Positions 1 through 64,000 of a stretch of 64,000 nt of DNA are shown in pieces. Position numbers and translations under genes: made by a program. Numbering within the stretch: position 1 is the first letter of the stretch; each line of letters starts with the position of its first letter. A model generated the notes under the pieces. It saw nothing but the letters and a program-made list of their open reading frames with translations, was not told where the DNA came from and did not search any database. This stretch comes from Pectobacterium zantedeschiae (GTDB lineage: Bacteria > Pseudomonadota > Gammaproteobacteria > Enterobacterales > Enterobacteriaceae): assembly GCF_004137795.1 (NCBI RefSeq), contig NZ_NWTM01000001.1, positions 2,531,229 to 2,595,228 of the forward strand, given 5' to 3'.

Positions 1-455
1 AGCATGACGGCTGCACCGATGATCGACGCCAGCGACGTGATCAGCACCGGGAGATGGATTTCAAAAAAATCCACGAACTCGCGTGACAGCGCCACGCGCG
101 CCGCAATGGTCGAATGGCTGTGGTTCTCTTTTCTCTGCGCCAGAATAACTGGCACAGCCAAGGCAGCATAGATACGAGCAAACGTGCGGGTATCCACGCT
201 GCGTCGCGCTGCGCCAATCGCCCACATAACAAAAACCATCAGTGCATACAGCACCGCATGCCAAGGCTGAGCATTAAGAATCGCGTTAATAGCAAAGCCA
301 GCCATCAAGGGATAAAGCAGGTAAGTTACATTCTCCGCGACGACTAACAGCAGAGTGAGAATCAGTTTTTTGCCATGCAGCTTTCCAAGTTTTTTAAGGG
401 TAACAGCGGCACTATGCGAAACCTTGCCCGGTTCGCTGATATTATGGGTTTGCAT
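1..455 (-). CDS. ABC transporter six-transmembrane-domain protein, C-terminus outside window
   Basis: I translated this by hand from the ATG at 455 leftwards. It opens MQTHNISEPGKVSHSAAV and runs 151 codons without a stop to the window edge, so the C-terminus is missing. After a basic N-terminus come hydrophobic stretches (LILTLLLVVAENVTYLLYPL, then AVLYALMVFVMWAIGAA) and a third near the edge (VLITSLASIIGAAVM). This pattern, with a DTRTFARIYA segment between helices 2 and 3, resembles the ABC membrane-domain family that lacks a fused ATPase. It is divergent from the TetR gene at 542, and the two operator palindromes lie between them, so it is probably that regulator's target. Substrate unknown. 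Confidence 0.75.
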   Translation of the reverse strand, partial: MQTHNISEPGKVSHSAAVTLKKLGKLHGKKLILTLLLVVAENVTYLLYPLMAGFAINAILNAQPWHAVLYALMVFVMWAIGAARRSVDTRTFARIYAALAVPVILAQRKENHSHSTIAARVALSREFVDFFEIHLPVLITSLASIIGAAVM

Positions 456-480
456 GAGAATAGCATCTAGCAGAGTTATA

Positions 481-498
481 CTTGAGCGGTTGCTCAAG
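481..498. promoter_or_regulatory. TetR-type operator, copy 1
   Basis: An 18-base inverted repeat: TTGAGC, four-base spacer, GCTCAA, extended by one more pair. The same half-sites recur at 512-529. It lies 26 bases before the divergent membrane-protein start and about 44 bases before the TetR start, where an autoregulatory operator is expected. Assignment to the adjacent TetR protein is inference. Confidence 0.7.
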
Positions 499-511
499 AG
501 AAAAAATTGTA

Positions 512-529
512 TTTGAGCACCTGCTCAAA
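512..529. promoter_or_regulatory. TetR-type operator, copy 2
   Basis: A second inverted repeat with the identical TTGAGC / GCTCAA half-sites and a different four-base spacer. Its centre is 31 bases from that of copy 1, about three helical turns, so two dimers could bind the same DNA face. It ends 12 bases before the TetR start codon. Confidence 0.7.
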
Positions 530-541
530 GTCAACGCGGGG

Positions 542-1120
542 ATGGCAATGAAAGAGACGACGACAGCGCTAAAAGACAAGATCCTTAATGGCGCAATCGA
601 GCTATTTATCGAGAAAGGTATAGAAAAAGTGACAACACGCGAACTGGCGGAACACGTCGGTATTTCGCGCAGCCATCTTTATCATTACTTTCCTGACTGG
701 CAGACGCTGTCGATTGAGGCGCTAACGGTGTTTATGCAGAAAGATTTGGAGGACGTCGCGGCTGAAATCGCCACATTAACGCCGAAAGAGAAGCTGCATG
801 AGCTGGTGAAGAACTACCTGCCGGATACCACTGACGTTATCTGGAATCTTTATGGATCGCTATGGCAGTTGGCGGTTTACAATACCGCTTACGCAACGCT
901 CGCACATGTGATGACAGAGAAGTGGTCTGCTTTACTCGAAGATATTATTGCATCAGGCGTCGTGTCCGGTACCTTTAAAAATACCGATACCCAGCGCGTC
1001 TCCCGCCAACTGGGCGCACTGCTAAACGGCTATTCTGACCATTTGATTATTAACCCTGCTCCTGCCGACTTTCAGCAAGCAATTGAAGATATTGATGATT
1101 TTATACAACGCGTGTTGTGA
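542..1120 (+). CDS. TetR family transcriptional regulator
   Basis: About 193 residues. Residues 8-60 form the TetR DNA-binding domain: KDKILNGAIELFIEKG, then TTRELAEHVGISRSHLYHYF, the usual helix-turn-helix ending in YHYF. The rest is a helical ligand or dimer domain with no residues I can tie to a ligand. I chose the ATG at 542 (548 is also possible) because the longer frame from TTG 482 would place both operator palindromes inside the coding region. The divergent ABC-type membrane gene is the likely target, giving a drug- or metabolite-induced repressor-transporter pair. The inducer cannot be read from the sequence. Confidence 0.92.
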   Translation: MAMKETTTALKDKILNGAIELFIEKGIEKVTTRELAEHVGISRSHLYHYFPDWQTLSIEALTVFMQKDLEDVAAEIATLTPKEKLHELVKNYLPDTTDVIWNLYGSLWQLAVYNTAYATLAHVMTEKWSALLEDIIASGVVSGTFKNTDTQRVSRQLGALLNGYSDHLIINPAPADFQQAIEDIDDFIQRVL

Positions 1121-1179
1121 AGCACATAAACCGTATATCCAGAATAACGATTAACACATTCACGTCGTTCCAACACACA

Positions 1180-1650
1180 TTAATCGCGGATGTTGCATGC
1201 CATCTTTGATTGGACGGTGCTAATCAGATAGGCATGTTTCGTCAGCATTTCGAACTGGATAACATCATTTTCAGCCAGGATGGGGATCGCCTCATCAGGC
1301 GCATTATCATTGGTATTCTTACTCATTCCAATATTGTTCACCACCAGTCGGTTCGACTCCCACACAGAATCAAAGCTGAACGTGCGCCGAATTGTCAACG
1401 GTACGCCATCCTCACCAATGTAAAGACCATTGACCAAAACCAGCGCTCTATTTTGTTTATTTAGATAAAAATAGACGTCATATTCCTTTCTGACTTTATG
1501 GTCTTCTTCGTAAAGTTTTACCTCACCCTGACATATCAGCGGCTTTCTGTATAAATCGCTTTTTAAATAAAAAATAACCCCAAGAGAAAATGAAACAAAA
1601 AGCACCAACGTGGTGCAAAAAAATGTCTTTCTAATCCTAATTATTAACAT
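1180..1650 (-). CDS. FidL-like membrane protein
   Basis: 156 residues with one N-terminal membrane segment (CTTLVLFVSFSLGVIFYL, about residues 12-29) and a periplasmic-looking remainder. It overlaps the 3' end of the membrane-bound winged-helix regulator by 14 bases, so the two are probably translationally coupled. Small single-pass proteins paired with a ToxR-like regulator beside fimbrial operons are annotated FidL-like in enterobacteria, and size, topology and context fit. The likely role is to stabilise or modulate the regulator's periplasmic domain, as ToxS does for ToxR, but that is inference. No enzyme motif is visible. Confidence 0.75.
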   Translation of the reverse strand: MLIIRIRKTFFCTTLVLFVSFSLGVIFYLKSDLYRKPLICQGEVKLYEEDHKVRKEYDVYFYLNKQNRALVLVNGLYIGEDGVPLTIRRTFSFDSVWESNRLVVNNIGMSKNTNDNAPDEAIPILAENDVIQFEMLTKHAYLISTVQSKMACNIRD

Positions 1651-2410
1651 AAGTTATACATCCATACCCATCTTTATTACAGGAAATAACAATTTCACTT
1701 TTCTTATCTAACACTCCAGATATAACAATTTTTTTCGACAGGAAGAATAATGCGTTATCTGAACACAGATTTTTGTAGTCGGTCGGGAGAGGATATCCCA
1801 CGCTGTTATATAAATAGAAAAGATCGCACTTCCCGCTCATCTTCACGTCGACAAGATGTCGATACGAAAAACGATTTACGTTCTCCAACGCAAGCAGGAA
1901 AATCCCGACTATCGTAATCCAGATGAGGAGGAACCGAACGTATTGCTGTTTTTTTACGGGTTCAGGAATAGCATGATGCTCTATAGAAAATGGCCTTTCC
2001 TCTTCACAGCCATTGTCTTCAAATATCTTTTCAACCTCCTGATTTAACGTTTCTTTCTCTTTCTCCGCCACATCCTCATTCAGATGCGAAACAATACTTT
2101 CAACGTTAAAGACAATACCCATTTTAGGGATAGTCACTATCGAATCTGAAAGATCAAACTCGCGCAATACCTTCCTTAATAGAGATAGATAATTGTTGAG
2201 ATTATTAAGAGAAGGGCAAAGTGCATGCTTTTCCAGAGCCTCCTTCAACAAAAATTCACGGCTTAGCGTTACCCCTTGGTTCTCTATTAATAAGCAGAGC
2301 AATCGTGAAATAGGAAAATTCACAGAGGTTGCTTCATTTTCACGCTCTATCCATGCCAGTGTTCCCTCTCCCTCGTTAAAAATGATTAAATCATTGATCA
2401 AATAAACCAT
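1637..2410 (-). CDS. Membrane-bound winged-helix transcriptional regulator (ToxR/CadC type)
   Basis: About 257 residues from the ATG at 2410, which has an AAAGG ribosome site just upstream. Frames from ATG 2425 or GTG 2440 lack one. Residues 1-105 look like an OmpR/ToxR winged-helix domain: LSREFLLKEALEKHA, NNLNNYLSLLRKVLREF (recognition helix), then IVTIPKMGIVFNV (wing). A charged linker leads to one membrane helix (about 158-176) and a periplasmic tail of about 80 residues with several cysteines (KCDLF, NLCSDN, ISCNKDGYGC). It is divergent from the fimbrial operon beginning at 3100 and coupled to the FidL-like gene. I infer direct control of the fimbriae in response to an envelope signal. 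Confidence 0.85.
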   Translation of the reverse strand: MVYLINDLIIFNEGEGTLAWIERENEATSVNFPISRLLCLLIENQGVTLSREFLLKEALEKHALCPSLNNLNNYLSLLRKVLREFDLSDSIVTIPKMGIVFNVESIVSHLNEDVAEKEKETLNQEVEKIFEDNGCEEERPFSIEHHAIPEPVKKQQYVRFLLIWITIVGIFLLALENVNRFSYRHLVDVKMSGKCDLFYLYNSVGYPLPTDYKNLCSDNALFFLSKKIVISGVLDKKSEIVISCNKDGYGCITYVNN

Positions 2411-3099
2411 TCGACCTTTTTCCATCAAGATTATAGGCACTATTCATCTGTAACAATAAGATGATAGATACGCTTTTTTATGAACATAAAAACTACGGAA
2501 TAATCTGAAAAATAGCCATGGAAAAACAAAAATTTTTATCTATAAAAGAAAATTTAATTATATACATAGTCTTACCGAGGCTATCCTTGGCAAGGATAAA
2601 AACTTACCCATTTATTGTCAAAGATTATTTGGATTTCATTTAGTCATTGTCTAAACAAAAAGACATTTCATTATTTTTATAAAAAAACAACCATTTTACG
2701 ACATCATCACACAAGAAAGAGAACGAAAAATAACGCATTGAATTAACATGATTTATATCTGTAAATGATATTTACCCCGCAAAACCCGCCCTAAAACAAA
2801 AAAACACGCAACAGAATAAAAACCTAAATAAACGTAAATTTAAAATACATAATCTAAATAAAAATATTTAAAGCAATATATTTGACCAAGAAATCGACCG
2901 ATATTACCATTCACTTCGTTACAGAGCAATAAACTGGGCCGACGATAAAATATATCCACCGCACAACCGTACAAAAGGTGGCAAGCCGTCGGTCAATCAA
3001 TAGAGAAGGCATTATCCGTTGTGGTTATGTATGAGTACGGTGGACACTCATGCGTAGCGATAATCTTTTAAATAGAGTAACCAACAGAGAGAGCATAAT
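2411..3099. promoter_or_regulatory. AT-rich divergent promoter region, regulator / fimbriae
   Basis: Nearly 690 bases without a gene. Most of 2450-2900 is very AT-rich with many A/T tracts, as in H-NS-silenced fimbrial promoters. The last 150 bases are more GC-balanced. A good ribosome site (AGAGAGAG) precedes the pilin start. I found no clear pair of inverted repeats flanking a switch and no adjacent recombinase, so I see no support for phase inversion. Confidence 0.6.
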
Positions 3100-3648
3100 A
3101 TGAAACCATCAATAATCACCCTGGCATCAATCATCTCCGTGATATTTTCCGTCGGTGCCTATGCCGCAGATTCACATAACGGAACGGTGACGTTTAAAGG
3201 AAAAATTATTGATACGCCCTGCTCGATTTCTCAGCAAGATCTACATCAAACTATTGAGTTTGGCGAAATCAGCAAAACGGTGTTGGAAAATGGCGGCACT
3301 TCAGAAATTAAGCCGTTTGATATCACATTAAAAGATTGCAGTCTGGATACCGCAACCAGCGCCAAAATTGTTTTCTCCGGTGGCGCGGCATCAGGTACCA
3401 ATAATGAACTGCTGGCATTAAATGGCAGTGCAGCTGGTGCAGGTATTGCCGTAGAACGCATCGGCGAAAAAATCAAATTCGATGGCACAACACCAGCGGT
3501 TCCTGCTACGCCACTGGCAAACGGAGATAATGTCTTCTCTTTCACCTCTTACGTGACCAAACTCCCAACCCCACAAGAAGGTGAGGCACCGGTAATAACC
3601 ACAGGTGCTTTCTCCAGCACGGCTAATTTTGTTGTGTCTTACCAATAA
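3100..3648 (+). CDS. Major fimbrial subunit (type 1 pilin family)
   Basis: 182 residues. A Sec signal peptide ends at GAYA-A (about residue 22). The mature part begins with the beta-strand pattern GTVTFKGKIIDTPCSI, has two cysteines (TPCSI and LKDCSL) that would form the pilin disulfide, and ends in ANFVVSYQ, the penultimate-tyrosine C-terminal strand recognised by chaperone and usher. As first gene of the cluster, followed by a hairpin-plus-T-run, it is the likely abundant shaft pilin. Its mid-region is rich in Ala, Gly and Thr, as is common in shaft subunits. Confidence 0.93.
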   Translation: MKPSIITLASIISVIFSVGAYAADSHNGTVTFKGKIIDTPCSISQQDLHQTIEFGEISKTVLENGGTSEIKPFDITLKDCSLDTATSAKIVFSGGAASGTNNELLALNGSAAGAGIAVERIGEKIKFDGTTPAVPATPLANGDNVFSFTSYVTKLPTPQEGEAPVITTGAFSSTANFVVSYQ

Positions 3649-3685
3649 AATATAGATGTGCTAACAACAGGGTATAGGTAATCAA

Positions 3686-3718
3686 GCGGGGAGGTCTCCT
3701 CCCCTATACTCTTTCTTT
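3686..3718 (+). terminator. Hairpin between pilin and usher genes (attenuating terminator)
   Basis: GGGGAGG, three-base loop, CCTCCCC (3688-3704), followed by a pyrimidine/T-rich stretch to about 3718. It lies 40 bases after the pilin stop and before the usher start. Partial termination here would give more pilin than usher, as in other chaperone-usher operons. Confidence 0.7.
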
Positions 3719-3785
3719 ATTCCCCATGTCGTTTGACATGAATGGATACCACAATGCTGCATCTGTTTAAGCATATAATATTCCT

Positions 3786-6284
3786 ATGGAAATTAAGACC
3801 ATTACACTCAAAGAAAAAATAAAATCCGAGTTATTTCGCTATGGTATTTTTATTTTCTCTTTGAGCACAACATCGCTCAGTGCAACGGAATTTAACATTA
3901 ATGTACTGGATGTCGATGAGCGCAGTGATATTGATCTTAGCCATTTTTCCGACCCCGAATACGTCACGCCCGGCACTTATCTTTTATCAATAAAAGTAAA
4001 CTCGCGTGAAATACAGCAGCAAACGATTAGTTACCTGCCGCAAGGCAATAATAGCCCTCGGCCAACGGCCTGCCTCTCGACCGAACTCATCGATAAACTA
4101 GCACTGAAAAAAGAAGCGCGCGACCAGGCTGAATTATGGAATAACGGCGCGTGTGTCGATCTAACGCCAATTGCTGGCGTCAAAATCTCTAATCAAATAG
4201 GCATGGGAACGCTAAATATTACCATTCCTCAAGCCTGGCTTGTGTACAGCGATAGCAACTGGATTCCGCCCGAACAATGGGATCACGGCATAAACGGTGC
4301 GCTTCTGGACTATAACCTCGTCGGAAACGTACGCCGTGATACCAATGGCAGAGGCACATCACACTATCTCAGCAGCTACGGCACAGCCGGATTTAATCAG
4401 GGAGCCTGGCGCTACCGTGCCGATTACCGCTACTTTCTGCAAAAATCGCGCAACTCAAATCGCGATAGCTTCTCGTGGGATCAATTTTACGCCTATCGTC
4501 CGCTGCCAACCCTATCGGCCGATCTTAAGCTGGGTGAAATGTATTTCAGCAGCAATCTTTTCGATAGCTATCGCTTTACCGGTATGTCATTAGCCAATAA
4601 CGAGAACATGCTTCCCCCTTCGCTGCGTGGCTACGCGCCTGAAATTCGCGGCGTTGCCAAATCAAACGCGACGGTGACCGTCACACAAAATGGCAGGCTA
4701 ATATACGAAACCACCGTGCCTGCTGGCCCTTTTGCGATTCAGGATATGAAAAATGGCGTCAGCGGAACGCTAGACGTTCGCGTGACGGAAGAAGACGGCA
4801 CGGTGACAACATTCCAGACCGAGTCGGCCAACCTGCCTTACCTGACGCGGCCAGGGCATGTGCAGTACAAACTTGCCGCAGGTAAACCCTCGAACACCAA
4901 TCATCGTCTGCAAGGCCCGGCCTTTTCTGCTGCCGAAGCCTCATGGGGATTATCCAACGCGTGGTCGGTGTACGGTGGCAGCATTCTGTCCAATAACTAT
5001 CAGTCCTGGTCGGTAGGCATAGGGAAAAACCTCTACCTGCTGGGTGCGCTGTCCGCTGATATCACACAGTCACGCGCGACACTTCCGACAGCGCCATCGT
5101 CGCAAATGGGACATGCGTTTTCTCTTAACTGGTCTAAATATTTCAATTCAATCGATAGCCAGATCAGTTTTGCGGGCTACCGCTTTTCAGAGAAGACCTA
5201 CATGAGCATGGCGCAGTATCTCTATGCACTGAATCTTGATAACCGCTATCGCAATGAAAAAGAGCGCTATACCATTACGCTCTCAAAAAATTTCTCGGCG
5301 CAAGAGTCGTCCTCGCTGCTGAGTGGGCTATCAACCTACGTTACCTATACGCGCCAAACTTACTGGAATGAAGCCGAGCAGGATCGCTACGGCATTTCGT
5401 TAAACAAATACTTTGATATCGGTGAAATTAAAGGAATTTCTGCGAATTTATCGGCCTATCGCACCGAATTCAACCGCCGCACCGATGACAGCCTGTACCT
5501 AAGTTTTTCTATTCCACTCGGAGAAAAAGATCGCCTGAGCTACAGCATCGGGCGCTATAACGACGGCAGCAATCAGGCATTAACCTATTCCAATAACGCC
5601 GATCCGCGCCGAACCTGGAATCTAAGCACCCGACACGATAGCAAAGAGAACATTTACCTGAGCGGCAACTATACCCATTTGGCACCGATGACAGATGCCT
5701 CCGTTGGCGTCGCCTGGCAGCAGGATCGTTATACCTACCTGAATGGCTCACTACGCGGTGGAATTACCGCCACCCGCCATGGCGTCGCGGCCCATCCGAA
5801 AGGCAATCAAGGCGGCACTCGCATCATGGTCGACACGGAACAAGCTGGCGTACCGTTCTCTGGTAGTCAGGTCGAGACTAACCGCTATGGCCTGGCAGTG
5901 ATTGCCGGTACCAGTAGCTACTACGATGTATCGACCCGTATTGATTTACAGAAATTACCGCAAAATATTGAAGCCATGACGACAGTGGTTCAGGGCACGC
6001 TGACCGAAGGCGCGATTGGCTACCGCAAATTTGACGTGGTTAGCGGGGAAAAAGTCATGGCTCACGTTGCGCTAGCCGATGGCAAATATCCCCCATTTGC
6101 CGCCCAGATCAAAAACAAGAAAGGCCGAGATATCGCCATGATCACCAACGGTGGGCAAGCCTATATCACAGGCGTATCGCCTGACGAAACGCTGTCCGTC
6201 ATCTGGGAGGGGAGAACGCAGTGTTCCATCACCCTGCCCGCCACCTTAAATCACCTTGATGCGCTGCTGCTTCCCTGTAAATAA
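3786..6284 (+). CDS. Fimbrial outer-membrane usher protein
   Basis: 832 residues, the usual usher size. The N-terminus has a hydrophobic signal (YGIFIFSLSTTSLSA) and then the chaperone-binding domain opening FNINVLDVDERSDIDLSHF. The middle is an aromatic-rich beta barrel with the plug region (LRGYAPEIRGVAKSNATVTV, about residue 280). The C-terminal domains include TIVVQGTLTEGAIGYRKFDV-like sequence and a final conserved Cys pair (QCSITLPA ... LPCK). It forms the outer-membrane pore that receives chaperone-subunit complexes and assembles the fimbria. It lies between pilin and chaperone, all co-directional. No frameshift or truncation seen. Confidence 0.95.
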   Translation: MEIKTITLKEKIKSELFRYGIFIFSLSTTSLSATEFNINVLDVDERSDIDLSHFSDPEYVTPGTYLLSIKVNSREIQQQTISYLPQGNNSPRPTACLSTELIDKLALKKEARDQAELWNNGACVDLTPIAGVKISNQIGMGTLNITIPQAWLVYSDSNWIPPEQWDHGINGALLDYNLVGNVRRDTNGRGTSHYLSSYGTAGFNQGAWRYRADYRYFLQKSRNSNRDSFSWDQFYAYRPLPTLSADLKLGEMYFSSNLFDSYRFTGMSLANNENMLPPSLRGYAPEIRGVAKSNATVTVTQNGRLIYETTVPAGPFAIQDMKNGVSGTLDVRVTEEDGTVTTFQTESANLPYLTRPGHVQYKLAAGKPSNTNHRLQGPAFSAAEASWGLSNAWSVYGGSILSNNYQSWSVGIGKNLYLLGALSADITQSRATLPTAPSSQMGHAFSLNWSKYFNSIDSQISFAGYRFSEKTYMSMAQYLYALNLDNRYRNEKERYTITLSKNFSAQESSSLLSGLSTYVTYTRQTYWNEAEQDRYGISLNKYFDIGEIKGISANLSAYRTEFNRRTDDSLYLSFSIPLGEKDRLSYSIGRYNDGSNQALTYSNNADPRRTWNLSTRHDSKENIYLSGNYTHLAPMTDASVGVAWQQDRYTYLNGSLRGGITATRHGVAAHPKGNQGGTRIMVDTEQAGVPFSGSQVETNRYGLAVIAGTSSYYDVSTRIDLQKLPQNIEAMTTVVQGTLTEGAIGYRKFDVVSGEKVMAHVALADGKYPPFAAQIKNKKGRDIAMITNGGQAYITGVSPDETLSVIWEGRTQCSITLPATLNHLDALLLPCK

Positions 6285-6320
6285 GCGGCGCGAGAATATA
6301 GAAAAGCCCGGAGAGTAGTT

Positions 6321-7070
6321 ATGAAATACCCATCTTATCGGCGAGCAACAGGATTCATCATCGGTTGCCTGTTTTTGATGCCCTCGGCCTATAGCGCCCT
6401 GAGTCTCGATCGCACCCGCGTTATTTTTAACGATGATGAGCAATCCGCAACGGTCATGTTGATGAACCAAAACGCGGAGAATCCGTTTCTGGCACAGTCG
6501 TGGCTGACGGATGAGCGCCACAATAAGGTGATTACACCGCTGATGGTGCTGCCGCCATTACAGCGCATCGAAGCAAAGGGCTACAGCCTGATCCGTCTGG
6601 TCAAAACCGAACAAATCACCCAATTACCGACCGATCGCGAATCGCTGTTTTACCTTAACGTCCGGGAAATTCCACCCAAGGCGGAAAAGCCTAACGTACT
6701 ACAGATAGCGATTCAGTCTGAAATCAAGGTGTTCTTCCGCCCCCGCAGCGTAAAGCCAGCCAAAGACGAAATATGGCAGGAAAAACTGACCGTCAGAAAA
6801 ACAGGAAACGCCTTTCAGGTAGAAAACCCAACGCCGTACTACATCACGGTAAGCAGCATCCTGAAACAGCCTAAAGCGACGCGAGCCAACCCTACCAGCC
6901 TGCTGAAGGGAAATGCCTTTATGATCGCACCACGCTCAACCCTATCAGTTGAGGTGAATGACGGCTCGGTCGATCGTTTCTATCTGTACTACGTCAATGA
7001 CTACGGCGGGCATCTGGAATTGCCTTTTGCCTGTGCACAAAACCAGTGCCAGCCCGTCATCCGTAAATAA
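6321..7070 (+). CDS. Periplasmic fimbrial chaperone (PapD family)
   Basis: 249 residues with a signal peptide ending near SAYSA. Domain 1 carries LSLDRTRVIFNDDEQSATV, including the conserved Arg that anchors the subunit C-terminus, and the G1-strand segment AIQSEIKVFFRPRSV with the conserved Lys. Domain 2 ends in FYLYYVNDYGGHLELPFACAQ. Such proteins fold and cap pilins by donor-strand complementation and hand them to the usher. The gene starts 36 bases after the usher stop. The C-terminal cysteines (FACAQNQCQ) suggest a disulfide, found in only some chaperones. Confidence 0.95.
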   Translation: MKYPSYRRATGFIIGCLFLMPSAYSALSLDRTRVIFNDDEQSATVMLMNQNAENPFLAQSWLTDERHNKVITPLMVLPPLQRIEAKGYSLIRLVKTEQITQLPTDRESLFYLNVREIPPKAEKPNVLQIAIQSEIKVFFRPRSVKPAKDEIWQEKLTVRKTGNAFQVENPTPYYITVSSILKQPKATRANPTSLLKGNAFMIAPRSTLSVEVNDGSVDRFYLYYVNDYGGHLELPFACAQNQCQPVIRK

Positions 7071-7088
7071 GCCACAGGGATATCTGCC

Positions 7089-8123
7089 ATGTCTTGGTTA
7101 GCCGTTCGTCAACATCGCTATATCGCTCTCTACGCGGCGCTCTTTTTCGGCCTAACGGCGTTTAACGCCAGCGCGTTGGAATGTCGGCTGGGTACAGTAA
7201 CCGGCCCGGTCTCTGATTATGAGGATATCGGTACGCTAAAAATCCCAGCGACCTTGCCTATTGGCAGTCGCCTCTGGACGTCAAAACCCTATACCCGCAG
7301 TCTGGCCTGCTGGGCGTATCAATCCGTACGCCCACAAGGTGAGATGTCCTATTTCTATCCCAATCCTGAAGGTAAGGTCATCAGCCAAGGCATTGGGATT
7401 GGTATCATCTATAACGGCCAGGATCTCGGTGTGATTACCAATGGCGGCACCACCGCATCTCGCGTGCCCACAGGGCAGTGGGTCTTGCCAGGTCCAAGTG
7501 GTTCAAGACCACCATCCAACCCGACCATGCTCAATGTCACGGTGCAACTCTATCTCGAAAAAACGGGAAATATCACCGACACCACGGCGGGAGTAGATTC
7601 ACTGCGCGTCTTCCAGGCTGACGGTGAGGGGGGCATCAACAATAAGCCAGACAGCAACTATGGCCTAAGCCTGTCAGGGCTACATGGCATCGAAATTATG
7701 CAGTGCGCGGCAAATATCAACGTCTCGCCCGATAGCTATGTTGATTTTGGTACGGTTAGAGCGTGGTCTGGTACAGAGGCCAACGCGCTGGCGCAAACAG
7801 AGTTCTACATTAACGTATCGACCGACGGTGGAGAAGACTGTGGCAAGGGATTCGATCTGGACATCAACTTCGATGCCTCTTCGCGGGGAAATTCGCTTGT
7901 CGGGATAGACGGCATGGATATGGGAAATGGCGCCACATTAAAAATTGAAGATATGCGCAGCGGTAATAACGTGGCGTTTAACCAGTTCATCGATCTGGTT
8001 GACGGCCTTACGGCATCAAGCGGCATGCTTGAACGACGTTATACGGCCAAGCTCTACGCCTCCGGCCCCGCAGTGATAGGCGATACCGAGAAAAATATTA
8101 TTCTGCGGTTTAATTATCATTAA
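7089..8123 (+). CDS. Fimbrial tip adhesin-like subunit
   Basis: 344 residues, about twice the size of a single pilin. A signal peptide ends at NASA-L, followed by an N-terminal region (LECRLGTVTGPVSDYEDIGT ... SLACWAYQ) that could be a lectin-like domain. The C-terminal pilin domain starts near CAANINVSPDSYVDFGTVRA and has CGKGFDLDINF and a final beta strand (NIILRFNYH) with penultimate tyrosine. Two-domain proteins at this position are usually tip adhesins. I cannot predict the receptor. It lies 18 bases after the chaperone gene. Confidence 0.85.
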   Translation: MSWLAVRQHRYIALYAALFFGLTAFNASALECRLGTVTGPVSDYEDIGTLKIPATLPIGSRLWTSKPYTRSLACWAYQSVRPQGEMSYFYPNPEGKVISQGIGIGIIYNGQDLGVITNGGTTASRVPTGQWVLPGPSGSRPPSNPTMLNVTVQLYLEKTGNITDTTAGVDSLRVFQADGEGGINNKPDSNYGLSLSGLHGIEIMQCAANINVSPDSYVDFGTVRAWSGTEANALAQTEFYINVSTDGGEDCGKGFDLDINFDASSRGNSLVGIDGMDMGNGATLKIEDMRSGNNVAFNQFIDLVDGLTASSGMLERRYTAKLYASGPAVIGDTEKNIILRFNYH

Positions 8124-8150
8124 TCTGTCTTCATACGCGAGATCGCAACG

Positions 8151-8720
8151 ATGATAAAACACAGCAATACAATAATGAAAACCAATTCCAGCACCACCCT
8201 GCTCGCTTTTACCTTTGGCATCCTGACGCTTTCGTCGGGTACATCCATCGCGCAACAGATGTCATCGCTGGACGAACATGAAGTGACGTTTCACGTTTTA
8301 GTCGTCAACGCGGCCTGCAATGTGAGCACGGAGAGCAAAGCCATTGTGGTGAACATGAGCGAAGTCTCCGATCGCTATTTAAAAGCCAATAGCTACGGTA
8401 ACTGGCATGATTTCTCCATTAATCTCACAGACTGCAACCTGGATACTTACCAAAACGTCACCATTCGCTTTTCAGGAAAAGAAGAACCGCTTTTGCCTAA
8501 GCGGTTAGCGCTAGATACGCCGTCCAGTGCCAAAGGTATCGCAATTGGCATCTATCACGCGAATAAACTGGTCAGCATCAACAGCAGCACGGATGGTATT
8601 CTCCTACAAAGCGGAGATAACGCCATTCCCTTTTCAGCACGCATCGAAAAGATACGCGACGACCTGATTCAATCCGGTGATTTTGTAGCAACGGCTAACT
8701 TCACCTTGAGCTATTTATAG
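8151..8720 (+). CDS. Minor fimbrial subunit
   Basis: 189 residues with a signal peptide ending around TSIAQ. The mature protein has the pilin pattern: EVTFHVLVVNAACNVST, a second cysteine in LTDCNLDTYQNVTIRF, and a C-terminal ANFTLSYL. It resembles the first pilin of the cluster (LKDCSLDTATSAKIVF against LTDCNLDTYQNVTIRF) but is the last gene, so it is probably an adaptor or terminator subunit. An internal ATG at 8175 is an alternative start that keeps the whole signal peptide. Confidence 0.88.
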   Translation: MIKHSNTIMKTNSSTTLLAFTFGILTLSSGTSIAQQMSSLDEHEVTFHVLVVNAACNVSTESKAIVVNMSEVSDRYLKANSYGNWHDFSINLTDCNLDTYQNVTIRFSGKEEPLLPKRLALDTPSSAKGIAIGIYHANKLVSINSSTDGILLQSGDNAIPFSARIEKIRDDLIQSGDFVATANFTLSYL

Positions 8721-8734
8721 CGGGGATAAGATCT

Positions 8735-8769
8735 GAGCCGCCATGTTCTTTCCCACACTCGGGCGGCTC
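8735..8769. terminator. Hairpin after fimbrial operon
   Basis: GAGCCGCC (8735-8742) pairs with GGCGGCTC (8762-8769) across a 19-base loop, 15 bases after the last fimbrial gene. There is no strong T-run, so it may mark transcript ends rather than be a classical terminator. Confidence 0.5.
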
Positions 8770-9192
8770 GGTCATTCACAATACGCGGTACATAAAAAAT
8801 TACTCAGAAATCACATAATCAACAGCCAGTTTGGCCAGAAAACTATATTTTATCGTTTAAAAAATAGTTTAATTCATTGTATTAAATAACTTTCTACGAT
8901 CCTCCCCTTCTCTTTCCAGCCAGCCATCCCATCATGTTAAGTTTTTCTTAAACTGTTTTAAATAACCCTATATTGAGTAATTTCGCGCGACCACTATCAT
9001 CACTACCAAGAACGGAGAAGCTAATAGAAACACTATTTCTCTCTACCTATCGGATTATCAATATCGAGAAAAAACAACACTAAAAAAATAAAAAATAGAA
9101 TTAAACACGGCCAAATAGATTTGTTCTACACATGTAAAAAAATTATTTACATGCGTCAAATATCGCACCAAGAAAATAGAATAGGCACAACT
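8770..9192. other. AT-rich intergenic region before the RraA-like gene
   Basis: About 420 bases with no supported gene. It is AT-rich, especially 9050-9120, and presumably carries the promoter of the aldolase-transporter pair. An in-frame extension of the downstream gene to 9121 exists but has no ribosome site. Confidence 0.5.
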
Positions 9193-9864
9193 ATGTTAAA
9201 TGAAAATATGTTGAATAAAAAAAACACACTGAATATCGAATTGACAGAGAAATTAAAACGCCTGGGTACAGCAACGCTCTATGAAGCACAAGGGGCAACA
9301 GGTTCCCTTGACTCTTCTATCAAACCATTGGCACGGGGGATGAAACTCGCGGGTCCTGCAACGACGTTACAGATGAGACCTGGGGACAATTTGATGATTC
9401 ATTATGCACTGCTCCACGCTAAAAAAGGTGACGTGCTGGTCATCAACTGTGACGGGTTCACTGGCGCAGGTATTTGGGGTGATGTGTTAACGGCACAGGC
9501 GCAAAATATTGGCCTTGCGGGACTGGTGGTGAATGGCGCAGTAAGAGACAGCGATGCCATTATCGAGTCAAACTTTCCCGTTTTTACAAAAGGGCTCTCT
9601 ATTCGTGGTACAGAGAAAAAGCAGCCAGGGAAAATGAATGAAACGCTTCTGATTGGTGACTGCATAATTCATCCCGGCGATATTATCGTAGGCGATTCAG
9701 ATGGGCTCGTCGTCATAGAGCAATCACGTTTGGAGGAGGTTATCCATCTCTCTGAAGAGCGTGAGGAAAAAGAAAACATCTACAAAGAAAAAATATCACA
9801 TGGCTCATCAACGGCTGAATTAATGGAGCTAGGTAGCACTTTTAAAAATCTGAATCTGAAATAA
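9193..9864 (+). CDS. RraA-like aldolase / 4-hydroxy-4-methyl-2-oxoglutarate aldolase family
   Basis: About 223 residues from ATG 9193, with AGGCA upstream. Signature segments are GDVLVINCDGFTGAGIWGDV and GLVVNGAVRDSDAI, matching the fold shared by RraA and the divalent-metal class II pyruvate aldolases. The Arg-Asp pair in VRDSD is the expected pyruvate/metal site. E. coli RraA is a ribonuclease E inhibitor, but this protein is longer and sits beside an organic-acid transporter, so a catabolic aldolase or decarboxylase role is more likely. The substrate (a 4-hydroxy-2-oxo dicarboxylate or similar) is inference. A 9869-9888 hairpin separates it from the transporter. Confidence 0.85.
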   Translation: MLNENMLNKKNTLNIELTEKLKRLGTATLYEAQGATGSLDSSIKPLARGMKLAGPATTLQMRPGDNLMIHYALLHAKKGDVLVINCDGFTGAGIWGDVLTAQAQNIGLAGLVVNGAVRDSDAIIESNFPVFTKGLSIRGTEKKQPGKMNETLLIGDCIIHPGDIIVGDSDGLVVIEQSRLEEVIHLSEEREEKENIYKEKISHGSSTAELMELGSTFKNLNLK

Positions 9865-9868
9865 CTCC

Positions 9869-9888
9869 CCGACATGGCATCATGTCGG
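9869..9888. other. Intergenic hairpin
   Basis: CCGACATG and CATGTCGG with a four-base loop, five bases after the aldolase stop and about 100 bases before the transporter. There is no T-run, so it could stabilise the upstream mRNA or tune transporter expression. Confidence 0.45.
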
Positions 9889-9986
9889 ATAAAAGCAGGA
9901 ACATAAAAAAGAAGTACGTTATAAAAATAAAAAACAAAAACCAAATGAAAGATAAATACTTACTTATTTAATCAGCAGGTAAAAAA

Positions 9987-11336
9987 ATGAATAAAATAAA
10001 AAACAGCAGTCAGTTTCGCTGGATTGTCACAACACTGATTTTCTTCGTGTACACCATAGCCGCAGCGGATAGAGCCAACATAGGGGTTGTTTTACCGTTC
10101 ATCCGTAACGATTTTCATATGTCTAATACAGAAGCTGGCGCCTTAGCAAGTTTATTCCTGCTCGCTTATGCAATAGCGCAGATCCCAAGCGGTTTTTTGT
10201 ATTCAAAATTCGGCGTCAGGAAGATATTCTCCCTCTCCATGATCCTGACCTCATTGGCAACTGGCTTGGTGGGGTTTTCTACCTCCATCCTCGGGCTCAA
10301 AGTTTCCCGTTTCATCCTGGGGCTTGCGGAAGGTCCACTGCCGATTGGTATAACATCGACAATTAATCGGTGGTTTCCTTCTCGTGAGAAAGGCATCGTC
10401 ACCTCAATATTTTTGTCCGCCGCAAAATTTGGCCCTGTACTTGTTCCCCCGATTTGTGCCTTCATTCTTTATCACTATAGTTGGCACTACGTTTTTTATT
10501 TCTTTGCAATTCCCGGTATTTTTCTTAGCGTTATATGGTATTTACTCGTTCCTAACACGCCACAGGAAAGCCGCTTTTGTTCCGAAAGTGAGATCGCGCT
10601 GATTGAAGAACGAGATAATGTTTCCACATCATCAGCGAATACGGTCACACAGAAAAAAATCCTACCTGTTCGACGCTTCACACTGCTGGACAAGTTGATT
10701 CGTGCCAAGAAGGTGAAACTGATTGATAATTCCAAGGGCATCTTCAGATCCTGGAATATTCTTGGCAGCACTTTAGGCTACTTCTTCATGATGGGGATTG
10801 TGAATGTTCTCCTTGCCTGGATCCCTACCTATTTAATGAATGAAAAAGGCTTTTCCATTATCAAAATGGGGATGCTGGCCTCTGCACCCTGGGTTGGCGC
10901 AGTCATTGGCAATATTATTGGCGGCTGGTGCTCAGATCGCATTCTCAATAAACGCCGCAAACCTTTAATGATGCTATCAGCGATTGCAACGGTAATCATG
11001 ATGGTGATCCTCATCAATGCACCAGACAACCCGATGATTCTTGGGCCACTACTGTTACTGACAGGGATTCTTTTTAATCTCGGCTTCTCAGCTTATATGG
11101 TCTATCCCATGTCGCTGACAACCAAAGATGTCTTTCCGGTTGCTGGTGCGTTAATTAATACAGGAGGCCAGTTAGGTGGGGCGGTATGTCCTTTAGTCGC
11201 AGGATACTTGCTCGATCATTACACCTGGGGACACGTTTTCGGATTCATGGCGCTAGGTTCTTTCTTATGTTTGCTTGTCCTCTTCACCATTTCTGAACCG
11301 CTCTCTGACGATCAAATTGATCAGAAAGCAGCCTAA
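9987..11336 (+). CDS. MFS transporter, anion:cation symporter type
   Basis: 449 residues with about twelve hydrophobic segments. The opening (FRWIVTTLIFFVYTIAAADRANIGVVLPFIRNDF) and the motif QIPSGFLYSKFGVRKIF are typical of the anion:cation symporter branch (glucarate, galactonate, phthalate-type transporters). A long charged central loop separates the two halves. It is downstream of the RraA-like aldolase and convergent with a LysR regulator, so it probably imports the organic acid cleaved by that enzyme. The exact substrate cannot be assigned. Confidence 0.92.
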   Translation: MNKIKNSSQFRWIVTTLIFFVYTIAAADRANIGVVLPFIRNDFHMSNTEAGALASLFLLAYAIAQIPSGFLYSKFGVRKIFSLSMILTSLATGLVGFSTSILGLKVSRFILGLAEGPLPIGITSTINRWFPSREKGIVTSIFLSAAKFGPVLVPPICAFILYHYSWHYVFYFFAIPGIFLSVIWYLLVPNTPQESRFCSESEIALIEERDNVSTSSANTVTQKKILPVRRFTLLDKLIRAKKVKLIDNSKGIFRSWNILGSTLGYFFMMGIVNVLLAWIPTYLMNEKGFSIIKMGMLASAPWVGAVIGNIIGGWCSDRILNKRRKPLMMLSAIATVIMMVILINAPDNPMILGPLLLLTGILFNLGFSAYMVYPMSLTTKDVFPVAGALINTGGQLGGAVCPLVAGYLLDHYTWGHVFGFMALGSFLCLLVLFTISEPLSDDQIDQKAA

Positions 11337-11349
11337 CTGTCATATCGTT

Positions 11350-11371
11350 AAGGCACAAGGATGTGCCTTTA
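11350..11371. terminator. Bidirectional hairpin terminator, transporter / LysR
   Basis: AAGGCACA (11350-11357) and TGTGCCTT (11362-11369) around a four-base loop, with T/A-rich flanks, between convergent genes ending at 11336 and 11389. It can serve both directions. Confidence 0.65.
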
Positions 11372-11388
11372 AACTAAGGCAGCAGCGC

Positions 11389-12285
11389 TCAACCTGATAT
11401 CGTTTTCATCGTTTCAATGAAATTCATAATATTCGGGTTAGGATTCTTCGCGTTATAAACGGCGTAGATATAGCTCAAACAGTTAAAATCCTCGATTGGC
11501 AGAAAAAGAACATCCTGACGATTATTAGGAATCGTTGATCTTCCAACAAGTGTAACGCCTAATCCTGCCCCGACCAGTGCCAACGCCGTATGTATCTCGA
11601 CCGTGCGATGAGCAACTGCAGGCTGTACGCCATATTCGATAAATTTATCCTGAATTCGCATGGTATAACTGCTTTTAGGATCGCTCGGGAAAATGATAAA
11701 GGGTGAATTACAAAAATCTCGCAGCGTAATAAAATTCTTCCGGCTCAAATAGTGATTAATCGGAATCGCCGCCACAAGAGGATCAATCAAAATCAGCTCA
11801 CGCGACAGTTCCTGCCCATCAGTCGGCTCGCTGATATCCATTTCACGGGTGAAACCAATATCAATGGATTGCGTTGATAGCAGTTCGGTCTGATATTCAG
11901 AAAGCACCTCTTTTAGGGTGATACTAATATGGCCGTGCTTTTCTGAAAAAAGTTTGATTGTTTCAGGAATAAGATTAAACATCACCGACCGGACAAACCC
12001 CAAATTGAGATTAACGGATGCGGTACTCACATACTGCAACGCGTCCCTTTCGAGCTTGTCAAAGCTGAATATCACTTCATGAGCTTTGTTAAAAAGAAAT
12101 TCGCCCAGCTTTGTCAGCGTAATGGGTCGAGAAGCGCGGTTAAACAGCTCACCGTTAAACTCTTTTTCCAGCGATGTGATTTGCAGGCTGATTGCCGCTG
12201 GAGCAAGAGAAAAAACCTTCGCTGCCTGGCTTATTCCCCCTGCTTCAACCACTTTACAGAAATAACGCAATTGTTTGATATTCAT
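11389..12285 (-). CDS. LysR family transcriptional regulator
   Basis: 298 residues, standard LysR length. The N-terminal winged helix reads MNIKQLRYFCKVVEAGGISQAAKVFSL followed by APAAISLQITSLEKEFNGELF. The C-terminal part is a periplasmic-binding-protein-like effector domain. NAC/CbI-type regulators of organic-acid catabolism have similar N-termini. It is convergent with the aldolase-transporter pair and is the obvious local candidate to regulate it, but the target is inferred only from proximity. Confidence 0.92.
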   Translation of the reverse strand: MNIKQLRYFCKVVEAGGISQAAKVFSLAPAAISLQITSLEKEFNGELFNRASRPITLTKLGEFLFNKAHEVIFSFDKLERDALQYVSTASVNLNLGFVRSVMFNLIPETIKLFSEKHGHISITLKEVLSEYQTELLSTQSIDIGFTREMDISEPTDGQELSRELILIDPLVAAIPINHYLSRKNFITLRDFCNSPFIIFPSDPKSSYTMRIQDKFIEYGVQPAVAHRTVEIHTALALVGAGLGVTLVGRSTIPNNRQDVLFLPIEDFNCLSYIYAVYNAKNPNPNIMNFIETMKTISG

Positions 12286-12348
12286 GATTCGCTATCCTCT
12301 ACCGATCGTTTGGTATGTTATCAGCATAACGTGAATAGTGGTTTCCTT

Positions 12349-12840
12349 TTAGCGATTAAACACCACCGGAATTCTTTTCGATAACATGAAATACGGAATC
12401 CAAACGACAATGCCGAAAACCGAAGAGGCAATGGCGCGAATATCGCCAGTATCGAGATTAACATCAAACAGGTAAGCGGGTAGCAATGTCATATATCCCA
12501 CCAGCAGTGCGCTAACAAGATAGTAGGAAACCATCACATTCCGCGTACGTTTTTTACGCTGAAAGAAGCTCATTGCGGCAAAAACCTCCAATGCAAACAT
12601 GACAAGCAAGAAAAACACCAGAGCTAAAGCGTAATAGCCGAGAAATCCAGTGTTCTTAAAGTGAAGAATCATCGCATTGATAATGTCATACAGTGAGAAC
12701 GGCGTCGTAATGACAGAAAGAATAATCCCCAGCGCAGGAAGATAGAGAATACCGTTAATTTTCTGCTGTTCTTTCTCTTCACACACAGAGCACAGGCCAG
12801 ATTCTTTACGCGCATCATTATCGCAGTTTAAGCACTTCAT
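12349..12840 (-). CDS. DUF2569-like membrane protein with N-terminal zinc-ribbon motif
   Basis: 163 residues. The N-terminus has two CxxC knuckles (KCLNCDND and LCSVCEE) ten residues apart, consistent with a small zinc ribbon. Four hydrophobic helices follow (LPALGIILSVITTPFSLYDI, YALALVFFLLVMFALEVFAA, VSYYLVSALLVGYMTLLPAY, SSVFGIVVWIPYFML). The LPALGI...P...YD start and final YFMLSKR match the DUF2569 pattern. Function unknown. It lies 64 bases upstream of the LysR gene on the same strand and may be co-transcribed with it. Confidence 0.75.
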   Translation of the reverse strand: MKCLNCDNDARKESGLCSVCEEKEQQKINGILYLPALGIILSVITTPFSLYDIINAMILHFKNTGFLGYYALALVFFLLVMFALEVFAAMSFFQRKKRTRNVMVSYYLVSALLVGYMTLLPAYLFDVNLDTGDIRAIASSVFGIVVWIPYFMLSKRIPVVFNR

Positions 12841-13116
12841 TTCTTAATCCCTATAAAAAAACACTCGGTATTAACCAACATAAAACAAATAATCATATAA
12901 ACATCACCATTAGCGCTAGATTATATTTAATTTGACGTATGCCATTCCCCCTCATCCACAGGTCATATTGTGAATCACCCCACTCACACCTAAATTAACT
13001 CAACATGCAAACAAAAAAAACAAGTCAAACTCAACCTTAAAAAGGTAAGAATTGATTATTTTATTTGTGAAGCATGAAAACCACACATAATAAAACTTAA
13101 TAGAGAGAGAATAAAC

Positions 13117-13566
13117 ATGGCTAAAATCACACAGTTTGTAGGAACCGAAGCTACTGCTGGGAAAGTATTACCAGCATCATGGCAGTTGTTCTCCAGAGGC
13201 AGCATGAGCGAATGTGGTACCATCAAAGTTAACTCTATTAGTGATTACAGCGCCAATATCACTATTGCAGTCAATATTCATCACGTTCCTTTTAATGCAA
13301 CGGTGGATATTAACCTGCTTGATAAAGATCCTGATTCAACATCTGGCTCTGCCACTGTCAGTTTCGACGGTGGCCCAGCAGAGAATGTTCGTTATCATGA
13401 AGGAAAAGCCAATAACCCGCATAATTATAAAGGCGGGAATGCTATCTTCCTGGATGATTTAAAATACCAGAATCTTAATGTCAGTCTTCAACTGTGGCCA
13501 GTTGCAGATAAAACATTATTCTATATTCAAATCCCAATGCTTTCTTTCTGGTTAGCCGCAGGTTAA
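13117..13566 (+). CDS. Unrecognised 149-residue protein, predicted beta-rich
   Basis: I do not recognise this family. There is no signal peptide or membrane helix. The sequence alternates short hydrophobic strands (ANITIAVNIHHVPFNATVDINLL, SGSATVSFDGG, LNVSLQLWPVADKTLFYIQI) with Asn/Gly/Asp turns, suggesting a soluble beta sandwich. It has one cysteine. A strong purine-rich ribosome site (AGAGAGAGAA) lies 6 bases before the ATG, and a perfect 13-bp hairpin follows the stop, so it is a monocistronic, probably well-translated gene. AT-rich flanks and isolation suggest acquisition. A secreted effector, carbohydrate-binding or lectin-like role is possible but unproven. Confidence 0.8.
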   Translation: MAKITQFVGTEATAGKVLPASWQLFSRGSMSECGTIKVNSISDYSANITIAVNIHHVPFNATVDINLLDKDPDSTSGSATVSFDGGPAENVRYHEGKANNPHNYKGGNAIFLDDLKYQNLNVSLQLWPVADKTLFYIQIPMLSFWLAAG

Positions 13567-13577
13567 TTAACAATAGT

Positions 13578-13608
13578 GTCCTTACTCACCGATATGGTGA
13601 GTAAGGAC
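13578..13608. terminator. Perfect hairpin after the 149-residue gene
   Basis: GTCCTTACTCACC (13578-13590) and GGTGAGTAAGGAC (13596-13608) with a five-base loop, starting 12 bases after the stop codon. The stem is long and perfect but lacks a T-run. It separates the gene from the convergent siderophore receptor. Confidence 0.6.
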
Positions 13609-13680
13609 GCAGCATTACAATACCAGTGATGTTGTGCCTACGCTTTGAACCGACACTTATTCATCAGCTCAACCATCAAC

Positions 13681-15912
13681 TTAGAAATTGTAGTTGACCG
13701 TCATTGAGACACTGCGCGGCGTTCCATACACAGCATAAGGCGCAAGGTAGTCGTAATACTCTTTATCAAACAGGTTATTAATATTTGCCTGTACCGCCAG
13801 CTGTTTAGTGACCTGATAGCGGCTAAATAGGTTAACCAGCGCGTAGCTGCCTTGTTCGGCACGTAACGTTGTGTTTTGTGGGCCGGAACCTTCCTGCCAG
13901 ATGCCATTTTGCCAGTTCACTCCACCGCCGACGGTTAACTCTGGCAATGTTGGTAACTGGTAGCGGGTAAACAGCTTGAACGACGTACGCGGCAATTCTG
14001 GATTGACCGATTTGCCATCTTTATCATCAACCACATAGCGTGAGCCGCCAAACGTCATTTGCAGGTTATCCGTCACCGCGCCATTGACTTCAAATTCGAT
14101 CCCTTTGCTGACGACACCGTCAACAGCGTAATAAATTGTCTCGTTCGATCCTGCAAAACGACTACTATCCGTCTGGGCCACGTGATCCTGTTCAATACGA
14201 AAAACAGAAACAGACGCAGTCAGGCGACTGTTATACCAATCTCCTTTCAGACCCGTTTCATAGTTTCTGCCCGTGGTCGGCTGCAAGTAGGTTTTGTTGA
14301 TATCACGCTTGTTATTTGGCTGGAATATATCGGTATAGCTGGCATACGTCGACCAGGTATCGTTGATGTCATACACCAGTCCTGCATACGGTGTAATACG
14401 GTTTCTACTATCACTATCCGAAGACCCCGTCACACTCCAGTCGGTATAACGTGCACCGACGATCAGGTGCAACGGATCGGCTAACGAAAAGCGTGCAGAG
14501 GTGTAGACTGATTTCTGGCGTGTCGTAGAATTTTCGTAAGGCTGCCAAGCACTCCATGTAGGATCGGCAAGGTTACCATTCCAGTTGAAATAGTTACCGA
14601 CAGCCGTAGAAGTGAGCGTATCTAGCGGATAAGAGTTATTGTAGTCATTACTTTGTTTACTATAACTCGCTCCTACCACCAATTCATGCTGGCGACCTAA
14701 CAGCTCAAAGGGACCAGTCGCAAAAGTATCGACTGAATCGACTTTACGCTTCCCTCTGTTCCAGCCACCATAGGCCCCAACGGCCACAGTGTTATAGGTA
14801 GGATAATAAGGATCCACCAATACCCCTGTGTTTTTGTCTGGGAAACCGTTGGCATACATCTGTTTCGAATCAAAATTCGTCTCGTCATGCGTGCCGTTCA
14901 TCCGCACCTGCCAACCACTATCAAAACGCTGGGTCAAACCGGCAAACACCTTTTTCGACGTTGTATCGGTATAGCTCCAGTTAGGTGCAGAATTAAGGCT
15001 GCGATCAAAACGAACACGGCTGCCATCACTGTACCATGTCGGCAAGCCTCCCCACGTTGAGTTAGTATTGTGATTATCCTGGTAGTCATAGCCAAGCGAT
15101 AACGTGGTGGAATCTGTTACATCGGCGTCGATCACACCGTAGAGGAATTTTTTACGACTGTGATAACGATCGAGCCAGGTGTCGTTATCCTGATAGCCAG
15201 CAACTACGCGCCCGCGCACATTACCGGACTCCGTCAGCGGTGCAGACAGGTCGGTCACCATCCGTTGTTTATCCCACGAGCCGTAGCTGCCAGACACCGA
15301 GCCTTTGAACTCGCGGCTATCCGCATGCTTACGCACCATATTCACCGCCGCAGAAGGATTACCCGTTCCTGTCATCAGCCCGGTCGCGCCACGCACCACT
15401 TCGATACGGTCATAGATTGCTGTATCCGAAGCGGAGTCTCCAAAGTTCCAGATATCGTCAACCACTGTCGGAATATCGTCGAACAGATAGTTATTGATAA
15501 GAAAACCGCGAGCGAAATACGTCATGCGTTCAGAATCAATAGTTTTAGAGGACAACCCCGTCGTATTCGTCATCACCTCGCCAATCGTTTGCAGGTTCTG
15601 ATCTTCGATACGCTGCTTGCTGATAACACTCACCGACTGCGGGATATCACGCGGCGTCAGCGTCATCTTCGTTCCGGCGTTAGTGACTTTCACACTGTAA
15701 TCCTGCGGATCGCTGTCCTCTGCATTAGCATTGGCGTTAGCGCTGACGACAAGCGTATCACCTGAAGCAGGGGTTTCTTCGGCAACAGCCTGAGCAGGCA
15801 GGAAAGAGGCGGAAATCAACAGGGCGAGAAGAGAGACTCCGAATGGTTTTGCTCCGGCCAGCGAAGAATCACAAACGCGCGTTTTTCCGGCGCGAGTAAC
15901 TCCAAAAGACAT
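13681..15912 (-). CDS. TonB-dependent siderophore receptor (FhuE/FpvA-like)
   Basis: About 743 residues from ATG 15912, which has AGGA eight bases upstream (the frame continues to 15990 without a better site). A signal peptide (FGVSLLALLISASFLPAQAVA) is followed by a TonB-box-like DTLVVSA. The plug domain has DIPQSVSVISKQRIEDQNLQ, ARGFLINNYLFDDIP and IEVVRGATGLMTGTGNPSA, diagnostic of ferric-hydroxamate-type receptors. The barrel ends in a C-terminal Phe (SVSMTVNYNF). It imports a ferric siderophore across the outer membrane using TonB. FhuE-like (coprogen, ferrioxamine) is my best guess. A Fur-like site lies upstream. Confidence 0.93.
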   Translation of the reverse strand: MSFGVTRAGKTRVCDSSLAGAKPFGVSLLALLISASFLPAQAVAEETPASGDTLVVSANANANAEDSDPQDYSVKVTNAGTKMTLTPRDIPQSVSVISKQRIEDQNLQTIGEVMTNTTGLSSKTIDSERMTYFARGFLINNYLFDDIPTVVDDIWNFGDSASDTAIYDRIEVVRGATGLMTGTGNPSAAVNMVRKHADSREFKGSVSGSYGSWDKQRMVTDLSAPLTESGNVRGRVVAGYQDNDTWLDRYHSRKKFLYGVIDADVTDSTTLSLGYDYQDNHNTNSTWGGLPTWYSDGSRVRFDRSLNSAPNWSYTDTTSKKVFAGLTQRFDSGWQVRMNGTHDETNFDSKQMYANGFPDKNTGVLVDPYYPTYNTVAVGAYGGWNRGKRKVDSVDTFATGPFELLGRQHELVVGASYSKQSNDYNNSYPLDTLTSTAVGNYFNWNGNLADPTWSAWQPYENSTTRQKSVYTSARFSLADPLHLIVGARYTDWSVTGSSDSDSRNRITPYAGLVYDINDTWSTYASYTDIFQPNNKRDINKTYLQPTTGRNYETGLKGDWYNSRLTASVSVFRIEQDHVAQTDSSRFAGSNETIYYAVDGVVSKGIEFEVNGAVTDNLQMTFGGSRYVVDDKDGKSVNPELPRTSFKLFTRYQLPTLPELTVGGGVNWQNGIWQEGSGPQNTTLRAEQGSYALVNLFSRYQVTKQLAVQANINNLFDKEYYDYLAPYAVYGTPRSVSMTVNYNF

Positions 15913-15990
15913 GGTATATCCTCGGTTAACTAAAGATGATTTTGGCGAGATGCTGATACGTTTCTTGTCAATATCCGCACAAAAAAGCAA

Positions 15991-16020
15991 ATGATAACTA
16001 TACGCATTATTATTGTCATT
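15991..16020. promoter_or_regulatory. Fur-box-like sequence upstream of the siderophore receptor
   Basis: ATGATAACTATACGCATTAT then TATTGTCATT: overlapping TGATAA-like and ATTATT/GTCATT elements resembling the 19-base Fur consensus with several mismatches. It sits 80-108 bases before the receptor start, consistent with iron repression. Confidence 0.55.
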
Positions 16021-16762
16021 TCAATGAAATGGTTAATTCACTTAAAATACAGTTAGATAGAAAAGAAGAAATCACCATGTCGTTAACAAGGCATTGTTGC
16101 AAAAAGAACATACGAGGAATTTATAGAGCCCGGTCAGCCTGAGAATGAGACAGCGGCAATGTGAAGCCTGCCTGAGTGATTTCAGTACCGGTTCAATCTC
16201 TCACGGCAAACCTAAATCGATAATCGTCTTACGGAAAATACCTTCTATCCAGAAATACTCATTCGGATGGCGCGACAAACTAGAATCCGTCCTGACACAG
16301 TGACGTATTGACCAGCCCAACTGAGCAGGGTTTTATCGACTCGTTAGTCACTGTGGTGCCGCCTTTTTACATGGATTGCAACATACGCAGGCAGAGGGAA
16401 TGAACGAAAGAGGGATACCAGCGAAACGAGGTGCATTTCGCTGGTATAAACCGGGCTGAGAAATAAGTCGGTCAATGGAAAGACAAGAAGAGTAACTTAC
16501 TCATAAAAAACATATTTTTCGATACAGCATACATTTTTATTATCAATAATCTGGTATTTTCCCTGGCGAGGCAAATACGTGCTTAATTTCTGATTTTTAT
16601 CAACATATAATCAATAAATATCAGATTATGTTTCTTAGCATAGAGCAACAGAGCAATCTAATAACGAGTGAAATCCACCCTTGCATAAACATATTTAATA
16701 TGATAAAGAAATATCCATATTAGAAGTATAATTTAGCATGCTAATAATGAGGTTTTATTGTA
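16021..16762. other. Gene-free region, possible insertion-sequence relic
   Basis: No supportable gene in about 740 bases. At 16091 a GGCATTGTTGCAAA sequence resembles the terminal repeat of IS6/IS26-type elements (one base different from the form I remember), followed by about 380 bases of higher GC with no open frame. A clear partner repeat is not visible, so a decayed fragment is only a possibility. From 16500 the DNA is AT-rich and holds the promoter of the acetyltransferase gene. Confidence 0.35.
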
Positions 16763-17176
16763 ATGAATCTGAATGTTACTGACACACCAGAAGCAAATGA
16801 AGAAGAGTTTGTAATAGCGAGTCTCTGGAAACACAACGCGCAGTATGATGCTGTTGATATTTCCCCTCTCTTTTTAAATTTCAAAGATGATGACAATAAT
16901 ATTATCGCAGGATTAATCTCCAGAACCTGGTGGGGTGCATTGGAGGTTCAATATCTTTGGGTTAGTGAGAAGTATCGTAAAAGCGGTCTTGGTCGACAAC
17001 TCATGCAAACGGCTGAAAAAGAAGCCTTAAAACGCGATTGTCATATGGCCTACGTAGATACATTCGAATTCCAGGCCAAGGGATTCTACGAAAAACTAGG
17101 ATACAAAGAATATGGTAATCTACCAGGATATGCGCACAAACATACTCGGCATTATTTAGCTAAATTAATCCGTTGA
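16763..17176 (+). CDS. GNAT family N-acetyltransferase
   Basis: 137 residues. The acetyl-CoA-binding segment is clear: VQYLWVSEKYRKSGLGRQLMQTAEKEA, with the R/Q-x-x-G-x-G/A loop written as RKSGLG, followed by YVDTFEFQAKGFYEKLGYKEYG, the usual strand-helix-YEKLGY end of the fold. Substrate unknown; small single-domain members acetylate antibiotics, polyamines or proteins. It lies 29 bases upstream of the LuxR-type gene, with the permease 14 bases beyond that, so the three probably form one operon. Confidence 0.92.
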   Translation: MNLNVTDTPEANEEEFVIASLWKHNAQYDAVDISPLFLNFKDDDNNIIAGLISRTWWGALEVQYLWVSEKYRKSGLGRQLMQTAEKEALKRDCHMAYVDTFEFQAKGFYEKLGYKEYGNLPGYAHKHTRHYLAKLIR

Positions 17177-17205
17177 TTTAATCCCGGCCAATTAAGGAGG
17201 GCAGG

Positions 17206-17895
17206 ATGCCATCATCACAAACAAACATGACTGATTATATTCGCAATCTGATTATTATGATGGATTGTTTAAATGAACCATGGGGTATTAAAGACTTATC
17301 ATCACGCCATGTTTACATGAATAAAGCCGCTTACCTTTATACCAACACACCGATGAGTTTTGATATTGAAGGGCGACTTGATGATGAATTTCCTGCCAGT
17401 TGGGCGGAACTTTCCGACGATTTAAAAGAGCATGACAGGCTGACAGAAAATAGTGAACAGCGCGTAACTGTAATAGAAACTCACTATTGGTATGGAAAGA
17501 AAACGCTGACCCCCTTCGTCAGCGAAAAAATCCCCATTTTTGATGCAAATAAGCTTTGCATTGGGACCATGTGGAATGCCAGGCCTCTGGATACACGGTC
17601 TCCGCTTATATATATAGACCAAAAGAAGCCGACCACATTACAAACTGAGCTAACAACCAGTATATTCACTCAGTCAGAATTAGACATTATCTTTCTGATA
17701 TTACAGCGTTTATCAAATAAAGAAATTGCAAGGAAAATGAACGTATCACCAAAAACAATCGAGAATAGAATATATAACATGTATCAAAAGGCAGAGGCGC
17801 ACTCGCTACCTCAATTTGAGGAATTTTGTCGCCATATGGGAATCGATGGTTATATTCCTAACTCTCTCATCGAGAAAGGCATTCAATTTATATAA
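17206..17895 (+). CDS. LuxR-type helix-turn-helix regulator with PAS-like sensor domain
   Basis: 229 residues. The N-terminal 130 residues look PAS-like (WGIKDLSSRHVYMNKAAYLY, then KKTLTPFVSEKIPIFD and CIGTMWNARPL), a layout used to sense small molecules. Residues about 150-200 form the LuxR-family DNA-binding domain: FTQSELDIIFLILQRLSNKE followed by IARKMNVSPKTIENRIYNMY. There is no phosphoacceptor receiver domain. A good ribosome site (AAGGAGG) precedes the start. It lies between the acetyltransferase and permease genes and probably controls them. The ligand is not predictable. Confidence 0.88.
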   Translation: MPSSQTNMTDYIRNLIIMMDCLNEPWGIKDLSSRHVYMNKAAYLYTNTPMSFDIEGRLDDEFPASWAELSDDLKEHDRLTENSEQRVTVIETHYWYGKKTLTPFVSEKIPIFDANKLCIGTMWNARPLDTRSPLIYIDQKKPTTLQTELTTSIFTQSELDIIFLILQRLSNKEIARKMNVSPKTIENRIYNMYQKAEAHSLPQFEEFCRHMGIDGYIPNSLIEKGIQFI

Positions 17896-17909
17896 GAGAA
17901 CATATCTAC

Positions 17910-19220
17910 ATGGAAAAAATAGATGATTATCCCGTCAGCCGCGTTCCGCTGAATGTCCGGTTGCCTTTCTTAAACGTGGCATTAGTGCATATTGGCATGT
18001 TGACCGCGCTAGACCAGTTTATGTTAGGGGCAGTGCTCGGTCACTCAATGACGCTAAGTCAGGCATTTCTTGCCATCTTTATTGGCAGCGCCATTTTTGG
18101 CGTGGTGACCGTGGGGCTTGGCTACGCGGGGATGAAAGAAGGTATGTCGGGCAGCCTGCTTGCTCGCTGGTGCGGCTTTGGCCGTATTGGTTCCGTCCTG
18201 ATTGGGCTGGTTATCGCCGTTAGCCTCATCGGCTGGTTCGGCGTCCAGAATGCCGTATTCGCTAAAGCGCTCAACTTCGCAATGGCAGATAAACTCGGCT
18301 TTGGCTGGTCCGCCGCCCTGTCCGGTATTGCGCTGACGCTGCTGGTTGCCTTTGGTTTCAGAGCATTACGCTTCACCGCCAAAATCGCCGTGCCAATGTT
18401 TGTGATCGTTGTTGGCTATATTTCGATCATGACGCTCTCCGGTCACAATATTGTTGAACTGATCGCTTCTGCGCCTAACGGCGAGGCTATTTCCATTAGC
18501 GCAGGTGCGACGATGGTGGTAGGAGGCTGTATCGTCGCCAGCTTAATCACGCCAGATATGACGCGCTATTCCCAAAAAGGGAAACACGTGTTCTGGATGA
18601 CGATGCTGTCGATTATTGTCGGGGAATTTATTGTGAATGGCCTCGCCATCATTATTGCCCGTGCGCTCAATACCGCAGATGTCGTGACGATCATGTCCCA
18701 GGCAGCTGGCGGCATCGGTCTGATTGCCGTTATTTTTTCGACATTGAGAGTGAACGATATCAACCTTTATTCGTCCTCTTTGGGAATCGCCAATGCCATA
18801 GAGGGCGTCACAGGGAAAAAATTACGCTATGTCTCGATTACGCTGGTAATTGGCCTCATCGGCACCGCGCTATCTGTCGCCGGTATTCTGGATCGTTTCA
18901 TCGATTTTCTGACGCTATTGGGCGTGTTGTTCCCACCGATTATCGGCGTGATGCTGGTTGATTATTATATTTTGCGCACTCACAGAACGTTGCTCGATTC
19001 CAGCCGTGCCGAAGGCCAATTACCCGATATCGCACAAACGCCGCTGATTGGCTGGCCTGCTATTATTGCCAGCCTTGCTGGGGCCATCGTCGGATTAGTC
19101 ATTGAATGGGGCGTGCCAGCGTTTAATTCGTTACTGGCTGCCAGTCTTCTTTATTGGTTAATAAAGCACTACGCCAATAATAACGTTATTTTAGGAAACC
19201 AGAACATAACCAAAACTTAA
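17910..19220 (+). CDS. NCS1-family purine/cytosine permease-like transporter (CodB-like)
   Basis: 436 residues with about twelve hydrophobic helices. Features of nucleobase:cation symporter-1 proteins include the early GMLTALDQFMLGAVLGHSMT, GWFGVQNAVFAKAL, and TPDMTRYSQKGKHVF (compare TADFVRF in CodB). It differs clearly from E. coli CodB, so cytosine is only one candidate; related proteins take hydroxymethylpyrimidine, allantoin or hydantoins. No deaminase or salvage enzyme is adjacent; the partners are a GNAT acetyltransferase and a LuxR-type regulator. A hairpin terminator follows at 19261-19290. Confidence 0.88.
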   Translation: MEKIDDYPVSRVPLNVRLPFLNVALVHIGMLTALDQFMLGAVLGHSMTLSQAFLAIFIGSAIFGVVTVGLGYAGMKEGMSGSLLARWCGFGRIGSVLIGLVIAVSLIGWFGVQNAVFAKALNFAMADKLGFGWSAALSGIALTLLVAFGFRALRFTAKIAVPMFVIVVGYISIMTLSGHNIVELIASAPNGEAISISAGATMVVGGCIVASLITPDMTRYSQKGKHVFWMTMLSIIVGEFIVNGLAIIIARALNTADVVTIMSQAAGGIGLIAVIFSTLRVNDINLYSSSLGIANAIEGVTGKKLRYVSITLVIGLIGTALSVAGILDRFIDFLTLLGVLFPPIIGVMLVDYYILRTHRTLLDSSRAEGQLPDIAQTPLIGWPAIIASLAGAIVGLVIEWGVPAFNSLLAASLLYWLIKHYANNNVILGNQNITKT

Positions 19221-19259
19221 AATGAAATAGGTAACAAGATAAAATTAATCTATAATCCA

Positions 19260-19294
19260 ATCGACCTCTTTCTACAGAGGTCGATATATTTTTA
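19260..19294 (+). terminator. Rho-independent terminator after the permease
   Basis: TCGACCTCT (19261-19269) pairs with AGAGGTCGA (19276-19284) around a six-base loop, followed by TATATTTTT. It ends the acetyltransferase-regulator-permease unit. Confidence 0.8.
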
Positions 19295-19310
19295 CTTAAG
19301 CAAAATAGCT

Positions 19311-19373
19311 CCTGAATAATTCCAACTGCATGCAGCGGTAACGTACAGGCAGTTGGAAGTATGATGGATATAG
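19311..19373. repeat. Short palindromic intergenic repeat, member D
   Basis: TTCCAACTGC (19320-19329) and GCAGTTGGAA (19349-19358), flanked by CCTGAATAA and GTATGATGGATATA. The ends resemble degenerate versions of those of the longer repeats at 34197-34396 and 47993-48143. It lies just upstream of svx and may influence its leader. Confidence 0.5.
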
Positions 19374-19473
19374 GCCATGATGGCCTTGGGATGGAGTCTT
19401 ATATATCAACGAGGAATTCCTTCTCGTGAAATAATAAGGCTGATTAGCAATATTCATGCTAGGAAAAGGATTT

Positions 19474-21342
19474 ATGCCAAAAATAAAAACACTTCTCACG
19501 CCCCTAAACTGCCTACTCGTTTTAAGTGGCGCATTAATGGTCAATACGGCAAACGCCGCTGAGGCTTGTGTCGCAGGCAGTTGGCAGGTGGATAATTCAA
19601 TTACCGATATGCCTTCCGTGAAATACCAGACAGAGCACTTTGCCTTCCGCTGGAATAATAACGACGTGAACCGTAATGATGCGGTTGCTGCGGGGCAAAA
19701 ACTGGAACAAATTTGGGATAAGTTCATTAACCAAATTCAGTATCCAGAGCCTTACTGCAAACAAACGGTGAAATATAAGGCCAATATTCACATCGATCCC
19801 ACTTTTGGGCTCAGTGGAGGTATTGCAGGTGGTGGCAGCATGGGAATGTGGATCGGCCCAGCCTCACTCAAGGATAACTGGGGACTGGCACACGAATTTA
19901 CCCATGCGCTGCAAGGACAAACTGGCGGCTTCCAGGGCGCAGGCGGAGAAAACTACGTTGGCTGGATTTGGGAATCCCACGCGAACTGGATGACGCACCA
20001 GATGGATGAATTCCGCGGTACGTCAGCACACTGTTCGGAAATGCAGGTCAACTATTCACATATTTATTTGGGTTCAACACGTAACCGTTACTGCAACTGG
20101 CAGTTTATGGAATATCTGAAGAACCGCTTTGGCTATAGTGTCATCAACGATATGTGGTCAAAAGCGCCGAAAGGAGGCGAAAGCGGCCAGTCTACTGCCG
20201 ATCCGCTATCCGTTCTGCGTAGCAACATGGGCTGGAGCCAGTCTGAATTCAACGATGTCTTCGGTGACTGGGCGATGCACAACGTCAACTGGGATTACAT
20301 CGATCCAGATGGCTTCGATCGTGGTCGCTTTTACCGTTCAACCTACGGCGGTTATGGTGCGGTTCAACCCAACCAGAATAACGCCGACCGTTTGCTGAGA
20401 ACCACTGCGCTTGAGCCCGTTGTCGGTGCCAGCGCTAGCCTTCGACGCTTCTCCGTACCGTTCGATCAGGCTCCGCAACAGTTAGGCTACAACATCGTCC
20501 GTCTGATCCCAGAAAGCGGTGCAACGAAAATCACCGTTAAATTCCGTGGCATGGTGCAAAGCAAATCGGCCATTACCCGCTTCCCTGGGCTGAAAAACGA
20601 TCCGGCAACGATGCCACAGCCAAATTCCGACTGGCGTTGGGGTATTGTCGCTATCGGTTCCGACGGCGTTTCACGCTACAGCGAATTGCAGCGCGGCGCA
20701 TCCGCTACGGTGAAGAACTTCACTATCCGTCAGGACGATAGTGGCATTTACATGGTGGTAATGGGCACACCATCGCAAATGCAGAAGATCAAGTGGGATC
20801 AGGCTTACTACTCCCTTTACCGCTACCCGTGGATGGCTGATTTCACTGGCGTCTGGCCGGAAGGCAGCCAACCTGGGGCCCCGAATCCAACCGCTAATGG
20901 TTCTCGCCATCCAAACGGCGGCGGCTGGGTATCTAACTCCGCGAATGTCGCACCTACCGCATACGTCGGGCCTTATGCTCGCGTCATCGGTGGTACGGTG
21001 AGGGATAACGCCAGAATTGAAGATCATGCAACGATTCTGAGCGGAACAGTGGAAGGACGTGCCGTTGTCAGTGGCCTGACGGTCATGCAGGGCAATACTA
21101 TCGTGCGCGACAATGCACGACTGCATACGGTCTTCATGGGGCCAGGAGCTTATGAACGCGGCATTGTGCTATCAGGCAATGCGCAGATGCGCGGGGATGC
21201 GGAAATTCGCGGTGCTTCCGCGTCACAGGGTGTGTTCTATGGCTTTATTGATGAAAATGAAGTCAAAAGCAGTGCAGCCGGTGCTTACCTGACCGAAGCC
21301 GTGCCAGAAGTGACGGCCGTTCCGGTCTATAGCACGAAATAA
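19474..21342 (+). CDS. svx: Svx-like secreted virulence-associated protein, putative gluzincin
   Basis: 622 residues from ATG 19474 (AAGGA five bases upstream). A Sec signal peptide ends near NTANAA (residue 28). The sequence matches my memory of Pectobacterium Svx, a type II-secreted protein related to the Xanthomonas avirulence protein AvrXca. Residues 140-144 are HEFTH within GLAHEFTHALQG, and WIWESHANWM places a Glu (residue 167) 23 residues later, a spacing compatible with a zinc gluzincin. The C-terminal 130 residues (about 490-610) contain repeated short units such as GTVRDNARIEDHATILSGTV and GNTIVRDNARL, suggesting a left-handed beta-helix of hexapeptide type. No secretion partner is adjacent. 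Confidence 0.85.
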   Translation: MPKIKTLLTPLNCLLVLSGALMVNTANAAEACVAGSWQVDNSITDMPSVKYQTEHFAFRWNNNDVNRNDAVAAGQKLEQIWDKFINQIQYPEPYCKQTVKYKANIHIDPTFGLSGGIAGGGSMGMWIGPASLKDNWGLAHEFTHALQGQTGGFQGAGGENYVGWIWESHANWMTHQMDEFRGTSAHCSEMQVNYSHIYLGSTRNRYCNWQFMEYLKNRFGYSVINDMWSKAPKGGESGQSTADPLSVLRSNMGWSQSEFNDVFGDWAMHNVNWDYIDPDGFDRGRFYRSTYGGYGAVQPNQNNADRLLRTTALEPVVGASASLRRFSVPFDQAPQQLGYNIVRLIPESGATKITVKFRGMVQSKSAITRFPGLKNDPATMPQPNSDWRWGIVAIGSDGVSRYSELQRGASATVKNFTIRQDDSGIYMVVMGTPSQMQKIKWDQAYYSLYRYPWMADFTGVWPEGSQPGAPNPTANGSRHPNGGGWVSNSANVAPTAYVGPYARVIGGTVRDNARIEDHATILSGTVEGRAVVSGLTVMQGNTIVRDNARLHTVFMGPGAYERGIVLSGNAQMRGDAEIRGASASQGVFYGFIDENEVKSSAAGAYLTEAVPEVTAVPVYSTK

Positions 21343-21415
21343 TATCACCACAAAAAGGGGAACTGGCTCAGAACCACGTTAGGTTGGTTCTCAAAATAAG
21401 TCGGCCCCATCAATA

Positions 21416-21446
21416 AACAGGCCGCCAATAAGGCGGCCTGTTTTAT
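21416..21446. terminator. Bidirectional hairpin terminator between svx and a small minus-strand ORF
   Basis: CAGGCCGCC and GGCGGCCTG around a six-base loop (21418-21441), flanked by ATAAA on the left and TTTTAT on the right. It can terminate svx on the plus strand and anything transcribed leftwards from about 21550. Confidence 0.75.
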
Positions 21447-21466
21447 GCGATGCATAGCACAGATTC

Positions 21467-21544
21467 TTAGAACAGTGCGCCAGGCGGCACGTCTTTATAA
21501 GTATTCAGGTAAGCCGCCAGCATTTTTTTAAAGAAATTACGCAC
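21467..21544 (-). CDS. Putative 25-residue microprotein
   Basis: Reading leftwards from a GTG at 21544 with AAGGTG eight bases upstream gives 25 residues: a basic amphipathic start (RNFFKKMLAAYLNTY) then KDVPPGALF and a TAA stop. A GTG at 21553 would give 28. It is convergent with svx across a shared hairpin, and a perfect CRP consensus lies 128 bases upstream. Support is only ribosome site, context and plausible amino-acid use. I do not recognise it. Confidence 0.35.
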   Translation of the reverse strand: MRNFFKKMLAAYLNTYKDVPPGALF

Positions 21545-21671
21545 TTTTTTCACCTTGGTTTTACTTAGCTCGTTATTCTCATGACGCGATGGAGTTGTTC
21601 TTGTCTTACTGGCAGTGAGCTGCCTTATGGTGGTGGATTGTACAACCCCTATTGAGCAAAAGCCATTTTTT

Positions 21672-21687
21672 TGTGATGCAAGTCACA
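21672..21687. promoter_or_regulatory. CRP-type site
   Basis: TGTGA-N6-TCACA, a perfect match to the core CRP half-sites, within A/T-rich flanks. It could act on the minus-strand transcript towards the small ORF or on mdtG, whose start is about 235 bases to the right. Which one is not determinable here. Confidence 0.6.
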
Positions 21688-21921
21688 AAAACAAATTCAC
21701 CGACGCTATCCCCTCCACGCGCTGATTTTCTTTTGTTGCGAATCATTACCCTCAGTGACCAATACGCCACGAGCTATGCTATGCTCATGATGAAAGACGA
21801 AATTTTAGTCACTGCACGTTATTAATTGAGCGCTATTCACTGCCAGTAGCACACTTTCTCACGCGCAGTCACCACAGTTTCGCCATTGGTTATTCGCTGA
21901 TGAAGGCTCGTTCCGACCCCC

Positions 21922-23154
21922 ATGGAAACCTGGAAACTTAACCTCTTCTCTGCCTGGCTGGGATGCTTTTTCACCGGGCTGGCCATGAGCCAGATATTGC
22001 CCTTCCTGCCGCTGTACATCGAACAGCTTGGTGTTAGCTCGCACGAGTCGCTGAGCCTGTGGTCCGGCTTGATCTTCAGTTCATCTTTTCTGATCTCAGC
22101 CATCGTGGCGCCACTGTGGGGAAGCCTCGCTGACCGTAAAGGCCGCAAACTTATGCTGCTGCGCGCCGCACTCGGCATGGCAATCGTGATGTCGTTGCAA
22201 GGGTTGGCAACCAACGTATGGCACCTGTTCATTCTGCGCGCATTAATGGGGCTGACCTCCGGCTACATTCCCAACGCGATGGCGCTGATCGCTTCGCAGG
22301 TTCCGCGTGAAAAAAGCGGCTGGGCACTCGGTATGTTATCGACCGGGCAGATTGCCGGCGTCATCCTTGGCCCCTTATTCGGCGGCTTTATGGCCGATTA
22401 TATCGGGCTACGCATCGTCTTTTTCATCACCGGCGGTATGCTGTTTACCAGTTTCCTGATTACGCTTTTCGCGATTAAAGAGAGCGTCGTTAAGGTCACC
22501 AAAGAAAATAGGCTAAGCGGGAAAGCCGTCTTTGCTTCCCTGCCCTATCCGGCACTGATCATCTGTCTGTTTATTACGACGATGATGATCCAGATGGCAA
22601 ACGGCTCCATCAGCCCTATCCTGACGCTGTTCATCCGCGATCTGTCCCCCGGCACAGACAACATAGCCTTTATCAGCGGCGTGATTGCGGCTATTCCCGG
22701 CGTTTCCGCCCTGCTATCTGCACCACGCCTTGGTCGCTTAGGCGACCGTATCGGTGCGCATCGCGTCCTGATCGCCGCACTGGCAATCAGCGTGTTGCTG
22801 TTCCTGGTTATGGCAGTAGTACAAAGCCCCACCCAACTCGGTGTCCTCCGCTTTATGCTGGGCTTTGCCGATGGCGCACTGATGCCAACCGTACAGGCGC
22901 TATTAGTCAAATACAGCAGCCAGCAGGTGACGGGCCGCATCTTCGGCTATAACCAGTCATTCATGTATCTGGGCAACGTACTGGGACCACTGATGGGTTC
23001 TGGCGTTTCCGCCCTGATGGGATTCCGCTGGGTGTTCGTCGTCACCGCTTTTCTGGTGCTATGCAATACGCTGCAACTCTTTTTCGCCTTCAGGAAACCA
23101 CGCGGAAAAGGGATAACTCCCCAGCCAAAGGATAACGCCCCCTCCACACGATAA
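21922..23154 (+). CDS. mdtG: MFS multidrug efflux transporter MdtG
   Basis: 410 residues, twelve hydrophobic helices, and near-collinear similarity to E. coli MdtG as I recall it: [30 protein letters not shown], the MFS signature [24 protein letters not shown]-like [10 protein letters not shown], and [20 protein letters not shown]. MdtG is an inner-membrane drug:proton antiporter linked to fosfomycin and deoxycholate resistance. The upstream ATG at 21900 is out of frame. About 580 bases of upstream DNA separate it from svx, with a CRP-type site. Monocistronic. Confidence 0.93.
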
Positions 23155-23444
23155 CGACCCAGCCAGTGGCTTCACTGGCTATGCATTTTCCGCTGCTCTC
23201 ACCAGCCAGATGTACTTTTCCCTTCTCTGGGATTCACTCGCCGCTGTTATAAATGATGTAAAAACATCAAAAAAACTTATTTTTTGACAAAAAATTACCA
23301 TCAAAACGTATCAACATGAAAAATTAATCACATAAATGTAAAAAAAATTAAACAAACCCTACCTATATTGGCTGCTTTGTTTCGGCGCCACGCGAATTGC
23401 CCGACGCCGATATTCAGACATTCGCGCCTGTAGGGAATTGAGTA
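23155..23444. promoter_or_regulatory. Promoter region of the TonB-receptor-hydrolase operon
   Basis: About 290 bases. 23240-23350 is AT-rich and contains a perfect 16-base palindrome, TGATGT-AAAA-ACATCA at 23254-23269, a candidate operator. I see no Fur box and no pair of PhoB-type CTGTCAT repeats. Confidence 0.5.
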
Positions 23445-23849
23445 ATGAGAAACTGGAACGAACCTAAAAAGCAAAAAGCCCACATCGATTTGGTTCCCAT
23501 GATCGATGTGATGATGTTCCTGTTGGTCTTCTTTGTCCTGATCAGCATGAACGTTATTCCAGCACTAGGCCTGAAAACACAGCTCCCCGCCGCAGGCAGC
23601 GCACAGCAACTCAAGCCGCAGAAAAAAGCGATCATTACGCTGGGTGCACAAGATCGTCTTGAGCTGGACGGGCAGCCGATGGCACTGGGCGATCTCATCA
23701 ATACGCTGCAACAGCAGCAGCAAGACCAGCAAACCACCATCATTATCAACAGCGATAAAAGCGTCGAGGTTGAGCGTCTGGTCGCCGTCATGGATACCCT
23801 GCGTCAGGGGGGCTTCTCGTCCATTTCTATCGCAACCCGGAAATCGTGA
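23445..23849 (+). CDS. exbD: ExbD/TolR-family biopolymer transport protein
   Basis: 134 residues with one N-terminal membrane helix (HIDLVPMIDVMMFLLVFFVLIS). The Asp in VPMIDVMMF is the conserved proton-pathway residue of ExbD/TolR. The periplasmic domain reads QDRLELDGQPMALGDLINTL and ends DTLRQGGFSSISIATRKS, typical of the family. With ExbB (26998) and TonB (23851) it would form the proton-driven motor powering the receptor encoded next. It is unusual that exbD comes first and exbB is separated from it by the tonB and receptor genes. tonB starts one base after this stop codon. Confidence 0.93.
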   Translation: MRNWNEPKKQKAHIDLVPMIDVMMFLLVFFVLISMNVIPALGLKTQLPAAGSAQQLKPQKKAIITLGAQDRLELDGQPMALGDLINTLQQQQQDQQTTIIINSDKSVEVERLVAVMDTLRQGGFSSISIATRKS

Positions 23850-23850
23850 C

Positions 23851-24594
23851 ATGTATCTGCTCTATCGCTCACGCCACGCCATCAGTTGGTTGCCGTTGCC
23901 GGTCTTTGCCACCTGCCTGTTCTTCGCCAGTCAACAACCGCCGCTGAAAGTTAAGCAGCAATACGACGAAACGGTCATGGCGATCATGCTAGCTGAACCG
24001 GAGCCGGTTCCCCAGTCCGAACCGATCCCAGAACCGGAACCTGTGCCACAGCCGGAACCCGAGCCGATTCCAGTTGATGAGCCAGATCCGATTATAGAAA
24101 CACCGCCGGTTATTCCCCCTAAACCGGAAGTGAAGCCGAAGCCTAAACCGGAGGTTAAGCCCAAGGCCGAAACCAAACCGAAACCGACACCCGCTCCGGC
24201 TAAACAAACTGCACCACGCACGGAAGCACCGGCCAAGCGCCCGGCACCGGCTACAAATGCGGTGCCATCTGCACCGTCGGTGAATGTCGCCGCGCTGGAA
24301 AATAGCTATGCGCAGGCACTGCGTGCGCAGCTTGAACAAACCAAACGCTACCCAACCGGGCGACAGGCATCGCTTGAACGTCCCGAAGGTCGCGTTGAGG
24401 TCTGGCTGGAAGTCGATCGTACAGGGCGAGTCATCAATTCAGGGATCAACAGCAAAGCGCCCAGCATGCTGCTAAACCGAGCGGCGCAAGCCAGCTTACA
24501 GAGCATCAAACAGGTTCGGGCCTTCCCTGCCGACGCCTTTGCAGGACAAAGCACAAAACGCTTTTTAGCCACGTTCGATTATCAGGCGCAGTAG
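23851..24594 (+). CDS. tonB: TonB-family energy transducer
   Basis: 247 residues from ATG 23851 (the open frame extends further upstream inside exbD, but this start directly abuts it). One N-terminal membrane helix (ISWLPLPVFATCLFFA) is followed by a long periplasmic Pro-Glu then Pro-Lys spacer (about residues 50-125), and a globular C-terminal domain with TKRYPTGRQASLERPEGRVE and VWLEVDRTGRVINSGI, the standard TonB_C pattern. The N-terminal helix has His before the hydrophobic run but not the S-x3-H spacing of E. coli TonB, so it may be specialised for the ExbB/ExbD of this operon. Confidence 0.92.
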   Translation: MYLLYRSRHAISWLPLPVFATCLFFASQQPPLKVKQQYDETVMAIMLAEPEPVPQSEPIPEPEPVPQPEPEPIPVDEPDPIIETPPVIPPKPEVKPKPKPEVKPKAETKPKPTPAPAKQTAPRTEAPAKRPAPATNAVPSAPSVNVAALENSYAQALRAQLEQTKRYPTGRQASLERPEGRVEVWLEVDRTGRVINSGINSKAPSMLLNRAAQASLQSIKQVRAFPADAFAGQSTKRFLATFDYQAQ

Positions 24595-24671
24595 CGTTTC
24601 GCACCTGAGCAAGAGAGTGAATCAGCAAAACAATGTCAACAATACATTACTGATAATACTAGGATAATTAA

Positions 24672-26912
24672 ATGAAACCGTTCAAACTTTCTGGGGTATG
24701 TTTGTCCGTCGTCGGCGCATTATTGGCAGGATCTGCGCTGGCGGAGGAGGCGACAAATGTCGGCACCATCAACGTACAGGGACAACCGCTCGGCGCAGGA
24801 TTAATGGTTCAGGAAGATAGCGCCAAATCGCGCTCAACCGTGACAAAAGACGCGCTGGATAAAATGCCCGCAGCAGGCAACGCCATTGATAAACTGAAAT
24901 ACACCGCAGGCCTGAACGTCAGCAGCAATGACGCCAGCGGCTTGAGCGGCGTCAGCTATACCATGCGCGGCATGAGTGCGGATCAGGTCGGCCTGTCATC
25001 AGATGGCATTCCCGTCAATGACTCCGGCGACTACGCCGTGTACCCGAACGGCATGGGAGACCCGGAAAACCTGGAGCAGATTTTCGTCACCCAAGGCTCA
25101 TCAGAAATGGACGGCCCGCACATCGGCGCCAGCGGCGGCAACATCGGGCTGGTTTCCCACCGTCCGGCGAAAGAGTTTGGCGGCTTCGTTAAGCAGACGT
25201 TCGGCAGCAACAACCTCAGCAAGACCTTTGCTCGTTTGGAAACCGGTAAACACAACGGCTTCAGCAGTTGGCTCTCCTACTCATACACCGACTCCGACAA
25301 ATGGCGTGGCGCAGGGTATTCCCGTGCCGATAAAGTCGAATGGAACGGCCTGTATGAACATGAAAATGGCCACAGCAGCAGCCTGATTGTGAAATACAAT
25401 CAGCAAGATGCCATCAACTATTCGACGTTGAGCAAACGGCAGTTCGAGCAAAACGGGCGTAAGATGGATTACGCCACGACGCCGGTTTACAACAACCGTG
25501 GACAGATTTCTCAATACTACAAAATTAACCGCAATAACTTCGAAACGCTGAATGTCACGTTCACCCAGAAATTGCAGCTACGCGATAATCTGGCGCTGAC
25601 CTTACAACCCTATTATTTCTCGACGAACGGCGGCAGCCACGGTAGCGGAAGCGCCAGCGTGTTATCCGCAACGTCAGACCGCGCGGGTAACTACGATCTC
25701 AGTAACCTAACCTCCAATACCTACTACCGCCCGTCGTGGACGGAAACCTGGCGACCGGGTATCACCACCAAGCTGAAATGGGATCTTAACGACGAGCATA
25801 GTCTGGATATCGGCTACTGGTTCGAGCGTGCACGTCAGCGCCAAACGCAGCCGTTTATTCCGATTAAGAGCGACGGCACCCCAGCTAACATCTCCGGCAA
25901 ACCTGGCGATGCGGATCAGATCACCGACGCGAACGGGAAAGTGGTTCAGGGCCGTAATCAGTTTACCGTCACACCCGCTCATAAAATCTGGGTACAGAAC
26001 ACCTGGTTCTTCTCACCGGAATGGACGTTCACTGGCGGTCTGGCCTATCAGCACGTAGAACGTGACGGGACTAACCTCGGCAGCTTGTATAGCGTCGCAG
26101 AGAAAAAGAACAAGAAGTACCACGAGTTCCTGCCCAGCTTTAACGCGGCCTACCGCATCAATACCGAAAATCAGGTGTTCTATAACATCACGCGCAACAT
26201 GCGTACTCCACCCAACTACGTCTTGTACAACGTTGGCGACTCAATCAATACCAAACCTGAGTTGAGCTGGAATCAGGAACTCGGCTGGCGCTTCCAGAAT
26301 GAAGATATGCTGCTGAGTGCCTCATTGTTCTTTATCCGCTTTACCGATCGCCAGATCTCCAGCCGTGACGCCAACGGTGATTACGAAATGATCAATGCCG
26401 GAAAAGTAGAAAACAAAGGGCTGGAGCTGGAGTGGAGCGGCAAGCTGCCTCATAACTTCAACTACTTCGCCGCTTATACCTACACCGATACCGAGCAGAA
26501 AAATAATCTCGCCACCAGCGGCAGCCAGCTCCCCACCACGGGCAAGCAGGTCGCCAATGCGCCGAAAAATATGCTCAACCTTGGGCTGGGCTATGACGAC
26601 GGCCTCTACTACGCGGGCGTGAATAGCCGCTACGTCGGCTCGTTCTACGGCGATATGACCAATGACGAGAAAATCGGTGGACGTACCGTTTTCGATCTCA
26701 GCGCCGGTGTCTATCTGCCAGTGGATAAGAAGATCGTGAAAAGTGCCACCTTACGCGTTGGCGTCAGCAACCTGTTCGACAAAGAGTATCTCGACTCTGC
26801 GCGCTCAGTGAGCTTCAACTCAAGATCGTATAACGGCGTATCGGCAGGCACACCGTTTTACAACGTCGGGGAAGAACGCACCTTCAGCGCCTCACTGGAA
26901 GCCACGTTCTAA
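24672..26912 (+). CDS. TonB-dependent outer-membrane receptor, substrate unknown
   Basis: 746 residues. A signal peptide ends at GSALA-E, followed by a TonB-box-like GTINVQG. The plug contains AIDKLKYTAGLNVSSNDASG, YTMRGMSADQVGLSSDGIPV and LEQIFVTQGSSEMDGPHIGASGG. The barrel ends in the TonB-receptor signature VGVSNLFDKEYLDSAR and a C-terminal Phe (SASLEATF). The plug lacks the RG.TGLM.G pattern of the siderophore receptor at 13681. Being flanked by its own TonB/ExbBD genes and two secreted phosphoester-type hydrolases, it probably takes up something other than ferric siderophores. Substrate is inference only. Confidence 0.9.
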   Translation: MKPFKLSGVCLSVVGALLAGSALAEEATNVGTINVQGQPLGAGLMVQEDSAKSRSTVTKDALDKMPAAGNAIDKLKYTAGLNVSSNDASGLSGVSYTMRGMSADQVGLSSDGIPVNDSGDYAVYPNGMGDPENLEQIFVTQGSSEMDGPHIGASGGNIGLVSHRPAKEFGGFVKQTFGSNNLSKTFARLETGKHNGFSSWLSYSYTDSDKWRGAGYSRADKVEWNGLYEHENGHSSSLIVKYNQQDAINYSTLSKRQFEQNGRKMDYATTPVYNNRGQISQYYKINRNNFETLNVTFTQKLQLRDNLALTLQPYYFSTNGGSHGSGSASVLSATSDRAGNYDLSNLTSNTYYRPSWTETWRPGITTKLKWDLNDEHSLDIGYWFERARQRQTQPFIPIKSDGTPANISGKPGDADQITDANGKVVQGRNQFTVTPAHKIWVQNTWFFSPEWTFTGGLAYQHVERDGTNLGSLYSVAEKKNKKYHEFLPSFNAAYRINTENQVFYNITRNMRTPPNYVLYNVGDSINTKPELSWNQELGWRFQNEDMLLSASLFFIRFTDRQISSRDANGDYEMINAGKVENKGLELEWSGKLPHNFNYFAAYTYTDTEQKNNLATSGSQLPTTGKQVANAPKNMLNLGLGYDDGLYYAGVNSRYVGSFYGDMTNDEKIGGRTVFDLSAGVYLPVDKKIVKSATLRVGVSNLFDKEYLDSARSVSFNSRSYNGVSAGTPFYNVGEERTFSASLEATF

Positions 26913-26928
26913 TTCGATAACGTAATAC

Positions 26929-26952
26929 GACAGTGCGGGCAACCGCGCTGTC
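26929..26952. other. Intergenic hairpin between receptor and exbB
   Basis: GACAGTGCGG and CCGCGCTGTC (one G-T pair) around GCAA, 16 bases after the receptor stop. No T-run. It may stabilise the receptor part of the transcript or partly terminate it. Confidence 0.45.
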
Positions 26953-26997
26953 ACTAATCACAAATCACGCCCAACAAGGCAACAGAAGGATCAGGCC

Positions 26998-27666
26998 ATG
27001 AACGCCGATATGCTGCACGAGATTATTTTCTACGTCATGTACGCCTCACTGGTGATCGCTCTGATGATCATCATCGAACGAAGCCTCTATTTTTCCTATA
27101 CCCGTCGGCAGGCCAAACATCTGGATCGCGCGCTGACGGCGGATATTCGCCACGCTCACGATCTGCCGAATGCGCTGACACAGCGCCCCAGCCTGCCCAT
27201 CACGGTGGTCACACCTGTTCTGGCACAGTCACATCAGGCAGAAAATCGCGATGCGCTTAACGACCTAATCGACGCACAATATCTGCAAAGTAAACCGCAG
27301 CTATCTCGTGGGCTATGGATTCTGGAAACCGTCGTTACCGCAGCACCCTTGCTGGGGCTACTTGGCACTATTATGGGAATCATCGAAACCTTCAAGGCCC
27401 TGTCCGCCGCGGGGATTTCCGACCCGAGTCAGGTTTCTGCGGGAATGGGAACCGCGCTCTACGCGACCGGGCTGGGGATCGCCATCGCACTGGTTTGCCT
27501 GCTGGGGAATAATTTCCTGCAAAGCCGGATGGAACACATCAACGAAATGCTGAAAGTCCTGCTCATTCGCGCCGGAATGCCGCATACTCGCCAACAGAAA
27601 GCGGGCCCTGCGGTGGCACACAGCTCCATGACAGAGAAAGCAATGGCGGAGAAACGCTATGCTTAA
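26998..27666 (+). CDS. exbB: ExbB/TolQ/MotA-family proton channel
   Basis: 222 residues, three predicted membrane helices: IIFYVMYASLVIALMIIIER near the N-terminus, then the long conserved pair LWILETVVTAAPLLGLLGTI with MGIIETFKALSAAG, and AGMGTALYATGLGIAIALVCLLG. TAAPLLGLLGT and the Thr-rich helix are hallmarks of ExbB. It would partner ExbD and TonB encoded upstream in the same operon. Its last 8 bases overlap the phospholipase D-family gene, indicating tight coupling to that enzyme. Confidence 0.93.
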   Translation: MNADMLHEIIFYVMYASLVIALMIIIERSLYFSYTRRQAKHLDRALTADIRHAHDLPNALTQRPSLPITVVTPVLAQSHQAENRDALNDLIDAQYLQSKPQLSRGLWILETVVTAAPLLGLLGTIMGIIETFKALSAAGISDPSQVSAGMGTALYATGLGIAIALVCLLGNNFLQSRMEHINEMLKVLLIRAGMPHTRQQKAGPAVAHSSMTEKAMAEKRYA

Positions 27667-28999
27667 TTATGGTGGTTTCACGTATCCGGGGCGACGCTGG
27701 AAACATTGCATCAACACGCTGCTGACAGGAGGCGTATTGTTTATTGTAAGTACGTCAGCCAGTGCCGACACCAGCGCGAACGGCTATCACATTCCCGGCT
27801 ACGAATTAGTGTATGACGCCCCGGTAGAAACCACGCTGACCGCTCCCGATTTACGCCCTAGCGATGCGGTGTGGACATCGCTGTTTGATAACGCCCGGCA
27901 CACCATTGAACTGGGCCAATTCTATGTCGCTAATCAGGCAGGAACGCGCCTCGATAGCGTCTTGCAGCATCTGCGTGCCGCCGGAGAGCGCGGCGTGCGA
28001 ATCCGCCTGCTACTCGAAGAAAAAGGGCTAAAAATCTCCACGCCAGACACGCTGGAACAGCTCAAAACCATCCCGAATCTGGAACTGCGTGTGATTCCCT
28101 TTGAGCGCCTGAGCGGCGGGATTGTGCATGCCAAATACCTGCTGGTTGATGGCAAACAGGCTTATATGGGTAGCCAGAATCTTGACTGGCGAGCACTGGA
28201 GCACATTCACGAAACGGGGTTATTGATCGACGATCCGCGCGTGGTTCATCAGATTAGCGCCATTTTTGAACAAGACTGGCAGGCACAGGCGCGACTAGCC
28301 AACGGTGAAACCGTTCCGCCGTTACCCGCATCGACAGACGCCGTTGACCGTTCGGGAAACTATCTGGTTGCCAGCCCCAAAGCGTTTAATCCCGCTGGCG
28401 TGATAGATTCCGAAGAAGAACTTCCCCGCTTGCTGGCGGAAGCTCAGCAACAGGTTCGCATTCAGGTGATGGATTATGCCCCACTCTCCTACGGCCCCGA
28501 TAACACGCGCCCGTATTATGCAGTGATCGATAATGCAATCCGCACCGCCGCCGCACGCGGCGTACAGGTAGAGCTGATGGTGTCCGAATGGAGCACCAAA
28601 ATGCCAAATATCGCCTACCTGAAAAGTCTGGCGTTGCTCCCTAATATCCAGATAAAAACGGTGTCTATACCCCAAGCCAGCAGCGGCTTCATCCCTTTTG
28701 CTCGCGTGATCCACAGTAAGATCATGACCATCGACGGCAAAAAAGCCTGGATCGGTACCAGCAATTGGAGCGGCGGCTATCTGGATAACTCGCGCAATCT
28801 GGAGATGGTGATTCAGAACACAGCGATGACACAGCGGGTAGACATGCTCTATACACAGCTATGGAACAGTGCATACGCGCATCCTCTGCGCATTGATTAT
28901 GATTACCCACGACCCAACCCAGGCGGCGTGAAAGAAAAAGAGAAAACGAAGGAAGACAGCCCTTCATCCACGACAGGCGGCACGGTCACCGCACCGTAG
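27659..28999 (+). CDS. Secreted phospholipase D-family protein
   Basis: 446 residues with an N-terminal hydrophobic export segment (INTLLTGGVLFIVSTSASA). There are two complete HKD motifs: HAKYLLVDGKQAYMGSQNLD at about residue 157 and HSKIMTIDGKKAWIGTSNWS at about residue 350, so both halves of the bilobed active site are present. Such enzymes cleave or transfer phosphodiester bonds in phospholipids, nucleic acids or related molecules. The C-terminal tail is Lys/Glu/Ser/Thr-rich and probably disordered. It overlaps exbB by 8 bases and is followed 33 bases later by the phytase-like gene, tying a periplasmic phosphodiesterase to TonB-driven uptake. Confidence 0.9.
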   Translation: MLNYGGFTYPGRRWKHCINTLLTGGVLFIVSTSASADTSANGYHIPGYELVYDAPVETTLTAPDLRPSDAVWTSLFDNARHTIELGQFYVANQAGTRLDSVLQHLRAAGERGVRIRLLLEEKGLKISTPDTLEQLKTIPNLELRVIPFERLSGGIVHAKYLLVDGKQAYMGSQNLDWRALEHIHETGLLIDDPRVVHQISAIFEQDWQAQARLANGETVPPLPASTDAVDRSGNYLVASPKAFNPAGVIDSEEELPRLLAEAQQQVRIQVMDYAPLSYGPDNTRPYYAVIDNAIRTAAARGVQVELMVSEWSTKMPNIAYLKSLALLPNIQIKTVSIPQASSGFIPFARVIHSKIMTIDGKKAWIGTSNWSGGYLDNSRNLEMVIQNTAMTQRVDMLYTQLWNSAYAHPLRIDYDYPRPNPGGVKEKEKTKEDSPSSTTGGTVTAP

Positions 29000-29032
29000 C
29001 CACTACCAGAATGACATTTGATGGGGAATAGC

Positions 29033-30394
29033 ATGAAACATACGTTGTTAGCACTGCTGGTTGCCGGACTTCTGCCGTTCAGCGCTCAGGCCGCGGGAGA
29101 AAAAGTGACGCGCTATGTCGTCACCTTCCCGGCTGGCGATCGTGTTCCGTATCAGGGCACATTCGCTAAAAACTTCCCCAACGGTCTGCCTGTCGGCATT
29201 GGTTCAGGCCTCTATTTCACCGGCAAACAGGGTGACGACCTGATGTTTATCACCGTCACCGATCGCGGCCCGAATACCGATGCGCCGCTGGTCGGCGAGA
29301 AAGAAGCCAAGATCTTCGCCAGCCCTGACTACGCGCCGTTGATGATGGATATTCGGGTCAGTGCGAAAGCGGCAGAAGCCATAAACCCACGTTCGCTTCA
29401 CGATGCCGAGGGCAACATCACAGGCCTGCCGCTGCCAGCAGACTTCATTGGTACCACCAATGAAGTCGCGCTGAACGACGCACTGCAACCGCTTAGCACC
29501 AGCCAGCGTGGACTGGACACGGAAGGCATCACGCCGGATGGCAAAGGCGGTTTTTGGCTGTGTGACGAATATGGCCCGTTCCTGATCCACGTTGATGCCA
29601 GCGGAAAAATCCTGGAAAAATTCGGCCCAACGCCTGCGGACAATGAGCATTCGGTTGCCAGCGGCTTACCAAACATCATCAAATGGCGTCAGCCGAATCG
29701 GGGTTTTGAAGGGCTAACTCGCCTACCGGACGGCACCATCATCATGGCCGTGCAAAGTACGCTGGATATCGACGGTAAAAGCAAAAACAAAGCGCAGTTT
29801 ACGCGTCTGGTGATGTTTAACCCGGAAACCAAAACCAGCCGCATGCTGGGTTACCCCATCAACATCGACAGCTATAAGAAAGCGAAGGATGCCAAGATCG
29901 GCGATATCGTCGCACTGGATAATCAGCGTATTCTGCTGGTCGAGCAGGGTACGGATAAAGACAAGCAAATGCAGAACCGTATCTATCTGGTCGATCTCAG
30001 CAAAGCGAGCGACCTGACACCGTTCGATGCCGAGGGTAAATCACCGGAATTTGACGATTCCGCACAGTTGGAAAAACGTGGCATTACGCTGGCGCACAAG
30101 CAGGAGCTAGTCGATCTGCGTAAGCTCGGCTGGCAGCAGGAAAAAGTAGAAGGTCTGGCGCTAGTCGATAAACAAACGCTGGCCATCATTAATGACAACG
30201 ATTTTGGCCTGCAATCCGTGCTGCAATCCCCCGTGAAAGCAAAAGACAAGGCGGACGACTATCAGGTCAATGCTGATGGCAAACTCACACGAGACGGAAA
30301 GACAGTCGATACGACGTTGGCAATCAAACCGTTGCAGAAACCAGAAGCCGATAACGAGCTGTGGTTAATTCATCTGGCCCAACCAATAAAATAG
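29033..30394 (+). CDS. Secreted esterase-like phytase-family protein
   Basis: 453 residues from ATG 29033 (GGGGA six bases upstream; TTG 29018 and ATG 29021 are alternatives). A Sec signal peptide ends at SAQAA. Diagnostic sequence is GLDTEGITPDGKGGFWLCDE then YGPFLIHVD, with ITVTDRGPNTDAP before it and GFEGLTRLPDGTIIMAVQST after it, the pattern of the esterase-like activity of phytase domain, a beta propeller. It would act in the periplasm or outside, releasing phosphate from phytate-like or other phosphoesters. Last gene of the operon; a convergent hairpin follows. Confidence 0.9.
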   Translation: MKHTLLALLVAGLLPFSAQAAGEKVTRYVVTFPAGDRVPYQGTFAKNFPNGLPVGIGSGLYFTGKQGDDLMFITVTDRGPNTDAPLVGEKEAKIFASPDYAPLMMDIRVSAKAAEAINPRSLHDAEGNITGLPLPADFIGTTNEVALNDALQPLSTSQRGLDTEGITPDGKGGFWLCDEYGPFLIHVDASGKILEKFGPTPADNEHSVASGLPNIIKWRQPNRGFEGLTRLPDGTIIMAVQSTLDIDGKSKNKAQFTRLVMFNPETKTSRMLGYPINIDSYKKAKDAKIGDIVALDNQRILLVEQGTDKDKQMQNRIYLVDLSKASDLTPFDAEGKSPEFDDSAQLEKRGITLAHKQELVDLRKLGWQQEKVEGLALVDKQTLAIINDNDFGLQSVLQSPVKAKDKADDYQVNADGKLTRDGKTVDTTLAIKPLQKPEADNELWLIHLAQPIK

Positions 30395-30403
30395 CTTTTA
30401 GCA

Positions 30404-30435
30404 TGGCTTCCACCAAAGGATCGAAGTGGAAGCCA
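30404..30435. terminator. Bidirectional hairpin between phytase-like gene and rspR
   Basis: TGGCTTCCAC and GTGGAAGCCA, a perfect ten-base stem with a twelve-base loop, lies between convergent genes ending at 30394 and 30449. No T-run, so efficiency is uncertain. Confidence 0.6.
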
Positions 30436-30448
30436 CCCTTCAACGCAC

Positions 30449-31135
30449 TCAGGCGTGCTCGAACCAGTCGCTATTCTGCTGTGCAATCGGCGTGATCGAA
30501 TAGATCATTTCCTGCAAATGCTCACGGATCGCTTTTTCCGCTGCATCGGGATCGCGCGCTTTCAGGGCGCTAAAAATCAGGTAGTGCTGCTGGATAAGGC
30601 TTGGTGGGGGCGAAACCTGGCTCAGGCTGAGAAAACGTACGCGGTCCATCGTCGCTTTGATCGATTCGATGGTTTCCCACGCCAGTGGGCAGTTGGCAAT
30701 CTGCGTCAGAAGTTGATGGAAACTGTCATCGAGGCTAAGAAACTCACGCACTTGTTCATTCTGCGCGGCCAGTTCCTGGCGGCGTAAGTTGTGCTCCAGC
30801 GTTAGTAGTTGCTCGTCCGTCACCATTTCGGCAGCCCGGCGCACAATGGCGCATTCCAGCGCCTGACGAATAAAGCGCGCATCTGCCACACGCTGCTCGG
30901 AGATCTTCATCACAAACGTGCCACGCTGCGGCATGATCTGCACCAATCCAGCTTCGGCCAGCTTGATAAAGGCCTCTCTGACCGGCTGGCGGGAAACATC
31001 AAAGCGCACAGAGATTTCTTTTTCAGACAGTAGCTTACCCGGCGGAATATTGCATTCCACAATGTCTTTGCGCAGTACGCGATAAATTTGCTGGTTGACT
31101 GGTTCGCTGTTGTTGATCTGAAAAGAGGTATCCAT
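30449..31135 (-). CDS. rspR: GntR-family regulator RspR (YdfH)
   Basis: About 228 residues from ATG 31135. The winged helix [20 protein letters not shown] then [33 protein letters not shown] is a FadR-subfamily GntR domain, followed by an all-helical effector domain ending [20 protein letters not shown]. It is collinear with E. coli YdfH/RspR as I recall it, including the C-terminal NSDWF. E. coli RspR represses rspAB. Here it is first (nearest the terminator) in the block with ydfI, ydfJ, rspB and rspA, supporting the same role. Confidence 0.93.
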
Positions 31136-31172
31136 GCCGCTGTGCTTAGCCAAGAAATTTACCGCTTATGAT

Positions 31173-31218
31173 ACACGCTTCGCGCGGCGAGTGTCATTGT
31201 TACCGAACCCGCCGCGCT
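31173..31218. other. GC-rich hairpin between ydfI and rspR
   Basis: GCGCGGCG near 31176 pairs with CGCCGCGC near 31210, followed on the plus strand by TTTT. It lies just after the ydfI stop on the minus strand and may uncouple ydfI from rspR transcription. Confidence 0.45.
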
Positions 31219-31225
31219 TTTCATC

Positions 31226-32692
31226 CTACCAGTCCGTCGCCTGCAACGTCCCTTTCACACCTTTAGCTAATAACGATAAATAGTACTGCGTCACGGCTTC
31301 CACAAAAGCGGGATTCTGCGGTAAATCCTTACCAAAAATCGCCGTCAGCGTCAGCAACGCCGCGACTCGGCTTTCCCCTTCCATACTATTTTGCACCGTT
31401 TCAGCGATTGCCTCTTTCAGTGGGTCGCTGACTTCAATGGGTTGCCCTTGCTCATCCACACCACCGACATAGCGCATCCATCCCGCCACACCGAGCGCCA
31501 GCGCATCAAAACGGCTGCCGCTCGCCAGATGCCAGCGGATAGAGTCCAGCATCCGCTGTGGCAGTTTTTGCGAACCGTCCATCGCAATCTGCCAGGTGCG
31601 GTGTTTTAACGCACGGTTACGATAGCGATCCAGCAGCGCATCCGCATAGGCGGCGAGATCGACACCCTGCGTACGCAGCGTCGGTGCCTGTTCATGCAGC
31701 ATCAAATGGTGCGCTGCCGCGACTAGCGCGCCATCCTGCATGCACTCGCTGATATGCTGGTAGCCAGCAAGATAGCCGAGATACGCGAGAAATGAGTGAC
31801 TACCGTTAAGCATGCGCAGCTTCATTTCCTCAAACGGCAGCACATCCTGTACCAACTCCGCACCCGCTTTTTCCCACGCGGGACGACCGTTGACAAAGTT
31901 ATCCTCAATCACCCACTGGAAGAACGGCTCACAGGCGATCCCAGCAGGATCGACAACGCCCAGTTGTCCTTGGATTGTTTCCAGCGTTTCTTCGGTAATG
32001 GCAGGGACAATTCTGTCCACCATGGTGGAGGGAAAGGTGACGTGCTGTTCAATCCAGCGCGCCAGTTCGACATCCTGCTGTTCCGCCAACTGCACGATCA
32101 CGTTGTGCGTAACGTGCCCGTTCTCCGGCATATTATCGCAGGACATCACGCTGAATGCCGGTAGCTCGCGCTCCCGTCTGCGTTTGATGGCAGCCAGAAT
32201 CACACCGGGCAGGGAGCGTGGTTCTGCGGGTAACGCCAGATCGTGGCAAATCAGCGGATGTTCACTATTCAACAGCCCCGTAGCCGGATGATGACAATAG
32301 CCTTTCTCGGTTACGGTAATCGATACGATAGCGATATCTGGCGCACTCAGTGCTTCCAGCACCGTCTCAATACCGTCGACTTCCGCATGCAGTGCGGTTG
32401 TCGCCACGCCGATGACCCGACTATTCCAGCCACTGTCCGCCATTTCGGACACCGACCACAGTAAATCCTGCTGGCGAATCGCCTCGATCTGCTGCTCGCC
32501 GCCAATCAGATTAATTTCGCAATAGCCCCAGTCGCTGCCCTGCTCCGCCGCCAGCTTATCGGCACAAACCGCCTGATGCGCACGGTGAAATGCGCCAAAG
32601 CCAATATGCGCAATACGTGTTTTTAGCAGGCGTCGGTCGTAACGCGGCACCACAACCTGCGGTTTAAGAGTAGAAAATTCATTAATACTCAT
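31226..32692 (-). CDS. ydfI: Mannitol dehydrogenase-family oxidoreductase YdfI
   Basis: About 488 residues from ATG 32692 with GGGA upstream. The N-terminal Rossmann domain has [16 protein letters not shown]; later come [22 protein letters not shown] and [21 protein letters not shown], with the Lys and Asn of the long-chain mannitol dehydrogenase active site. The family interconverts fructuronate or tagaturonate with mannonate or altronate using NAD(H). Locus order (rspR, ydfI, ydfJ, rspB, rspA) matches E. coli, where YdfI is a mannonate-type oxidoreductase. It would act after RspA-related sugar-acid metabolism. Exact substrate not proven. Confidence 0.92.
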
Positions 32693-32740
32693 CGTTATCC
32701 CTGATAGGTGATTCAAAAAATATGTCTACGTTGTAAATAA

Positions 32741-32778
32741 TTCGAGTTGCAGAAAGATCGACTCATCTGCAACTCGAA
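32741..32778. repeat. Palindromic repeat, member C (hairpin)
   Basis: TTCGAGTTGCAG (32741-32752) and CTGCAACTCGAA (32767-32778), a perfect twelve-base stem with TAAATAA on its left. The stem sequence equals the AACTCGAATTATTTA end of the longer repeats at 34197 and 47993. It sits between ydfJ and ydfI within the operon. Confidence 0.7.
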
Positions 32779-32795
32779 CAATGGCAGGTTGAACG

Positions 32796-34169
32796 TTATG
32801 CTGCGTCGTCTAATTCATCTAAATCACGATCTTTAACTTCCGGCATGCTGATAGCCGCAAATAAGCCAATTACGGAATAAGCAATCAGCATCACGACAAT
32901 TGGCCACCAGGAACCGGTCATATTGCAGAAAATACCCGCTAATACCGGACCAAAACCAACGGCAACCAGACCACCGGTTTCTTTGGCTATCGCCATTTGC
33001 GTAAAGCGGCTACGTCCACCGAACATTTCTGCCAGAGTGATATTCTCCAGTGCAAATAATCCCAGCACTGCGAAGTTATGAATAATGATAATGCTGACGA
33101 TAATGACATTCACGCTATTCTCTTTATCAACGATAAGAGAGAGCGTCGGGTAGGCTAATAATATCGCCGAGATATTCAGAATAATATAAGGCACGCGACG
33201 ACCGACTTTATCCGAGAGCCATCCTAATAACGGAATGGTGATGAAACCGATAATAGAACTGATCATCAAAGCATCTGTCGGAATATACTTCTCGAACAAC
33301 AGCGTTTGAACCAAATACCCTGCCAGGAAGGTCTGAATTAACCCTGAATTTCCCGCCTGACCGAAACGCAACCCGACTGCCAGCCAAAACGCTTTACCTT
33401 TGAACATCGACAATATGGATTTTTGCTCGCTTTGCTCAACCACCAGAGCAGGCGACGGCACTTCATTACCAGATACATCGTTGCTGACTTTCTCAAAGAC
33501 CGGACTTTCCTTCAGGTTCATACGCAGCCAGATGGCGAATATCATCACGACTACGCTAGCCAGGAACGGGACACGCCAGCCCCACGCCAGTAATTCTTCT
33601 CTGGAGAGGGCAAAAAACATGAAGGCCCAGATAGCCGTGGCGCTAAGCGTACCGCAGTTGGTGCCCATGGCAACCAGCGAGGAAATAATCCCGCGTTTCC
33701 CTTTCGGCGCATATTCCGCCAGCATCGTACCCGCACCGGAAATCTCCGCACCGGCCCCCAACCCCTGCACGATACGCAACGTCACCAGCAAGATCGGCGC
33801 AAAAATACCAATCTGGGCATAGGTCGGCAGCACGCCGATTAACGTAGTACAGATACCCATCATGGTGATGGTAATAAAGAGCACTTTCTTCCTACCGATC
33901 GAGTCACCCATACGACCAAAAATAAAGGCACCGACAATACGTGCAATATAGCCTGCGCCATAGGTGCCCATTGCCAGAATCAGCGCCATCGCCGCCGATT
34001 GTTCAGGGAAAAATATTTCATGAAAGACCAGTGCTGCCCCAAGCGAATACAGTTGGAAATCCATGAATTCTAATGCCGTGCCCAGCCAGCCGGACACCGC
34101 CGCTTTAACTAAATCAGAGGTACTTCTTGCAGGTTTATTTTGTCCAGATGCTATCTTATGCTTATTCAT
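32796..34169 (-). CDS. ydfJ: MFS metabolite:proton symporter YdfJ-like
   Basis: 457 residues. VKAAVSGWLGTALEFMDFQL near the N-terminus, then IFGRMGDSIGRKKVLFITIT (MFS motif) and VRIVQGLGAGAEISGAGTML-like TLRIVQGLGAGAEI identify the metabolite:H+ symporter branch (ShiA/ProP type). There are twelve hydrophobic helices and a central charged loop. In E. coli the equivalent gene ydfJ lies next to ydfI; here it stands between ydfI and rspBA, arguing that it imports the hexonate or related acid used by RspA and YdfI. Substrate is unproven. Confidence 0.88.
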   Translation of the reverse strand: MNKHKIASGQNKPARSTSDLVKAAVSGWLGTALEFMDFQLYSLGAALVFHEIFFPEQSAAMALILAMGTYGAGYIARIVGAFIFGRMGDSIGRKKVLFITITMMGICTTLIGVLPTYAQIGIFAPILLVTLRIVQGLGAGAEISGAGTMLAEYAPKGKRGIISSLVAMGTNCGTLSATAIWAFMFFALSREELLAWGWRVPFLASVVVMIFAIWLRMNLKESPVFEKVSNDVSGNEVPSPALVVEQSEQKSILSMFKGKAFWLAVGLRFGQAGNSGLIQTFLAGYLVQTLLFEKYIPTDALMISSIIGFITIPLLGWLSDKVGRRVPYIILNISAILLAYPTLSLIVDKENSVNVIIVSIIIIHNFAVLGLFALENITLAEMFGGRSRFTQMAIAKETGGLVAVGFGPVLAGIFCNMTGSWWPIVVMLIAYSVIGLFAAISMPEVKDRDLDELDDAA

Positions 34170-34568
34170 ATATATACTCTCGACGATTTGTAATTATGGT
34201 ATATCCGTCATACTTCAAGCTGCCTATGCGTTGGCTTTCCTCATTCACCCCAGTCACTTACTTATGTAAACGCCTGGGATTCACTGCGTCGCCGCGTTAC
34301 AAGGATTATAAATAAGCCTTGCCCTCGCGGGCCAATGCCGCCGTTGTTAAAAATGCTAACGTTTTGTCCTGCAACTCGAATTATTTAGGGTATAAATAAC
34401 AGTAATAAAATTACCGTTCATCATGGTGTCGCAATCCACTCCAGCCCGTTATTGATGGTCTGGAGTGATTAAGAGAGAAATAATTACTTCAAAGGAATGA
34501 TTATAGTTTTCTGTAATCGATAGTGTTTTTCCTTTTATATAGACCCTGTTGCTAATAACTCGTCATGC
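34170..34568. other. Intergenic region between rspB and ydfJ
   Basis: About 400 bases, half of it occupied by the palindromic repeat at 34197-34396. At 34438-34469 a further hairpin (ACTCCAG / CTGGAGT) follows, on the side nearer the end of rspB. Together these may make ydfJ-ydfI a transcription unit separate from rspAB. Confidence 0.55.
34197..34396. repeat. Palindromic intergenic repeat, member A (about 200 bp)
   Basis: It begins TATATCCGTCATACTTCAAG and ends CAACTCGAATTATTTAGGG TATA. It shares both ends and the internal TGCGTTGGCTTT with the copy at 47993-48143. Such elements recur in Pectobacterium, Serratia and Yersinia genomes as I recall them, and have no coding capacity. Confidence 0.75.
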
Positions 34569-35585
34569 TTAATTAAAAGTCAGCAGGACTTTACAGCAGC
34601 GTTTTTGATCTTTTTCAAAGACCTCAATCGCCTGTTCCACCTGCTGATAATCAAATCGGTGTGTGATCAGCTTTGCCGGATCGATACGTCTCTCTTTCAG
34701 CCACTCAATCACGATAGGGAATTTATTGGCATTCAAGCGTGATGAGAAAATGGAGAGCTCTTTGCTGGTCATTCCTTGCTGGCTGATCTGACAAGGTTCG
34801 CTGGAGAAGCCCATAATAGCGATACGCGCCGCAGGAGAAGCAATCGTAATTGCTTCCTGCAAAATAGACGGATGGCAGGCGGCGTCAACGATTAGCGTAG
34901 GCTTGATATTCAGCGCCTCCAGCTCATCTTTTAATGACAACGATGCGTTGTTGATGACCCTGTCCGCCCCGCTGCGCAATGCCATATCCAGACGTTCAGG
35001 AATGCGGTCAACGACGATGACGTCTTTCACGTTGAACACGCCTTTCAGTACCTGAACCGAAGTCAACCCCATCGGCCCCGCGCCATAAATCAGGGCAACA
35101 TCCTGTTCTGTTGGTTTCACCTGCGCGGTCACGTTGGCGGAAATCGTGAAAGGCTCCACCATCACGGCGAACTCATCGGGAATTTCATCAGGAATGACGT
35201 GTGCATTCTTCGCCGGTACGGCAGCGTACTCGCTGAACCCACCGTCACGGTGTACCCCCAGCACCACCAGCGAGGTACAGACGTTCGGTTTGCCGATTGA
35301 ACATGGGTAGCAGTGGCCACAGCTCACCACAGGATCAACCGAAACGCGTTCGCCCAACCGGGCCGCGTCTACACCGTCACCGACCGCCTCAATCACGCCG
35401 AAAAATTCATGCCCGATGACGCGCGGGTACTTAGCGAAAGGGTTATGTCCGCGGTAGATGTGGCTGTCCGAACCACAGATACCCGCCAGTTTCACCTTCA
35501 CCCGAACTTCACCTGCCGCCGGTTGCGGAATCGGGCGTTCTTCAATCACCAACGAGTTTGGCTGCTGTATCACAATACTTTTCAT
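34569..35585 (-). CDS. rspB: Zinc-dependent alcohol dehydrogenase RspB
   Basis: About 338 residues from ATG 35585, matching the E. coli RspB start. VRVKVKLAGICGSDSHIYRG carries the catalytic zinc Cys; YPRVIGHEFFGVIEAVGDG has the zinc His-Glu; CGHCYPCSIGKPNVC has the structural-zinc cysteines; IYGAGPMGLTSVQVLKG is the NAD-binding loop. It is nearly identical in motif order to E. coli RspB, which oxidises a polyol or sugar-acid alcohol. Its frame begins 15 bases inside the rspA 3' region boundary, so the two are adjacent and co-transcribed on the minus strand. Confidence 0.95.
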   Translation of the reverse strand: MKSIVIQQPNSLVIEERPIPQPAAGEVRVKVKLAGICGSDSHIYRGHNPFAKYPRVIGHEFFGVIEAVGDGVDAARLGERVSVDPVVSCGHCYPCSIGKPNVCTSLVVLGVHRDGGFSEYAAVPAKNAHVIPDEIPDEFAVMVEPFTISANVTAQVKPTEQDVALIYGAGPMGLTSVQVLKGVFNVKDVIVVDRIPERLDMALRSGADRVINNASLSLKDELEALNIKPTLIVDAACHPSILQEAITIASPAARIAIMGFSSEPCQISQQGMTSKELSIFSSRLNANKFPIVIEWLKERRIDPAKLITHRFDYQQVEQAIEVFEKDQKRCCKVLLTFN

Positions 35586-35599
35586 GTTTTGGCCTCTAA

Positions 35600-36814
35600 T
35601 TACCAATTCCACAACGTACCGTCTTCCAGACGGGCAACCGGTAAATAAGCGGGGTCATAGGGATATTTGGCCGCCAGTTTTTCATCGAACTCAATGCCTA
35701 AACCTGGCTTTTCGCCTGGATGCATATAGCCGTTATCGAATGTCCAGCTATGCGGGAACACTTCCAGCATTTGCTCCGAGTACCCCATGTATTCCTGTAC
35801 GCCAAAGTTTGGCACCCAGAGGTCAAAATGCAGCGCCGCTGCCATGCAGATAGGCGACAGATCCGACGGCCCGTGCGAACCGGTACGTACCTGATAGAGC
35901 GAGGCAAAGTCGGCGATACGGCGCATGCCGGTAATCCCGCCCGCATGAGTAATCGTAGTGCGGATGTAGTCGATGAGTTGTTCTTCAATCAGTTGCTTAC
36001 AATCCCAGATGCTGTTGAAGACTTCCCCTACCGCAATTGGCGTGACGGTGTGCTGACGGATTAAACGGAAGCACGCCTGATTTTCCGCAGGCGTCGGGTC
36101 TTCCATCCAGAATAGACGATAGTCCTCAACGCTTTTCCCAAAGCGCGCCGCTTCAATTGGCGTCAGGCGGTGGTGCATGTCATGTAGCATATGTTCGTTG
36201 AAGCCAAACTTGTCGCGTACGGCTTCAAACAGCTTCGGCGTGAAATCGAGGTATTTTTCCGTGGACCACAATTGCTCTTCTGGCCAGTTACCTTTCGTCG
36301 CGGGCTCATAGGCCAGCCCTTTGCCCTTCGCCATGCCGTAGGTGGTCTTCATGCCAGGCACGCCGCACTGCACGCGAATCGCTTTATAGCCCAGATCGCG
36401 ATGTTTGGCGTAATCATCCAGCACTTCATCAATCGAGTGGCCCGTCGTGTGGCAGTACACCATCACACCCGTGCGCGATGCTCCACCCAGCAGTTGGTAG
36501 AGCGGCATATTGGCGGCTTTAGCCTTGATGTCCCACAGCGCGGTATCAACAGCCGAAATCGCGGACATGGTTACTGGCCCACGACGCCAATACGCGCCTT
36601 TATAGAAATACTGCCAAATGTCTTCAATCTGGTGTGCATCACGGCCGATAAGCTGCGGACACACATGATCTTTGAGGTAAGAGGCGACCGGCAACTCACG
36701 CCCGTTGAGCGTCGCATCACCGAGGCCAGTTAATCCGCTATCTGTCGTAATCTTCAGAGTGACAAAGTTCCGCCCTGGGCAGGTGACAAACACTTCAGCG
36801 CTGACAATCTTCAC
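35600..36814 (-). CDS. rspA: Enolase-superfamily dehydratase RspA (mannonate dehydratase-like)
   Basis: About 404 residues from GTG 36814 (AAGGA eight bases upstream), giving [20 protein letters not shown]; this matches the E. coli RspA N-terminus, while ATGs at 36835 and 36847 lack that support. Family landmarks are [82 protein letters not shown] and FDNGYMHPG. The protein dehydrates acid sugars (D-mannonate in studied relatives), starting from C2 proton abstraction with Mg. The start of the rsp operon; a LysR gene lies 170 bases upstream on the same strand. Confidence 0.95.
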
Positions 36815-36983
36815 GTTACTTATCCTTCTGTGCATATAGGCATTCATTTATGCTGACTACCATACAAGTATATTTATAATGATAATTTGAATCGCCTCAC
36901 ATTTATTCACATTTGCAACATTTACCTAAAACGTGTGAATAACGGGAAGCGGAAACTGAATGAATCAAGGGGGGATAAATGCG

Positions 36984-37883
36984 CTACCGAACAGACTCAC
37001 TGTAGTCTTGTAAGAAATCTAAAAACAGGCGAACCATCGGGATGTTCACGCTACGCTTCAGATAGCTAATGGCGAAAGTCCTTTTTAGCTGCTCTTCCAG
37101 CGGAATAACCGCGACGTCGCAAGCGGTCAGGCTTTTGGCGACAGACGAACAGAGGAAGACCACGCCGGACAGGTTGATCACCAGATCCATAATGATGTCC
37201 ATGTTACTGCATTCACGAAAATAGCTGGGGTTAATGCCCTGTCTGGTGAAGGACTCAGAGACAGCGGCATGCTCTCCCGTCCCTTTTTGCGGAACGATCA
37301 GCTTTTCTTTTACTAACTGCGGCAGGCTTAGCGTCTTATTGTCAGCAAGGGGATGTGACGTCGCCATCACGGCAACAATGTCATCAACCTGACAAATGGT
37401 ATGGTGAAACAAAGGATCGTTCAGGTATTCATCGAAAGGCGTCGAGAAAGACAGGTGAATCTCGCCATTCCGCACCCTTTCCAGTAAATCGGTGCTCACA
37501 CCGTCAATAAAAGAGATATCAATATTGGGATAGGCTTTCTGAAACAGGTTAAACATATTGTAGTGGGCCAGACGATTAAAGATTGGGATCACGCCAACCA
37601 GCAGCGCACCGTCTGTGCTTTCCTCATAGCTGCTAACGAACTGTTCCAGTTCATAATGCTCTTTAATGATGCCCTGAATTTTATCAGCAAAGAGCTTCCC
37701 GAATGGTGTCAGAGAAAACTGCCGAGTGGTTCTGTTAATCAGTTTTCTTTCCGTTTCAATCTCCAGGCGCGCGATCTCCTGTGACAAAAAAGCCTGAGAG
37801 ATATTCAGTGCCTTCGCCGCTTTAGTGAAACTCCCAACACGGATGAGTTCCTGATAATAAATCACACGCTTTATACTAAGCAT
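36984..37883 (-). CDS. LysR family transcriptional regulator
   Basis: 299 residues. The helix-turn-helix is MLSIKRVIYYQELIRVGSFTK then AAKALNISQAFLSQEIARLE, typical of LysR except that the leading segment reads KRVIYYQELI. An effector-binding domain follows (GALLVGVIPIFNRLAHYNMF, DISFIDGVSTDLLERVRNGE). It lies upstream of rspA on the same strand and divergent from the secreted hydrolase at 38161. Either could be its target; the divergent arrangement favours the hydrolase. Confidence 0.92.
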   Translation of the reverse strand: MLSIKRVIYYQELIRVGSFTKAAKALNISQAFLSQEIARLEIETERKLINRTTRQFSLTPFGKLFADKIQGIIKEHYELEQFVSSYEESTDGALLVGVIPIFNRLAHYNMFNLFQKAYPNIDISFIDGVSTDLLERVRNGEIHLSFSTPFDEYLNDPLFHHTICQVDDIVAVMATSHPLADNKTLSLPQLVKEKLIVPQKGTGEHAAVSESFTRQGINPSYFRECSNMDIIMDLVINLSGVVFLCSSVAKSLTACDVAVIPLEEQLKRTFAISYLKRSVNIPMVRLFLDFLQDYSESVR

Positions 37884-38160
37884 TTTTTATATTACGCATT
37901 AACTGCCTCGTTTATAACAACCTTTAATAACAATTATAGAGATTTGTAAATAATCAAATGTGATTAGATGCACATTTAATTAATGAGAAATAACGTTAAT
38001 AGTAGATATAGTCAACTTATTATCAATAATGAAATAATTGATTATTCAAAACTGAATGCCCTCTAATATTAAAGATTTTTTAATATTATTTTTACAAATA
38101 ATAACATCGTCACTCACAAATCGAAAAAGTTTACATATCCCTAACAAAAGGATTTAAGAT

Positions 38161-39126
38161 ATGGGTTATTCGAAAACAACAAAAATAGGGCTGGCAACCT
38201 TGGCAATGATGAGCGGGACTGCAATCAATGCAGCACAGAATCAACATGAAATTACCGTAAAGCAGGAAACCACATCGGTGAAGTTAATCTCTGATGTCGT
38301 TTACTCTCAGGTATCAATGCGGGGGTATCCAAATGTTGCATTAAAAATGGATATTCTTCAGCCTGAAGCGCAGAAAGCGCTTCCCGTCGTGTTATTCATT
38401 ACCGGCGGCGGCTTCATTAATGCCAATAAAGACAATTATCTGCAACAACGCCTTAGCATTGCAGAGGCTGGCTATGTGGTTGCCAGCATGGAATACCGTG
38501 TCGCCCCCACCGTCCTTTTCCCCTCACCGCTGGAAGATGTCAAATCCGCGATTCGCTATCTGCGTGCGAACGCGAAAAAATTCGGCATTGACGACCAACA
38601 TGCCGCAGTTTTCGGTTCATCAGCGGGAGGTTATCTGGCGGCATTTGCCGGGGCGACGAATGGTTCAAAAACCTACGATAAAGGCGATAACCTCGATCAA
38701 AGCAGTGATGTCCAGGCCGTGATTGATTTCTATGGATTATCCGACCTGACGCTCGTCGGTGAAGGCTTCTCTGACGATGTTGTTCAGAAACACACGTCGC
38801 CTTCTGCGACAGAAGCTATCTGGGTCAACGGCACCGCGGTGTTTAATGAGGGAGGCGCAATTACCCGTTACCCGGATAAAGCGGCAGCGGCCAACCCCAT
38901 TAACTTTATCAGCGCCGCCACACCGCCGTTCCTGATTATGCACGGCACCAACGATACCCTGGTTTCTCCACGCCAGACCGAACGGTTGCATCAGGCTCTG
39001 ACAGCAAAAAATATCGAATCAACGTACTACAGCGTTAAAGACGCAGAGCACGGCGGGCCACATTGGCTGCAACCGGACATCATGCAAATTACCGTCCGCT
39101 TTCTTGATAAACACCTAAAGATTTGA
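38161..39126 (+). CDS. Secreted alpha/beta hydrolase (carbohydrate-esterase/lipase-like)
   Basis: 321 residues with a signal peptide (IGLATLAMMSGTAINAA). The catalytic core is legible: oxyanion region VVLFITGGGFINANKD, YVVASMEYRVAPTVLFPSPL, nucleophile elbow AVFGSSAGGYLAAF (Gly-Ser-Ser-Ala-Gly), acid region FLIMHGTNDTLVSPRQTERL, and His in VKDAEHGGPHW. The order matches the BD-FAE / esterase-lipase group acting on acetylated or feruloylated polysaccharides, plausible in a plant pathogen. Substrate not provable from sequence. A strong terminator follows. Confidence 0.9.
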   Translation: MGYSKTTKIGLATLAMMSGTAINAAQNQHEITVKQETTSVKLISDVVYSQVSMRGYPNVALKMDILQPEAQKALPVVLFITGGGFINANKDNYLQQRLSIAEAGYVVASMEYRVAPTVLFPSPLEDVKSAIRYLRANAKKFGIDDQHAAVFGSSAGGYLAAFAGATNGSKTYDKGDNLDQSSDVQAVIDFYGLSDLTLVGEGFSDDVVQKHTSPSATEAIWVNGTAVFNEGGAITRYPDKAAAANPINFISAATPPFLIMHGTNDTLVSPRQTERLHQALTAKNIESTYYSVKDAEHGGPHWLQPDIMQITVRFLDKHLKI

Positions 39127-39183
39127 TGTCCGCAGACAATTAAAGCTATCTATTTCGTCATTAGATTATCTATTTTGTTGCAT

Positions 39184-39219
39184 AAACGTTAGCGCTAAAT
39201 AAGTGCTAACGTTTTTATT
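39184..39219 (+). terminator. Rho-independent terminator after the secreted hydrolase
   Basis: AAACGTTAGC (39184-39193) pairs with GCTAACGTTT (39205-39214), followed by a run of T. It separates the hydrolase from the respiratory operon. Confidence 0.85.
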
Positions 39220-39638
39220 TGTTGCTAAAAAAACCGCCATCAATTTATCTCCCTCATAACCTCGCATAAAAAAACATACAATCTGATATACATCAATTAT
39301 CCATTTTTATCATACGCAGAAAAAAAACAGAAAAGTCCCATAAATGAATTATTTTCTAAAAAACATCCCATTTAAATTAAACTTATAGCAAATTGATGTT
39401 TGTTATATAGGGATCTACAAAAAAACAAATGTGACCAAACGCACACTTAGTCTTTTATCCCCATGCTCCAATAAAACCATAATAACAACGGGATCTATTA
39501 ACTATTTCCCTCGTAATGATGGACCACTCTTTTCTATTAGCGTCAAACTGCGAAATATTAATGCTGGTACAGGGTTAATACTGTCTATGAAAGATATGGC
39601 GTTCGCACGGCTATCACCTCAATGTGAAGATTTATAAT
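39220..39638. promoter_or_regulatory. Leader and promoter region of the respiratory operon
   Basis: About 420 AT-rich bases. An FNR-like site is at 39283-39296. A 68-codon frame at 39431-39637 has no ribosome site or recognisable sequence and I do not call it a gene. No other conserved element was seen. Confidence 0.5.
39283..39296. promoter_or_regulatory. FNR-like site
   Basis: CTGAT-ATAC-ATCAA, one mismatch to the TTGAT-N4-ATCAA consensus for the oxygen-sensing regulator FNR. It is about 345 bases before the ferredoxin gene start, far but possible if the transcript has a long leader. This would fit anaerobic expression of a reductase operon. Confidence 0.45.
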
Positions 39639-40337
39639 ATGGAAGAATTATCTCGCCGTCGTTTTATTGCCTACATGGGAAGTACGATTGCCATTAGTGG
39701 GCCTATCAGTCTCGCCAAAGCGCAAAATGAACCAGAAAAAGCGCAGGGCAAATTAGCCGTTAAATATGGCTTATTGCATAACGAAATGCGTTGTATCGGA
39801 TGTAAAGCCTGTATCAAGGCCTGCAAAGAGACGAATAACGTCCCTGATGGCGTAACCCGACTGGACATACTGCAAACCGTCGACATTCCCGCCGTCGAGA
39901 AAACGCGCGCCATCAAGCAATTTTTCCGTAAGTCCTGCCAGCACTGTGAAAATCCGCCCTGCGTTGCCGTTTGCCCGACGGGAGCGTCATTCAAAGACGC
40001 TCTCACCGGCATTGTAGACGTCAACGATAAACGCTGCGTGGGCTGCCGCTACTGTATTGCGGCGTGCCCTTACCATGTGCGTTTCATCAACCCTGTCACG
40101 AAAACGGCAGACAAATGCAATTTTTGTCGGGAAACCAATCTGGCTGCGGGAAAACAACCCGCCTGCGTCGAAATCTGCCCCACCAAAGCGTTGGTATTTG
40201 GCGATCTCAACGACCCTGAAAGCAACATTGCCAAGATGATCGAGAGCAATGCGACCTACCGCTCCAAGGTTTATCTGGGTACCGAGCCTCAACTCTATCG
40301 TATTCCTGGGAAACGAGGAGCAATCGACAATGCATAA
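39639..40337 (+). CDS. Tat-exported four-cluster ferredoxin (NrfC/TtrB/DmsB type)
   Basis: About 232 residues from ATG 39639 (GTG 39624 is alternative). SRRRFIAYMG (residues 5-14) is a twin-arginine signal. Sixteen cysteines occur in four groups: C52, C55, C58, C62; C100, C103, C108, C112; C133, C136, C139, C143; C160, C163, C176, C180, enough for four [4Fe-4S] clusters in the NrfC/DmsB arrangement. It would carry electrons from the NrfD-like quinol dehydrogenase, whose gene overlaps its end by 8 bases, to a periplasmic reductase. No molybdopterin catalytic subunit is encoded nearby, so the acceptor enzyme is probably the flavoprotein pair downstream. Confidence 0.93.
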   Translation: MEELSRRRFIAYMGSTIAISGPISLAKAQNEPEKAQGKLAVKYGLLHNEMRCIGCKACIKACKETNNVPDGVTRLDILQTVDIPAVEKTRAIKQFFRKSCQHCENPPCVAVCPTGASFKDALTGIVDVNDKRCVGCRYCIAACPYHVRFINPVTKTADKCNFCRETNLAAGKQPACVEICPTKALVFGDLNDPESNIAKMIESNATYRSKVYLGTEPQLYRIPGKRGAIDNA

Positions 40338-41292
40338 TGCCTTCACGTTCGACACGCTGGTATGGGACTGGCCCATCGCCGTTTATCTTCTTCTGGTCGG
40401 CATTTCGGCGGGGATGGTGTCGCTGTCGCTGCTGCTCAGGCACTATGTTCCCAGCGAATATCACGGCAATAATCGCGTCATCAAAGCCACCGCCATTGTG
40501 GCACCACTCGCTGTAATCCTCGGGTTGGTAATTCTGATTTTTCACCTGACTAAACCGCTGACCTTTTGGTATTTGATGGTTTTTTACAATCCCACCTCCA
40601 TCATGTCGCTTGGGGTGATGCTCTTTCAGGTGTATTTCGTCGTGATGCTGTTATGGCTCATCACGCTTTATCATGACGCATGGCTGACTCAGCTTGAGAC
40701 CGTTTGGCACCGTCCCGCGCTGGCTATGCGAACGCGTAGACTCACGGCAGTTATCGTCAAAAACGCCACGGTGGTTGAAAACCTGCTGCTGGTGCTGGCA
40801 ATCCTGCTCGGCTGCTATACCGGTTTTCTGCTGTCCGCACTGAAATCGTTCCCGTTACTGAACAACCCCGTCCTGCCCGTCCTGTTTTTAGTGTCCGGTA
40901 CGACATCCGGTATTGCCGTCATGCTGCTGGCCAGCGCGTGGGGGCGTCAGATCTCAGAGAATTCACGCTCTCTGCATTTCATCCATCGAGTGGAAACGCC
41001 GGTGGTATATGCCGAGTTGTTCCTGCTGCTGGCGTTTTTTGTCGGGCTGTTGCTTGGCGGCGGGCAAAAAGTTGTCGCCGCCCAGACCGCGCTGTCCGGT
41101 TTCTGGGGAGGCGTATTCTGGATTGGCATTATCGGCATCGGTATTGTGATCCCCTCGATTATCAATCGAGTACGTAAACCTTCTGCCCATTCCGGCAAAG
41201 GACAAGTGATTACCTTAGCCGTCATGAGTCTATTCGGCGTGTTCCTGCTACGGCTGTTCGTGCTTTATGCCGGACAAATGACGGTGGCCTGA
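40330..41292 (+). CDS. NrfD/PsrC-family quinol-oxidising membrane subunit
   Basis: About 320 residues from ATG 40330, overlapping the ferredoxin gene by 8 bases. The sequence has eight to ten hydrophobic helices, beginning FDTLVWDWPIAVYLLLVGIS and including AVILGLVILIFHLTKPLTFW, LLVLAILLGCYTGFLLSALK and GIAVMLLASAW. NrfD-like proteins oxidise quinol in the membrane and pass electrons to a partner ferredoxin, here the adjacent four-cluster protein. The next gene starts immediately after the stop codon (41293), so translation is coupled throughout the operon. Confidence 0.92.
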   Translation: MHNAFTFDTLVWDWPIAVYLLLVGISAGMVSLSLLLRHYVPSEYHGNNRVIKATAIVAPLAVILGLVILIFHLTKPLTFWYLMVFYNPTSIMSLGVMLFQVYFVVMLLWLITLYHDAWLTQLETVWHRPALAMRTRRLTAVIVKNATVVENLLLVLAILLGCYTGFLLSALKSFPLLNNPVLPVLFLVSGTTSGIAVMLLASAWGRQISENSRSLHFIHRVETPVVYAELFLLLAFFVGLLLGGGQKVVAAQTALSGFWGGVFWIGIIGIGIVIPSIINRVRKPSAHSGKGQVITLAVMSLFGVFLLRLFVLYAGQMTVA

Positions 41293-42669
41293 ATGAACGC
41301 GTCATGGGTCTTATTCTGGATTGCTTCTGCCACCTTTTTCATGCAATCCCTGGATACCACCATGGTGTATATCGCCATACCGACTATCGCACAGTCGCTG
41401 CACCAGCCGGTGTTGTATATGGAAACGATCGTGATCGCCTACATTGTCACGGTCGTCGCGTTTACGCCGGCCAATAGCTGGCTGGCGGAACGGCTAGGAG
41501 AAAGAAAAACCTACCAGATAGCGATCGCCATTTTCACGATCGGCTCGCTGCTGTGCATGACAGCCACCACTCTTGGTAGCTTAGGCGTTTACCGCTTTAT
41601 TCAAGGCATCGGCGGTGCGCTCATGCTGCCCATCATCAGAACCGTGATATTGCGTACCACGCCGCAAAATCTGAAATTACGCTTTCTTAATCGGGTGACC
41701 TTATTGGGATTACTCGGCACGATGATCGGCCCCGTACTCGGTAATCTTTTGGTTAATTTTCTATCCTGGCAGGCTATTTTCTTCGTTAATATTCCGCTGG
41801 CTTTAGCCTGCTTTTTTCTGGCAAGCAAATATATTCCGGTTGTGACAATTAAAGAGACGCCACGCACAGGTGCGTATGAAGCCGCCTTTCCCATCTTGAT
41901 GTTATTTCTTATCGCTTTCATGCTAACCACCGCCACGAAAAATATATTACCAACGTTCGTCATGTTATTCCTGTTTTGCAGCACATTGGGTTTGGTTTTT
42001 CTTTACTACCGACAACATTTGATTGCAGAAACAGCATTATTCCCGCTTGCCCTGTTTGGCATCAGAACCTTTTCTGTCGGCGTTATTGGCGGCATCGTGA
42101 CGCGAACACTACTGGCATCAATACCCGTTGTGCTCTCACTTATGCTGCAAACTACGCTGGCCTGTAAGCCGGCGGAAACCAGCCTGATTCTACTACTCTT
42201 TTCCAGCGGAGCACTGTTGTCAAAGCTGCTGTTCGAGCCACTGGTCAAACGCATTGGCTACCGCCGACTGTTGATGCTGACGACCAGCGTAACGTCGCTG
42301 TGTGTCCTTGCCTTGAGTGTCGCCGTGCAAGAGCGTTCGACGCACCTCATCGGTATTATCGCCATGCTATTAGGCGTGCTGATTTCAACCTTATATTCCG
42401 CAGAAAGCACACTGGCATTCAGTAATCTGAATAACAGCACTTATCACAGCGGTAATAACCTGTTAACCATTAGCCAACTGCTTTCCGTCATGCTCAGTAT
42501 GACGCTGACATTTCCACTATTACGCTTTCTCTCTCAGTTAGAAATCATCTTCAATCTTAACCCTTTCAGTCTGTTGTTTTTATTACTCGGCATTGGCTTA
42601 CCGATTTGCTGCCTGATATTCAGGCCTCTCAATAACGACGACGGTTATCACTTTATTCATGGGAGATAA
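41293..42669 (+). CDS. MFS transporter, 14-helix DHA2 type, within the respiratory operon
   Basis: 458 residues. FFMQSLDTTMVYIAIPTIAQ and YIVTVVAFTPANSWLAERLG with ERLGERKTYQ (MFS motif), then GIGGALMLPIIRTVILRTTP, are typical of EmrB/QacA-type transporters. The number of hydrophobic segments looks like 13-14. DHA2 proteins usually export drugs, but an ATG directly after the NrfD-like stop and a place before the periplasmic reductase genes suggest moving a reduced product out, or exchange of acceptor and product. No export channel partner is adjacent. Confidence 0.88.
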   Translation: MNASWVLFWIASATFFMQSLDTTMVYIAIPTIAQSLHQPVLYMETIVIAYIVTVVAFTPANSWLAERLGERKTYQIAIAIFTIGSLLCMTATTLGSLGVYRFIQGIGGALMLPIIRTVILRTTPQNLKLRFLNRVTLLGLLGTMIGPVLGNLLVNFLSWQAIFFVNIPLALACFFLASKYIPVVTIKETPRTGAYEAAFPILMLFLIAFMLTTATKNILPTFVMLFLFCSTLGLVFLYYRQHLIAETALFPLALFGIRTFSVGVIGGIVTRTLLASIPVVLSLMLQTTLACKPAETSLILLLFSSGALLSKLLFEPLVKRIGYRRLLMLTTSVTSLCVLALSVAVQERSTHLIGIIAMLLGVLISTLYSAESTLAFSNLNNSTYHSGNNLLTISQLLSVMLSMTLTFPLLRFLSQLEIIFNLNPFSLLFLLLGIGLPICCLIFRPLNNDDGYHFIHGR

Positions 42670-42714
42670 CGGATTATTCGCCGTATTCATTCAAAAACTG
42701 ATGGAATTATTGAT

Positions 42715-43062
42715 ATGAAAATATGCTCAGGAATCCTTCCACTTTGCTTGTTATTCACAATGGGAACAGCAGCCGCACAGGAGGGGAATTTTAAAGCGGG
42801 TACCTATTCCGCCGCCAGACAGGGTATCGGCGGCGATGTCACCGTCACGCTTGATATCGATGCGCAGGGAAAAGTCCTCAAATCGACAATTGATGCCCCG
42901 GAAGAGACACCCGAAGTCGGCGGGGAAGCCGCAATCGAACTCGCAAAAGCCATGACCGAAAAACAGAGCATACAGGTTGATGGCGTGTCAGGTGCCACGA
43001 TGACCAGTGGCGCGGTACAAGAAGCGGCGGAAGACGCGTACTCACAGGCTAAGGCGAAGTAA
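42715..43062 (+). CDS. Periplasmic FMN-binding domain protein
   Basis: 115 residues. A Sec signal peptide ends at GTAAAQ (about 22). The rest is a single FMN-binding domain, GGDVTVTLDIDAQGKVLKST, ending with DGVSGATMTSGAV (residues 89-101). D-G-x-S/T-G-A-T is the site where ApbE-type flavin transferase attaches FMN to Thr; here T95. This would give a soluble periplasmic flavin electron carrier without haem. In related fumarate/urocanate reductases the same domain is fused to the FAD domain; here it is a separate gene directly upstream of it. Confidence 0.9.
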   Translation: MKICSGILPLCLLFTMGTAAAQEGNFKAGTYSAARQGIGGDVTVTLDIDAQGKVLKSTIDAPEETPEVGGEAAIELAKAMTEKQSIQVDGVSGATMTSGAVQEAAEDAYSQAKAK

Positions 43063-43103
43063 TACCGTGTTGTAAGACTCTTAATAACATCAAGGAAAAC
43101 ATC

Positions 43104-44633
43104 ATGAAACGCTTCAGAAAAAGTGTACTCACGACGCTCTGTCTCTCAATGATGAGCTGGTCTACCGCACAGGCGGCGGACGCAGCAAAGCCGGAAATTC
43201 CGAAAAGTGCCGATATCGTTATTATCGGTGCAGGCGCGGCGGGCACCTCGGCAACGATGGCCTCCGCAGAAAAAGGGGCGAAAATCGTCTTACTGGAAAA
43301 ACAGCCGATTGTCGGTGGCACGGGCAACTTTGCCGAAGGCATCTTCGCCGCCAACAGCAGCATGCAGAAACGCCAGGGGATTATAGTGACGCCAGATATG
43401 GCGTTTAAAACCATCATGGATTACAGCCACTGGATGGCCAATCCCTTCGTGGTTCGCGCCTTCGTCAACCGCTCGGCGGACACGATTGAGTGGGTGAAAT
43501 CGAAAGGTATCAAGTTTGAATACATCGGGCCCGGCGGCCCCGGCGGTATGTTGACCTGGCATGTGATCGACGGCCCCGGCCACGGACGCCACCTGATCAA
43601 GACATTCCACGAACAGTTTAAAAGTATGGATGTCACCACGCTGGTGAAAACGGCGGGTAAAGAACTGGTTGTGAAAGATGGCAAAGTAACAGGCGTCATC
43701 GCACAAGATAGCGACGGCAATACCTTCCAGATCGACGCCAAAGCCGTCATCATCGCCACTGGCGGCTATGCCAACAATAAAGAGATGCTGCAAAAATACG
43801 CAGCCTTCCCCGATACCATAATGGTTGGTAACGTCGGTAAGGACGGCGACGGGATTAATATGGCATGGAAAGCCGGTGCCAAACCGGACGGTCTGGGGCT
43901 GCTGCAAGCCTATCGCCCCGGTCTGCCAGACTACGCGCCTAACTCTCACCTACTGGCCGCTGCACGTCAGCCCTATCTGTGGGTTGACCAGCATGGCCGA
44001 CGCTTTACCGATGAATCCAACGTCATCATCTGGCCACACTCTGGTAACGCACTGTCAAAAGCGGGTGGCATCATGTACTCCATTTTTGACGAAACGTCCC
44101 GTAAGCATTACGTCGAAGACGGCATTGATGTGCCGATTGGCGAATGGGTGATCGCCAATACCAAGCTGACAAAATTCGATAGCGAATTTACGAAGGAAAG
44201 TCAGAAAAATCGCGGTTTCGTCTTCAAGTCCGCTACCGTTGACGGGCTAGCGAAAGAGATGGGCGTTGATGCCAGCGTGCTGAAGAATACGCTGGAGGAA
44301 AACAACAAATTTGCGACGCAAAAACGGGATGAGGTGTTCAACAAAAACATGGATTACCTGCGCCCGATAAAAACCGGCCCGTTCTATGCGGTGAGAATGC
44401 AGCCTGCTGCACTGGGCACGTTAGGTGGCGTGAAGATTGACGAGAAAATGCAGGCGATAGATAAATCCGGCGAGGTCATTCCGGGTCTGTACGTCACAGG
44501 TAATGATGCCGCTGGCATGTATGGCGACACCTATGACCTGCTGCTAGGCGGAGGCACGTTTGGCTTTGCGCTCAACTCAGGTCGAATTGCAGCAGAAAGC
44601 GCCCTTGATTATATGAAGTTCAGCAAGAAATAA
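43104..44633 (+). CDS. Periplasmic FAD-dependent reductase (flavocytochrome c-like)
   Basis: 509 residues with a Sec signal peptide (VLTTLCLSMMSWSTAQA). FAD-binding loop DIVIIGAGAAGTSATMASAE (GAGAAG at about 42-47), then GGTGNFAEGIFAAN, KAVIIATGGYANNKEM and LYVTGNDAAGMYGDTYDLLL identify the fumarate reductase/succinate dehydrogenase flavoprotein superfamily. Where soluble fumarate and urocanate reductases carry HGANRLGGNA-type sequence with a catalytic Arg, this protein reads MYGDTYDLLLGGGTFGF, so a different substrate is likely. Lying after FMN protein, NrfD- and ferredoxin-like genes, it is the probable terminal reductase of the operon. Confidence 0.9.
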   Translation: MKRFRKSVLTTLCLSMMSWSTAQAADAAKPEIPKSADIVIIGAGAAGTSATMASAEKGAKIVLLEKQPIVGGTGNFAEGIFAANSSMQKRQGIIVTPDMAFKTIMDYSHWMANPFVVRAFVNRSADTIEWVKSKGIKFEYIGPGGPGGMLTWHVIDGPGHGRHLIKTFHEQFKSMDVTTLVKTAGKELVVKDGKVTGVIAQDSDGNTFQIDAKAVIIATGGYANNKEMLQKYAAFPDTIMVGNVGKDGDGINMAWKAGAKPDGLGLLQAYRPGLPDYAPNSHLLAAARQPYLWVDQHGRRFTDESNVIIWPHSGNALSKAGGIMYSIFDETSRKHYVEDGIDVPIGEWVIANTKLTKFDSEFTKESQKNRGFVFKSATVDGLAKEMGVDASVLKNTLEENNKFATQKRDEVFNKNMDYLRPIKTGPFYAVRMQPAALGTLGGVKIDEKMQAIDKSGEVIPGLYVTGNDAAGMYGDTYDLLLGGGTFGFALNSGRIAAESALDYMKFSKK

Positions 44634-44664
44634 GCGCGTCCCTTAAGTCTACTGACATTCGTTT

Positions 44665-44680
44665 GAGTATCGAGATACTC
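44665..44680. other. Short palindrome after the reductase gene
   Basis: GAGTATC-GA-GATACTC, a perfect inverted repeat, followed at 44689-44712 by an imperfect hairpin (CCACGGGG / CCCTGTGG). Together they lie between the end of the respiratory operon and the end of convergent alkB and may act as terminator structures. Confidence 0.4.
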
Positions 44681-44715
44681 GGGGCGACCACGGGGGAAGC
44701 ATCCCTGTGGTTTCC

Positions 44716-45372
44716 CTATCCGGCTTTACGAAACGTCAGATTAAAACGGCATTCATCAAGCATCCCTTGCGGTACGGTGCCATTTTTCAGCGGCAGAATA
44801 CCGTGGAAATAGAGTCGCGATTCACCGCCCCAGACCACCACATCGCCATGTGTCAGCGGAACGCGCTGCGCTTTATCGCTACGTGCCATACCGCCAAACA
44901 GGAACGTCGCGCTAAGCCCCAGCGAGACAGACACGATAGGCTGGCGAAAATCCCGTTCATTTTTATCCTGATGCAGAGACATGCGCGTGCCGACATCATA
45001 GCGGTTGATCAGGCAGGCATCCGGTTCGAAATCAGCAAAACCGGCGTCGCTCGCCGCCTGCTTCGCCAGTTGGAAAAAGGCCTCCGGCATAGCTGGCCAC
45101 GCTTCTCCACTCATCGGATCCTGTGAGGTGTAACGATAACCCTGTTCATCCGTTACCCAGCCGAGCCGACCACAGTTGCTCATCGCCACCGACATCACAA
45201 AGCCACCCGGCGTGACCATATTACGCAGAGGCGCGCGCGCAATGACGGTTTGCAGCGCCGCAAGCAATGCTGGCGCGTCGTCATAAGCGCGACCACGCAG
45301 GATGACCGCCCCCGGTGCCAGTATTTCCGTCCAGCAACGCGGTGCTTCATCGGCAAATAAATCAAAATTCAC
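44716..45372 (-). CDS. alkB: AlkB, alpha-ketoglutarate-dependent DNA repair dioxygenase
   Basis: 218 residues. The iron/2-oxoglutarate core is intact: NRYDVGTRMSLHQDKNERD supplies His and Asp of HxD, GDVVVWGGESRLYFHGILPL supplies the second His, and ECRFNLTFRKAG the 2-oxoglutarate-binding Arg. SVSLGLSATFLFGG and YTSQDPMSGEAWPAMPEAF match AlkB. It oxidatively demethylates 1-methyladenine and 3-methylcytosine. Its start overlaps the ada stop by 4 bases, so it is in the Ada operon, as in E. coli. Confidence 0.95.
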   Translation of the reverse strand: MNFDLFADEAPRCWTEILAPGAVILRGRAYDDAPALLAALQTVIARAPLRNMVTPGGFVMSVAMSNCGRLGWVTDEQGYRYTSQDPMSGEAWPAMPEAFFQLAKQAASDAGFADFEPDACLINRYDVGTRMSLHQDKNERDFRQPIVSVSLGLSATFLFGGMARSDKAQRVPLTHGDVVVWGGESRLYFHGILPLKNGTVPQGMLDECRFNLTFRKAG

Positions 45373-46502
45373 GGCGACGATTCCTCTGGCTGATGCACGA
45401 CCTGTTCTTTCTCCACTTGCTCTTTCTCTAGCAGCGCACGTTTGCGCACAACGCCCCAGCGATAACCTGACAGCGCCCCATCATGTCGCACTACGCGATG
45501 ACAAGGAATCGCAACTGCCAGTCGGTTTGCCGCACAGGCACCTGCGACAGCGCGCACGGCAGCGGGCGATCCGATTCGCTCGGCAACCTCACGATAGCTC
45601 AGCGTTTCTCCTGCCGGAATGGCCCGCAGCGCCTGCCAGACACGCTGCTGGAATGCGGTGCCGCGAATATCGAGCGGCAGCGTCAATCCAATGGACGGAT
45701 CGTCGACAAACCCGACGACCTGCGCCATCCGTTGCTCAAACACCGCATCGCCACCGATTAACTGTGCGTTGGCAAACATCGTCTGAAGCGAGTTGAGCAG
45801 AACGTCAGGGTCGTCTCCCAACAGGATCGCGCAAATCCCTTTCTCGCTCTCCGCCACCAGCACCTCGCCAAGTGAGCAACTGCCAATAGCAAAGTGGACC
45901 GTCATCCCCTTTCCTTTGTTCTGAAATGCCGTCGGCGTCATTCCTAAATGCGTACCGGCTTCAGCATAAAAGCGACCGCTAGCGTCATAGCCCGCCGCGA
46001 TAATCGCCGCAGTCACCTCTTCATTATCTGCTAAGTGTTCACGTAACTGCCGATGACGATGGGCATTAGCATACTGTTTTGGCGTCAGGCCCGTTGTGGT
46101 TTTGAACACGCGATGAAAATGGAAAGTGCTCATCCCTACCGCTTGAGCCAGCATCGCCAGCGTTGGCTGATGCTCCGACTGCTCAATCATTCGGCAGGCT
46201 TGGGCAATCTGCTGTGCTTGTTGTTCCTGCCGCGACAGTGCTCCCTGACGACACCGTTTACACGGACGGAAACCTGCCGCCTGAGCCTCATTAGCCGTCG
46301 CGAAAAACACCACATTTTCACGCTGGGGCTGACGTGAGGCACAGGAGGGCACACAATAAACGCCCGTCGTCTTCACCGCATAAATAAAGCAGCCATCAGC
46401 CGCTTTATCGCGCGTTACTACCGCCTGCCAGCGCGAGTCGGCATCCTGAAACGGCGTATCACTAAGCATTGTATCGTTACGCATCGTGTCGTTACGTATC
46501 AT
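45369..46502 (-). CDS. ada: Ada: methyltransferase and adaptive-response activator
   Basis: About 377 residues from ATG 46502 (GAGG five bases upstream; GTG 46508 and ATGs at 46484 and 46469 possible). The N-terminal zinc methyl-phosphotriester domain has TTGVYCVPSCASRQPQRENV and FRPCKRCR (four Cys ligands). AraC-type DNA-binding helices follow (TLAMLAQAVGMSTFHFHRVF, TGLTPKQYANAHRHRQLREH). The C-terminal O6-methylguanine methyltransferase has AVAIPCHRVVRHDGALSGYR with the acceptor Cys. The first 14 codons contain a duplicated MRNDT unit. alkB overlaps its end, and alkA is divergent. Auto-activation by methylated Ada is known for the family. Confidence 0.95.
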   Translation of the reverse strand: MIRNDTMRNDTMLSDTPFQDADSRWQAVVTRDKAADGCFIYAVKTTGVYCVPSCASRQPQRENVVFFATANEAQAAGFRPCKRCRQGALSRQEQQAQQIAQACRMIEQSEHQPTLAMLAQAVGMSTFHFHRVFKTTTGLTPKQYANAHRHRQLREHLADNEEVTAAIIAAGYDASGRFYAEAGTHLGMTPTAFQNKGKGMTVHFAIGSCSLGEVLVAESEKGICAILLGDDPDVLLNSLQTMFANAQLIGGDAVFEQRMAQVVGFVDDPSIGLTLPLDIRGTAFQQRVWQALRAIPAGETLSYREVAERIGSPAAVRAVAGACAANRLAVAIPCHRVVRHDGALSGYRWGVVRKRALLEKEQVEKEQVVHQPEESSP

Positions 46503-46723
46503 ATGCACCTCATTCCAATCTCAGCATTGCTGCCAATCTTACTATTACTGAAAGTCACGCCATGTGCTAACGCTAAACCGAAGGCACCTTACACACACGT
46601 TCAACTCTTGCTTTTTCATTCGAATTTTCTTTTTCATGCGAATAGTCCTTTCCGCATGGCGTGCCATGCGGCAATCTCCTATGCTCATTTTCTGCCCTTG
46701 CATTCTCATCACGGAAGCCGTTT

Positions 46724-47386
46724 ATGCCATCCCATCCGCCGTTGGATTTCACACAGCAGGCCAAAACCCACCTCAGCGCTATCAATGCGCGTTGGGCCAG
46801 CCTGATCGAACAAATTGGCGATTGTCGCCATCAAACTGCGCCTCACAGGGAACCCTATGAGGCGCTGATGCGTGCCGTTGCCTATCAGCAATTGACGACG
46901 CGAGCAGGAGACGCAATGGTCGCGAAACTCCTGCGGGTGCATGACGATGCCTTTCCCAACCCGGAGCAGATGCTGGCCTGTTCCACCGACACGCTGCGGC
47001 AGTGCGGTTTTTCCGCCCGCAAAGCGGATACGCTACACGCTATCGCGCAAGGCGCCGTCAGTGGGCTGGTGCCCAGCCTCGAGCAAGCTGCAAACATGGA
47101 CGATGACACGCTCATTCAGCAGCTCACCTCGATAAAGGGGATCGGGCGCTGGACGGTAGAAATGTTTTTGATTTATTCGCTGGAACGCACCGACATCATG
47201 CCGCTTGACGATTTGGGAATTCGTCAGGGATTACGCTACGTCTATGATTTACCGGATATGCCGAAGCCACGTGAATTGCAGGCACTCAGCCTGCCCTGTC
47301 AGCCTTACCGCACGGTGGCATCATGGTATTTATGGCGATCGCTTGAACTACCGGCGTATCAGAGCTTCAAGCTGACACACCGGTAA
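46724..47386 (+). CDS. alkA: DNA-3-methyladenine glycosylase (AlkA-type)
   Basis: About 220 residues from ATG 46724 (GGAAG upstream); the frame extends to 46661 without support. The helix-hairpin-helix LTSIKGIGRWTVEMFLIYSL and the catalytic Asp in DIMPLDDLGIRQGLRYVY define the HhH-GPD superfamily. It is shorter than E. coli AlkA (about 282) and lacks the extra N-terminal domain, resembling yeast MAG/AlkA-like enzymes. It would excise alkylated purines. Divergent from the ada-alkB operon, it probably shares Ada control through the 220-base gap. Confidence 0.9.
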   Translation: MPSHPPLDFTQQAKTHLSAINARWASLIEQIGDCRHQTAPHREPYEALMRAVAYQQLTTRAGDAMVAKLLRVHDDAFPNPEQMLACSTDTLRQCGFSARKADTLHAIAQGAVSGLVPSLEQAANMDDDTLIQQLTSIKGIGRWTVEMFLIYSLERTDIMPLDDLGIRQGLRYVYDLPDMPKPRELQALSLPCQPYRTVASWYLWRSLELPAYQSFKLTHR

Positions 47387-47395
47387 AGCGCAGGG

Positions 47396-47866
47396 TTAGC
47401 GTGAACGGGAGCTGGCCGAAACCTGACGAACATGGCGACGGCGGTTCACAATGCGTTCCCGTAACGTGTCATAAGCCCAGTTATACAGCACGGTATACGG
47501 CAGGAAGAACAAGAAGAAGCCGATCTCCACCATCAGCGCCTGCCACAGCGTGACGTTCAGCATCCACGCCGCCAGCGGCAAGCCAATGAGGATAAAGCCA
47601 CCTTCAAACCCCAGCGCGTGAGCAACACGGATCGGCAGCCGACGCTTAACGCGATCCGCGGGCCATAAGCGATCGAATATCGAGTTATAGATCATATTCC
47701 AGATCATCGCGACGCTGGACAACATAATGGCCAGTGCGCCCATATCGAAAAGTGGCTTATTCAGCAGCCAGGCACCCGCAGGTGCACAGATCGACAACGC
47801 GATCAGTTCAAAGCCCACCGCATGGCAAAGACGTTCACGTAAGGTTTTGCTGGTTTTGTTCTGCAT
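47396..47866 (-). CDS. PACE-family efflux transporter
   Basis: 156 residues in two tandem halves of about 70, each with two membrane helices: RLCHAVGFELIALSICAPAG with WLLNKPLFDMGAL, and RVAHALGFEGGFILIGLPLA with WMLNVTLWQALMV. The paired HAVGFE / HALGFE segments include the acidic residue conserved in the proteobacterial antimicrobial compound efflux family (AceI exports chlorhexidine). It ends 10 bases from the convergent alkA stop and is divergent from the LysR gene at 48150, a common arrangement for PACE genes. Confidence 0.9.
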   Translation of the reverse strand: MQNKTSKTLRERLCHAVGFELIALSICAPAGAWLLNKPLFDMGALAIMLSSVAMIWNMIYNSIFDRLWPADRVKRRLPIRVAHALGFEGGFILIGLPLAAWMLNVTLWQALMVEIGFFLFFLPYTVLYNWAYDTLRERIVNRRRHVRQVSASSRSR

Positions 47867-47992
47867 AGCACATTCACTTTTATTTATTGCACGTTACTGG
47901 TCAATTTTAGCCATGACCATGGATGGCATCGTATTACGCCCTTATTTTCATCGCATAAGATGGTAGAGTACAGTTAGATTCCATCGATAAAA

Positions 47993-48143
47993 GCGATATA
48001 GTCGTCATGCGTCAAGTTGCATGCGCGTTGGCTTTACTACTCGGCCCACTCACGTGGACCTCGCCCCGTTGGGGCCGCTGCAATCAGCGTTCAAATGTGC
48101 TTCTGGCAGATTTGTCCTGAAACTCGAATTATTTAGGGTATAG
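47993..48143. repeat. Palindromic intergenic repeat, member B (about 150 bp)
   Basis: It starts GATATAGTCGTCATGCGTCA and ends GTCCTGAAACTCGAATTATT then TAGGGTATA. Shared with member A are CGTTGGCTTT near the start, CACTCAC, TTTGTCCTG and the AACTCGAATTATTTAGGG TATA end. It lies in the PACE/LysR divergent gap, ending just before the LysR start. Confidence 0.75.
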
Positions 48144-48149
48144 ATAAAG

Positions 48150-49043
48150 ATGCGTTATTCACCAGAATCCTTACTGGCGTTTGTAACCACCGTTGATGCG
48201 GGCTCGTTTTCCGCCGCTGCCCGGCGATTGCATAAAAGCCAGTCCACCATCAGCGCCGCCATTGCCAATCTGGAAGCCGATCTTGGGCTGACGCTATTTG
48301 ATCGATCTGGCCATCAGCCCGTTCTGACACTGGCGGGCAGAAAAGTGCTTTCTCACGTACAGGCCATCTTATCCGCCAGCGAAGAACTGGATGAGCTGGC
48401 GATCCGTCTGGCTGACCATATCGAACCTCGTCTGACGTTTATGCTGTCCGACATCTGGCAAGCGACTCACTATGAACCTGTACTCCAGCGTTTCGCCCAG
48501 CACTTTCCCGATATTGAATTTGAATGTCTGCTTGCGGAAGGCGACGACGTTATCGATCTGCTGCAAATGGACCGTGCGCATGTTGGGCTAGTACGCGCCC
48601 AAACGGATTATCCGCCCGATGTAGCCGCTGCACGTTTGCAGATCAAGACTGAAATGGCCATTTTCGTGTCGGCAGCTCACCCGCTAGCCGCTGAAAAAGC
48701 CGTAACGCGCAGCCAACTGGCAACCGTCCGTCAGCTCTATCTCAATACCTATAAACGCAGCGATCGGCTGCAACCGGAAGGGATCGTTTGGTCTGCGCCG
48801 TCCTACCTTATGCTGCTGGAAATGGCACAGCAGGGGCACGGCTGGAGCATGCTTCCGCGCTGGCTGGTGGCGCAATACGACCGACAGAAGCTGGTGGAGT
48901 TGCCTGTGGCGGGCTGGCCACAGTGGATTGATGTAGACGTTGTCTGGTCCAAACCCCATCCACCCGGCCCTGCTGGGCTGTGGATGATCGACAATCTCCT
49001 TGCCCAGCAAGAGAGTACGCTACACTCTGGGGACACTAACTGA
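48150..49043 (+). CDS. LysR family transcriptional regulator
   Basis: 297 residues. The helix-turn-helix domain is MRYSPESLLAFVTTVDAGSF then SAAARRLHKSQSTISAAIAN with LEADLGLTLFDRSG; an effector domain follows (LTFMLSDIWQATHYEPVLQR, MAIFVSAAHPLAAEKAVTRS). It is divergent from the PACE efflux gene, the standard layout for LysR control of PACE transporters. The HhH protein at 49062 starts 18 bases after its stop and may be co-transcribed. Confidence 0.92.
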   Translation: MRYSPESLLAFVTTVDAGSFSAAARRLHKSQSTISAAIANLEADLGLTLFDRSGHQPVLTLAGRKVLSHVQAILSASEELDELAIRLADHIEPRLTFMLSDIWQATHYEPVLQRFAQHFPDIEFECLLAEGDDVIDLLQMDRAHVGLVRAQTDYPPDVAAARLQIKTEMAIFVSAAHPLAAEKAVTRSQLATVRQLYLNTYKRSDRLQPEGIVWSAPSYLMLLEMAQQGHGWSMLPRWLVAQYDRQKLVELPVAGWPQWIDVDVVWSKPHPPGPAGLWMIDNLLAQQESTLHSGDTN

Positions 49044-49061
49044 TTCACCTATGGAGCAACC

Positions 49062-49298
49062 ATGACTTTTTCCCCACAGGAACGTGAGGTGCTGCTCGCA
49101 GTAAAAGGCGTTGGCCCTGCCGTGGTCACCCGTCTGGAACAAATGGGCTTCACCACACTGGCGCAATTGAGCGGGGCAAATGTCAGCGATATTGTCGCGA
49201 ACGCCGCCGTACTGACAGGCTCAACCTGCTGGAAAAACAGCCCACAGGCACGCGCTGCCATCAGCGCAGCCATAACGCTGGCAAAATCACATCAGTAA
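49062..49298 (+). CDS. Small helix-hairpin-helix protein
   Basis: 78 residues: EREVLLAVKGVGPAVVTRLE is a helix-hairpin-helix (GVGP), followed by QMGFTTLAQLSGANVSDIVA, a second helical unit, and TGSTCWKNSPQARAAISAAI. The pattern resembles small proteins with a single HhH plus an N-terminal-like domain annotated pathogenicity-locus (Cdd1). It probably binds DNA or another protein non-specifically. AGCAACC precedes the ATG. A hairpin (49298-49331) follows. Function unknown. Confidence 0.8.
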   Translation: MTFSPQEREVLLAVKGVGPAVVTRLEQMGFTTLAQLSGANVSDIVANAAVLTGSTCWKNSPQARAAISAAITLAKSHQ

Positions 49299-49331
49299 TC
49301 ACATCGGCCACAGCACTGTGGCTTATGTGAT
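49298..49331 (+). terminator. Two-part hairpin after the HhH gene
   Basis: ATCACAT/ATGTGAT outside GCCACAG/CTGTGGC, immediately at the HhH stop codon, followed by TCTGCTTTTT. Probable terminator for the LysR-HhH unit. Confidence 0.6.
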
Positions 49332-49762
49332 GAATCTGCTTTTTCGTGAAACGATAAAAAAGCCAATAACGATTCCTTTATATCGTTAACGAATAACATT
49401 AAAGATGGAATGGTTATTGTTTTTAATTTCACCGTTTACTTTACTTAATTAAGCCAATTAAAAGAGGAATATTTCCACGCGAACCCGTGCGTATTTTCCT
49501 TTGTAGCCTGCACACGGAAAATCAGTGCCGCACCGCGGCTTCTCTCGTCTGCCACAGGGAAAAATAATGCACATCATGATTATTATTGTGATGTACCAAA
49601 GTAGTACTTCCCGACAAAAAACCATACTATTATAGGGATTACTACTTTTGTATTCGAGACATCCCTGTGGTGCTGCGGTAATACGCCTTACCTTAATAAT
49701 AAGACGTTGAATCCTATAAAGGTCGGAATTTACTAATTAATGCAATTGCAAGTGAGAAAAAA
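49332..49762. promoter_or_regulatory. Fumarase upstream region with an inverted repeat
   Basis: About 430 bases. CAAAGTAGTA (49597-49606) and TACTACTTTTG (49640-49650) form an inverted repeat with centres about 43 bases apart, between which lies CATACTATTATAGG, a possible -10 element. The nature of any binding protein is unknown. No gene is seen. Confidence 0.45.
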
Positions 49763-51406
49763 ATGTCGAATAAACCCTTCTATTACCAAGATCCTTTTCC
49801 ACTCAGTAAAGATGACACCGAATATCGCCTGCTGAGCAGCGACTTTGTTTCTGTCGCACAATTTGAAGGCAAGGATATCCTGAAAGTCGAGCCAGCAGCA
49901 TTGACCCTTCTGGCACAACAAGCCTTCCACGATGCCTCTTTCATGCTACGCCCTGCTCACCAGCAGCAAGTTGCCGATATTCTCCACGACCCGGAAGCCA
50001 GCGAAAACGATAAATATGTTGCTCTGCAATTCCTGCGCAACTCAGAAATTTCCGCCAAGGGCATTCTGCCGACCTGTCAGGATACCGGTACCGCGATTAT
50101 CGTTGGTAAAAAAGGCCAGAATGTCTGGACCGGCAGTAACGATGCCGAAGCGCTGTCGCGGGGTGTGTACAACACATTCATTGAAGATAACCTGCGCTAC
50201 TCGCAGAACGCCGCGCTGGATATGTACAAAGAGGTCAACACTGGCACCAACCTGCCTGCGCAAATTGACCTCTACAGCACCGAGGGCGAAGACTATAAAT
50301 TCCTGTTCGTCACCAAAGGCGGCGGTTCAGCCAACAAAACCTATCTGTATCAGGAGACCAAAGCGCTGCTGACACCGGGTAAGCTAAAAAGCTTCCTGAT
50401 CGAGAAAATGCGTTCACTGGGCACCGCGGCCTGTCCGCCTTACCACATCGCGTTTGTGATTGGCGGCACCTCGGCAGAAACCACGCTGAAAACCGTTAAG
50501 CTAGCCTCAACCAAGTACTATGACGAACTGCCAACCGAAGGCAACGAGCACGGTCAGGCGTTTCGCGATGTCGCACTGGAGCAAGAGATTCTGGAAGCGG
50601 CACGCGATCTGGGTCTGGGCGCGCAGTTCGGCGGTAAATATTTTGCGCACGATGTACGGATTATCCGTCTGCCGCGCCACGGCGCATCTTGTCCGGTCGG
50701 TATGGGCGTGTCCTGTTCCGCTGACCGCAACATCAAAGGCAAGATCAACCGCAAGGGCGTCTGGCTGGAGCAGTTAGAACAAAACCCCGGCAAATATATC
50801 CCTGAGCACCTGCGTGAAACGGGCGAAGGCGATGCGGTTAAAATCGACCTGAACCGTCCGATGGCCGAGATCCTGAAGACGCTGTCGCAGTATCCGGTAT
50901 CCACTCGCCTTTCCCTGACCGGTACCATCATCGTGGGTCGTGATATTGCTCATGCCAAGCTGAAAGAGCGTTTGGATAACGGTGAAGGTCTGCCGCAGTA
51001 CATTAAAGATCACCCGATCTACTACGCAGGCCCGGCAAAAACACCGGAAGGCTACCCGTCTGGTTCATTAGGCCCAACCACCGCAGGCCGCATGGATTCT
51101 TATGTCGATTTGCTGCAAGCCAACGGCGGCAGCATGATCATGCTGGCAAAAGGCAACCGCAGCCAGCAGGTCACCGACGCATGCCATAAACACGGCGGCT
51201 TCTACCTCGGCAGCATCGGCGGCCCGGCAGCAATTCTGGCGCAAAACAGCATCAAGAGTCTAACCTGCGTCGAGTACCCTGAACTGGGTATGGAAGCTAT
51301 CTGGAAAATCGAAGTCGAAGATTTCCCGGCCTTTATTCTGGTCGACGATAAAGGCAACGATTTCTTCCAGGTGATTCAGAGCGCCAAATGCGTGAAATGC
51401 GGTTGA
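49763..51406 (+). CDS. fumA: Class I fumarate hydratase (FumA/FumB type)
   Basis: 547 residues, aligning throughout with E. coli FumA from memory: [30 protein letters not shown] [40 protein letters not shown], and the C-terminal [20 protein letters not shown]. Class I fumarases hold an oxygen-sensitive [4Fe-4S] cluster with three Cys; [22 protein letters not shown] and KCVKCG-type cysteines are present. It interconverts fumarate and malate. FumA and FumB cannot be distinguished here. It is followed by a strong terminator. Confidence 0.95.
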
Positions 51407-51478
51407 CTCACTTCTGCTGTGATTAGAGGTTAGCCGCTAACGCCAGCCGAGCGGGAAATAGGTTTGTCAACAGTCTGC

Positions 51479-51509
51479 AACGCCCCGACTATCGGGGCGT
51501 TTTTTATTT
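51479..51509 (+). terminator. Rho-independent terminator after fumA
   Basis: CGCCCCGA (51481-51488) pairs with TCGGGGCG (51492-51499) with a three-base loop and a run of six T. The stop codon of convergent norR is immediately to its right. Confidence 0.9.
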
Positions 51510-53042
51510 GATGCCCAGTCGCTTCGCCAGACGGTGCAGGTTGCCGCTGTCCATTTCCAATTCTCGCGCGCAGGATGACCAGTTGCCCTCATGCCGTGCC
51601 AGCGTGTGTTGGATAACCCGCCGCTGATAGTCATCTGTTGCCTCTCGCAGGCCGCCGCTGATGAAATAAGCGGGCACGGTCTCAATAGCATTTGACGGTC
51701 CTGCTCTGGAATGGACCGGTTGGGAGGGAAGTTCGAGATTAAAATGCTCTGGGCCTAAAAGCACCTCGCCCGATTCTTGTCCGGCACGCGCCAGCACGGT
51801 GGCGCGGTAAATAGCATGCTCCAGTTCGCGCACATTCCCCGGCCAGTCGTATTGTTCCAGTAACGCCCCTGCTTCCGCGGTTAGCGCCAAACGTGCCAGC
51901 CCCAACTGCACGCGGCTGCGTTCACAGAAGAAACCCGCCAGCAGTGCCACATCCTGACGACGTTCGCGCAGCGGCGGAACAGACAGCGGAAACACGCTCA
52001 AGCGGTGGAATAAATCGGCACGAAATACGCCATCCAGTACCGCCTGCCGCAGGTCGCGATTGGTCGCGGCCAACACACGCACATTCACTTTCAGGCTACT
52101 GTCATCCCCGACGCGCTGTAGATCGCCATACTGCAATACGCGCAACAGCTTCGCCTGTAGCGTCAGCGACAACTCGCCAATCTCATCCAGAAACAGCGTA
52201 CCGTTGTCGGCCATTTCAAACTTGCCGGTTCGATGATGAATCGCACCGGTAAATGCCCCTTTCACATGGCCAAACAATTCGCTTTCCGCCACCGATTCCG
52301 GTAGCGCGGCGCAGTTCAGGTACACCAGAGGATGATTTGCACGACTGGAACCGCGATGAATCGCCCGTGCCACCAGCTCTTTACCGACGCCAGTTTCTCC
52401 CATAATCAATACGTTCAGCTCGGAACCCGCAACGATATCAACCTCTTTCTTCAACCGCTGCATCGGTTCCGATAATCCAACCATTTCCTCCACACTTTCC
52501 GCGGCCGGACTTTCGGCATGCACTGGCGCGGGCAACTGCCGCTCAAGACGCTCCATCAGCAGCGCATTACTCAGCGCCGCTGCCGCCATCGCCCCCACCA
52601 GCCGCAGTTCCTCATCGCTAAAATGGTCGAACTGACACGGATCCATACCGTCTACGGTCAGCGCCCCAATCAGGTTCTGATTGGCAAACAGCGGCAGGCC
52701 AACGCAGGCATGCACTTTAAGATCTTCCTGGCTTGGGATCAGGCCGTCATACGGATCGGGAAGCTGGCTGTCCGCCGGAAAGCGCACCACATCACCCGCA
52801 CGGGCAATCGCCTCTAGACGAGGATGATCGGACAAACGAAAGCGTCGCCCCAGTACATCCGGTGCCAGGCCGTCAATCGCCAACGGACGGAACAGCTGAT
52901 TTTCATAACGCAGCAACGCCGACGCATCACAGCGCAGCAGTTGGCGCAGGCTGTTAATCAAGCGCTGAAAACGATCCTGATTTGATAGCCCCATTTGCAG
53001 CTCGATAGCAATGCGGGCAAGGGCGTTAATAGAAAGCGTCAT
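51504..53042 (-). CDS. norR: NorR, nitric-oxide-responsive sigma-54 activator
   Basis: About 512 residues from ATG 53042 ([20 protein letters not shown], as E. coli NorR). An N-terminal GAF domain ([42 protein letters not shown]) senses NO through a non-haem iron. The AAA+ domain has Walker A GETGVGKE and [15 protein letters not shown], the GAFTGA sigma-54 contact. The Fis-type C-terminal helix ends [12 protein letters not shown]. It is divergent from norVW with three NorR sites between. It activates norVW under nitrosative stress. Confidence 0.96.
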
Positions 53043-53047
53043 GGTGT

Positions 53048-53058
53048 GTCCTAATGAC
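53048..53058. promoter_or_regulatory. NorR-binding site 1
   Basis: GTCCTAATGAC, matching GT-N7-AC, immediately upstream of the norR start. Confidence 0.75.
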
Positions 53059-53067
53059 AGAACTTGT

Positions 53068-53078
53068 GTCATTAAGAC
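53068..53078. promoter_or_regulatory. NorR-binding site 2
   Basis: GTCATTAAGAC, matching GT-N7-AC with the GTCAT core, 20 bases after site 1. Confidence 0.8.
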
Positions 53079-53092
53079 AATATATAATCCGT

Positions 53093-53103
53093 GTCATTAT
53101 GAC
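53093..53103. promoter_or_regulatory. NorR-binding site 3
   Basis: GTCATTATGAC, the best of the three: palindromic and nearest to the sigma-54 promoter. Confidence 0.85.
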
Positions 53104-53146
53104 AACAAATATTTATTAAATACATAAAAATCAACATATTAAAAAA

Positions 53147-53163
53147 TGGCACGCTTCCTGCTA
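53147..53163 (+). promoter_or_regulatory. Sigma-54 promoter of norVW
   Basis: TGGCACGCTTCCTGCTA: GG and GC are separated by ten bases as required for -24/-12, near the consensus TGGCACG-N4-TTGCW. It is 49 bases before the norV start. Confidence 0.85.
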
Positions 53164-53211
53164 TCTCTCTACAGCATATTTCCCCGCATATAATTATTGA
53201 GGTTTCAGAAC

Positions 53212-54726
53212 ATGACAATTCACGTAAAGAACAACATCCACTGGGTTGGACAACGCGATTGGGAAGTCCGTGATTTTCACGGCACAGAATACAAAACGCT
53301 GCAAGGCAGTAGCTACAACAGCTACCTGATCCGCGAGGAGAAAACCGTGCTGATCGATACTGTCGATCATAAATTCAGCCGCGACTTTGTCCAGAATCTC
53401 ATGGCTGAAGTGGATCTGAACACGATTGATTATATCGTGATCAACCATGCCGAAGAGGATCACGCCGGGGCGTTAAGCGAGCTGATGGCGCGTATTCCCA
53501 ACACGCCGATTTACTGTACCCACAATGCGATCGATTCCATTACCGGTCATCACCATCATCCTGAGTGGAATTTCCACACTGTCAAAACCGGCGACACGCT
53601 GGATATCGGCAACGGCAAGCAGCTGATCTTTATCGAAACGCCGATGCTGCACTGGCCGGACAGTATGATGACCTACATGACCGAAGATGCCGTACTGTTC
53701 AGTAACGATGCGTTCGGTCAGCACTACTGCGATGAACACCTGTTTAATGACGAGGTGGACCAAACTGAGCTGTTCGAACAGTGCCAGCGCTATTTCGCCA
53801 ATATCCTGACGCCGTTCAGCCGTTTGGTGACCGCCAAGATCCACGAAGTGCTCGGCTTCAATCTGCCGCTGTCGATGGTCGCCACCTCGCACGGTGTCGT
53901 GTGGCGTGACGATCCTGCCCAGATTATCCACCTGTATCTGAAGTGGGCTGACAGCTATCAGGAAGATCGCATCACGCTGTTTTACGACACCATGTCGAAT
54001 AACACCCGCATGATGGCTGACGCCATTGCGCAAGGCATTAACGATGTCGATCCAGGCGTCGCGGTGAAAATATATAACGTCGCCCGCCACGACAAGAACG
54101 AAATCCTGACTCAGGTCTTCCGCTCGAAGGGCGTGTTGGTCGGTTCATCCACCATGAATAACGTGATGATGCCGAAAGTCGCGGCCATGCTGGAAGAGAT
54201 CACCGGCCTGCGTTTCCAGAACAAAAAAGCCTCGGCATTCGGCAGCTACGGCTGGAACGGCGGTGCAGTAGACCGTATTCAAACTCGCCTGATGGACGCC
54301 GGTTTTGAAACCACGCTGGCGCTGAAAACTAAATGGCGTCCTGACGGTTCGGCGCTGGAAATTTGCCGCGAGCACGGCCGAGAAATTGCCCGCCAGTGGG
54401 CGCTGCATCCACTGGATGATACGCCTGCCCGTCGCGTCATCTCGCCAGTGAAACCGACCGCCGCCGTACCGCCAGTTACCGCTGCATCTCAATCCGTAAG
54501 CGATTGTGGATGTCATGACGTCGCAGCGCCACAGTCAACAGCAAAGCCAGCAGCACAGTCAGAAAGCGGCTGTATGCAATGCAGCGTTTGTCAGTGGATC
54601 TACGATCCGGCACTTGGCGAACCCATGCAGGACGTCACACCTGGCACCATGTGGTCGGATGTACCCGACAGCTTCCTCTGTCCAGAATGCGGGCTGGGTA
54701 AAGACGTTTTCAATCCGGTTCGCTAA
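53212..54726 (+). CDS. norV: NorV, flavorubredoxin nitric oxide reductase
   Basis: About 504 residues from ATG 53212. The diiron beta-lactamase-like domain has [14 protein letters not shown] (H-x-E-x-D-H) and metal-ligand segments [15 protein letters not shown] and TSHGVVWRD; the flavodoxin domain has [20 protein letters not shown]; the rubredoxin domain has [19 protein letters not shown] and [11 protein letters not shown] is reduced to N2O at the diiron site. The linker before the rubredoxin carries extra cysteines (DCGCHD, GCMQC) I do not recall in E. coli. norW starts 10 bases later. Confidence 0.96.
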
Positions 54727-54736
54727 GGAAGGGATG

Positions 54737-55873
54737 ATGAAAGATATCGTGATTATTGGCGCGGGCTTTTCCGCCCGCCAGCTCATCCGACAGCTACGCA
54801 AGTTGGATGCCCACAGCCCTATCCGCCTGATCACCGCCGACAGCGGCGATGAGTACAACAAGCCGGATTTAAGCCATGTGATGAGTCAGCAACAGCGCGC
54901 CGACGAGCTGACCAAAATGCAGGCAACCGCGTTTGCCGAGGAAAACCGTATTACGCTGCTGGCCAATACGCGTGTTACCGCTATTGACCGCAACGCACAA
55001 CAGGTTGCCTGCGGAGCGGATCGTTACGATTACCACAAGCTGGTGTTCGCGACAGGTGCCAGCGCAATCGTGCCACCGATTCCAGGGCGCGAACACATGC
55101 TGACGCTCAATAGTCAGCAGGAATACCGCGCCCACGAATCCCGACTCTGGCAGGCCAAACGCGTGCTGGTGCTCGGTGCCGGACTCATCGGTACCGAACT
55201 GGCGATGGATTTGGGTCGCGCCGGAAAACAGGTCACGCTAGTTGACTGCGCCGGCAGCATTCTGCCTGCGCTGATGCCGCCTGAAGTCAGTGCGCGCCTG
55301 CAATTCACACTGACACAACAGGGCGTTTCGCTGCGGCTAAACACAACCGTGCAGCAGTTGGAGAAAACTGAAACCGGTGTGCAGGCTATGTTTACCGATG
55401 GGCGAACTGTCGAAGTGGACGACATCATCTCCGCCGTCGGTTTGCATGCCAATACGCAACTGGCAACAGCAGCAAATTTAGCCGTGCGAAAAGGCATCCT
55501 GACTAATGCGCAGCTACAAACCACCGATCCGCAGATTTATGCGTTGGGCGACTGCGCGGAAATTGGCGGTAAGATTCTGCCTTTCCTGCAACCCATTCAG
55601 CTCAGCGCGATTACACTGGCGAAAAATCTGCTGGGAGCCAGTGAAGCGCTGACGCTGCCGCCGATGCTGGTTAAAATCAAAACGCCACTGTTTCCGTTAC
55701 AGATGGCAGGTGATACCACCAGCAGGGATTTGCACTGGCAGCAGGAATGGAACGATCAGGGCATGGTAGCCAAAGCGCTGGATAGTCAGCAAAAGCTGTG
55801 TGCCTTTGTGGTCGGCGGTGAGCGAATGAAAGAGGCATTTCCTCTGCTACGGCAGCTTTCTGCCACCGTTTGA
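54737..55873 (+). CDS. norW: NorW, NADH:flavorubredoxin reductase
   Basis: About 378 residues from ATG 54737 with AAGGA nearby (54734 gives one more Met). The FAD loop is DIVIIGAGFSARQLIRQLRK and the NAD-binding loop VLVLGAGLIGTELAMDLGRA; YALGDCAEIGGKILPFLQPI is the C-terminal FAD-contacting segment; MKEAFPLLRQL at the end matches E. coli NorW. It transfers electrons from NADH to the NorV rubredoxin domain. Co-transcribed with norV. Confidence 0.95.
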   Translation: MKDIVIIGAGFSARQLIRQLRKLDAHSPIRLITADSGDEYNKPDLSHVMSQQQRADELTKMQATAFAEENRITLLANTRVTAIDRNAQQVACGADRYDYHKLVFATGASAIVPPIPGREHMLTLNSQQEYRAHESRLWQAKRVLVLGAGLIGTELAMDLGRAGKQVTLVDCAGSILPALMPPEVSARLQFTLTQQGVSLRLNTTVQQLEKTETGVQAMFTDGRTVEVDDIISAVGLHANTQLATAANLAVRKGILTNAQLQTTDPQIYALGDCAEIGGKILPFLQPIQLSAITLAKNLLGASEALTLPPMLVKIKTPLFPLQMAGDTTSRDLHWQQEWNDQGMVAKALDSQQKLCAFVVGGERMKEAFPLLRQLSATV

Positions 55874-55978
55874 TACGGAAAAACAAATAATGCATTTAAA
55901 ATACATATTTCTGGTCAGACCGCATGCGGATTAATAGAATACGGCCATAGAGTGTAGAATTTACAGACCGAGGTAACG

Positions 55979-56839
55979 ATGCAAGATCTCATTTGTTATA
56001 AGAAGATGCCACAGTGGAACAGCCAGACGCTGCCTGCCGCGTTTCAGGAAAAGCACAACACACAAGAAGGCTCCTGGGCAAAACTGACCGTGTTGAAAGG
56101 GGAAATGACCTTTTCCATGCTGACCGAGGGTGGCGATACGCTGGAGACGTTCCATTTCTCCGAACAGAACCAGCCGCCGTTTGTGGAACCACAGGCATGG
56201 CACCGTATCGTCTCATTCTCTGACGACCTGGAATGTCAGCTTAGCTTTTTCTGTTCGGCGGAAGATTTCTACCATAAAAAATACGGTCTGACGCGAACCC
56301 ACTCCGAAGTGATCAACGCAGTGCAGCACATTAAACCGGGTAAAGCACTGGATTTGGGCTGCGGCGGCGGGCGCAACTCGCTGTATCTGAACCTGCGCGG
56401 GTTTGACGTGACTGCTTGTGATAAACACGAGCAAAGTATTGATTCGCTCAATAACATCATCAAAAGCGAAGCGCTGGAAAACATCCGGGCGGGCGTTTAC
56501 AACATCAATCTGGCGGAAATCAAAGAGCAATACGATTTCATCCTCTCAACCGTCGTACTGATGTTTCTGGAACGTGACCGTATTCCACATATCATCAGCA
56601 ATATGCAGGGCAGCACCGTGAACGGTGGCTACAACCTGATTATCGCGGCAATGTCGACGGAAGATTGCCCGTGCCCAATGCCCTTCTCGTTTACCTTTAA
56701 AGAAGACGAACTGAAAAACTATTATGCCGATTGGGAGATCCTCAAATATAACGAGGACATGGGTGAATTACACAAAACGGATGCACAGGGTAATCGCATC
56801 AAGCTGCGTTTCGCTACGCTGCTGGCAAGAAAATCCTAA
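55979..56839 (+). CDS. tehB: TehB-type SAM-dependent methyltransferase
   Basis: 286 residues, GAGG ribosome site eight bases upstream. The first ~85 residues ([49 protein letters not shown]) form the cupin-like domain of long TehB; the rest is a Rossmann methyltransferase with [20 protein letters not shown] (SAM loop), [14 protein letters not shown] and [20 protein letters not shown]. TehB proteins detoxify tellurite and selenite by methylation. It stands alone, without tehA, and shares a bidirectional terminator with ribB. Confidence 0.93.
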
Positions 56840-56876
56840 ATAGGGATCAACCGTTAAAAATCCTAAGCGGTAAAAT

Positions 56877-56906
56877 AGAAAAGGGCCGATTAATCGGCCC
56901 TTTTCA
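56877..56906. terminator. Bidirectional terminator, tehB / ribB
   Basis: Perfect inverted repeat GGGCCGATTAATCGGCCC flanked by AAAA and TTTT, between convergent genes ending at 56839 and 56925. Confidence 0.9.
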
Positions 56907-56924
56907 TTCTCTATCTGTGTGATA

Positions 56925-57578
56925 TCAGCTGGCTTTGCGCTCTGCCGCAACGCGGTAAGCCACCAAATCTTCAATCGTCAGCACCGGCATATCATGCTGT
57001 CTGGCAAACACGATCACTTCCGGCGCGTGCGCCATTGAGCCATCATCGTTCGTCAATTCACACAGAACACCAGACGGCTTCAAGCCCGCCAGCGTCATCA
57101 GATCCACCGTCGCTTCAGTGTGACCACCGCGTGTTAATACACCACCAGCCTGGGCGCGCAACGGGAATACATGGCCTGGACGATTCAGATCGCTCGGCTT
57201 GGCATTATCCGCAATCGCAGCACGAATGGTGGTCAAGCGGTCTGATGCAGAAACACCTGTCGTCACGCCTTCAGCGGCTTCGATCGTCACCGTGAACGCC
57301 GTTTGATAATGGCTGGAGTTCTTCTCCACCATCATCGGCAATTCCAGTTGCTGGCGACGCTCTTCGGTCAGGCACAGGCACACAATGCCACTGCCGTGAC
57401 GAATCGTCAGCGCCATTTGTTCAACGGTCATATTTTCAGCGGAAAAGATCATGTCACCTTCGTTTTCACGATCTTCATCATCCAGTACCAGCACGCCGCG
57501 GCCATGACGCAATGCATCAAGTGCGCGTTCTACGCGTTCGGTAGGATTGCCAAATTCAGAAAGTAATGTCTGATTCAT
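56925..57578 (-). CDS. ribB: RibB, 3,4-dihydroxy-2-butanone 4-phosphate synthase
   Basis: About 217 residues from ATG 57578. [20 protein letters not shown] carries the acidic metal/substrate loop; [37 protein letters not shown], and [20 protein letters not shown], then [20 protein letters not shown] are conserved. It converts ribulose 5-phosphate to the four-carbon riboflavin precursor. There is no fused RibA domain. An FMN riboswitch precedes it (57704-57904), so it is repressed when FMN is plentiful. Confidence 0.96.
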
Positions 57579-57703
57579 GGTAAAAAACCTCAATGTTATT
57601 ATGGATTACCAGAATCAGGGCGAGCTTGAGGAGTAACCACACTACTGGTTGCATAGCAATGGTTAACAAAATAACGCGAGCGGGCACATAACCCGACAGA
57701 TAC

Positions 57704-57904
57704 CGTTACTCTCTCCCATCCGGACTTTAACCGTCGGCCCCGGAATTACACCGGGTCTGCTGACCTCACGTTGCGGAAACCGACAATAAATACCGGAAAA
57801 CACAGCGTGAGCGCTCGCGGGCTTCCAGTGCGCAGAACCTTATTCGTTCATACGTTCACTGGTTTACCGCCGGTGGGGAATTACACCCCGCCCTGAGAAT
57901 AAGC
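57704..57904 (-). ncRNA. FMN riboswitch (RFN element)
   Basis: Read on the minus strand it runs from CTTATTCTCAGGGCGGGG, through TTCCCCACCGGCGGTAAACC, the variable P3-like stem, and GGTGTAATTCCGGGGCCGAC, to GTCCGGATGGGAGAGAGTAA. These are the conserved RFN blocks in order. It lies 125 bases before ribB, and controls it by FMN binding in known cases. Confidence 0.95.
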
Positions 57905-58090
57905 GCGTTTACTATAACGCTAATACCTCGACAGGGCAATTGATCCGCCACAGGAAATAGGGCAAAACGAATGCTGGATTACAGTAAAATTATGCTGAAT
58001 ATGTGCAAAGCAGATGTCGGATTTCGTTTATAGGCATTACACTTGCTCTTGCTATAGTATTTACTTACATAACCTAATCAGGAAAGCGAC
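57905..58090. other. Divergent promoter gap, riboswitch leader / ubiK
   Basis: About 185 bases containing the start of the ribB transcript on the minus strand and the ubiK promoter on the plus strand. No other element was recognised. Confidence 0.5.
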
Positions 58091-58372
58091 ATGATTGACC
58101 CAAAGAAGATTGAGCAAATCGCCCGTCAAGTGCATGAATCTATGCCAAAAGGTATCCGGGAATTGGGTGATGATGTGGAGAAAAAGATTCGTCAGGTCTT
58201 GCAAGCACAGCTGACCCGACTGGATTTGGTAAACCGTGAAGAGTTCGATATTCAGACGCAGGTTTTGCTCCGCACGCGCGAGAAGATTGCGCGTCTGGAA
58301 CAGCGCCTGACCGAGCTGGAAGCGAAACTGTCTGTGGAAGAAAAACCAGCCGTAGCACCGGAAAACGACTAA
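58091..58372 (+). CDS. ubiK: UbiK (YqiC), ubiquinone biosynthesis accessory factor
   Basis: 93 residues: [20 protein letters not shown] at the start and a long coiled-coil region [51 protein letters not shown]. This is the BMFP/YqiC family; UbiK assists UbiJ in ubiquinone synthesis. In E. coli yqiC is the neighbour of ribB, as here. AGGAAAG precedes the start. A hairpin (58386-58409) follows. Confidence 0.93.
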
Positions 58373-58385
58373 TCATCATCGCGAT

Positions 58386-58409
58386 GCAACGCCCTACTCA
58401 GGGCGTTGC
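58386..58409. terminator. Hairpin after ubiK
   Basis: GCAACGCCC and GGGCGTTGC with a six-base loop between the convergent ends of ubiK (58372) and yjeH (58446). No T-run. Confidence 0.6.
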
Positions 58410-58445
58410 TCGATTCTCTACACCGCAACAGCGGCGATCGTCCGA

Positions 58446-59699
58446 TCAGTGGGAAACCAGTTCAACCGACCTACGCGGCAGGAACAGCCATAGCACAGCC
58501 AGCATGATTAATGCGTACAGAGATTTCCAGCCGATCATCAGCAATAGCGCACAGCAGAGCATGCCCCCAATTGCCGCCATCACTCTGGCGCGCCCTTTCA
58601 GCAAACGCCACCCTGCCAGCATACACAGCAAATAAATCAGCACAAAGATGCCGTTCGCGTACACAATCAGCATGTCCAACGGTAGCCTGAGCCAGTAAAT
58701 CAACAGGCAGCACACCAAACAGCAGGCAACAACCATCGACAGTGCATTAACCGGAGTCTGCCCTACAGACAACTTAGCCAACGCACTGCCTTTCGGTGCC
58801 TGCGACCAGACTAAACGGGCGAAACCCTGCGTGTAGATATTCACGCTGGCAAAACAGGCCAGATATCCAACAAAGCAGGCAATCCACAAAGCGTGCTGGC
58901 CAAACAGCTGCACGACGATCCCCGGCAATGACGCCGTTGCGGCCATTCCCTCACCGTAAGCTTTAAAATGCAATACCGCTACCGTGCATCCCCAATAAAC
59001 CGCGCCAGCAACCAGCATGCCGATGAGTAAAGCCCGTGGAAAATCCCGCTCCGGTACCCGAAATTCCGTCGCCATGTGAGCAAACGCTTCAAGGCCAACG
59101 AAACACCAGAACATGACAGCCAGCGCGCCGAAGGTGTTAAGCCATGACAGTTCACTCACCGACGGCCAGGGGATATGCGCGGGCGTGATATCGCCCTGCC
59201 ACCAGATTGCGGCAACCAATCCTACAACCAACATCGCAATGACGATCTGAATATTGGCGCTGGATCCTGCACTGCGCAGACCAAGAAGCCAGATGCCACC
59301 TAGCGTCAGCAGTTGTACGCAGAGCAGCCCCAGATCGCTCCAGCCAAATGCCGCCTGCCAGAACCCCGCGGCGATCTGCAAAGCAGCAGGCAAGCCAAGA
59401 GGAATAACGGAAAGGAATAACCAGCCAGTCACACGCGCCATGCGCGGTCCAAAGGCCAGGTTAACAAAGTGAGCAGCGCCGCCCGCATTAGGAAAATGCT
59501 GCCCCAACGCAGCAAAGCCAATGGCAATAGGAAAAACAAGCAGGATCAATATCGGCCACGCCCACAGGCTGTCTTGCTGTGCCAGCTGTGCGACCAATGC
59601 AGGAACCGCAAACACCCCGGTGCCCAACAGCGAAGTAGAAAGCAGCCCAACGCCTTGAATCAGGCCAAGTTCTTGTTTTAATCCTTTTGCTTCACTCAC
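58446..59699 (-). CDS. yjeH: YjeH-like amino-acid exporter (APC superfamily)
   Basis: 417 residues, eleven to twelve hydrophobic helices. KQELGLIQGVGLLSTSLLGT with GVFAVPALVAQ, the motif FPIAIGFAALGQHFPNAGGA, TGWLFLSVIPLGLPAALQIAAG and VMFWCFVGLEAFAHMATEFR align with E. coli YjeH, an exporter of L-methionine and branched-chain amino acids. It lies between convergent ubiK and co-directional zipA, separated from zipA by the terminator at 59768. In E. coli this gene lies elsewhere (near groEL), so the location is a synteny difference. Confidence 0.93.
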   Translation of the reverse strand: MSEAKGLKQELGLIQGVGLLSTSLLGTGVFAVPALVAQLAQQDSLWAWPILILLVFPIAIGFAALGQHFPNAGGAAHFVNLAFGPRMARVTGWLFLSVIPLGLPAALQIAAGFWQAAFGWSDLGLLCVQLLTLGGIWLLGLRSAGSSANIQIVIAMLVVGLVAAIWWQGDITPAHIPWPSVSELSWLNTFGALAVMFWCFVGLEAFAHMATEFRVPERDFPRALLIGMLVAGAVYWGCTVAVLHFKAYGEGMAATASLPGIVVQLFGQHALWIACFVGYLACFASVNIYTQGFARLVWSQAPKGSALAKLSVGQTPVNALSMVVACCLVCCLLIYWLRLPLDMLIVYANGIFVLIYLLCMLAGWRLLKGRARVMAAIGGMLCCALLLMIGWKSLYALIMLAVLWLFLPRRSVELVSH

Positions 59700-59764
59700 A
59701 ACGTTTCACCTTTTCCTGCCTTTCTATATCAATGTCGGTTCGAAGAATCACGGTAGGCTCGAAG

Positions 59765-59796
59765 AATAAAAAAAGCCTCCATTAACGGAGGCTTCT
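59765..59796 (-). terminator. Rho-independent terminator of zipA (minus strand)
   Basis: Reading leftwards: AAGCCTCC, five-base loop, GGAGGCTT, then a run of seven T. It lies 70 bases beyond the zipA stop. Confidence 0.85.
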
Positions 59797-59868
59797 CTCA
59801 CCCACTACATTCACAAACTTTCTGCTTTCACATACGCCTTTATGCTTTCGCATAGATAGATTGTGCTA

Positions 59869-60906
59869 TCAGGCGTTAGCTTTCAGCACATCGCGAATGC
59901 GGGCTTTGTAGGATTCGACCTTCTGCGGCGTCATCATACGACGCTCATCATCCTGCACCACGCCGCCAACATCGTCAGCTATACGCTGCGCAGACTGGAG
60001 CATTAGTTTAAAGTTCTGACTGGCGTCACCATAAGACGGCACCATCATGAAAATGGACACGCCAGGCGTCGAGAATTCTGCCATCGCGTCCACATTGAAC
60101 GAGCCAGGTTTAACCATATTGGCCAGGCTAAACAACACCGGCCCTGCGCCAGCTGGATTCACATGGCGATGGAAAATATTCATTTCGCCAAACTGGAAAC
60201 CGGCCTGAAGCAGGCTTTGCAGCAGCAATTCACCGCCGATGACACCGCCCTGATGCGCCACCACGTGCAGTACCAGAACCGCTTCTTTTGCCGCTACGGG
60301 TTCAACAGGTACAGCGGGTTGCTGAGGCTGTACGGGTGCTGACTGAACTTTTTCATGCAACGAACGTTCATGCAGCGAATGCGCAACAGGCTGCGACGGC
60401 GTGGCGTCATACGCAGACGGTTCACGAGAAGCGTTAATGTTCGGCTCAGAAATAGACGTTTCTCTGGGGTCAACAACCTGCGGTTTGGCATCACCGCGCA
60501 CCTGAGAACGCGGAGAATCCACTGGGGTAGCTTCATCCAGTAACGGATCGTAAGAAGAAATAGGAGACATGTGCTCGAACGGCGATTTTGCCTCTGAACG
60601 AGCGTCTTCACGCGCACTACCGTAGTTATCAAATGAAGCGTTATCGAATGACGAGTTATCAAGCGAAGCGCTGCCAAATGAAGGCTCATTCTGCTGTGGC
60701 CGAGCGCCTTTCACGCGAACTTCGCCAACGCCTTCATCCAGATCGTCAAGCGGCGTTTCATCACGCATTTTCTTTGCACGTTTAACCGGGCGGTCACGAA
60801 AAAGGGACGAGCGCTCTTTACGGCTGGTCCACAAGCCGTGAAGTAAAAGCGCTATTATAGCGATCGCGCCAACAACGATTAATATCAGACGCAAGTCCTG
60901 CATCAT
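59869..60906 (-). CDS. zipA: ZipA, FtsZ-binding cell-division protein
   Basis: About 345 residues from ATG 60906, giving [20 protein letters not shown] as in E. coli ZipA. An N-terminal membrane anchor (residues 7-24), a basic stretch ([14 protein letters not shown]), a long acidic, Ser/Asn-rich and Pro/Gln-rich linker with [14 protein letters not shown] repeats, and the C-terminal FtsZ-binding domain ([40 protein letters not shown]) are all present. It anchors FtsZ rings to the membrane. Divergent from cysZ, as in E. coli. A terminator follows, and ligA is not the next gene. Confidence 0.95.
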
Positions 60907-61130
60907 TGCTATCCCAATTGTTCTAACAATACATTGCCACCACGGCAAATACTTATACTACTAACTCTATTTGCCTGAGTACACAAGTGCAAGCCTGCAC
61001 GGTACTTTATGACAATAAAGATAGATACAACGCACTTTTTTGCTGTTTTTTCATCCAAATGTGGGCTAGTCAGCATAAGATCATCCCGATATGATGCCCT
61101 GACAAACAAATGACTGAGTATATCGGCACC

Positions 61131-61937
61131 ATGTTTCCAGAAAAACCATCGTCTTTCGAAAAACCGTCTTATGGCAGCGCAGAACAGGCTCGCAGCGGCA
61201 TACACTATTTTCTTGCCGGATGGCGCCTGATCTCACTGCCGGGCATCCGGCGTTTCGTTATTCTTCCTTTACTCATGAATATCGTGCTGATGGGCGGCGC
61301 TTTTTGGTGGCTTTTCACCAAGCTGAATGATTGGATTCCCCAGATCATGGGCCACATCCCAAGCTGGCTTCAATGGCTCAGCTACCTCATTTGGCCACTC
61401 GCCGTACTCTCCATTCTGCTGGTATTCAGCTACCTATTTAGCACTATCGCCAATTTTATTGCCGCTCCGTTTAACGGCTTGCTGGCGGAGCAGCTAGAAG
61501 CAAAATTAACCGGCCAAACGCTGCCGGATAGCGGCATACTGGGTATCGCCAAAGACGTCCCTCGCATCATGAAACGTGAGGTTCAAAAGCTGGCATACTA
61601 CTTGCCACGCGCCATTGTGCTATTGCTACTCTATTTCATCCCCGGCATTGGACAAACTGTCGCTCCGGTTCTGTGGTTCCTGTTCAGCGCGTGGATGTTG
61701 GCGATTCAGTACTGTGATTACCCTTTTGATAACCACAAAGTAGGCTTTTCAACGATGCGGCAGGCATTACGCCGCCACAAAGTCGCCAATATGCAGTTTG
61801 GCGCATTAGTCAGCCTGTTTACGCTGGTACCTTTCTTGAATCTGGTCATCATGCCCGTCGCAGTATGTGGCGCAACACAGCTATGGGTAGATCGTTATCG
61901 GAATCTGTCAGCAACGTTGCCGAAAAAAGTGCCATAA
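61131..61937 (+). CDS. cysZ: CysZ, sulfate transporter
   Basis: About 268 residues from ATG 61131 (GG four bases upstream; ATG 61110 gives 7 more and cannot be excluded). After a polar N-terminus come [40 protein letters not shown] and [20 protein letters not shown] then [20 protein letters not shown], all close to E. coli CysZ. It takes up sulfate at low affinity and high capacity for cysteine synthesis; cysK follows. Divergent from zipA. Confidence 0.93.
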
Positions 61938-62099
61938 AAAGACCAGGCGCGCTGGCTCATAACGGCCAGTGTTTTCTGTTGTTATGAAAAGATATTTCTT
62001 AAGAACATAACGATATAGCAATTCTTTACTTCACTGAAAAGTGTGAACGGGTATTCTCTCTACGTTCGCAAAAATTTCATACAGTTATAAGGACAGGCT

Positions 62100-63068
62100 A
62101 TGAGCAAGATCTACGAAGACAATTCTTTCACAATCGGCCATACGCCGCTGGTTCGCCTGAACCGTATCGGCAACGGACGCATTCTGGCTAAAGTGGAATC
62201 CCGCAACCCCAGCTTCAGCGTAAAATGTCGTATCGGTTCCAACCTGATTTGGGATGCAGAAAAGCGTGGCGTTCTCAAACCGGGCATCGAACTGGTTGAA
62301 CCTACCAGCGGAAACACAGGGATTGCCCTGGCCTACGTCGCGGCGGCTCGCGGTTACAAGCTCACGCTCACCATGCCAGAAACCATGAGCATCGAACGTC
62401 GTAAGCTGCTGAAAGCGCTGGGTGCTAACCTGGTGCTGACCGAAGGCGCAAAAGGCATGAAAGGTGCTATCGCCAAAGCAGAAGAGATTGTCGCTAGCGA
62501 TCCGAGCCGTTACCTGCTGTTGCAGCAGTTTAGCAACCCAGCTAACCCAGAGATTCACGAAAAAACCACTGGCCCTGAAATCTGGGAAGATACTGACGGT
62601 CAGGTTGATGTCTTCATTTCTGGCGTCGGTACTGGCGGTACGCTGACTGGCGTGAGCCGCTATCTCAAGAACACCAAAGGCAAAGCCATCATCAGTGTGG
62701 CGGTTGAACCTACCGATTCACCAGTAATCTCTCAAGCGCTGGCAGGCGAAGAGCTGAAACCAGGTCCGCACAAAATTCAGGGCATCGGCGCAGGCTTCAT
62801 TCCCGGTAACCTGGATCTGAAACTGATTGACCGCGTAGAGAAAATCACGAACGAAGAAGCGATCAGCACCGCACGCCGCTTGATGGAAGAAGAAGGTATT
62901 CTGGCTGGTATTTCTTCCGGTGCCGCCGTTGCAGCAGCGCTGAATTTGCTCAAAGAAAAAGAGTTCGACGGTAAAACTATCGTCGTTATCCTGCCTTCTT
63001 CTGGCGAACGTTACCTCAGTACTGCACTCTTTGCCGACCTGTTCACCGAGCAGGAACTGCAACAATAG
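62100..63068 (+). CDS. cysK: CysK, O-acetylserine sulfhydrylase A
   Basis: 322 residues: [20 protein letters not shown], the PLP-Lys segment [40 protein letters not shown] (substrate loop), [20 protein letters not shown] (phosphate-binding loop), and [12 protein letters not shown]. It makes cysteine from O-acetylserine and sulfide. It is followed by a perfect terminator (63109-63136). Co-located with cysZ and pts genes as in E. coli. Confidence 0.96.
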
Positions 63069-63108
63069 CCAACAGGCCATCCTCGAACAATAAGTGACCA
63101 ATGTGTTA

Positions 63109-63136
63109 AAAAAGCACCTATTTAGGTGCTTTTTTG
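63109..63136 (+). terminator. Rho-independent terminator after cysK
   Basis: AGCACCTA and TAGGTGCT with a two-base loop, six A before and a run of six T after, 40 bases after the stop. Confidence 0.9.
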
Positions 63137-63522
63137 TGGCACACGTCAAACTTTCCACCACATACAGATTGCTTTTCTGCATCAGGTTTAGTATTTAACC
63201 GAACAATTATTTTGATGCGTGAAATTAATATCCGACAAATGCCACACCTCATCACATTGTTTTTGTCCTGCGCACAACGCTTTGTTCCCTGCGCACGATA
63301 GCCCACATCGCCGTTTTGCGACTGAGGTTAAGATAATGGGTGGCGGAATCTGCGGTGTTTGATGGTATTTTATTCAGGAAATACGTTTGACGGTTTTCTT
63401 GTCGCATCGTGGCCTGCCCCTGTAACATAAATCAGGAGCTAACCAAACAGGCTAAAGTTCAGTGAATAAACTAAACTTTAGTTCCACAACATTAATCTAA
63501 TCCATAAGTTGGGGAAAAAAGC
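63137..63522. promoter_or_regulatory. ptsHI promoter region
   Basis: About 385 bases without a gene between cysK and ptsH. It holds no second terminator. The ptsH ribosome site is GGGGAA seven bases upstream. In E. coli this region binds CRP, Mlc and Cra; I could not place such sites confidently here. Confidence 0.5.
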
Positions 63523-63780
63523 ATGTTCCAGCAAGAAGTGACTATCACCGCACCGAATGGCCTGCACACTCGTCCCGCTGCTCAGTTCGTCAAAGAAGCC
63601 AAAGGCTTCACTTCAGAAATCACTGTGACGTCCAACGGCAAGAGCGCTAGCGCCAAGAGCCTGTTCAAATTACAAACACTCGGCTTAACACAAGGAACTG
63701 TGGTTACTATCGCTGCGGAAGGCGAAGACGAACAAAAAGCGGTTGAACACCTGGTCAAGCTGATGGCTGAGCTCGAGTAA
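63523..63780 (+). CDS. ptsH: HPr phosphocarrier protein PtsH
   Basis: 85 residues, the standard length. [20 protein letters not shown] holds the phosphorylated His15, and [20 protein letters not shown] holds Ser46 and the conserved loop. HPr passes phosphate from enzyme I to sugar-specific EIIA proteins. ptsI starts 45 bases downstream in the same operon. Confidence 0.98.
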
Positions 63781-63825
63781 CCGACGAGTTTTTTAGTGAA
63801 CACCAGAATCGAGTAAGGTAGGGTT

Positions 63826-64000
63826 ATGATTTCAGGCATATTAGTATCACCGGGTATTGCTTTTGGTAAGGCACTGTTACTGAAAGAAGATGAAATTCTC
63901 ATCAACCGGAAAAAAATCTCTGCGGATCAGGTGGAGCAGGAAATTGAACGTTTTCTGACTGGCCGTTCCAAAGCATCCGCACAGTTGGAAGCTATCAAGA
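63826..64000 (+). CDS. ptsI: Enzyme I of the phosphotransferase system PtsI, 3' end outside window
   Basis: 58 codons from ATG 63826 (AAGGTAGGG upstream) to the window edge: [20 protein letters not shown], then [20 protein letters not shown], matching E. coli enzyme I N-terminus. It takes phosphate from phosphoenolpyruvate and passes it to HPr. The catalytic His lies beyond the window. Normally followed by crr. Confidence 0.96.

Follow-up and report, generated by a model that had tools for sequence, protein, structure and literature searches.

In a 64,000-nucleotide stretch of the Pectobacterium zantedeschiae genome (the window), the cassette exbD-tonB-receptor-exbB-pld at positions 23445-28999 likely serves the self-energised acquisition of nucleic acid, nucleotides or nucleosides across the outer membrane. 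The cassette, the region preceding it and the gene that follows are composed of these features:

23155..23444, + strand: operon promoter region, with the terminator-like hairpin of mdtG at 23161-23180 (alignment of 13 loci)
23445..23849, + strand: exbD, 134 aa (PF02472, 116.7 bits)
23851..24594, + strand: tonB-like energy transducer, proline-rich, 247 aa (PF03544, 22.5 bits)
24672..26912, + strand: TonB-dependent receptor, 746 aa (PF07715 and PF00593 as sole Pfam matches; family assigned from scores and a tree)
26998..27666, + strand: exbB, 222 aa (PF01618, MotA_ExbB, 95.4 bits)
27659..28999, + strand: pld, 446 aa, predicted nuclease; a secreted member of the PLD superfamily resembling PLD3/PLD4 (PDB searches, motif counts and gene context)
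29018..30394, + strand: secreted phytase-like beta-propeller, a neighbour outside the core of the system (PF13449, 154 bits; 11 of 25 genomes have it but lack the cassette)

The six reading frames are all open, run in the same direction and have Pfam support. The receptor combines a plug and a barrel domain, and TonB, ExbB and ExbD are encoded alongside, as in TonB-dependent transporters. The stop codon of exbD ends at 23849 and the ATG of tonB is at 23851, which leaves a 1-base gap, and the end of exbB at 27666 overlaps the start of pld at 27659 by 8 bases. The TonB_C match of the tonB product was slightly below the cut-off of 24.6 bits in the Pfam search (22.5 bits) and above it in a genome search (24.8 bits), in which tonB was one of six TonB_C places. 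The PLD protein matched PLDc_2 with 132.6 bits and carries two HKD motifs. Signal peptides of the secreted proteins were assigned by eye. The preliminary description of this region, which had claimed a tightly spaced six-gene operon, a Ton system dedicated to the receptor and two HKD motifs, was correct on these points. The promoter region contains the conserved blocks GATGTAAAAACATC and ATGAAAAATTAATCACATAAATGT in an alignment of the window, Samsonia and 11 other Pectobacterium loci. A matrix scan gave no significant CRP or PurR site in this region.

To compare gene order we used 60 loci that were found with the PLD protein as the sole query. The genes exbD, tonB and exbB adjoin pld in 33 of them, and the exbD/tonB/exbB/pld block is more than a chance association. 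The phytase-like gene, which had been described as coupled to the system, adjoins pld at only four of the 60 loci (three Pectobacterium and one Samsonia).

The sequence of the window PLD is closest to an orthologue from Serratia (PDB 7e0m, 629 bits over 381 residues). All further PDB matches with E values from 2e-35 to 6e-30 were PLD3, PLD4 or the virion nicking-joining enzyme. A profile of 12 PLDs found chains of the same three proteins with E values of 4e-51 to 3e-45, whereas true phospholipases D appeared at 9e-5 or worse and the nuclease NucT at 6e-7. In sequence, PLD3/4 are thus closer to the window PLD than phospholipases D of solved structure or nucleases with a single motif are. OPG057, named an envelope phospholipase, is located in the same clade (E 5e-24). 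The single chain of the window PLD carries both HKD motifs; the first is followed by GSxNxDWR and the second by GTSNW. Among 84 PLD open reading frames, the first HKD motif was found in 84, GSQNxDWR in 82, [FY]ARVxHxK in 83, GTSNWxGGY in 83 and FY in 81. According to the available part of the PLD3 study, single-stranded DNA is contacted by H201, K203, N218, H416, K418, N432, Y126, D220 and Y411 (PMC10783504), and the motifs correspond to these residues. The equivalents, read by eye from an alignment in which Y126 was placed by hand counting, are invariant in 12 of 12 PLDs except at the Y411 position, which is taken by either Phe or Tyr and by Phe in the window PLD. The protein is a member of the PLD3/PLD4/nicking-joining clade with conserved nucleotide-contacting residues and is probably an exonuclease.

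The gene context in other Proteobacteria points in the same direction: nucleotide and nucleoside genes recur in linkage with the PLD and also with the receptor family. Their partners include secreted 5'-nucleotidase, S1/P1 nuclease, adenosine deaminase and guanine deaminase, as well as nucleoside hydrolase, nucleobase permease and BMP-type ABC transporters. The first four are present at all 20 Janthinobacterium PLD loci. A single cluster exbD-tonB-receptor-exbB-5'-nucleotidase-PLD occurs at six loci (L079, L121, L122, L123, L126 and L127); the PLD is split into two pieces in L123, and the receptor of L127 belongs to the window receptor's own clade in the tree. Other aligned receptors with nucleotide partners are about 32% identical to the window receptor. 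In a control of 20 such genomes, the nucleotidase family was represented in 17, by one to four genes each, and 13 of these 17 had one of them at the pld locus; the corresponding count for S1/P1 nuclease was 7 of 12. Receptor copies away from pld had nucleoside or nucleotide genes beside them at 14 of 17 places. For example, two loci have the order nucleoside hydrolase-PfkB kinase-nucleobase permease-exbD-tonB-receptor-exbB (L217 and L218), and a BMP ABC transporter accompanies receptor-5'-nucleotidase-S1/P1-adenosine deaminase in L225. At seven of the 60 loci found with the PLD, both a Ton system and the nucleotide genes are absent. None of the tested nucleotide families was found in the examined flanks of the Pectobacterium, Samsonia, Symbiopectobacterium, Serratia and Chimaeribacter loci, so the function proposed for the Pectobacterium group is carried over from relatives.

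By analogy with these relatives the receptor cargo would be derived from nucleic acid. Driven by its own TonB-ExbBD, the receptor would carry fragments of nucleic acid, or nucleotides, into the periplasm, where we infer that the PLD3/PLD4-like enzyme may act as a nuclease and release nucleotides from single-stranded DNA or RNA, starting at the 5' end. Nucleotidases would act next; other species encode them in the operon, and here this step presumably falls to general periplasmic enzymes. Inner-membrane transporters of nucleosides or bases would complete the pathway. Since what looks like a powered outer-membrane gate is joined to a secreted enzyme with DNA- and RNA-digesting proteins as its nearest well-studied relatives, the cell can probably feed on surrounding nucleic acids. 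More tentatively, the system may be the first TonB-dependent importer of nucleic-acid fragments, with oligonucleotides drawn in by a receptor that has its own proton-driven motor and digested in the periplasm by a PLD3/PLD4 counterpart and a receptor family spread through the Proteobacteria with interchangeable nucleotide-salvage partners. Our literature search found no published description of a TonB-driven acquisition system for nucleic acids or nucleotides. The known cargoes of TonB-dependent receptors include iron, haem, vitamins, metals and glycans. If the proposal is true, a nucleic-acid-scavenging branch would add a cargo class, make receptors of the window family candidates for the uptake of nucleotide-like compounds, and contribute to an understanding of how certain Gram-negative bacteria use DNA or RNA from their surroundings as food.

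The preliminary description had instead proposed that the secreted PLD is a genuine phospholipase D (or a glycerophosphodiesterase) and that the receptor takes up head groups of phospholipids, glycerophosphodiesters or fragments of phytate. A phosphodiester-type substrate agrees with our results, but the lipid-directed version is unlikely. The HKD fold and the phospholipase name of the orthologue 7e0m are compatible with it. So are three features of gene context: nine of the 60 PLD loci encode PhoD close to pld or exbD, L061 and L082 have beside pld the gene of an acid phosphatase whose family is related to phospholipase C, and a PhoB-box-like site (scored with known sites) lies upstream of the phytase-like gene. 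The neighbour-joining tree in the part of the 7e0m paper covered here places the PLD of Acinetobacter radioresistens nearest to this orthologue, called SpPLD (PMC8004604). The Acinetobacter enzyme is described, in the part of its report covered, as an active phospholipase D that hydrolyses phosphatidylcholine and makes phosphatidylserine (PMC6530184), and some groups have reported lipid activity of PLD3, as stated in the covered part of PMC11653685. Against these points stand the distant profile matches of solved phospholipases D, the PLD3/PLD4 exonucleases as the nearest solved relatives with a stated activity, the nucleotide enzymes as partners elsewhere, and a phytase-like gene that is independent of the cassette. 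The glycine motifs of the window PLD are GS followed by GT, whereas the first of the two is GG in the Streptomyces enzyme and human PLD1/2, according to the sections covered of PMC8004604. These sections of the SpPLD structure paper report no activity, operon or receptor, describe nuclease-like features as well as a loop with positive charge that is not suited to acyl chains, and raise the question of nucleic acid hydrolysis by SpPLD. Nucleic-acid acquisition by the cassette offers a concrete hypothesis for that question, with the caution that similar secreted proteins that bear a phospholipase D annotation could be nucleases.

Still somewhat less probable is a cargo in the form of a nucleotide-containing small molecule, such as a dinucleotide, a nucleotide cofactor taken up intact or a conjugate of nucleotide and peptide, which would be trimmed in the periplasm by the PLD, a nucleotidase and in some lineages a peptidase. 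An M20 dipeptidase gene follows pld at four of nine Pseudomonas-type loci (L036, L038, L040 and L080) and is more distant in L033, and a receptor with 51% identity to that of the window (L084) is encoded as exbD-tonB-receptor-exbB with an M1 peptidase and without pld. Nor is a polymer needed for the 5'-nucleotidase and the nucleoside hydrolase that occur as partners. However, the S1/P1 nuclease partners and the PLD3/4 kinship indicate polymers, and the peptidases are lineage-specific.

A receptor for siderophores or metal chelates that has its own TonB, with the enzymes as incidental neighbours, is very improbable: TonB-siderophor is the best general NCBIfam receptor model, though below its cut-off (172.1 versus 223.5 bits), and FecA is among the nearest solved receptors, but the receptor system is linked to pld and nucleotide genes and no Fur-like site stood out. 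With a matrix built from known Fur sites, the best match upstream of exbD had a shuffle p of 0.88 and that before the receptor a p of 0.46, and p was below 0.05 in only one of 34 other upstream regions, in agreement with the reported absence of a Fur box. The accompanying argument that an own TonB separates the system from iron uptake is weak by itself because HasB, a TonB paralogue dedicated to haem, is known; iron is excluded here because of the gene context and the missing Fur site.

Several known systems resemble parts of the cassette. The HasB haem system, the Fus ferredoxin system of Pectobacterium and SusCD-type loci are TonB-dependent and likewise encode a receptor together with a private energy transducer or processing enzymes. 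Their cargoes are haem, ferredoxin and glycan, whereas the partners of window-type systems are nucleotide enzymes. NucT of Helicobacter pylori, an outer-membrane-associated nuclease of the PLD superfamily, serves purine salvage from DNA and shares the nutritional use of nucleic acids, but it is distant in sequence and has a chain of 162 residues; we know of no TonB system for it. The human lysosomal 5'-3' exonucleases PLD3 and PLD4 have the two-motif fold, GSxNxDWR, GTSNW and the nucleotide-holding residues in common with the window PLD, which differs as a secreted bacterial protein encoded in a transport operon and has HKD as second motif where PLD3 has HKE. SpPLD from the plant-beneficial strain Serratia plymuthica AS9 (PDB 7E0M) is published as a structure in the covered sections of PMC8004604; the operon and receptor setting was seen here in other Serratia, with the order exbD-tonB-receptor-exbB-pld at 11 of 11 loci (S. 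plymuthica not among them). For the Acinetobacter radioresistens a2 enzyme (AOD20577.1), which the published tree places nearest to SpPLD, the available part of PMC6530184 demonstrates transphosphatidylation in addition to phosphatidylcholine hydrolysis.

The phytase-like gene is a separate neighbour and not part of the cassette, contrary to the coupling proposed earlier. It was found in 24 of 25 Pectobacterium genomes and the PLD in 14; 11 genomes have the phytase-like gene without the cassette and one has the converse. Where both are present the gene is probably co-transcribed with the cassette. In the 11 cassette-free genomes it directly follows mdtG, behind a PhoB-box-like site (scored with known sites) that is the same in all 11 and reaches p ≤ 0.03 in seven; at least 12 of 14 consensus bases of such a site occur upstream of the gene in seven of 24 relatives. 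The protein scored 154 bits with PF13449 (cut-off 27.6), and its predicted model (pLDDT 90.6) matched propeller structures, the closest known likeness being the C-terminal propeller of YjiK (3qqz).

Six co-directional genes were located on the plus strand exactly where the preliminary description had placed them, and its one-base gap (exbD-tonB) and eight-base overlap (exbB-pld) were both correct.

Genes of the uptake locus, in window coordinates
23445-23849, + strand: exbD
23851-24594, + strand: tonB
24672-26912, + strand: TonB-dependent receptor
26998-27666, + strand: exbB
27659-28999, + strand: PLD-family protein (pld)
29018-30394, + strand: phytase-like protein

A profile search of the genome gave six TonB_C places, so the TonB of this locus is an extra copy; it was the weakest of the six (24.8 bits). 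A second TonB-dependent receptor (13681-15990, minus strand) served only as outgroup in the receptor tree. Two genes upstream of exbD a secreted protein of the Svx/AvrXca family is encoded (19456-21342; 1132.6 bits to NF040510); svx adjoins mdtG in every Pectobacterium/Samsonia locus examined in which mdtG is present, and is in pieces in L167.

A search with the PLD only, using one genome per species, returned 60 loci, the nearest being 92-95% identical and from four named Pectobacterium species. In 33 of these, exbD, tonB and exbB adjoin pld (Pectobacterium, Samsonia, Symbiopectobacterium, Serratia, Chimaeribacter, Pseudomonas, Sapientia, Solimicrobium, Herbaspirillum and Pandoraea), and a receptor of the window's family is also present in 32 of the 33. 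The receptor is fragmented in L025 and L067 and absent in L033 of Pseudomonas spelaei (6994-10146), where exbD, tonB, exbB and pld are present and no receptor occupies the tonB-exbB interval. The conserved cassette is the five genes exbD-tonB-receptor-exbB-pld. On a tree of Samsonia and 24 of the 25 Pectobacterium genomes its distribution is patchy, with 9 changes, at least 4 of them forced. In genome G1158 (L180, 1-8731) the upstream half is gone, exbD, tonB, mdtG and svx all being missing; the receptor ORF there starts with unrelated sequence, similar by eye to the fimbrial usher at window positions 3786-6284, as if a deletion had fused an usher-like stretch to the receptor. A Duffyella gerundensis plasmid (L087, 9004-10206) carries a PLD of the same family with annotated flanks free of Ton and nucleotide genes.

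Against solved structures, the top match of the window PLD was its Serratia plymuthica orthologue SpPLD (PDB 7e0m, 629 bits), and every further match between E 2e-35 and 6e-30 was to PLD4 or PLD3, both 5'-3' exonucleases, or to a virion nicking-joining enzyme. A profile built from 12 orthologues gave E 4e-51 to 3e-45 for PLD3, PLD4 and the nicking-joining enzyme. OPG057, which bears the name envelope phospholipase, followed at 5e-24 and the nuclease NucT at 6e-7; no solved phospholipase D did better than 9e-5. Human PLD3 holds ssDNA via His201, Lys203, Asn218, His416, Lys418 and Asn432, with Tyr411 stacking on the base and further contacts from Tyr126 and Asp220 (PMC10783504). Motif counts and alignments showed that motifs matching the ssDNA-holding residues are kept in 81-84 of 84 PLD ORFs, and the base-stacking position is Phe or Tyr across the ORFs, Phe in the window. 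The abstract, introduction, results, discussion, methods and conclusions of the SpPLD paper contain no enzyme assay; the paper describes a positively charged loop unsuited to acyl chains together with nuclease-like features, and its authors raise the question of nucleic acid hydrolysis by SpPLD (PMC8004604). For PLD3 itself, phospholipase activity was not found by one group, which did find nuclease activity and noted lipid activity reported by others (PMC11653685).

In a neighbour-joining tree SpPLD was highly related to the PLD of Acinetobacter radioresistens (PMC8004604), which, made as a fusion, both hydrolyses phosphatidylcholine and turns it into phosphatidylserine (PMC6530184). Because an enzyme placed near SpPLD acts on phosphatidylcholine, our confidence in the nuclease model is lowered. 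No Acinetobacter was found among the 60 PLD loci, with one genome per species. A lipid activity of the window PLD, alone or beside nuclease activity, would become more likely if the A. radioresistens enzyme were a close relative.

The gene context of pld points to nucleic acid. All 20 Janthinobacterium loci combine the PLD with a guanine deaminase, a secreted adenosine deaminase, a TonB-dependent receptor, a secreted 5'-nucleotidase and an S1/P1 nuclease, and BMP-type ABC transporter genes were seen in 19 of them. The receptor belongs to the window's family in two of the 20 (L035 and L037), as it does in L131, and is of the Oar type in the other 18; thus the receptor swaps while the hydrolases stay. 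In the family of genome G803, Burkholderiales-like by receptor kin, 71 of 245 genomes carry the PLD, and 22 of the 71 were inspected. Thirteen loci (L079, L119-L130) have the window gene order, six of them with a 5'-nucleotidase between exbB and pld (L079, L121, L122, L123, L126 and L127; L123 has its PLD split in two); seven (L131-L136, L138) have a Janthinobacterium-like cluster, and L137 and L081 show neither arrangement. In a control count, 17 of 20 such genomes hold one to four nucleotidase-family genes in 4.3-7.4 Mb, and one such gene lies at pld in 13 of these 17; S1/P1 nuclease lies at pld in 7 of 12 genomes.

The context of the receptor family without PLD also points to nucleic acid. 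The second receptor of G803 (L176) adjoins a secreted nucleoside hydrolase, a PfkB kinase and a xanthine/uracil-type permease. A search with it found 35 places in 30 of 165 genomes, 18 of which were pld loci by coordinates; the other 17 (L176, L215-L230) were examined, and nucleoside/nucleotide genes stand alongside the receptor in 14. These are hydrolase, kinase and permease in L176, L217 and L218 (in the latter two in a single run with exbD, tonB, receptor and exbB), a BMP ABC transporter in L215 and L216, and a 5'-nucleotidase in L220 (opposite strand), L222-L226 and L228-L230, to which L225 adds S1/P1 nuclease, adenosine deaminase and BMP transporter, and L229 and L230 an S1/P1 nuclease. 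Of the other three, L227 shows no more than a weak S1/P1 hit (38 bits); in L219 and L221 contig ends truncate the locus. The window receptor was compared with 12 of these 17 and scored 288-366 bits against them; its scores against solved receptors did not exceed 62.4 bits. The receptor of L127, from an operon with 5'-nucleotidase and PLD, falls inside the window receptor's clade (support 99 by a quick method, on a long branch). In two genomes from outside the window's class (L174, L175) the receptor has other genes nearby, the L174 neighbour being an NMT1/THI5-like binding protein.

Several contexts speak against the nucleic-acid reading and make a nucleotide-peptide or cofactor possible as cargo. 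In L084 (receptor 51% identical) the Ton genes are accompanied by an M1 peptidase and PLD is lacking; among the 9 Pseudomonas-type loci, 4 have an M20 dipeptidase after pld (in L040 with a small ORF between), and in L033 it lies farther off. A PhoD gene stands upstream of exbD on the opposite strand in all 9, and in Pandoraea one immediately follows pld. In Stakelama (L061) and in L082, from a genome outside the window's class, the gene beside pld encodes a phospholipase C-related acid phosphatase. None of the nucleotide families tested was found in the covered flanks of cassettes from Pectobacterium, Serratia and relatives, and Ton system and nucleotide genes are both absent in 7 of the 60 PLD loci, some on short contigs.

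The most likely reading, which we hold with reasonable confidence, is that the cassette acquires nucleic-acid material by a TonB-driven route and that its PLD is a periplasmic exonuclease of the PLD3/4 kind. The TonB-energised receptor would take up nucleic-acid material, on which the predicted exonuclease would act in the periplasm; polymer enzymes and a costly energised receptor favour fragments rather than monomers as cargo at the gate. PLD3/4-type enzymes release 3'-mononucleotides, and S1/P1 enzymes are able to act as 3'-nucleotidases. If right, these activities explain the joint occurrence of PLD and these partners. The single parts are of known kinds and the combination, for which searches of open-licence papers found no description, is a variant of TonB-dependent nutrient systems.

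The proposed coupling of the phytase-like enzyme to the uptake operon was not supported. Its gene adjoins pld in only 4 of the 60 PLD loci, all Pectobacterium or Samsonia; it occurs in 24 of 25 Pectobacterium genomes and PLD in 14 of 25, and genome G198 has the cassette without it. The phytase-like gene is a neighbour of the cassette, not a member. In the 11 PLD-less genomes the order is svx-mdtG-phytase-like, with 134-144 bases from mdtG to the phytase-like ATG, and the best PhoB-matrix match is one shared site starting 79-81 bases before that ATG (YGRTCACARAACTGACAT in ten, TGGTCACAAAAATGACAC in one; shuffle p <= 0.03 in 7 of 11). In this native setting the gene looks like a phosphate-starvation gene. 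Among relatives from other genera, 7 of 24 have at least 12 of the 14 bases of the PhoB consensus around the gene start, once 14/14; the strong sites in L194 (13/14, inside the longest ORF, in which there is a later ATG) and L208 (14/14) suggest a phosphate-starvation gene family in several Enterobacterales. The earlier phosphorus idea thus fits the phytase-like gene itself. In the window this gene starts 18 bases past pld, 33 to the likely ATG, an interval too short for a PhoB-like promoter, so it is probably transcribed by read-through from the cassette.

The reported lack of an upstream Fur box was borne out: no Fur-like site stood out at exbD (p 0.88), and of 34 further upstream regions a single one fell below p 0.05. 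The exbD promoter region is conserved in 13 Pectobacterium/Samsonia loci; within window 23230-23370 it contains the palindrome GATGTAAAAACATC and an ATCACAT block, ATGAAAAATTAATCACATAAATGT.
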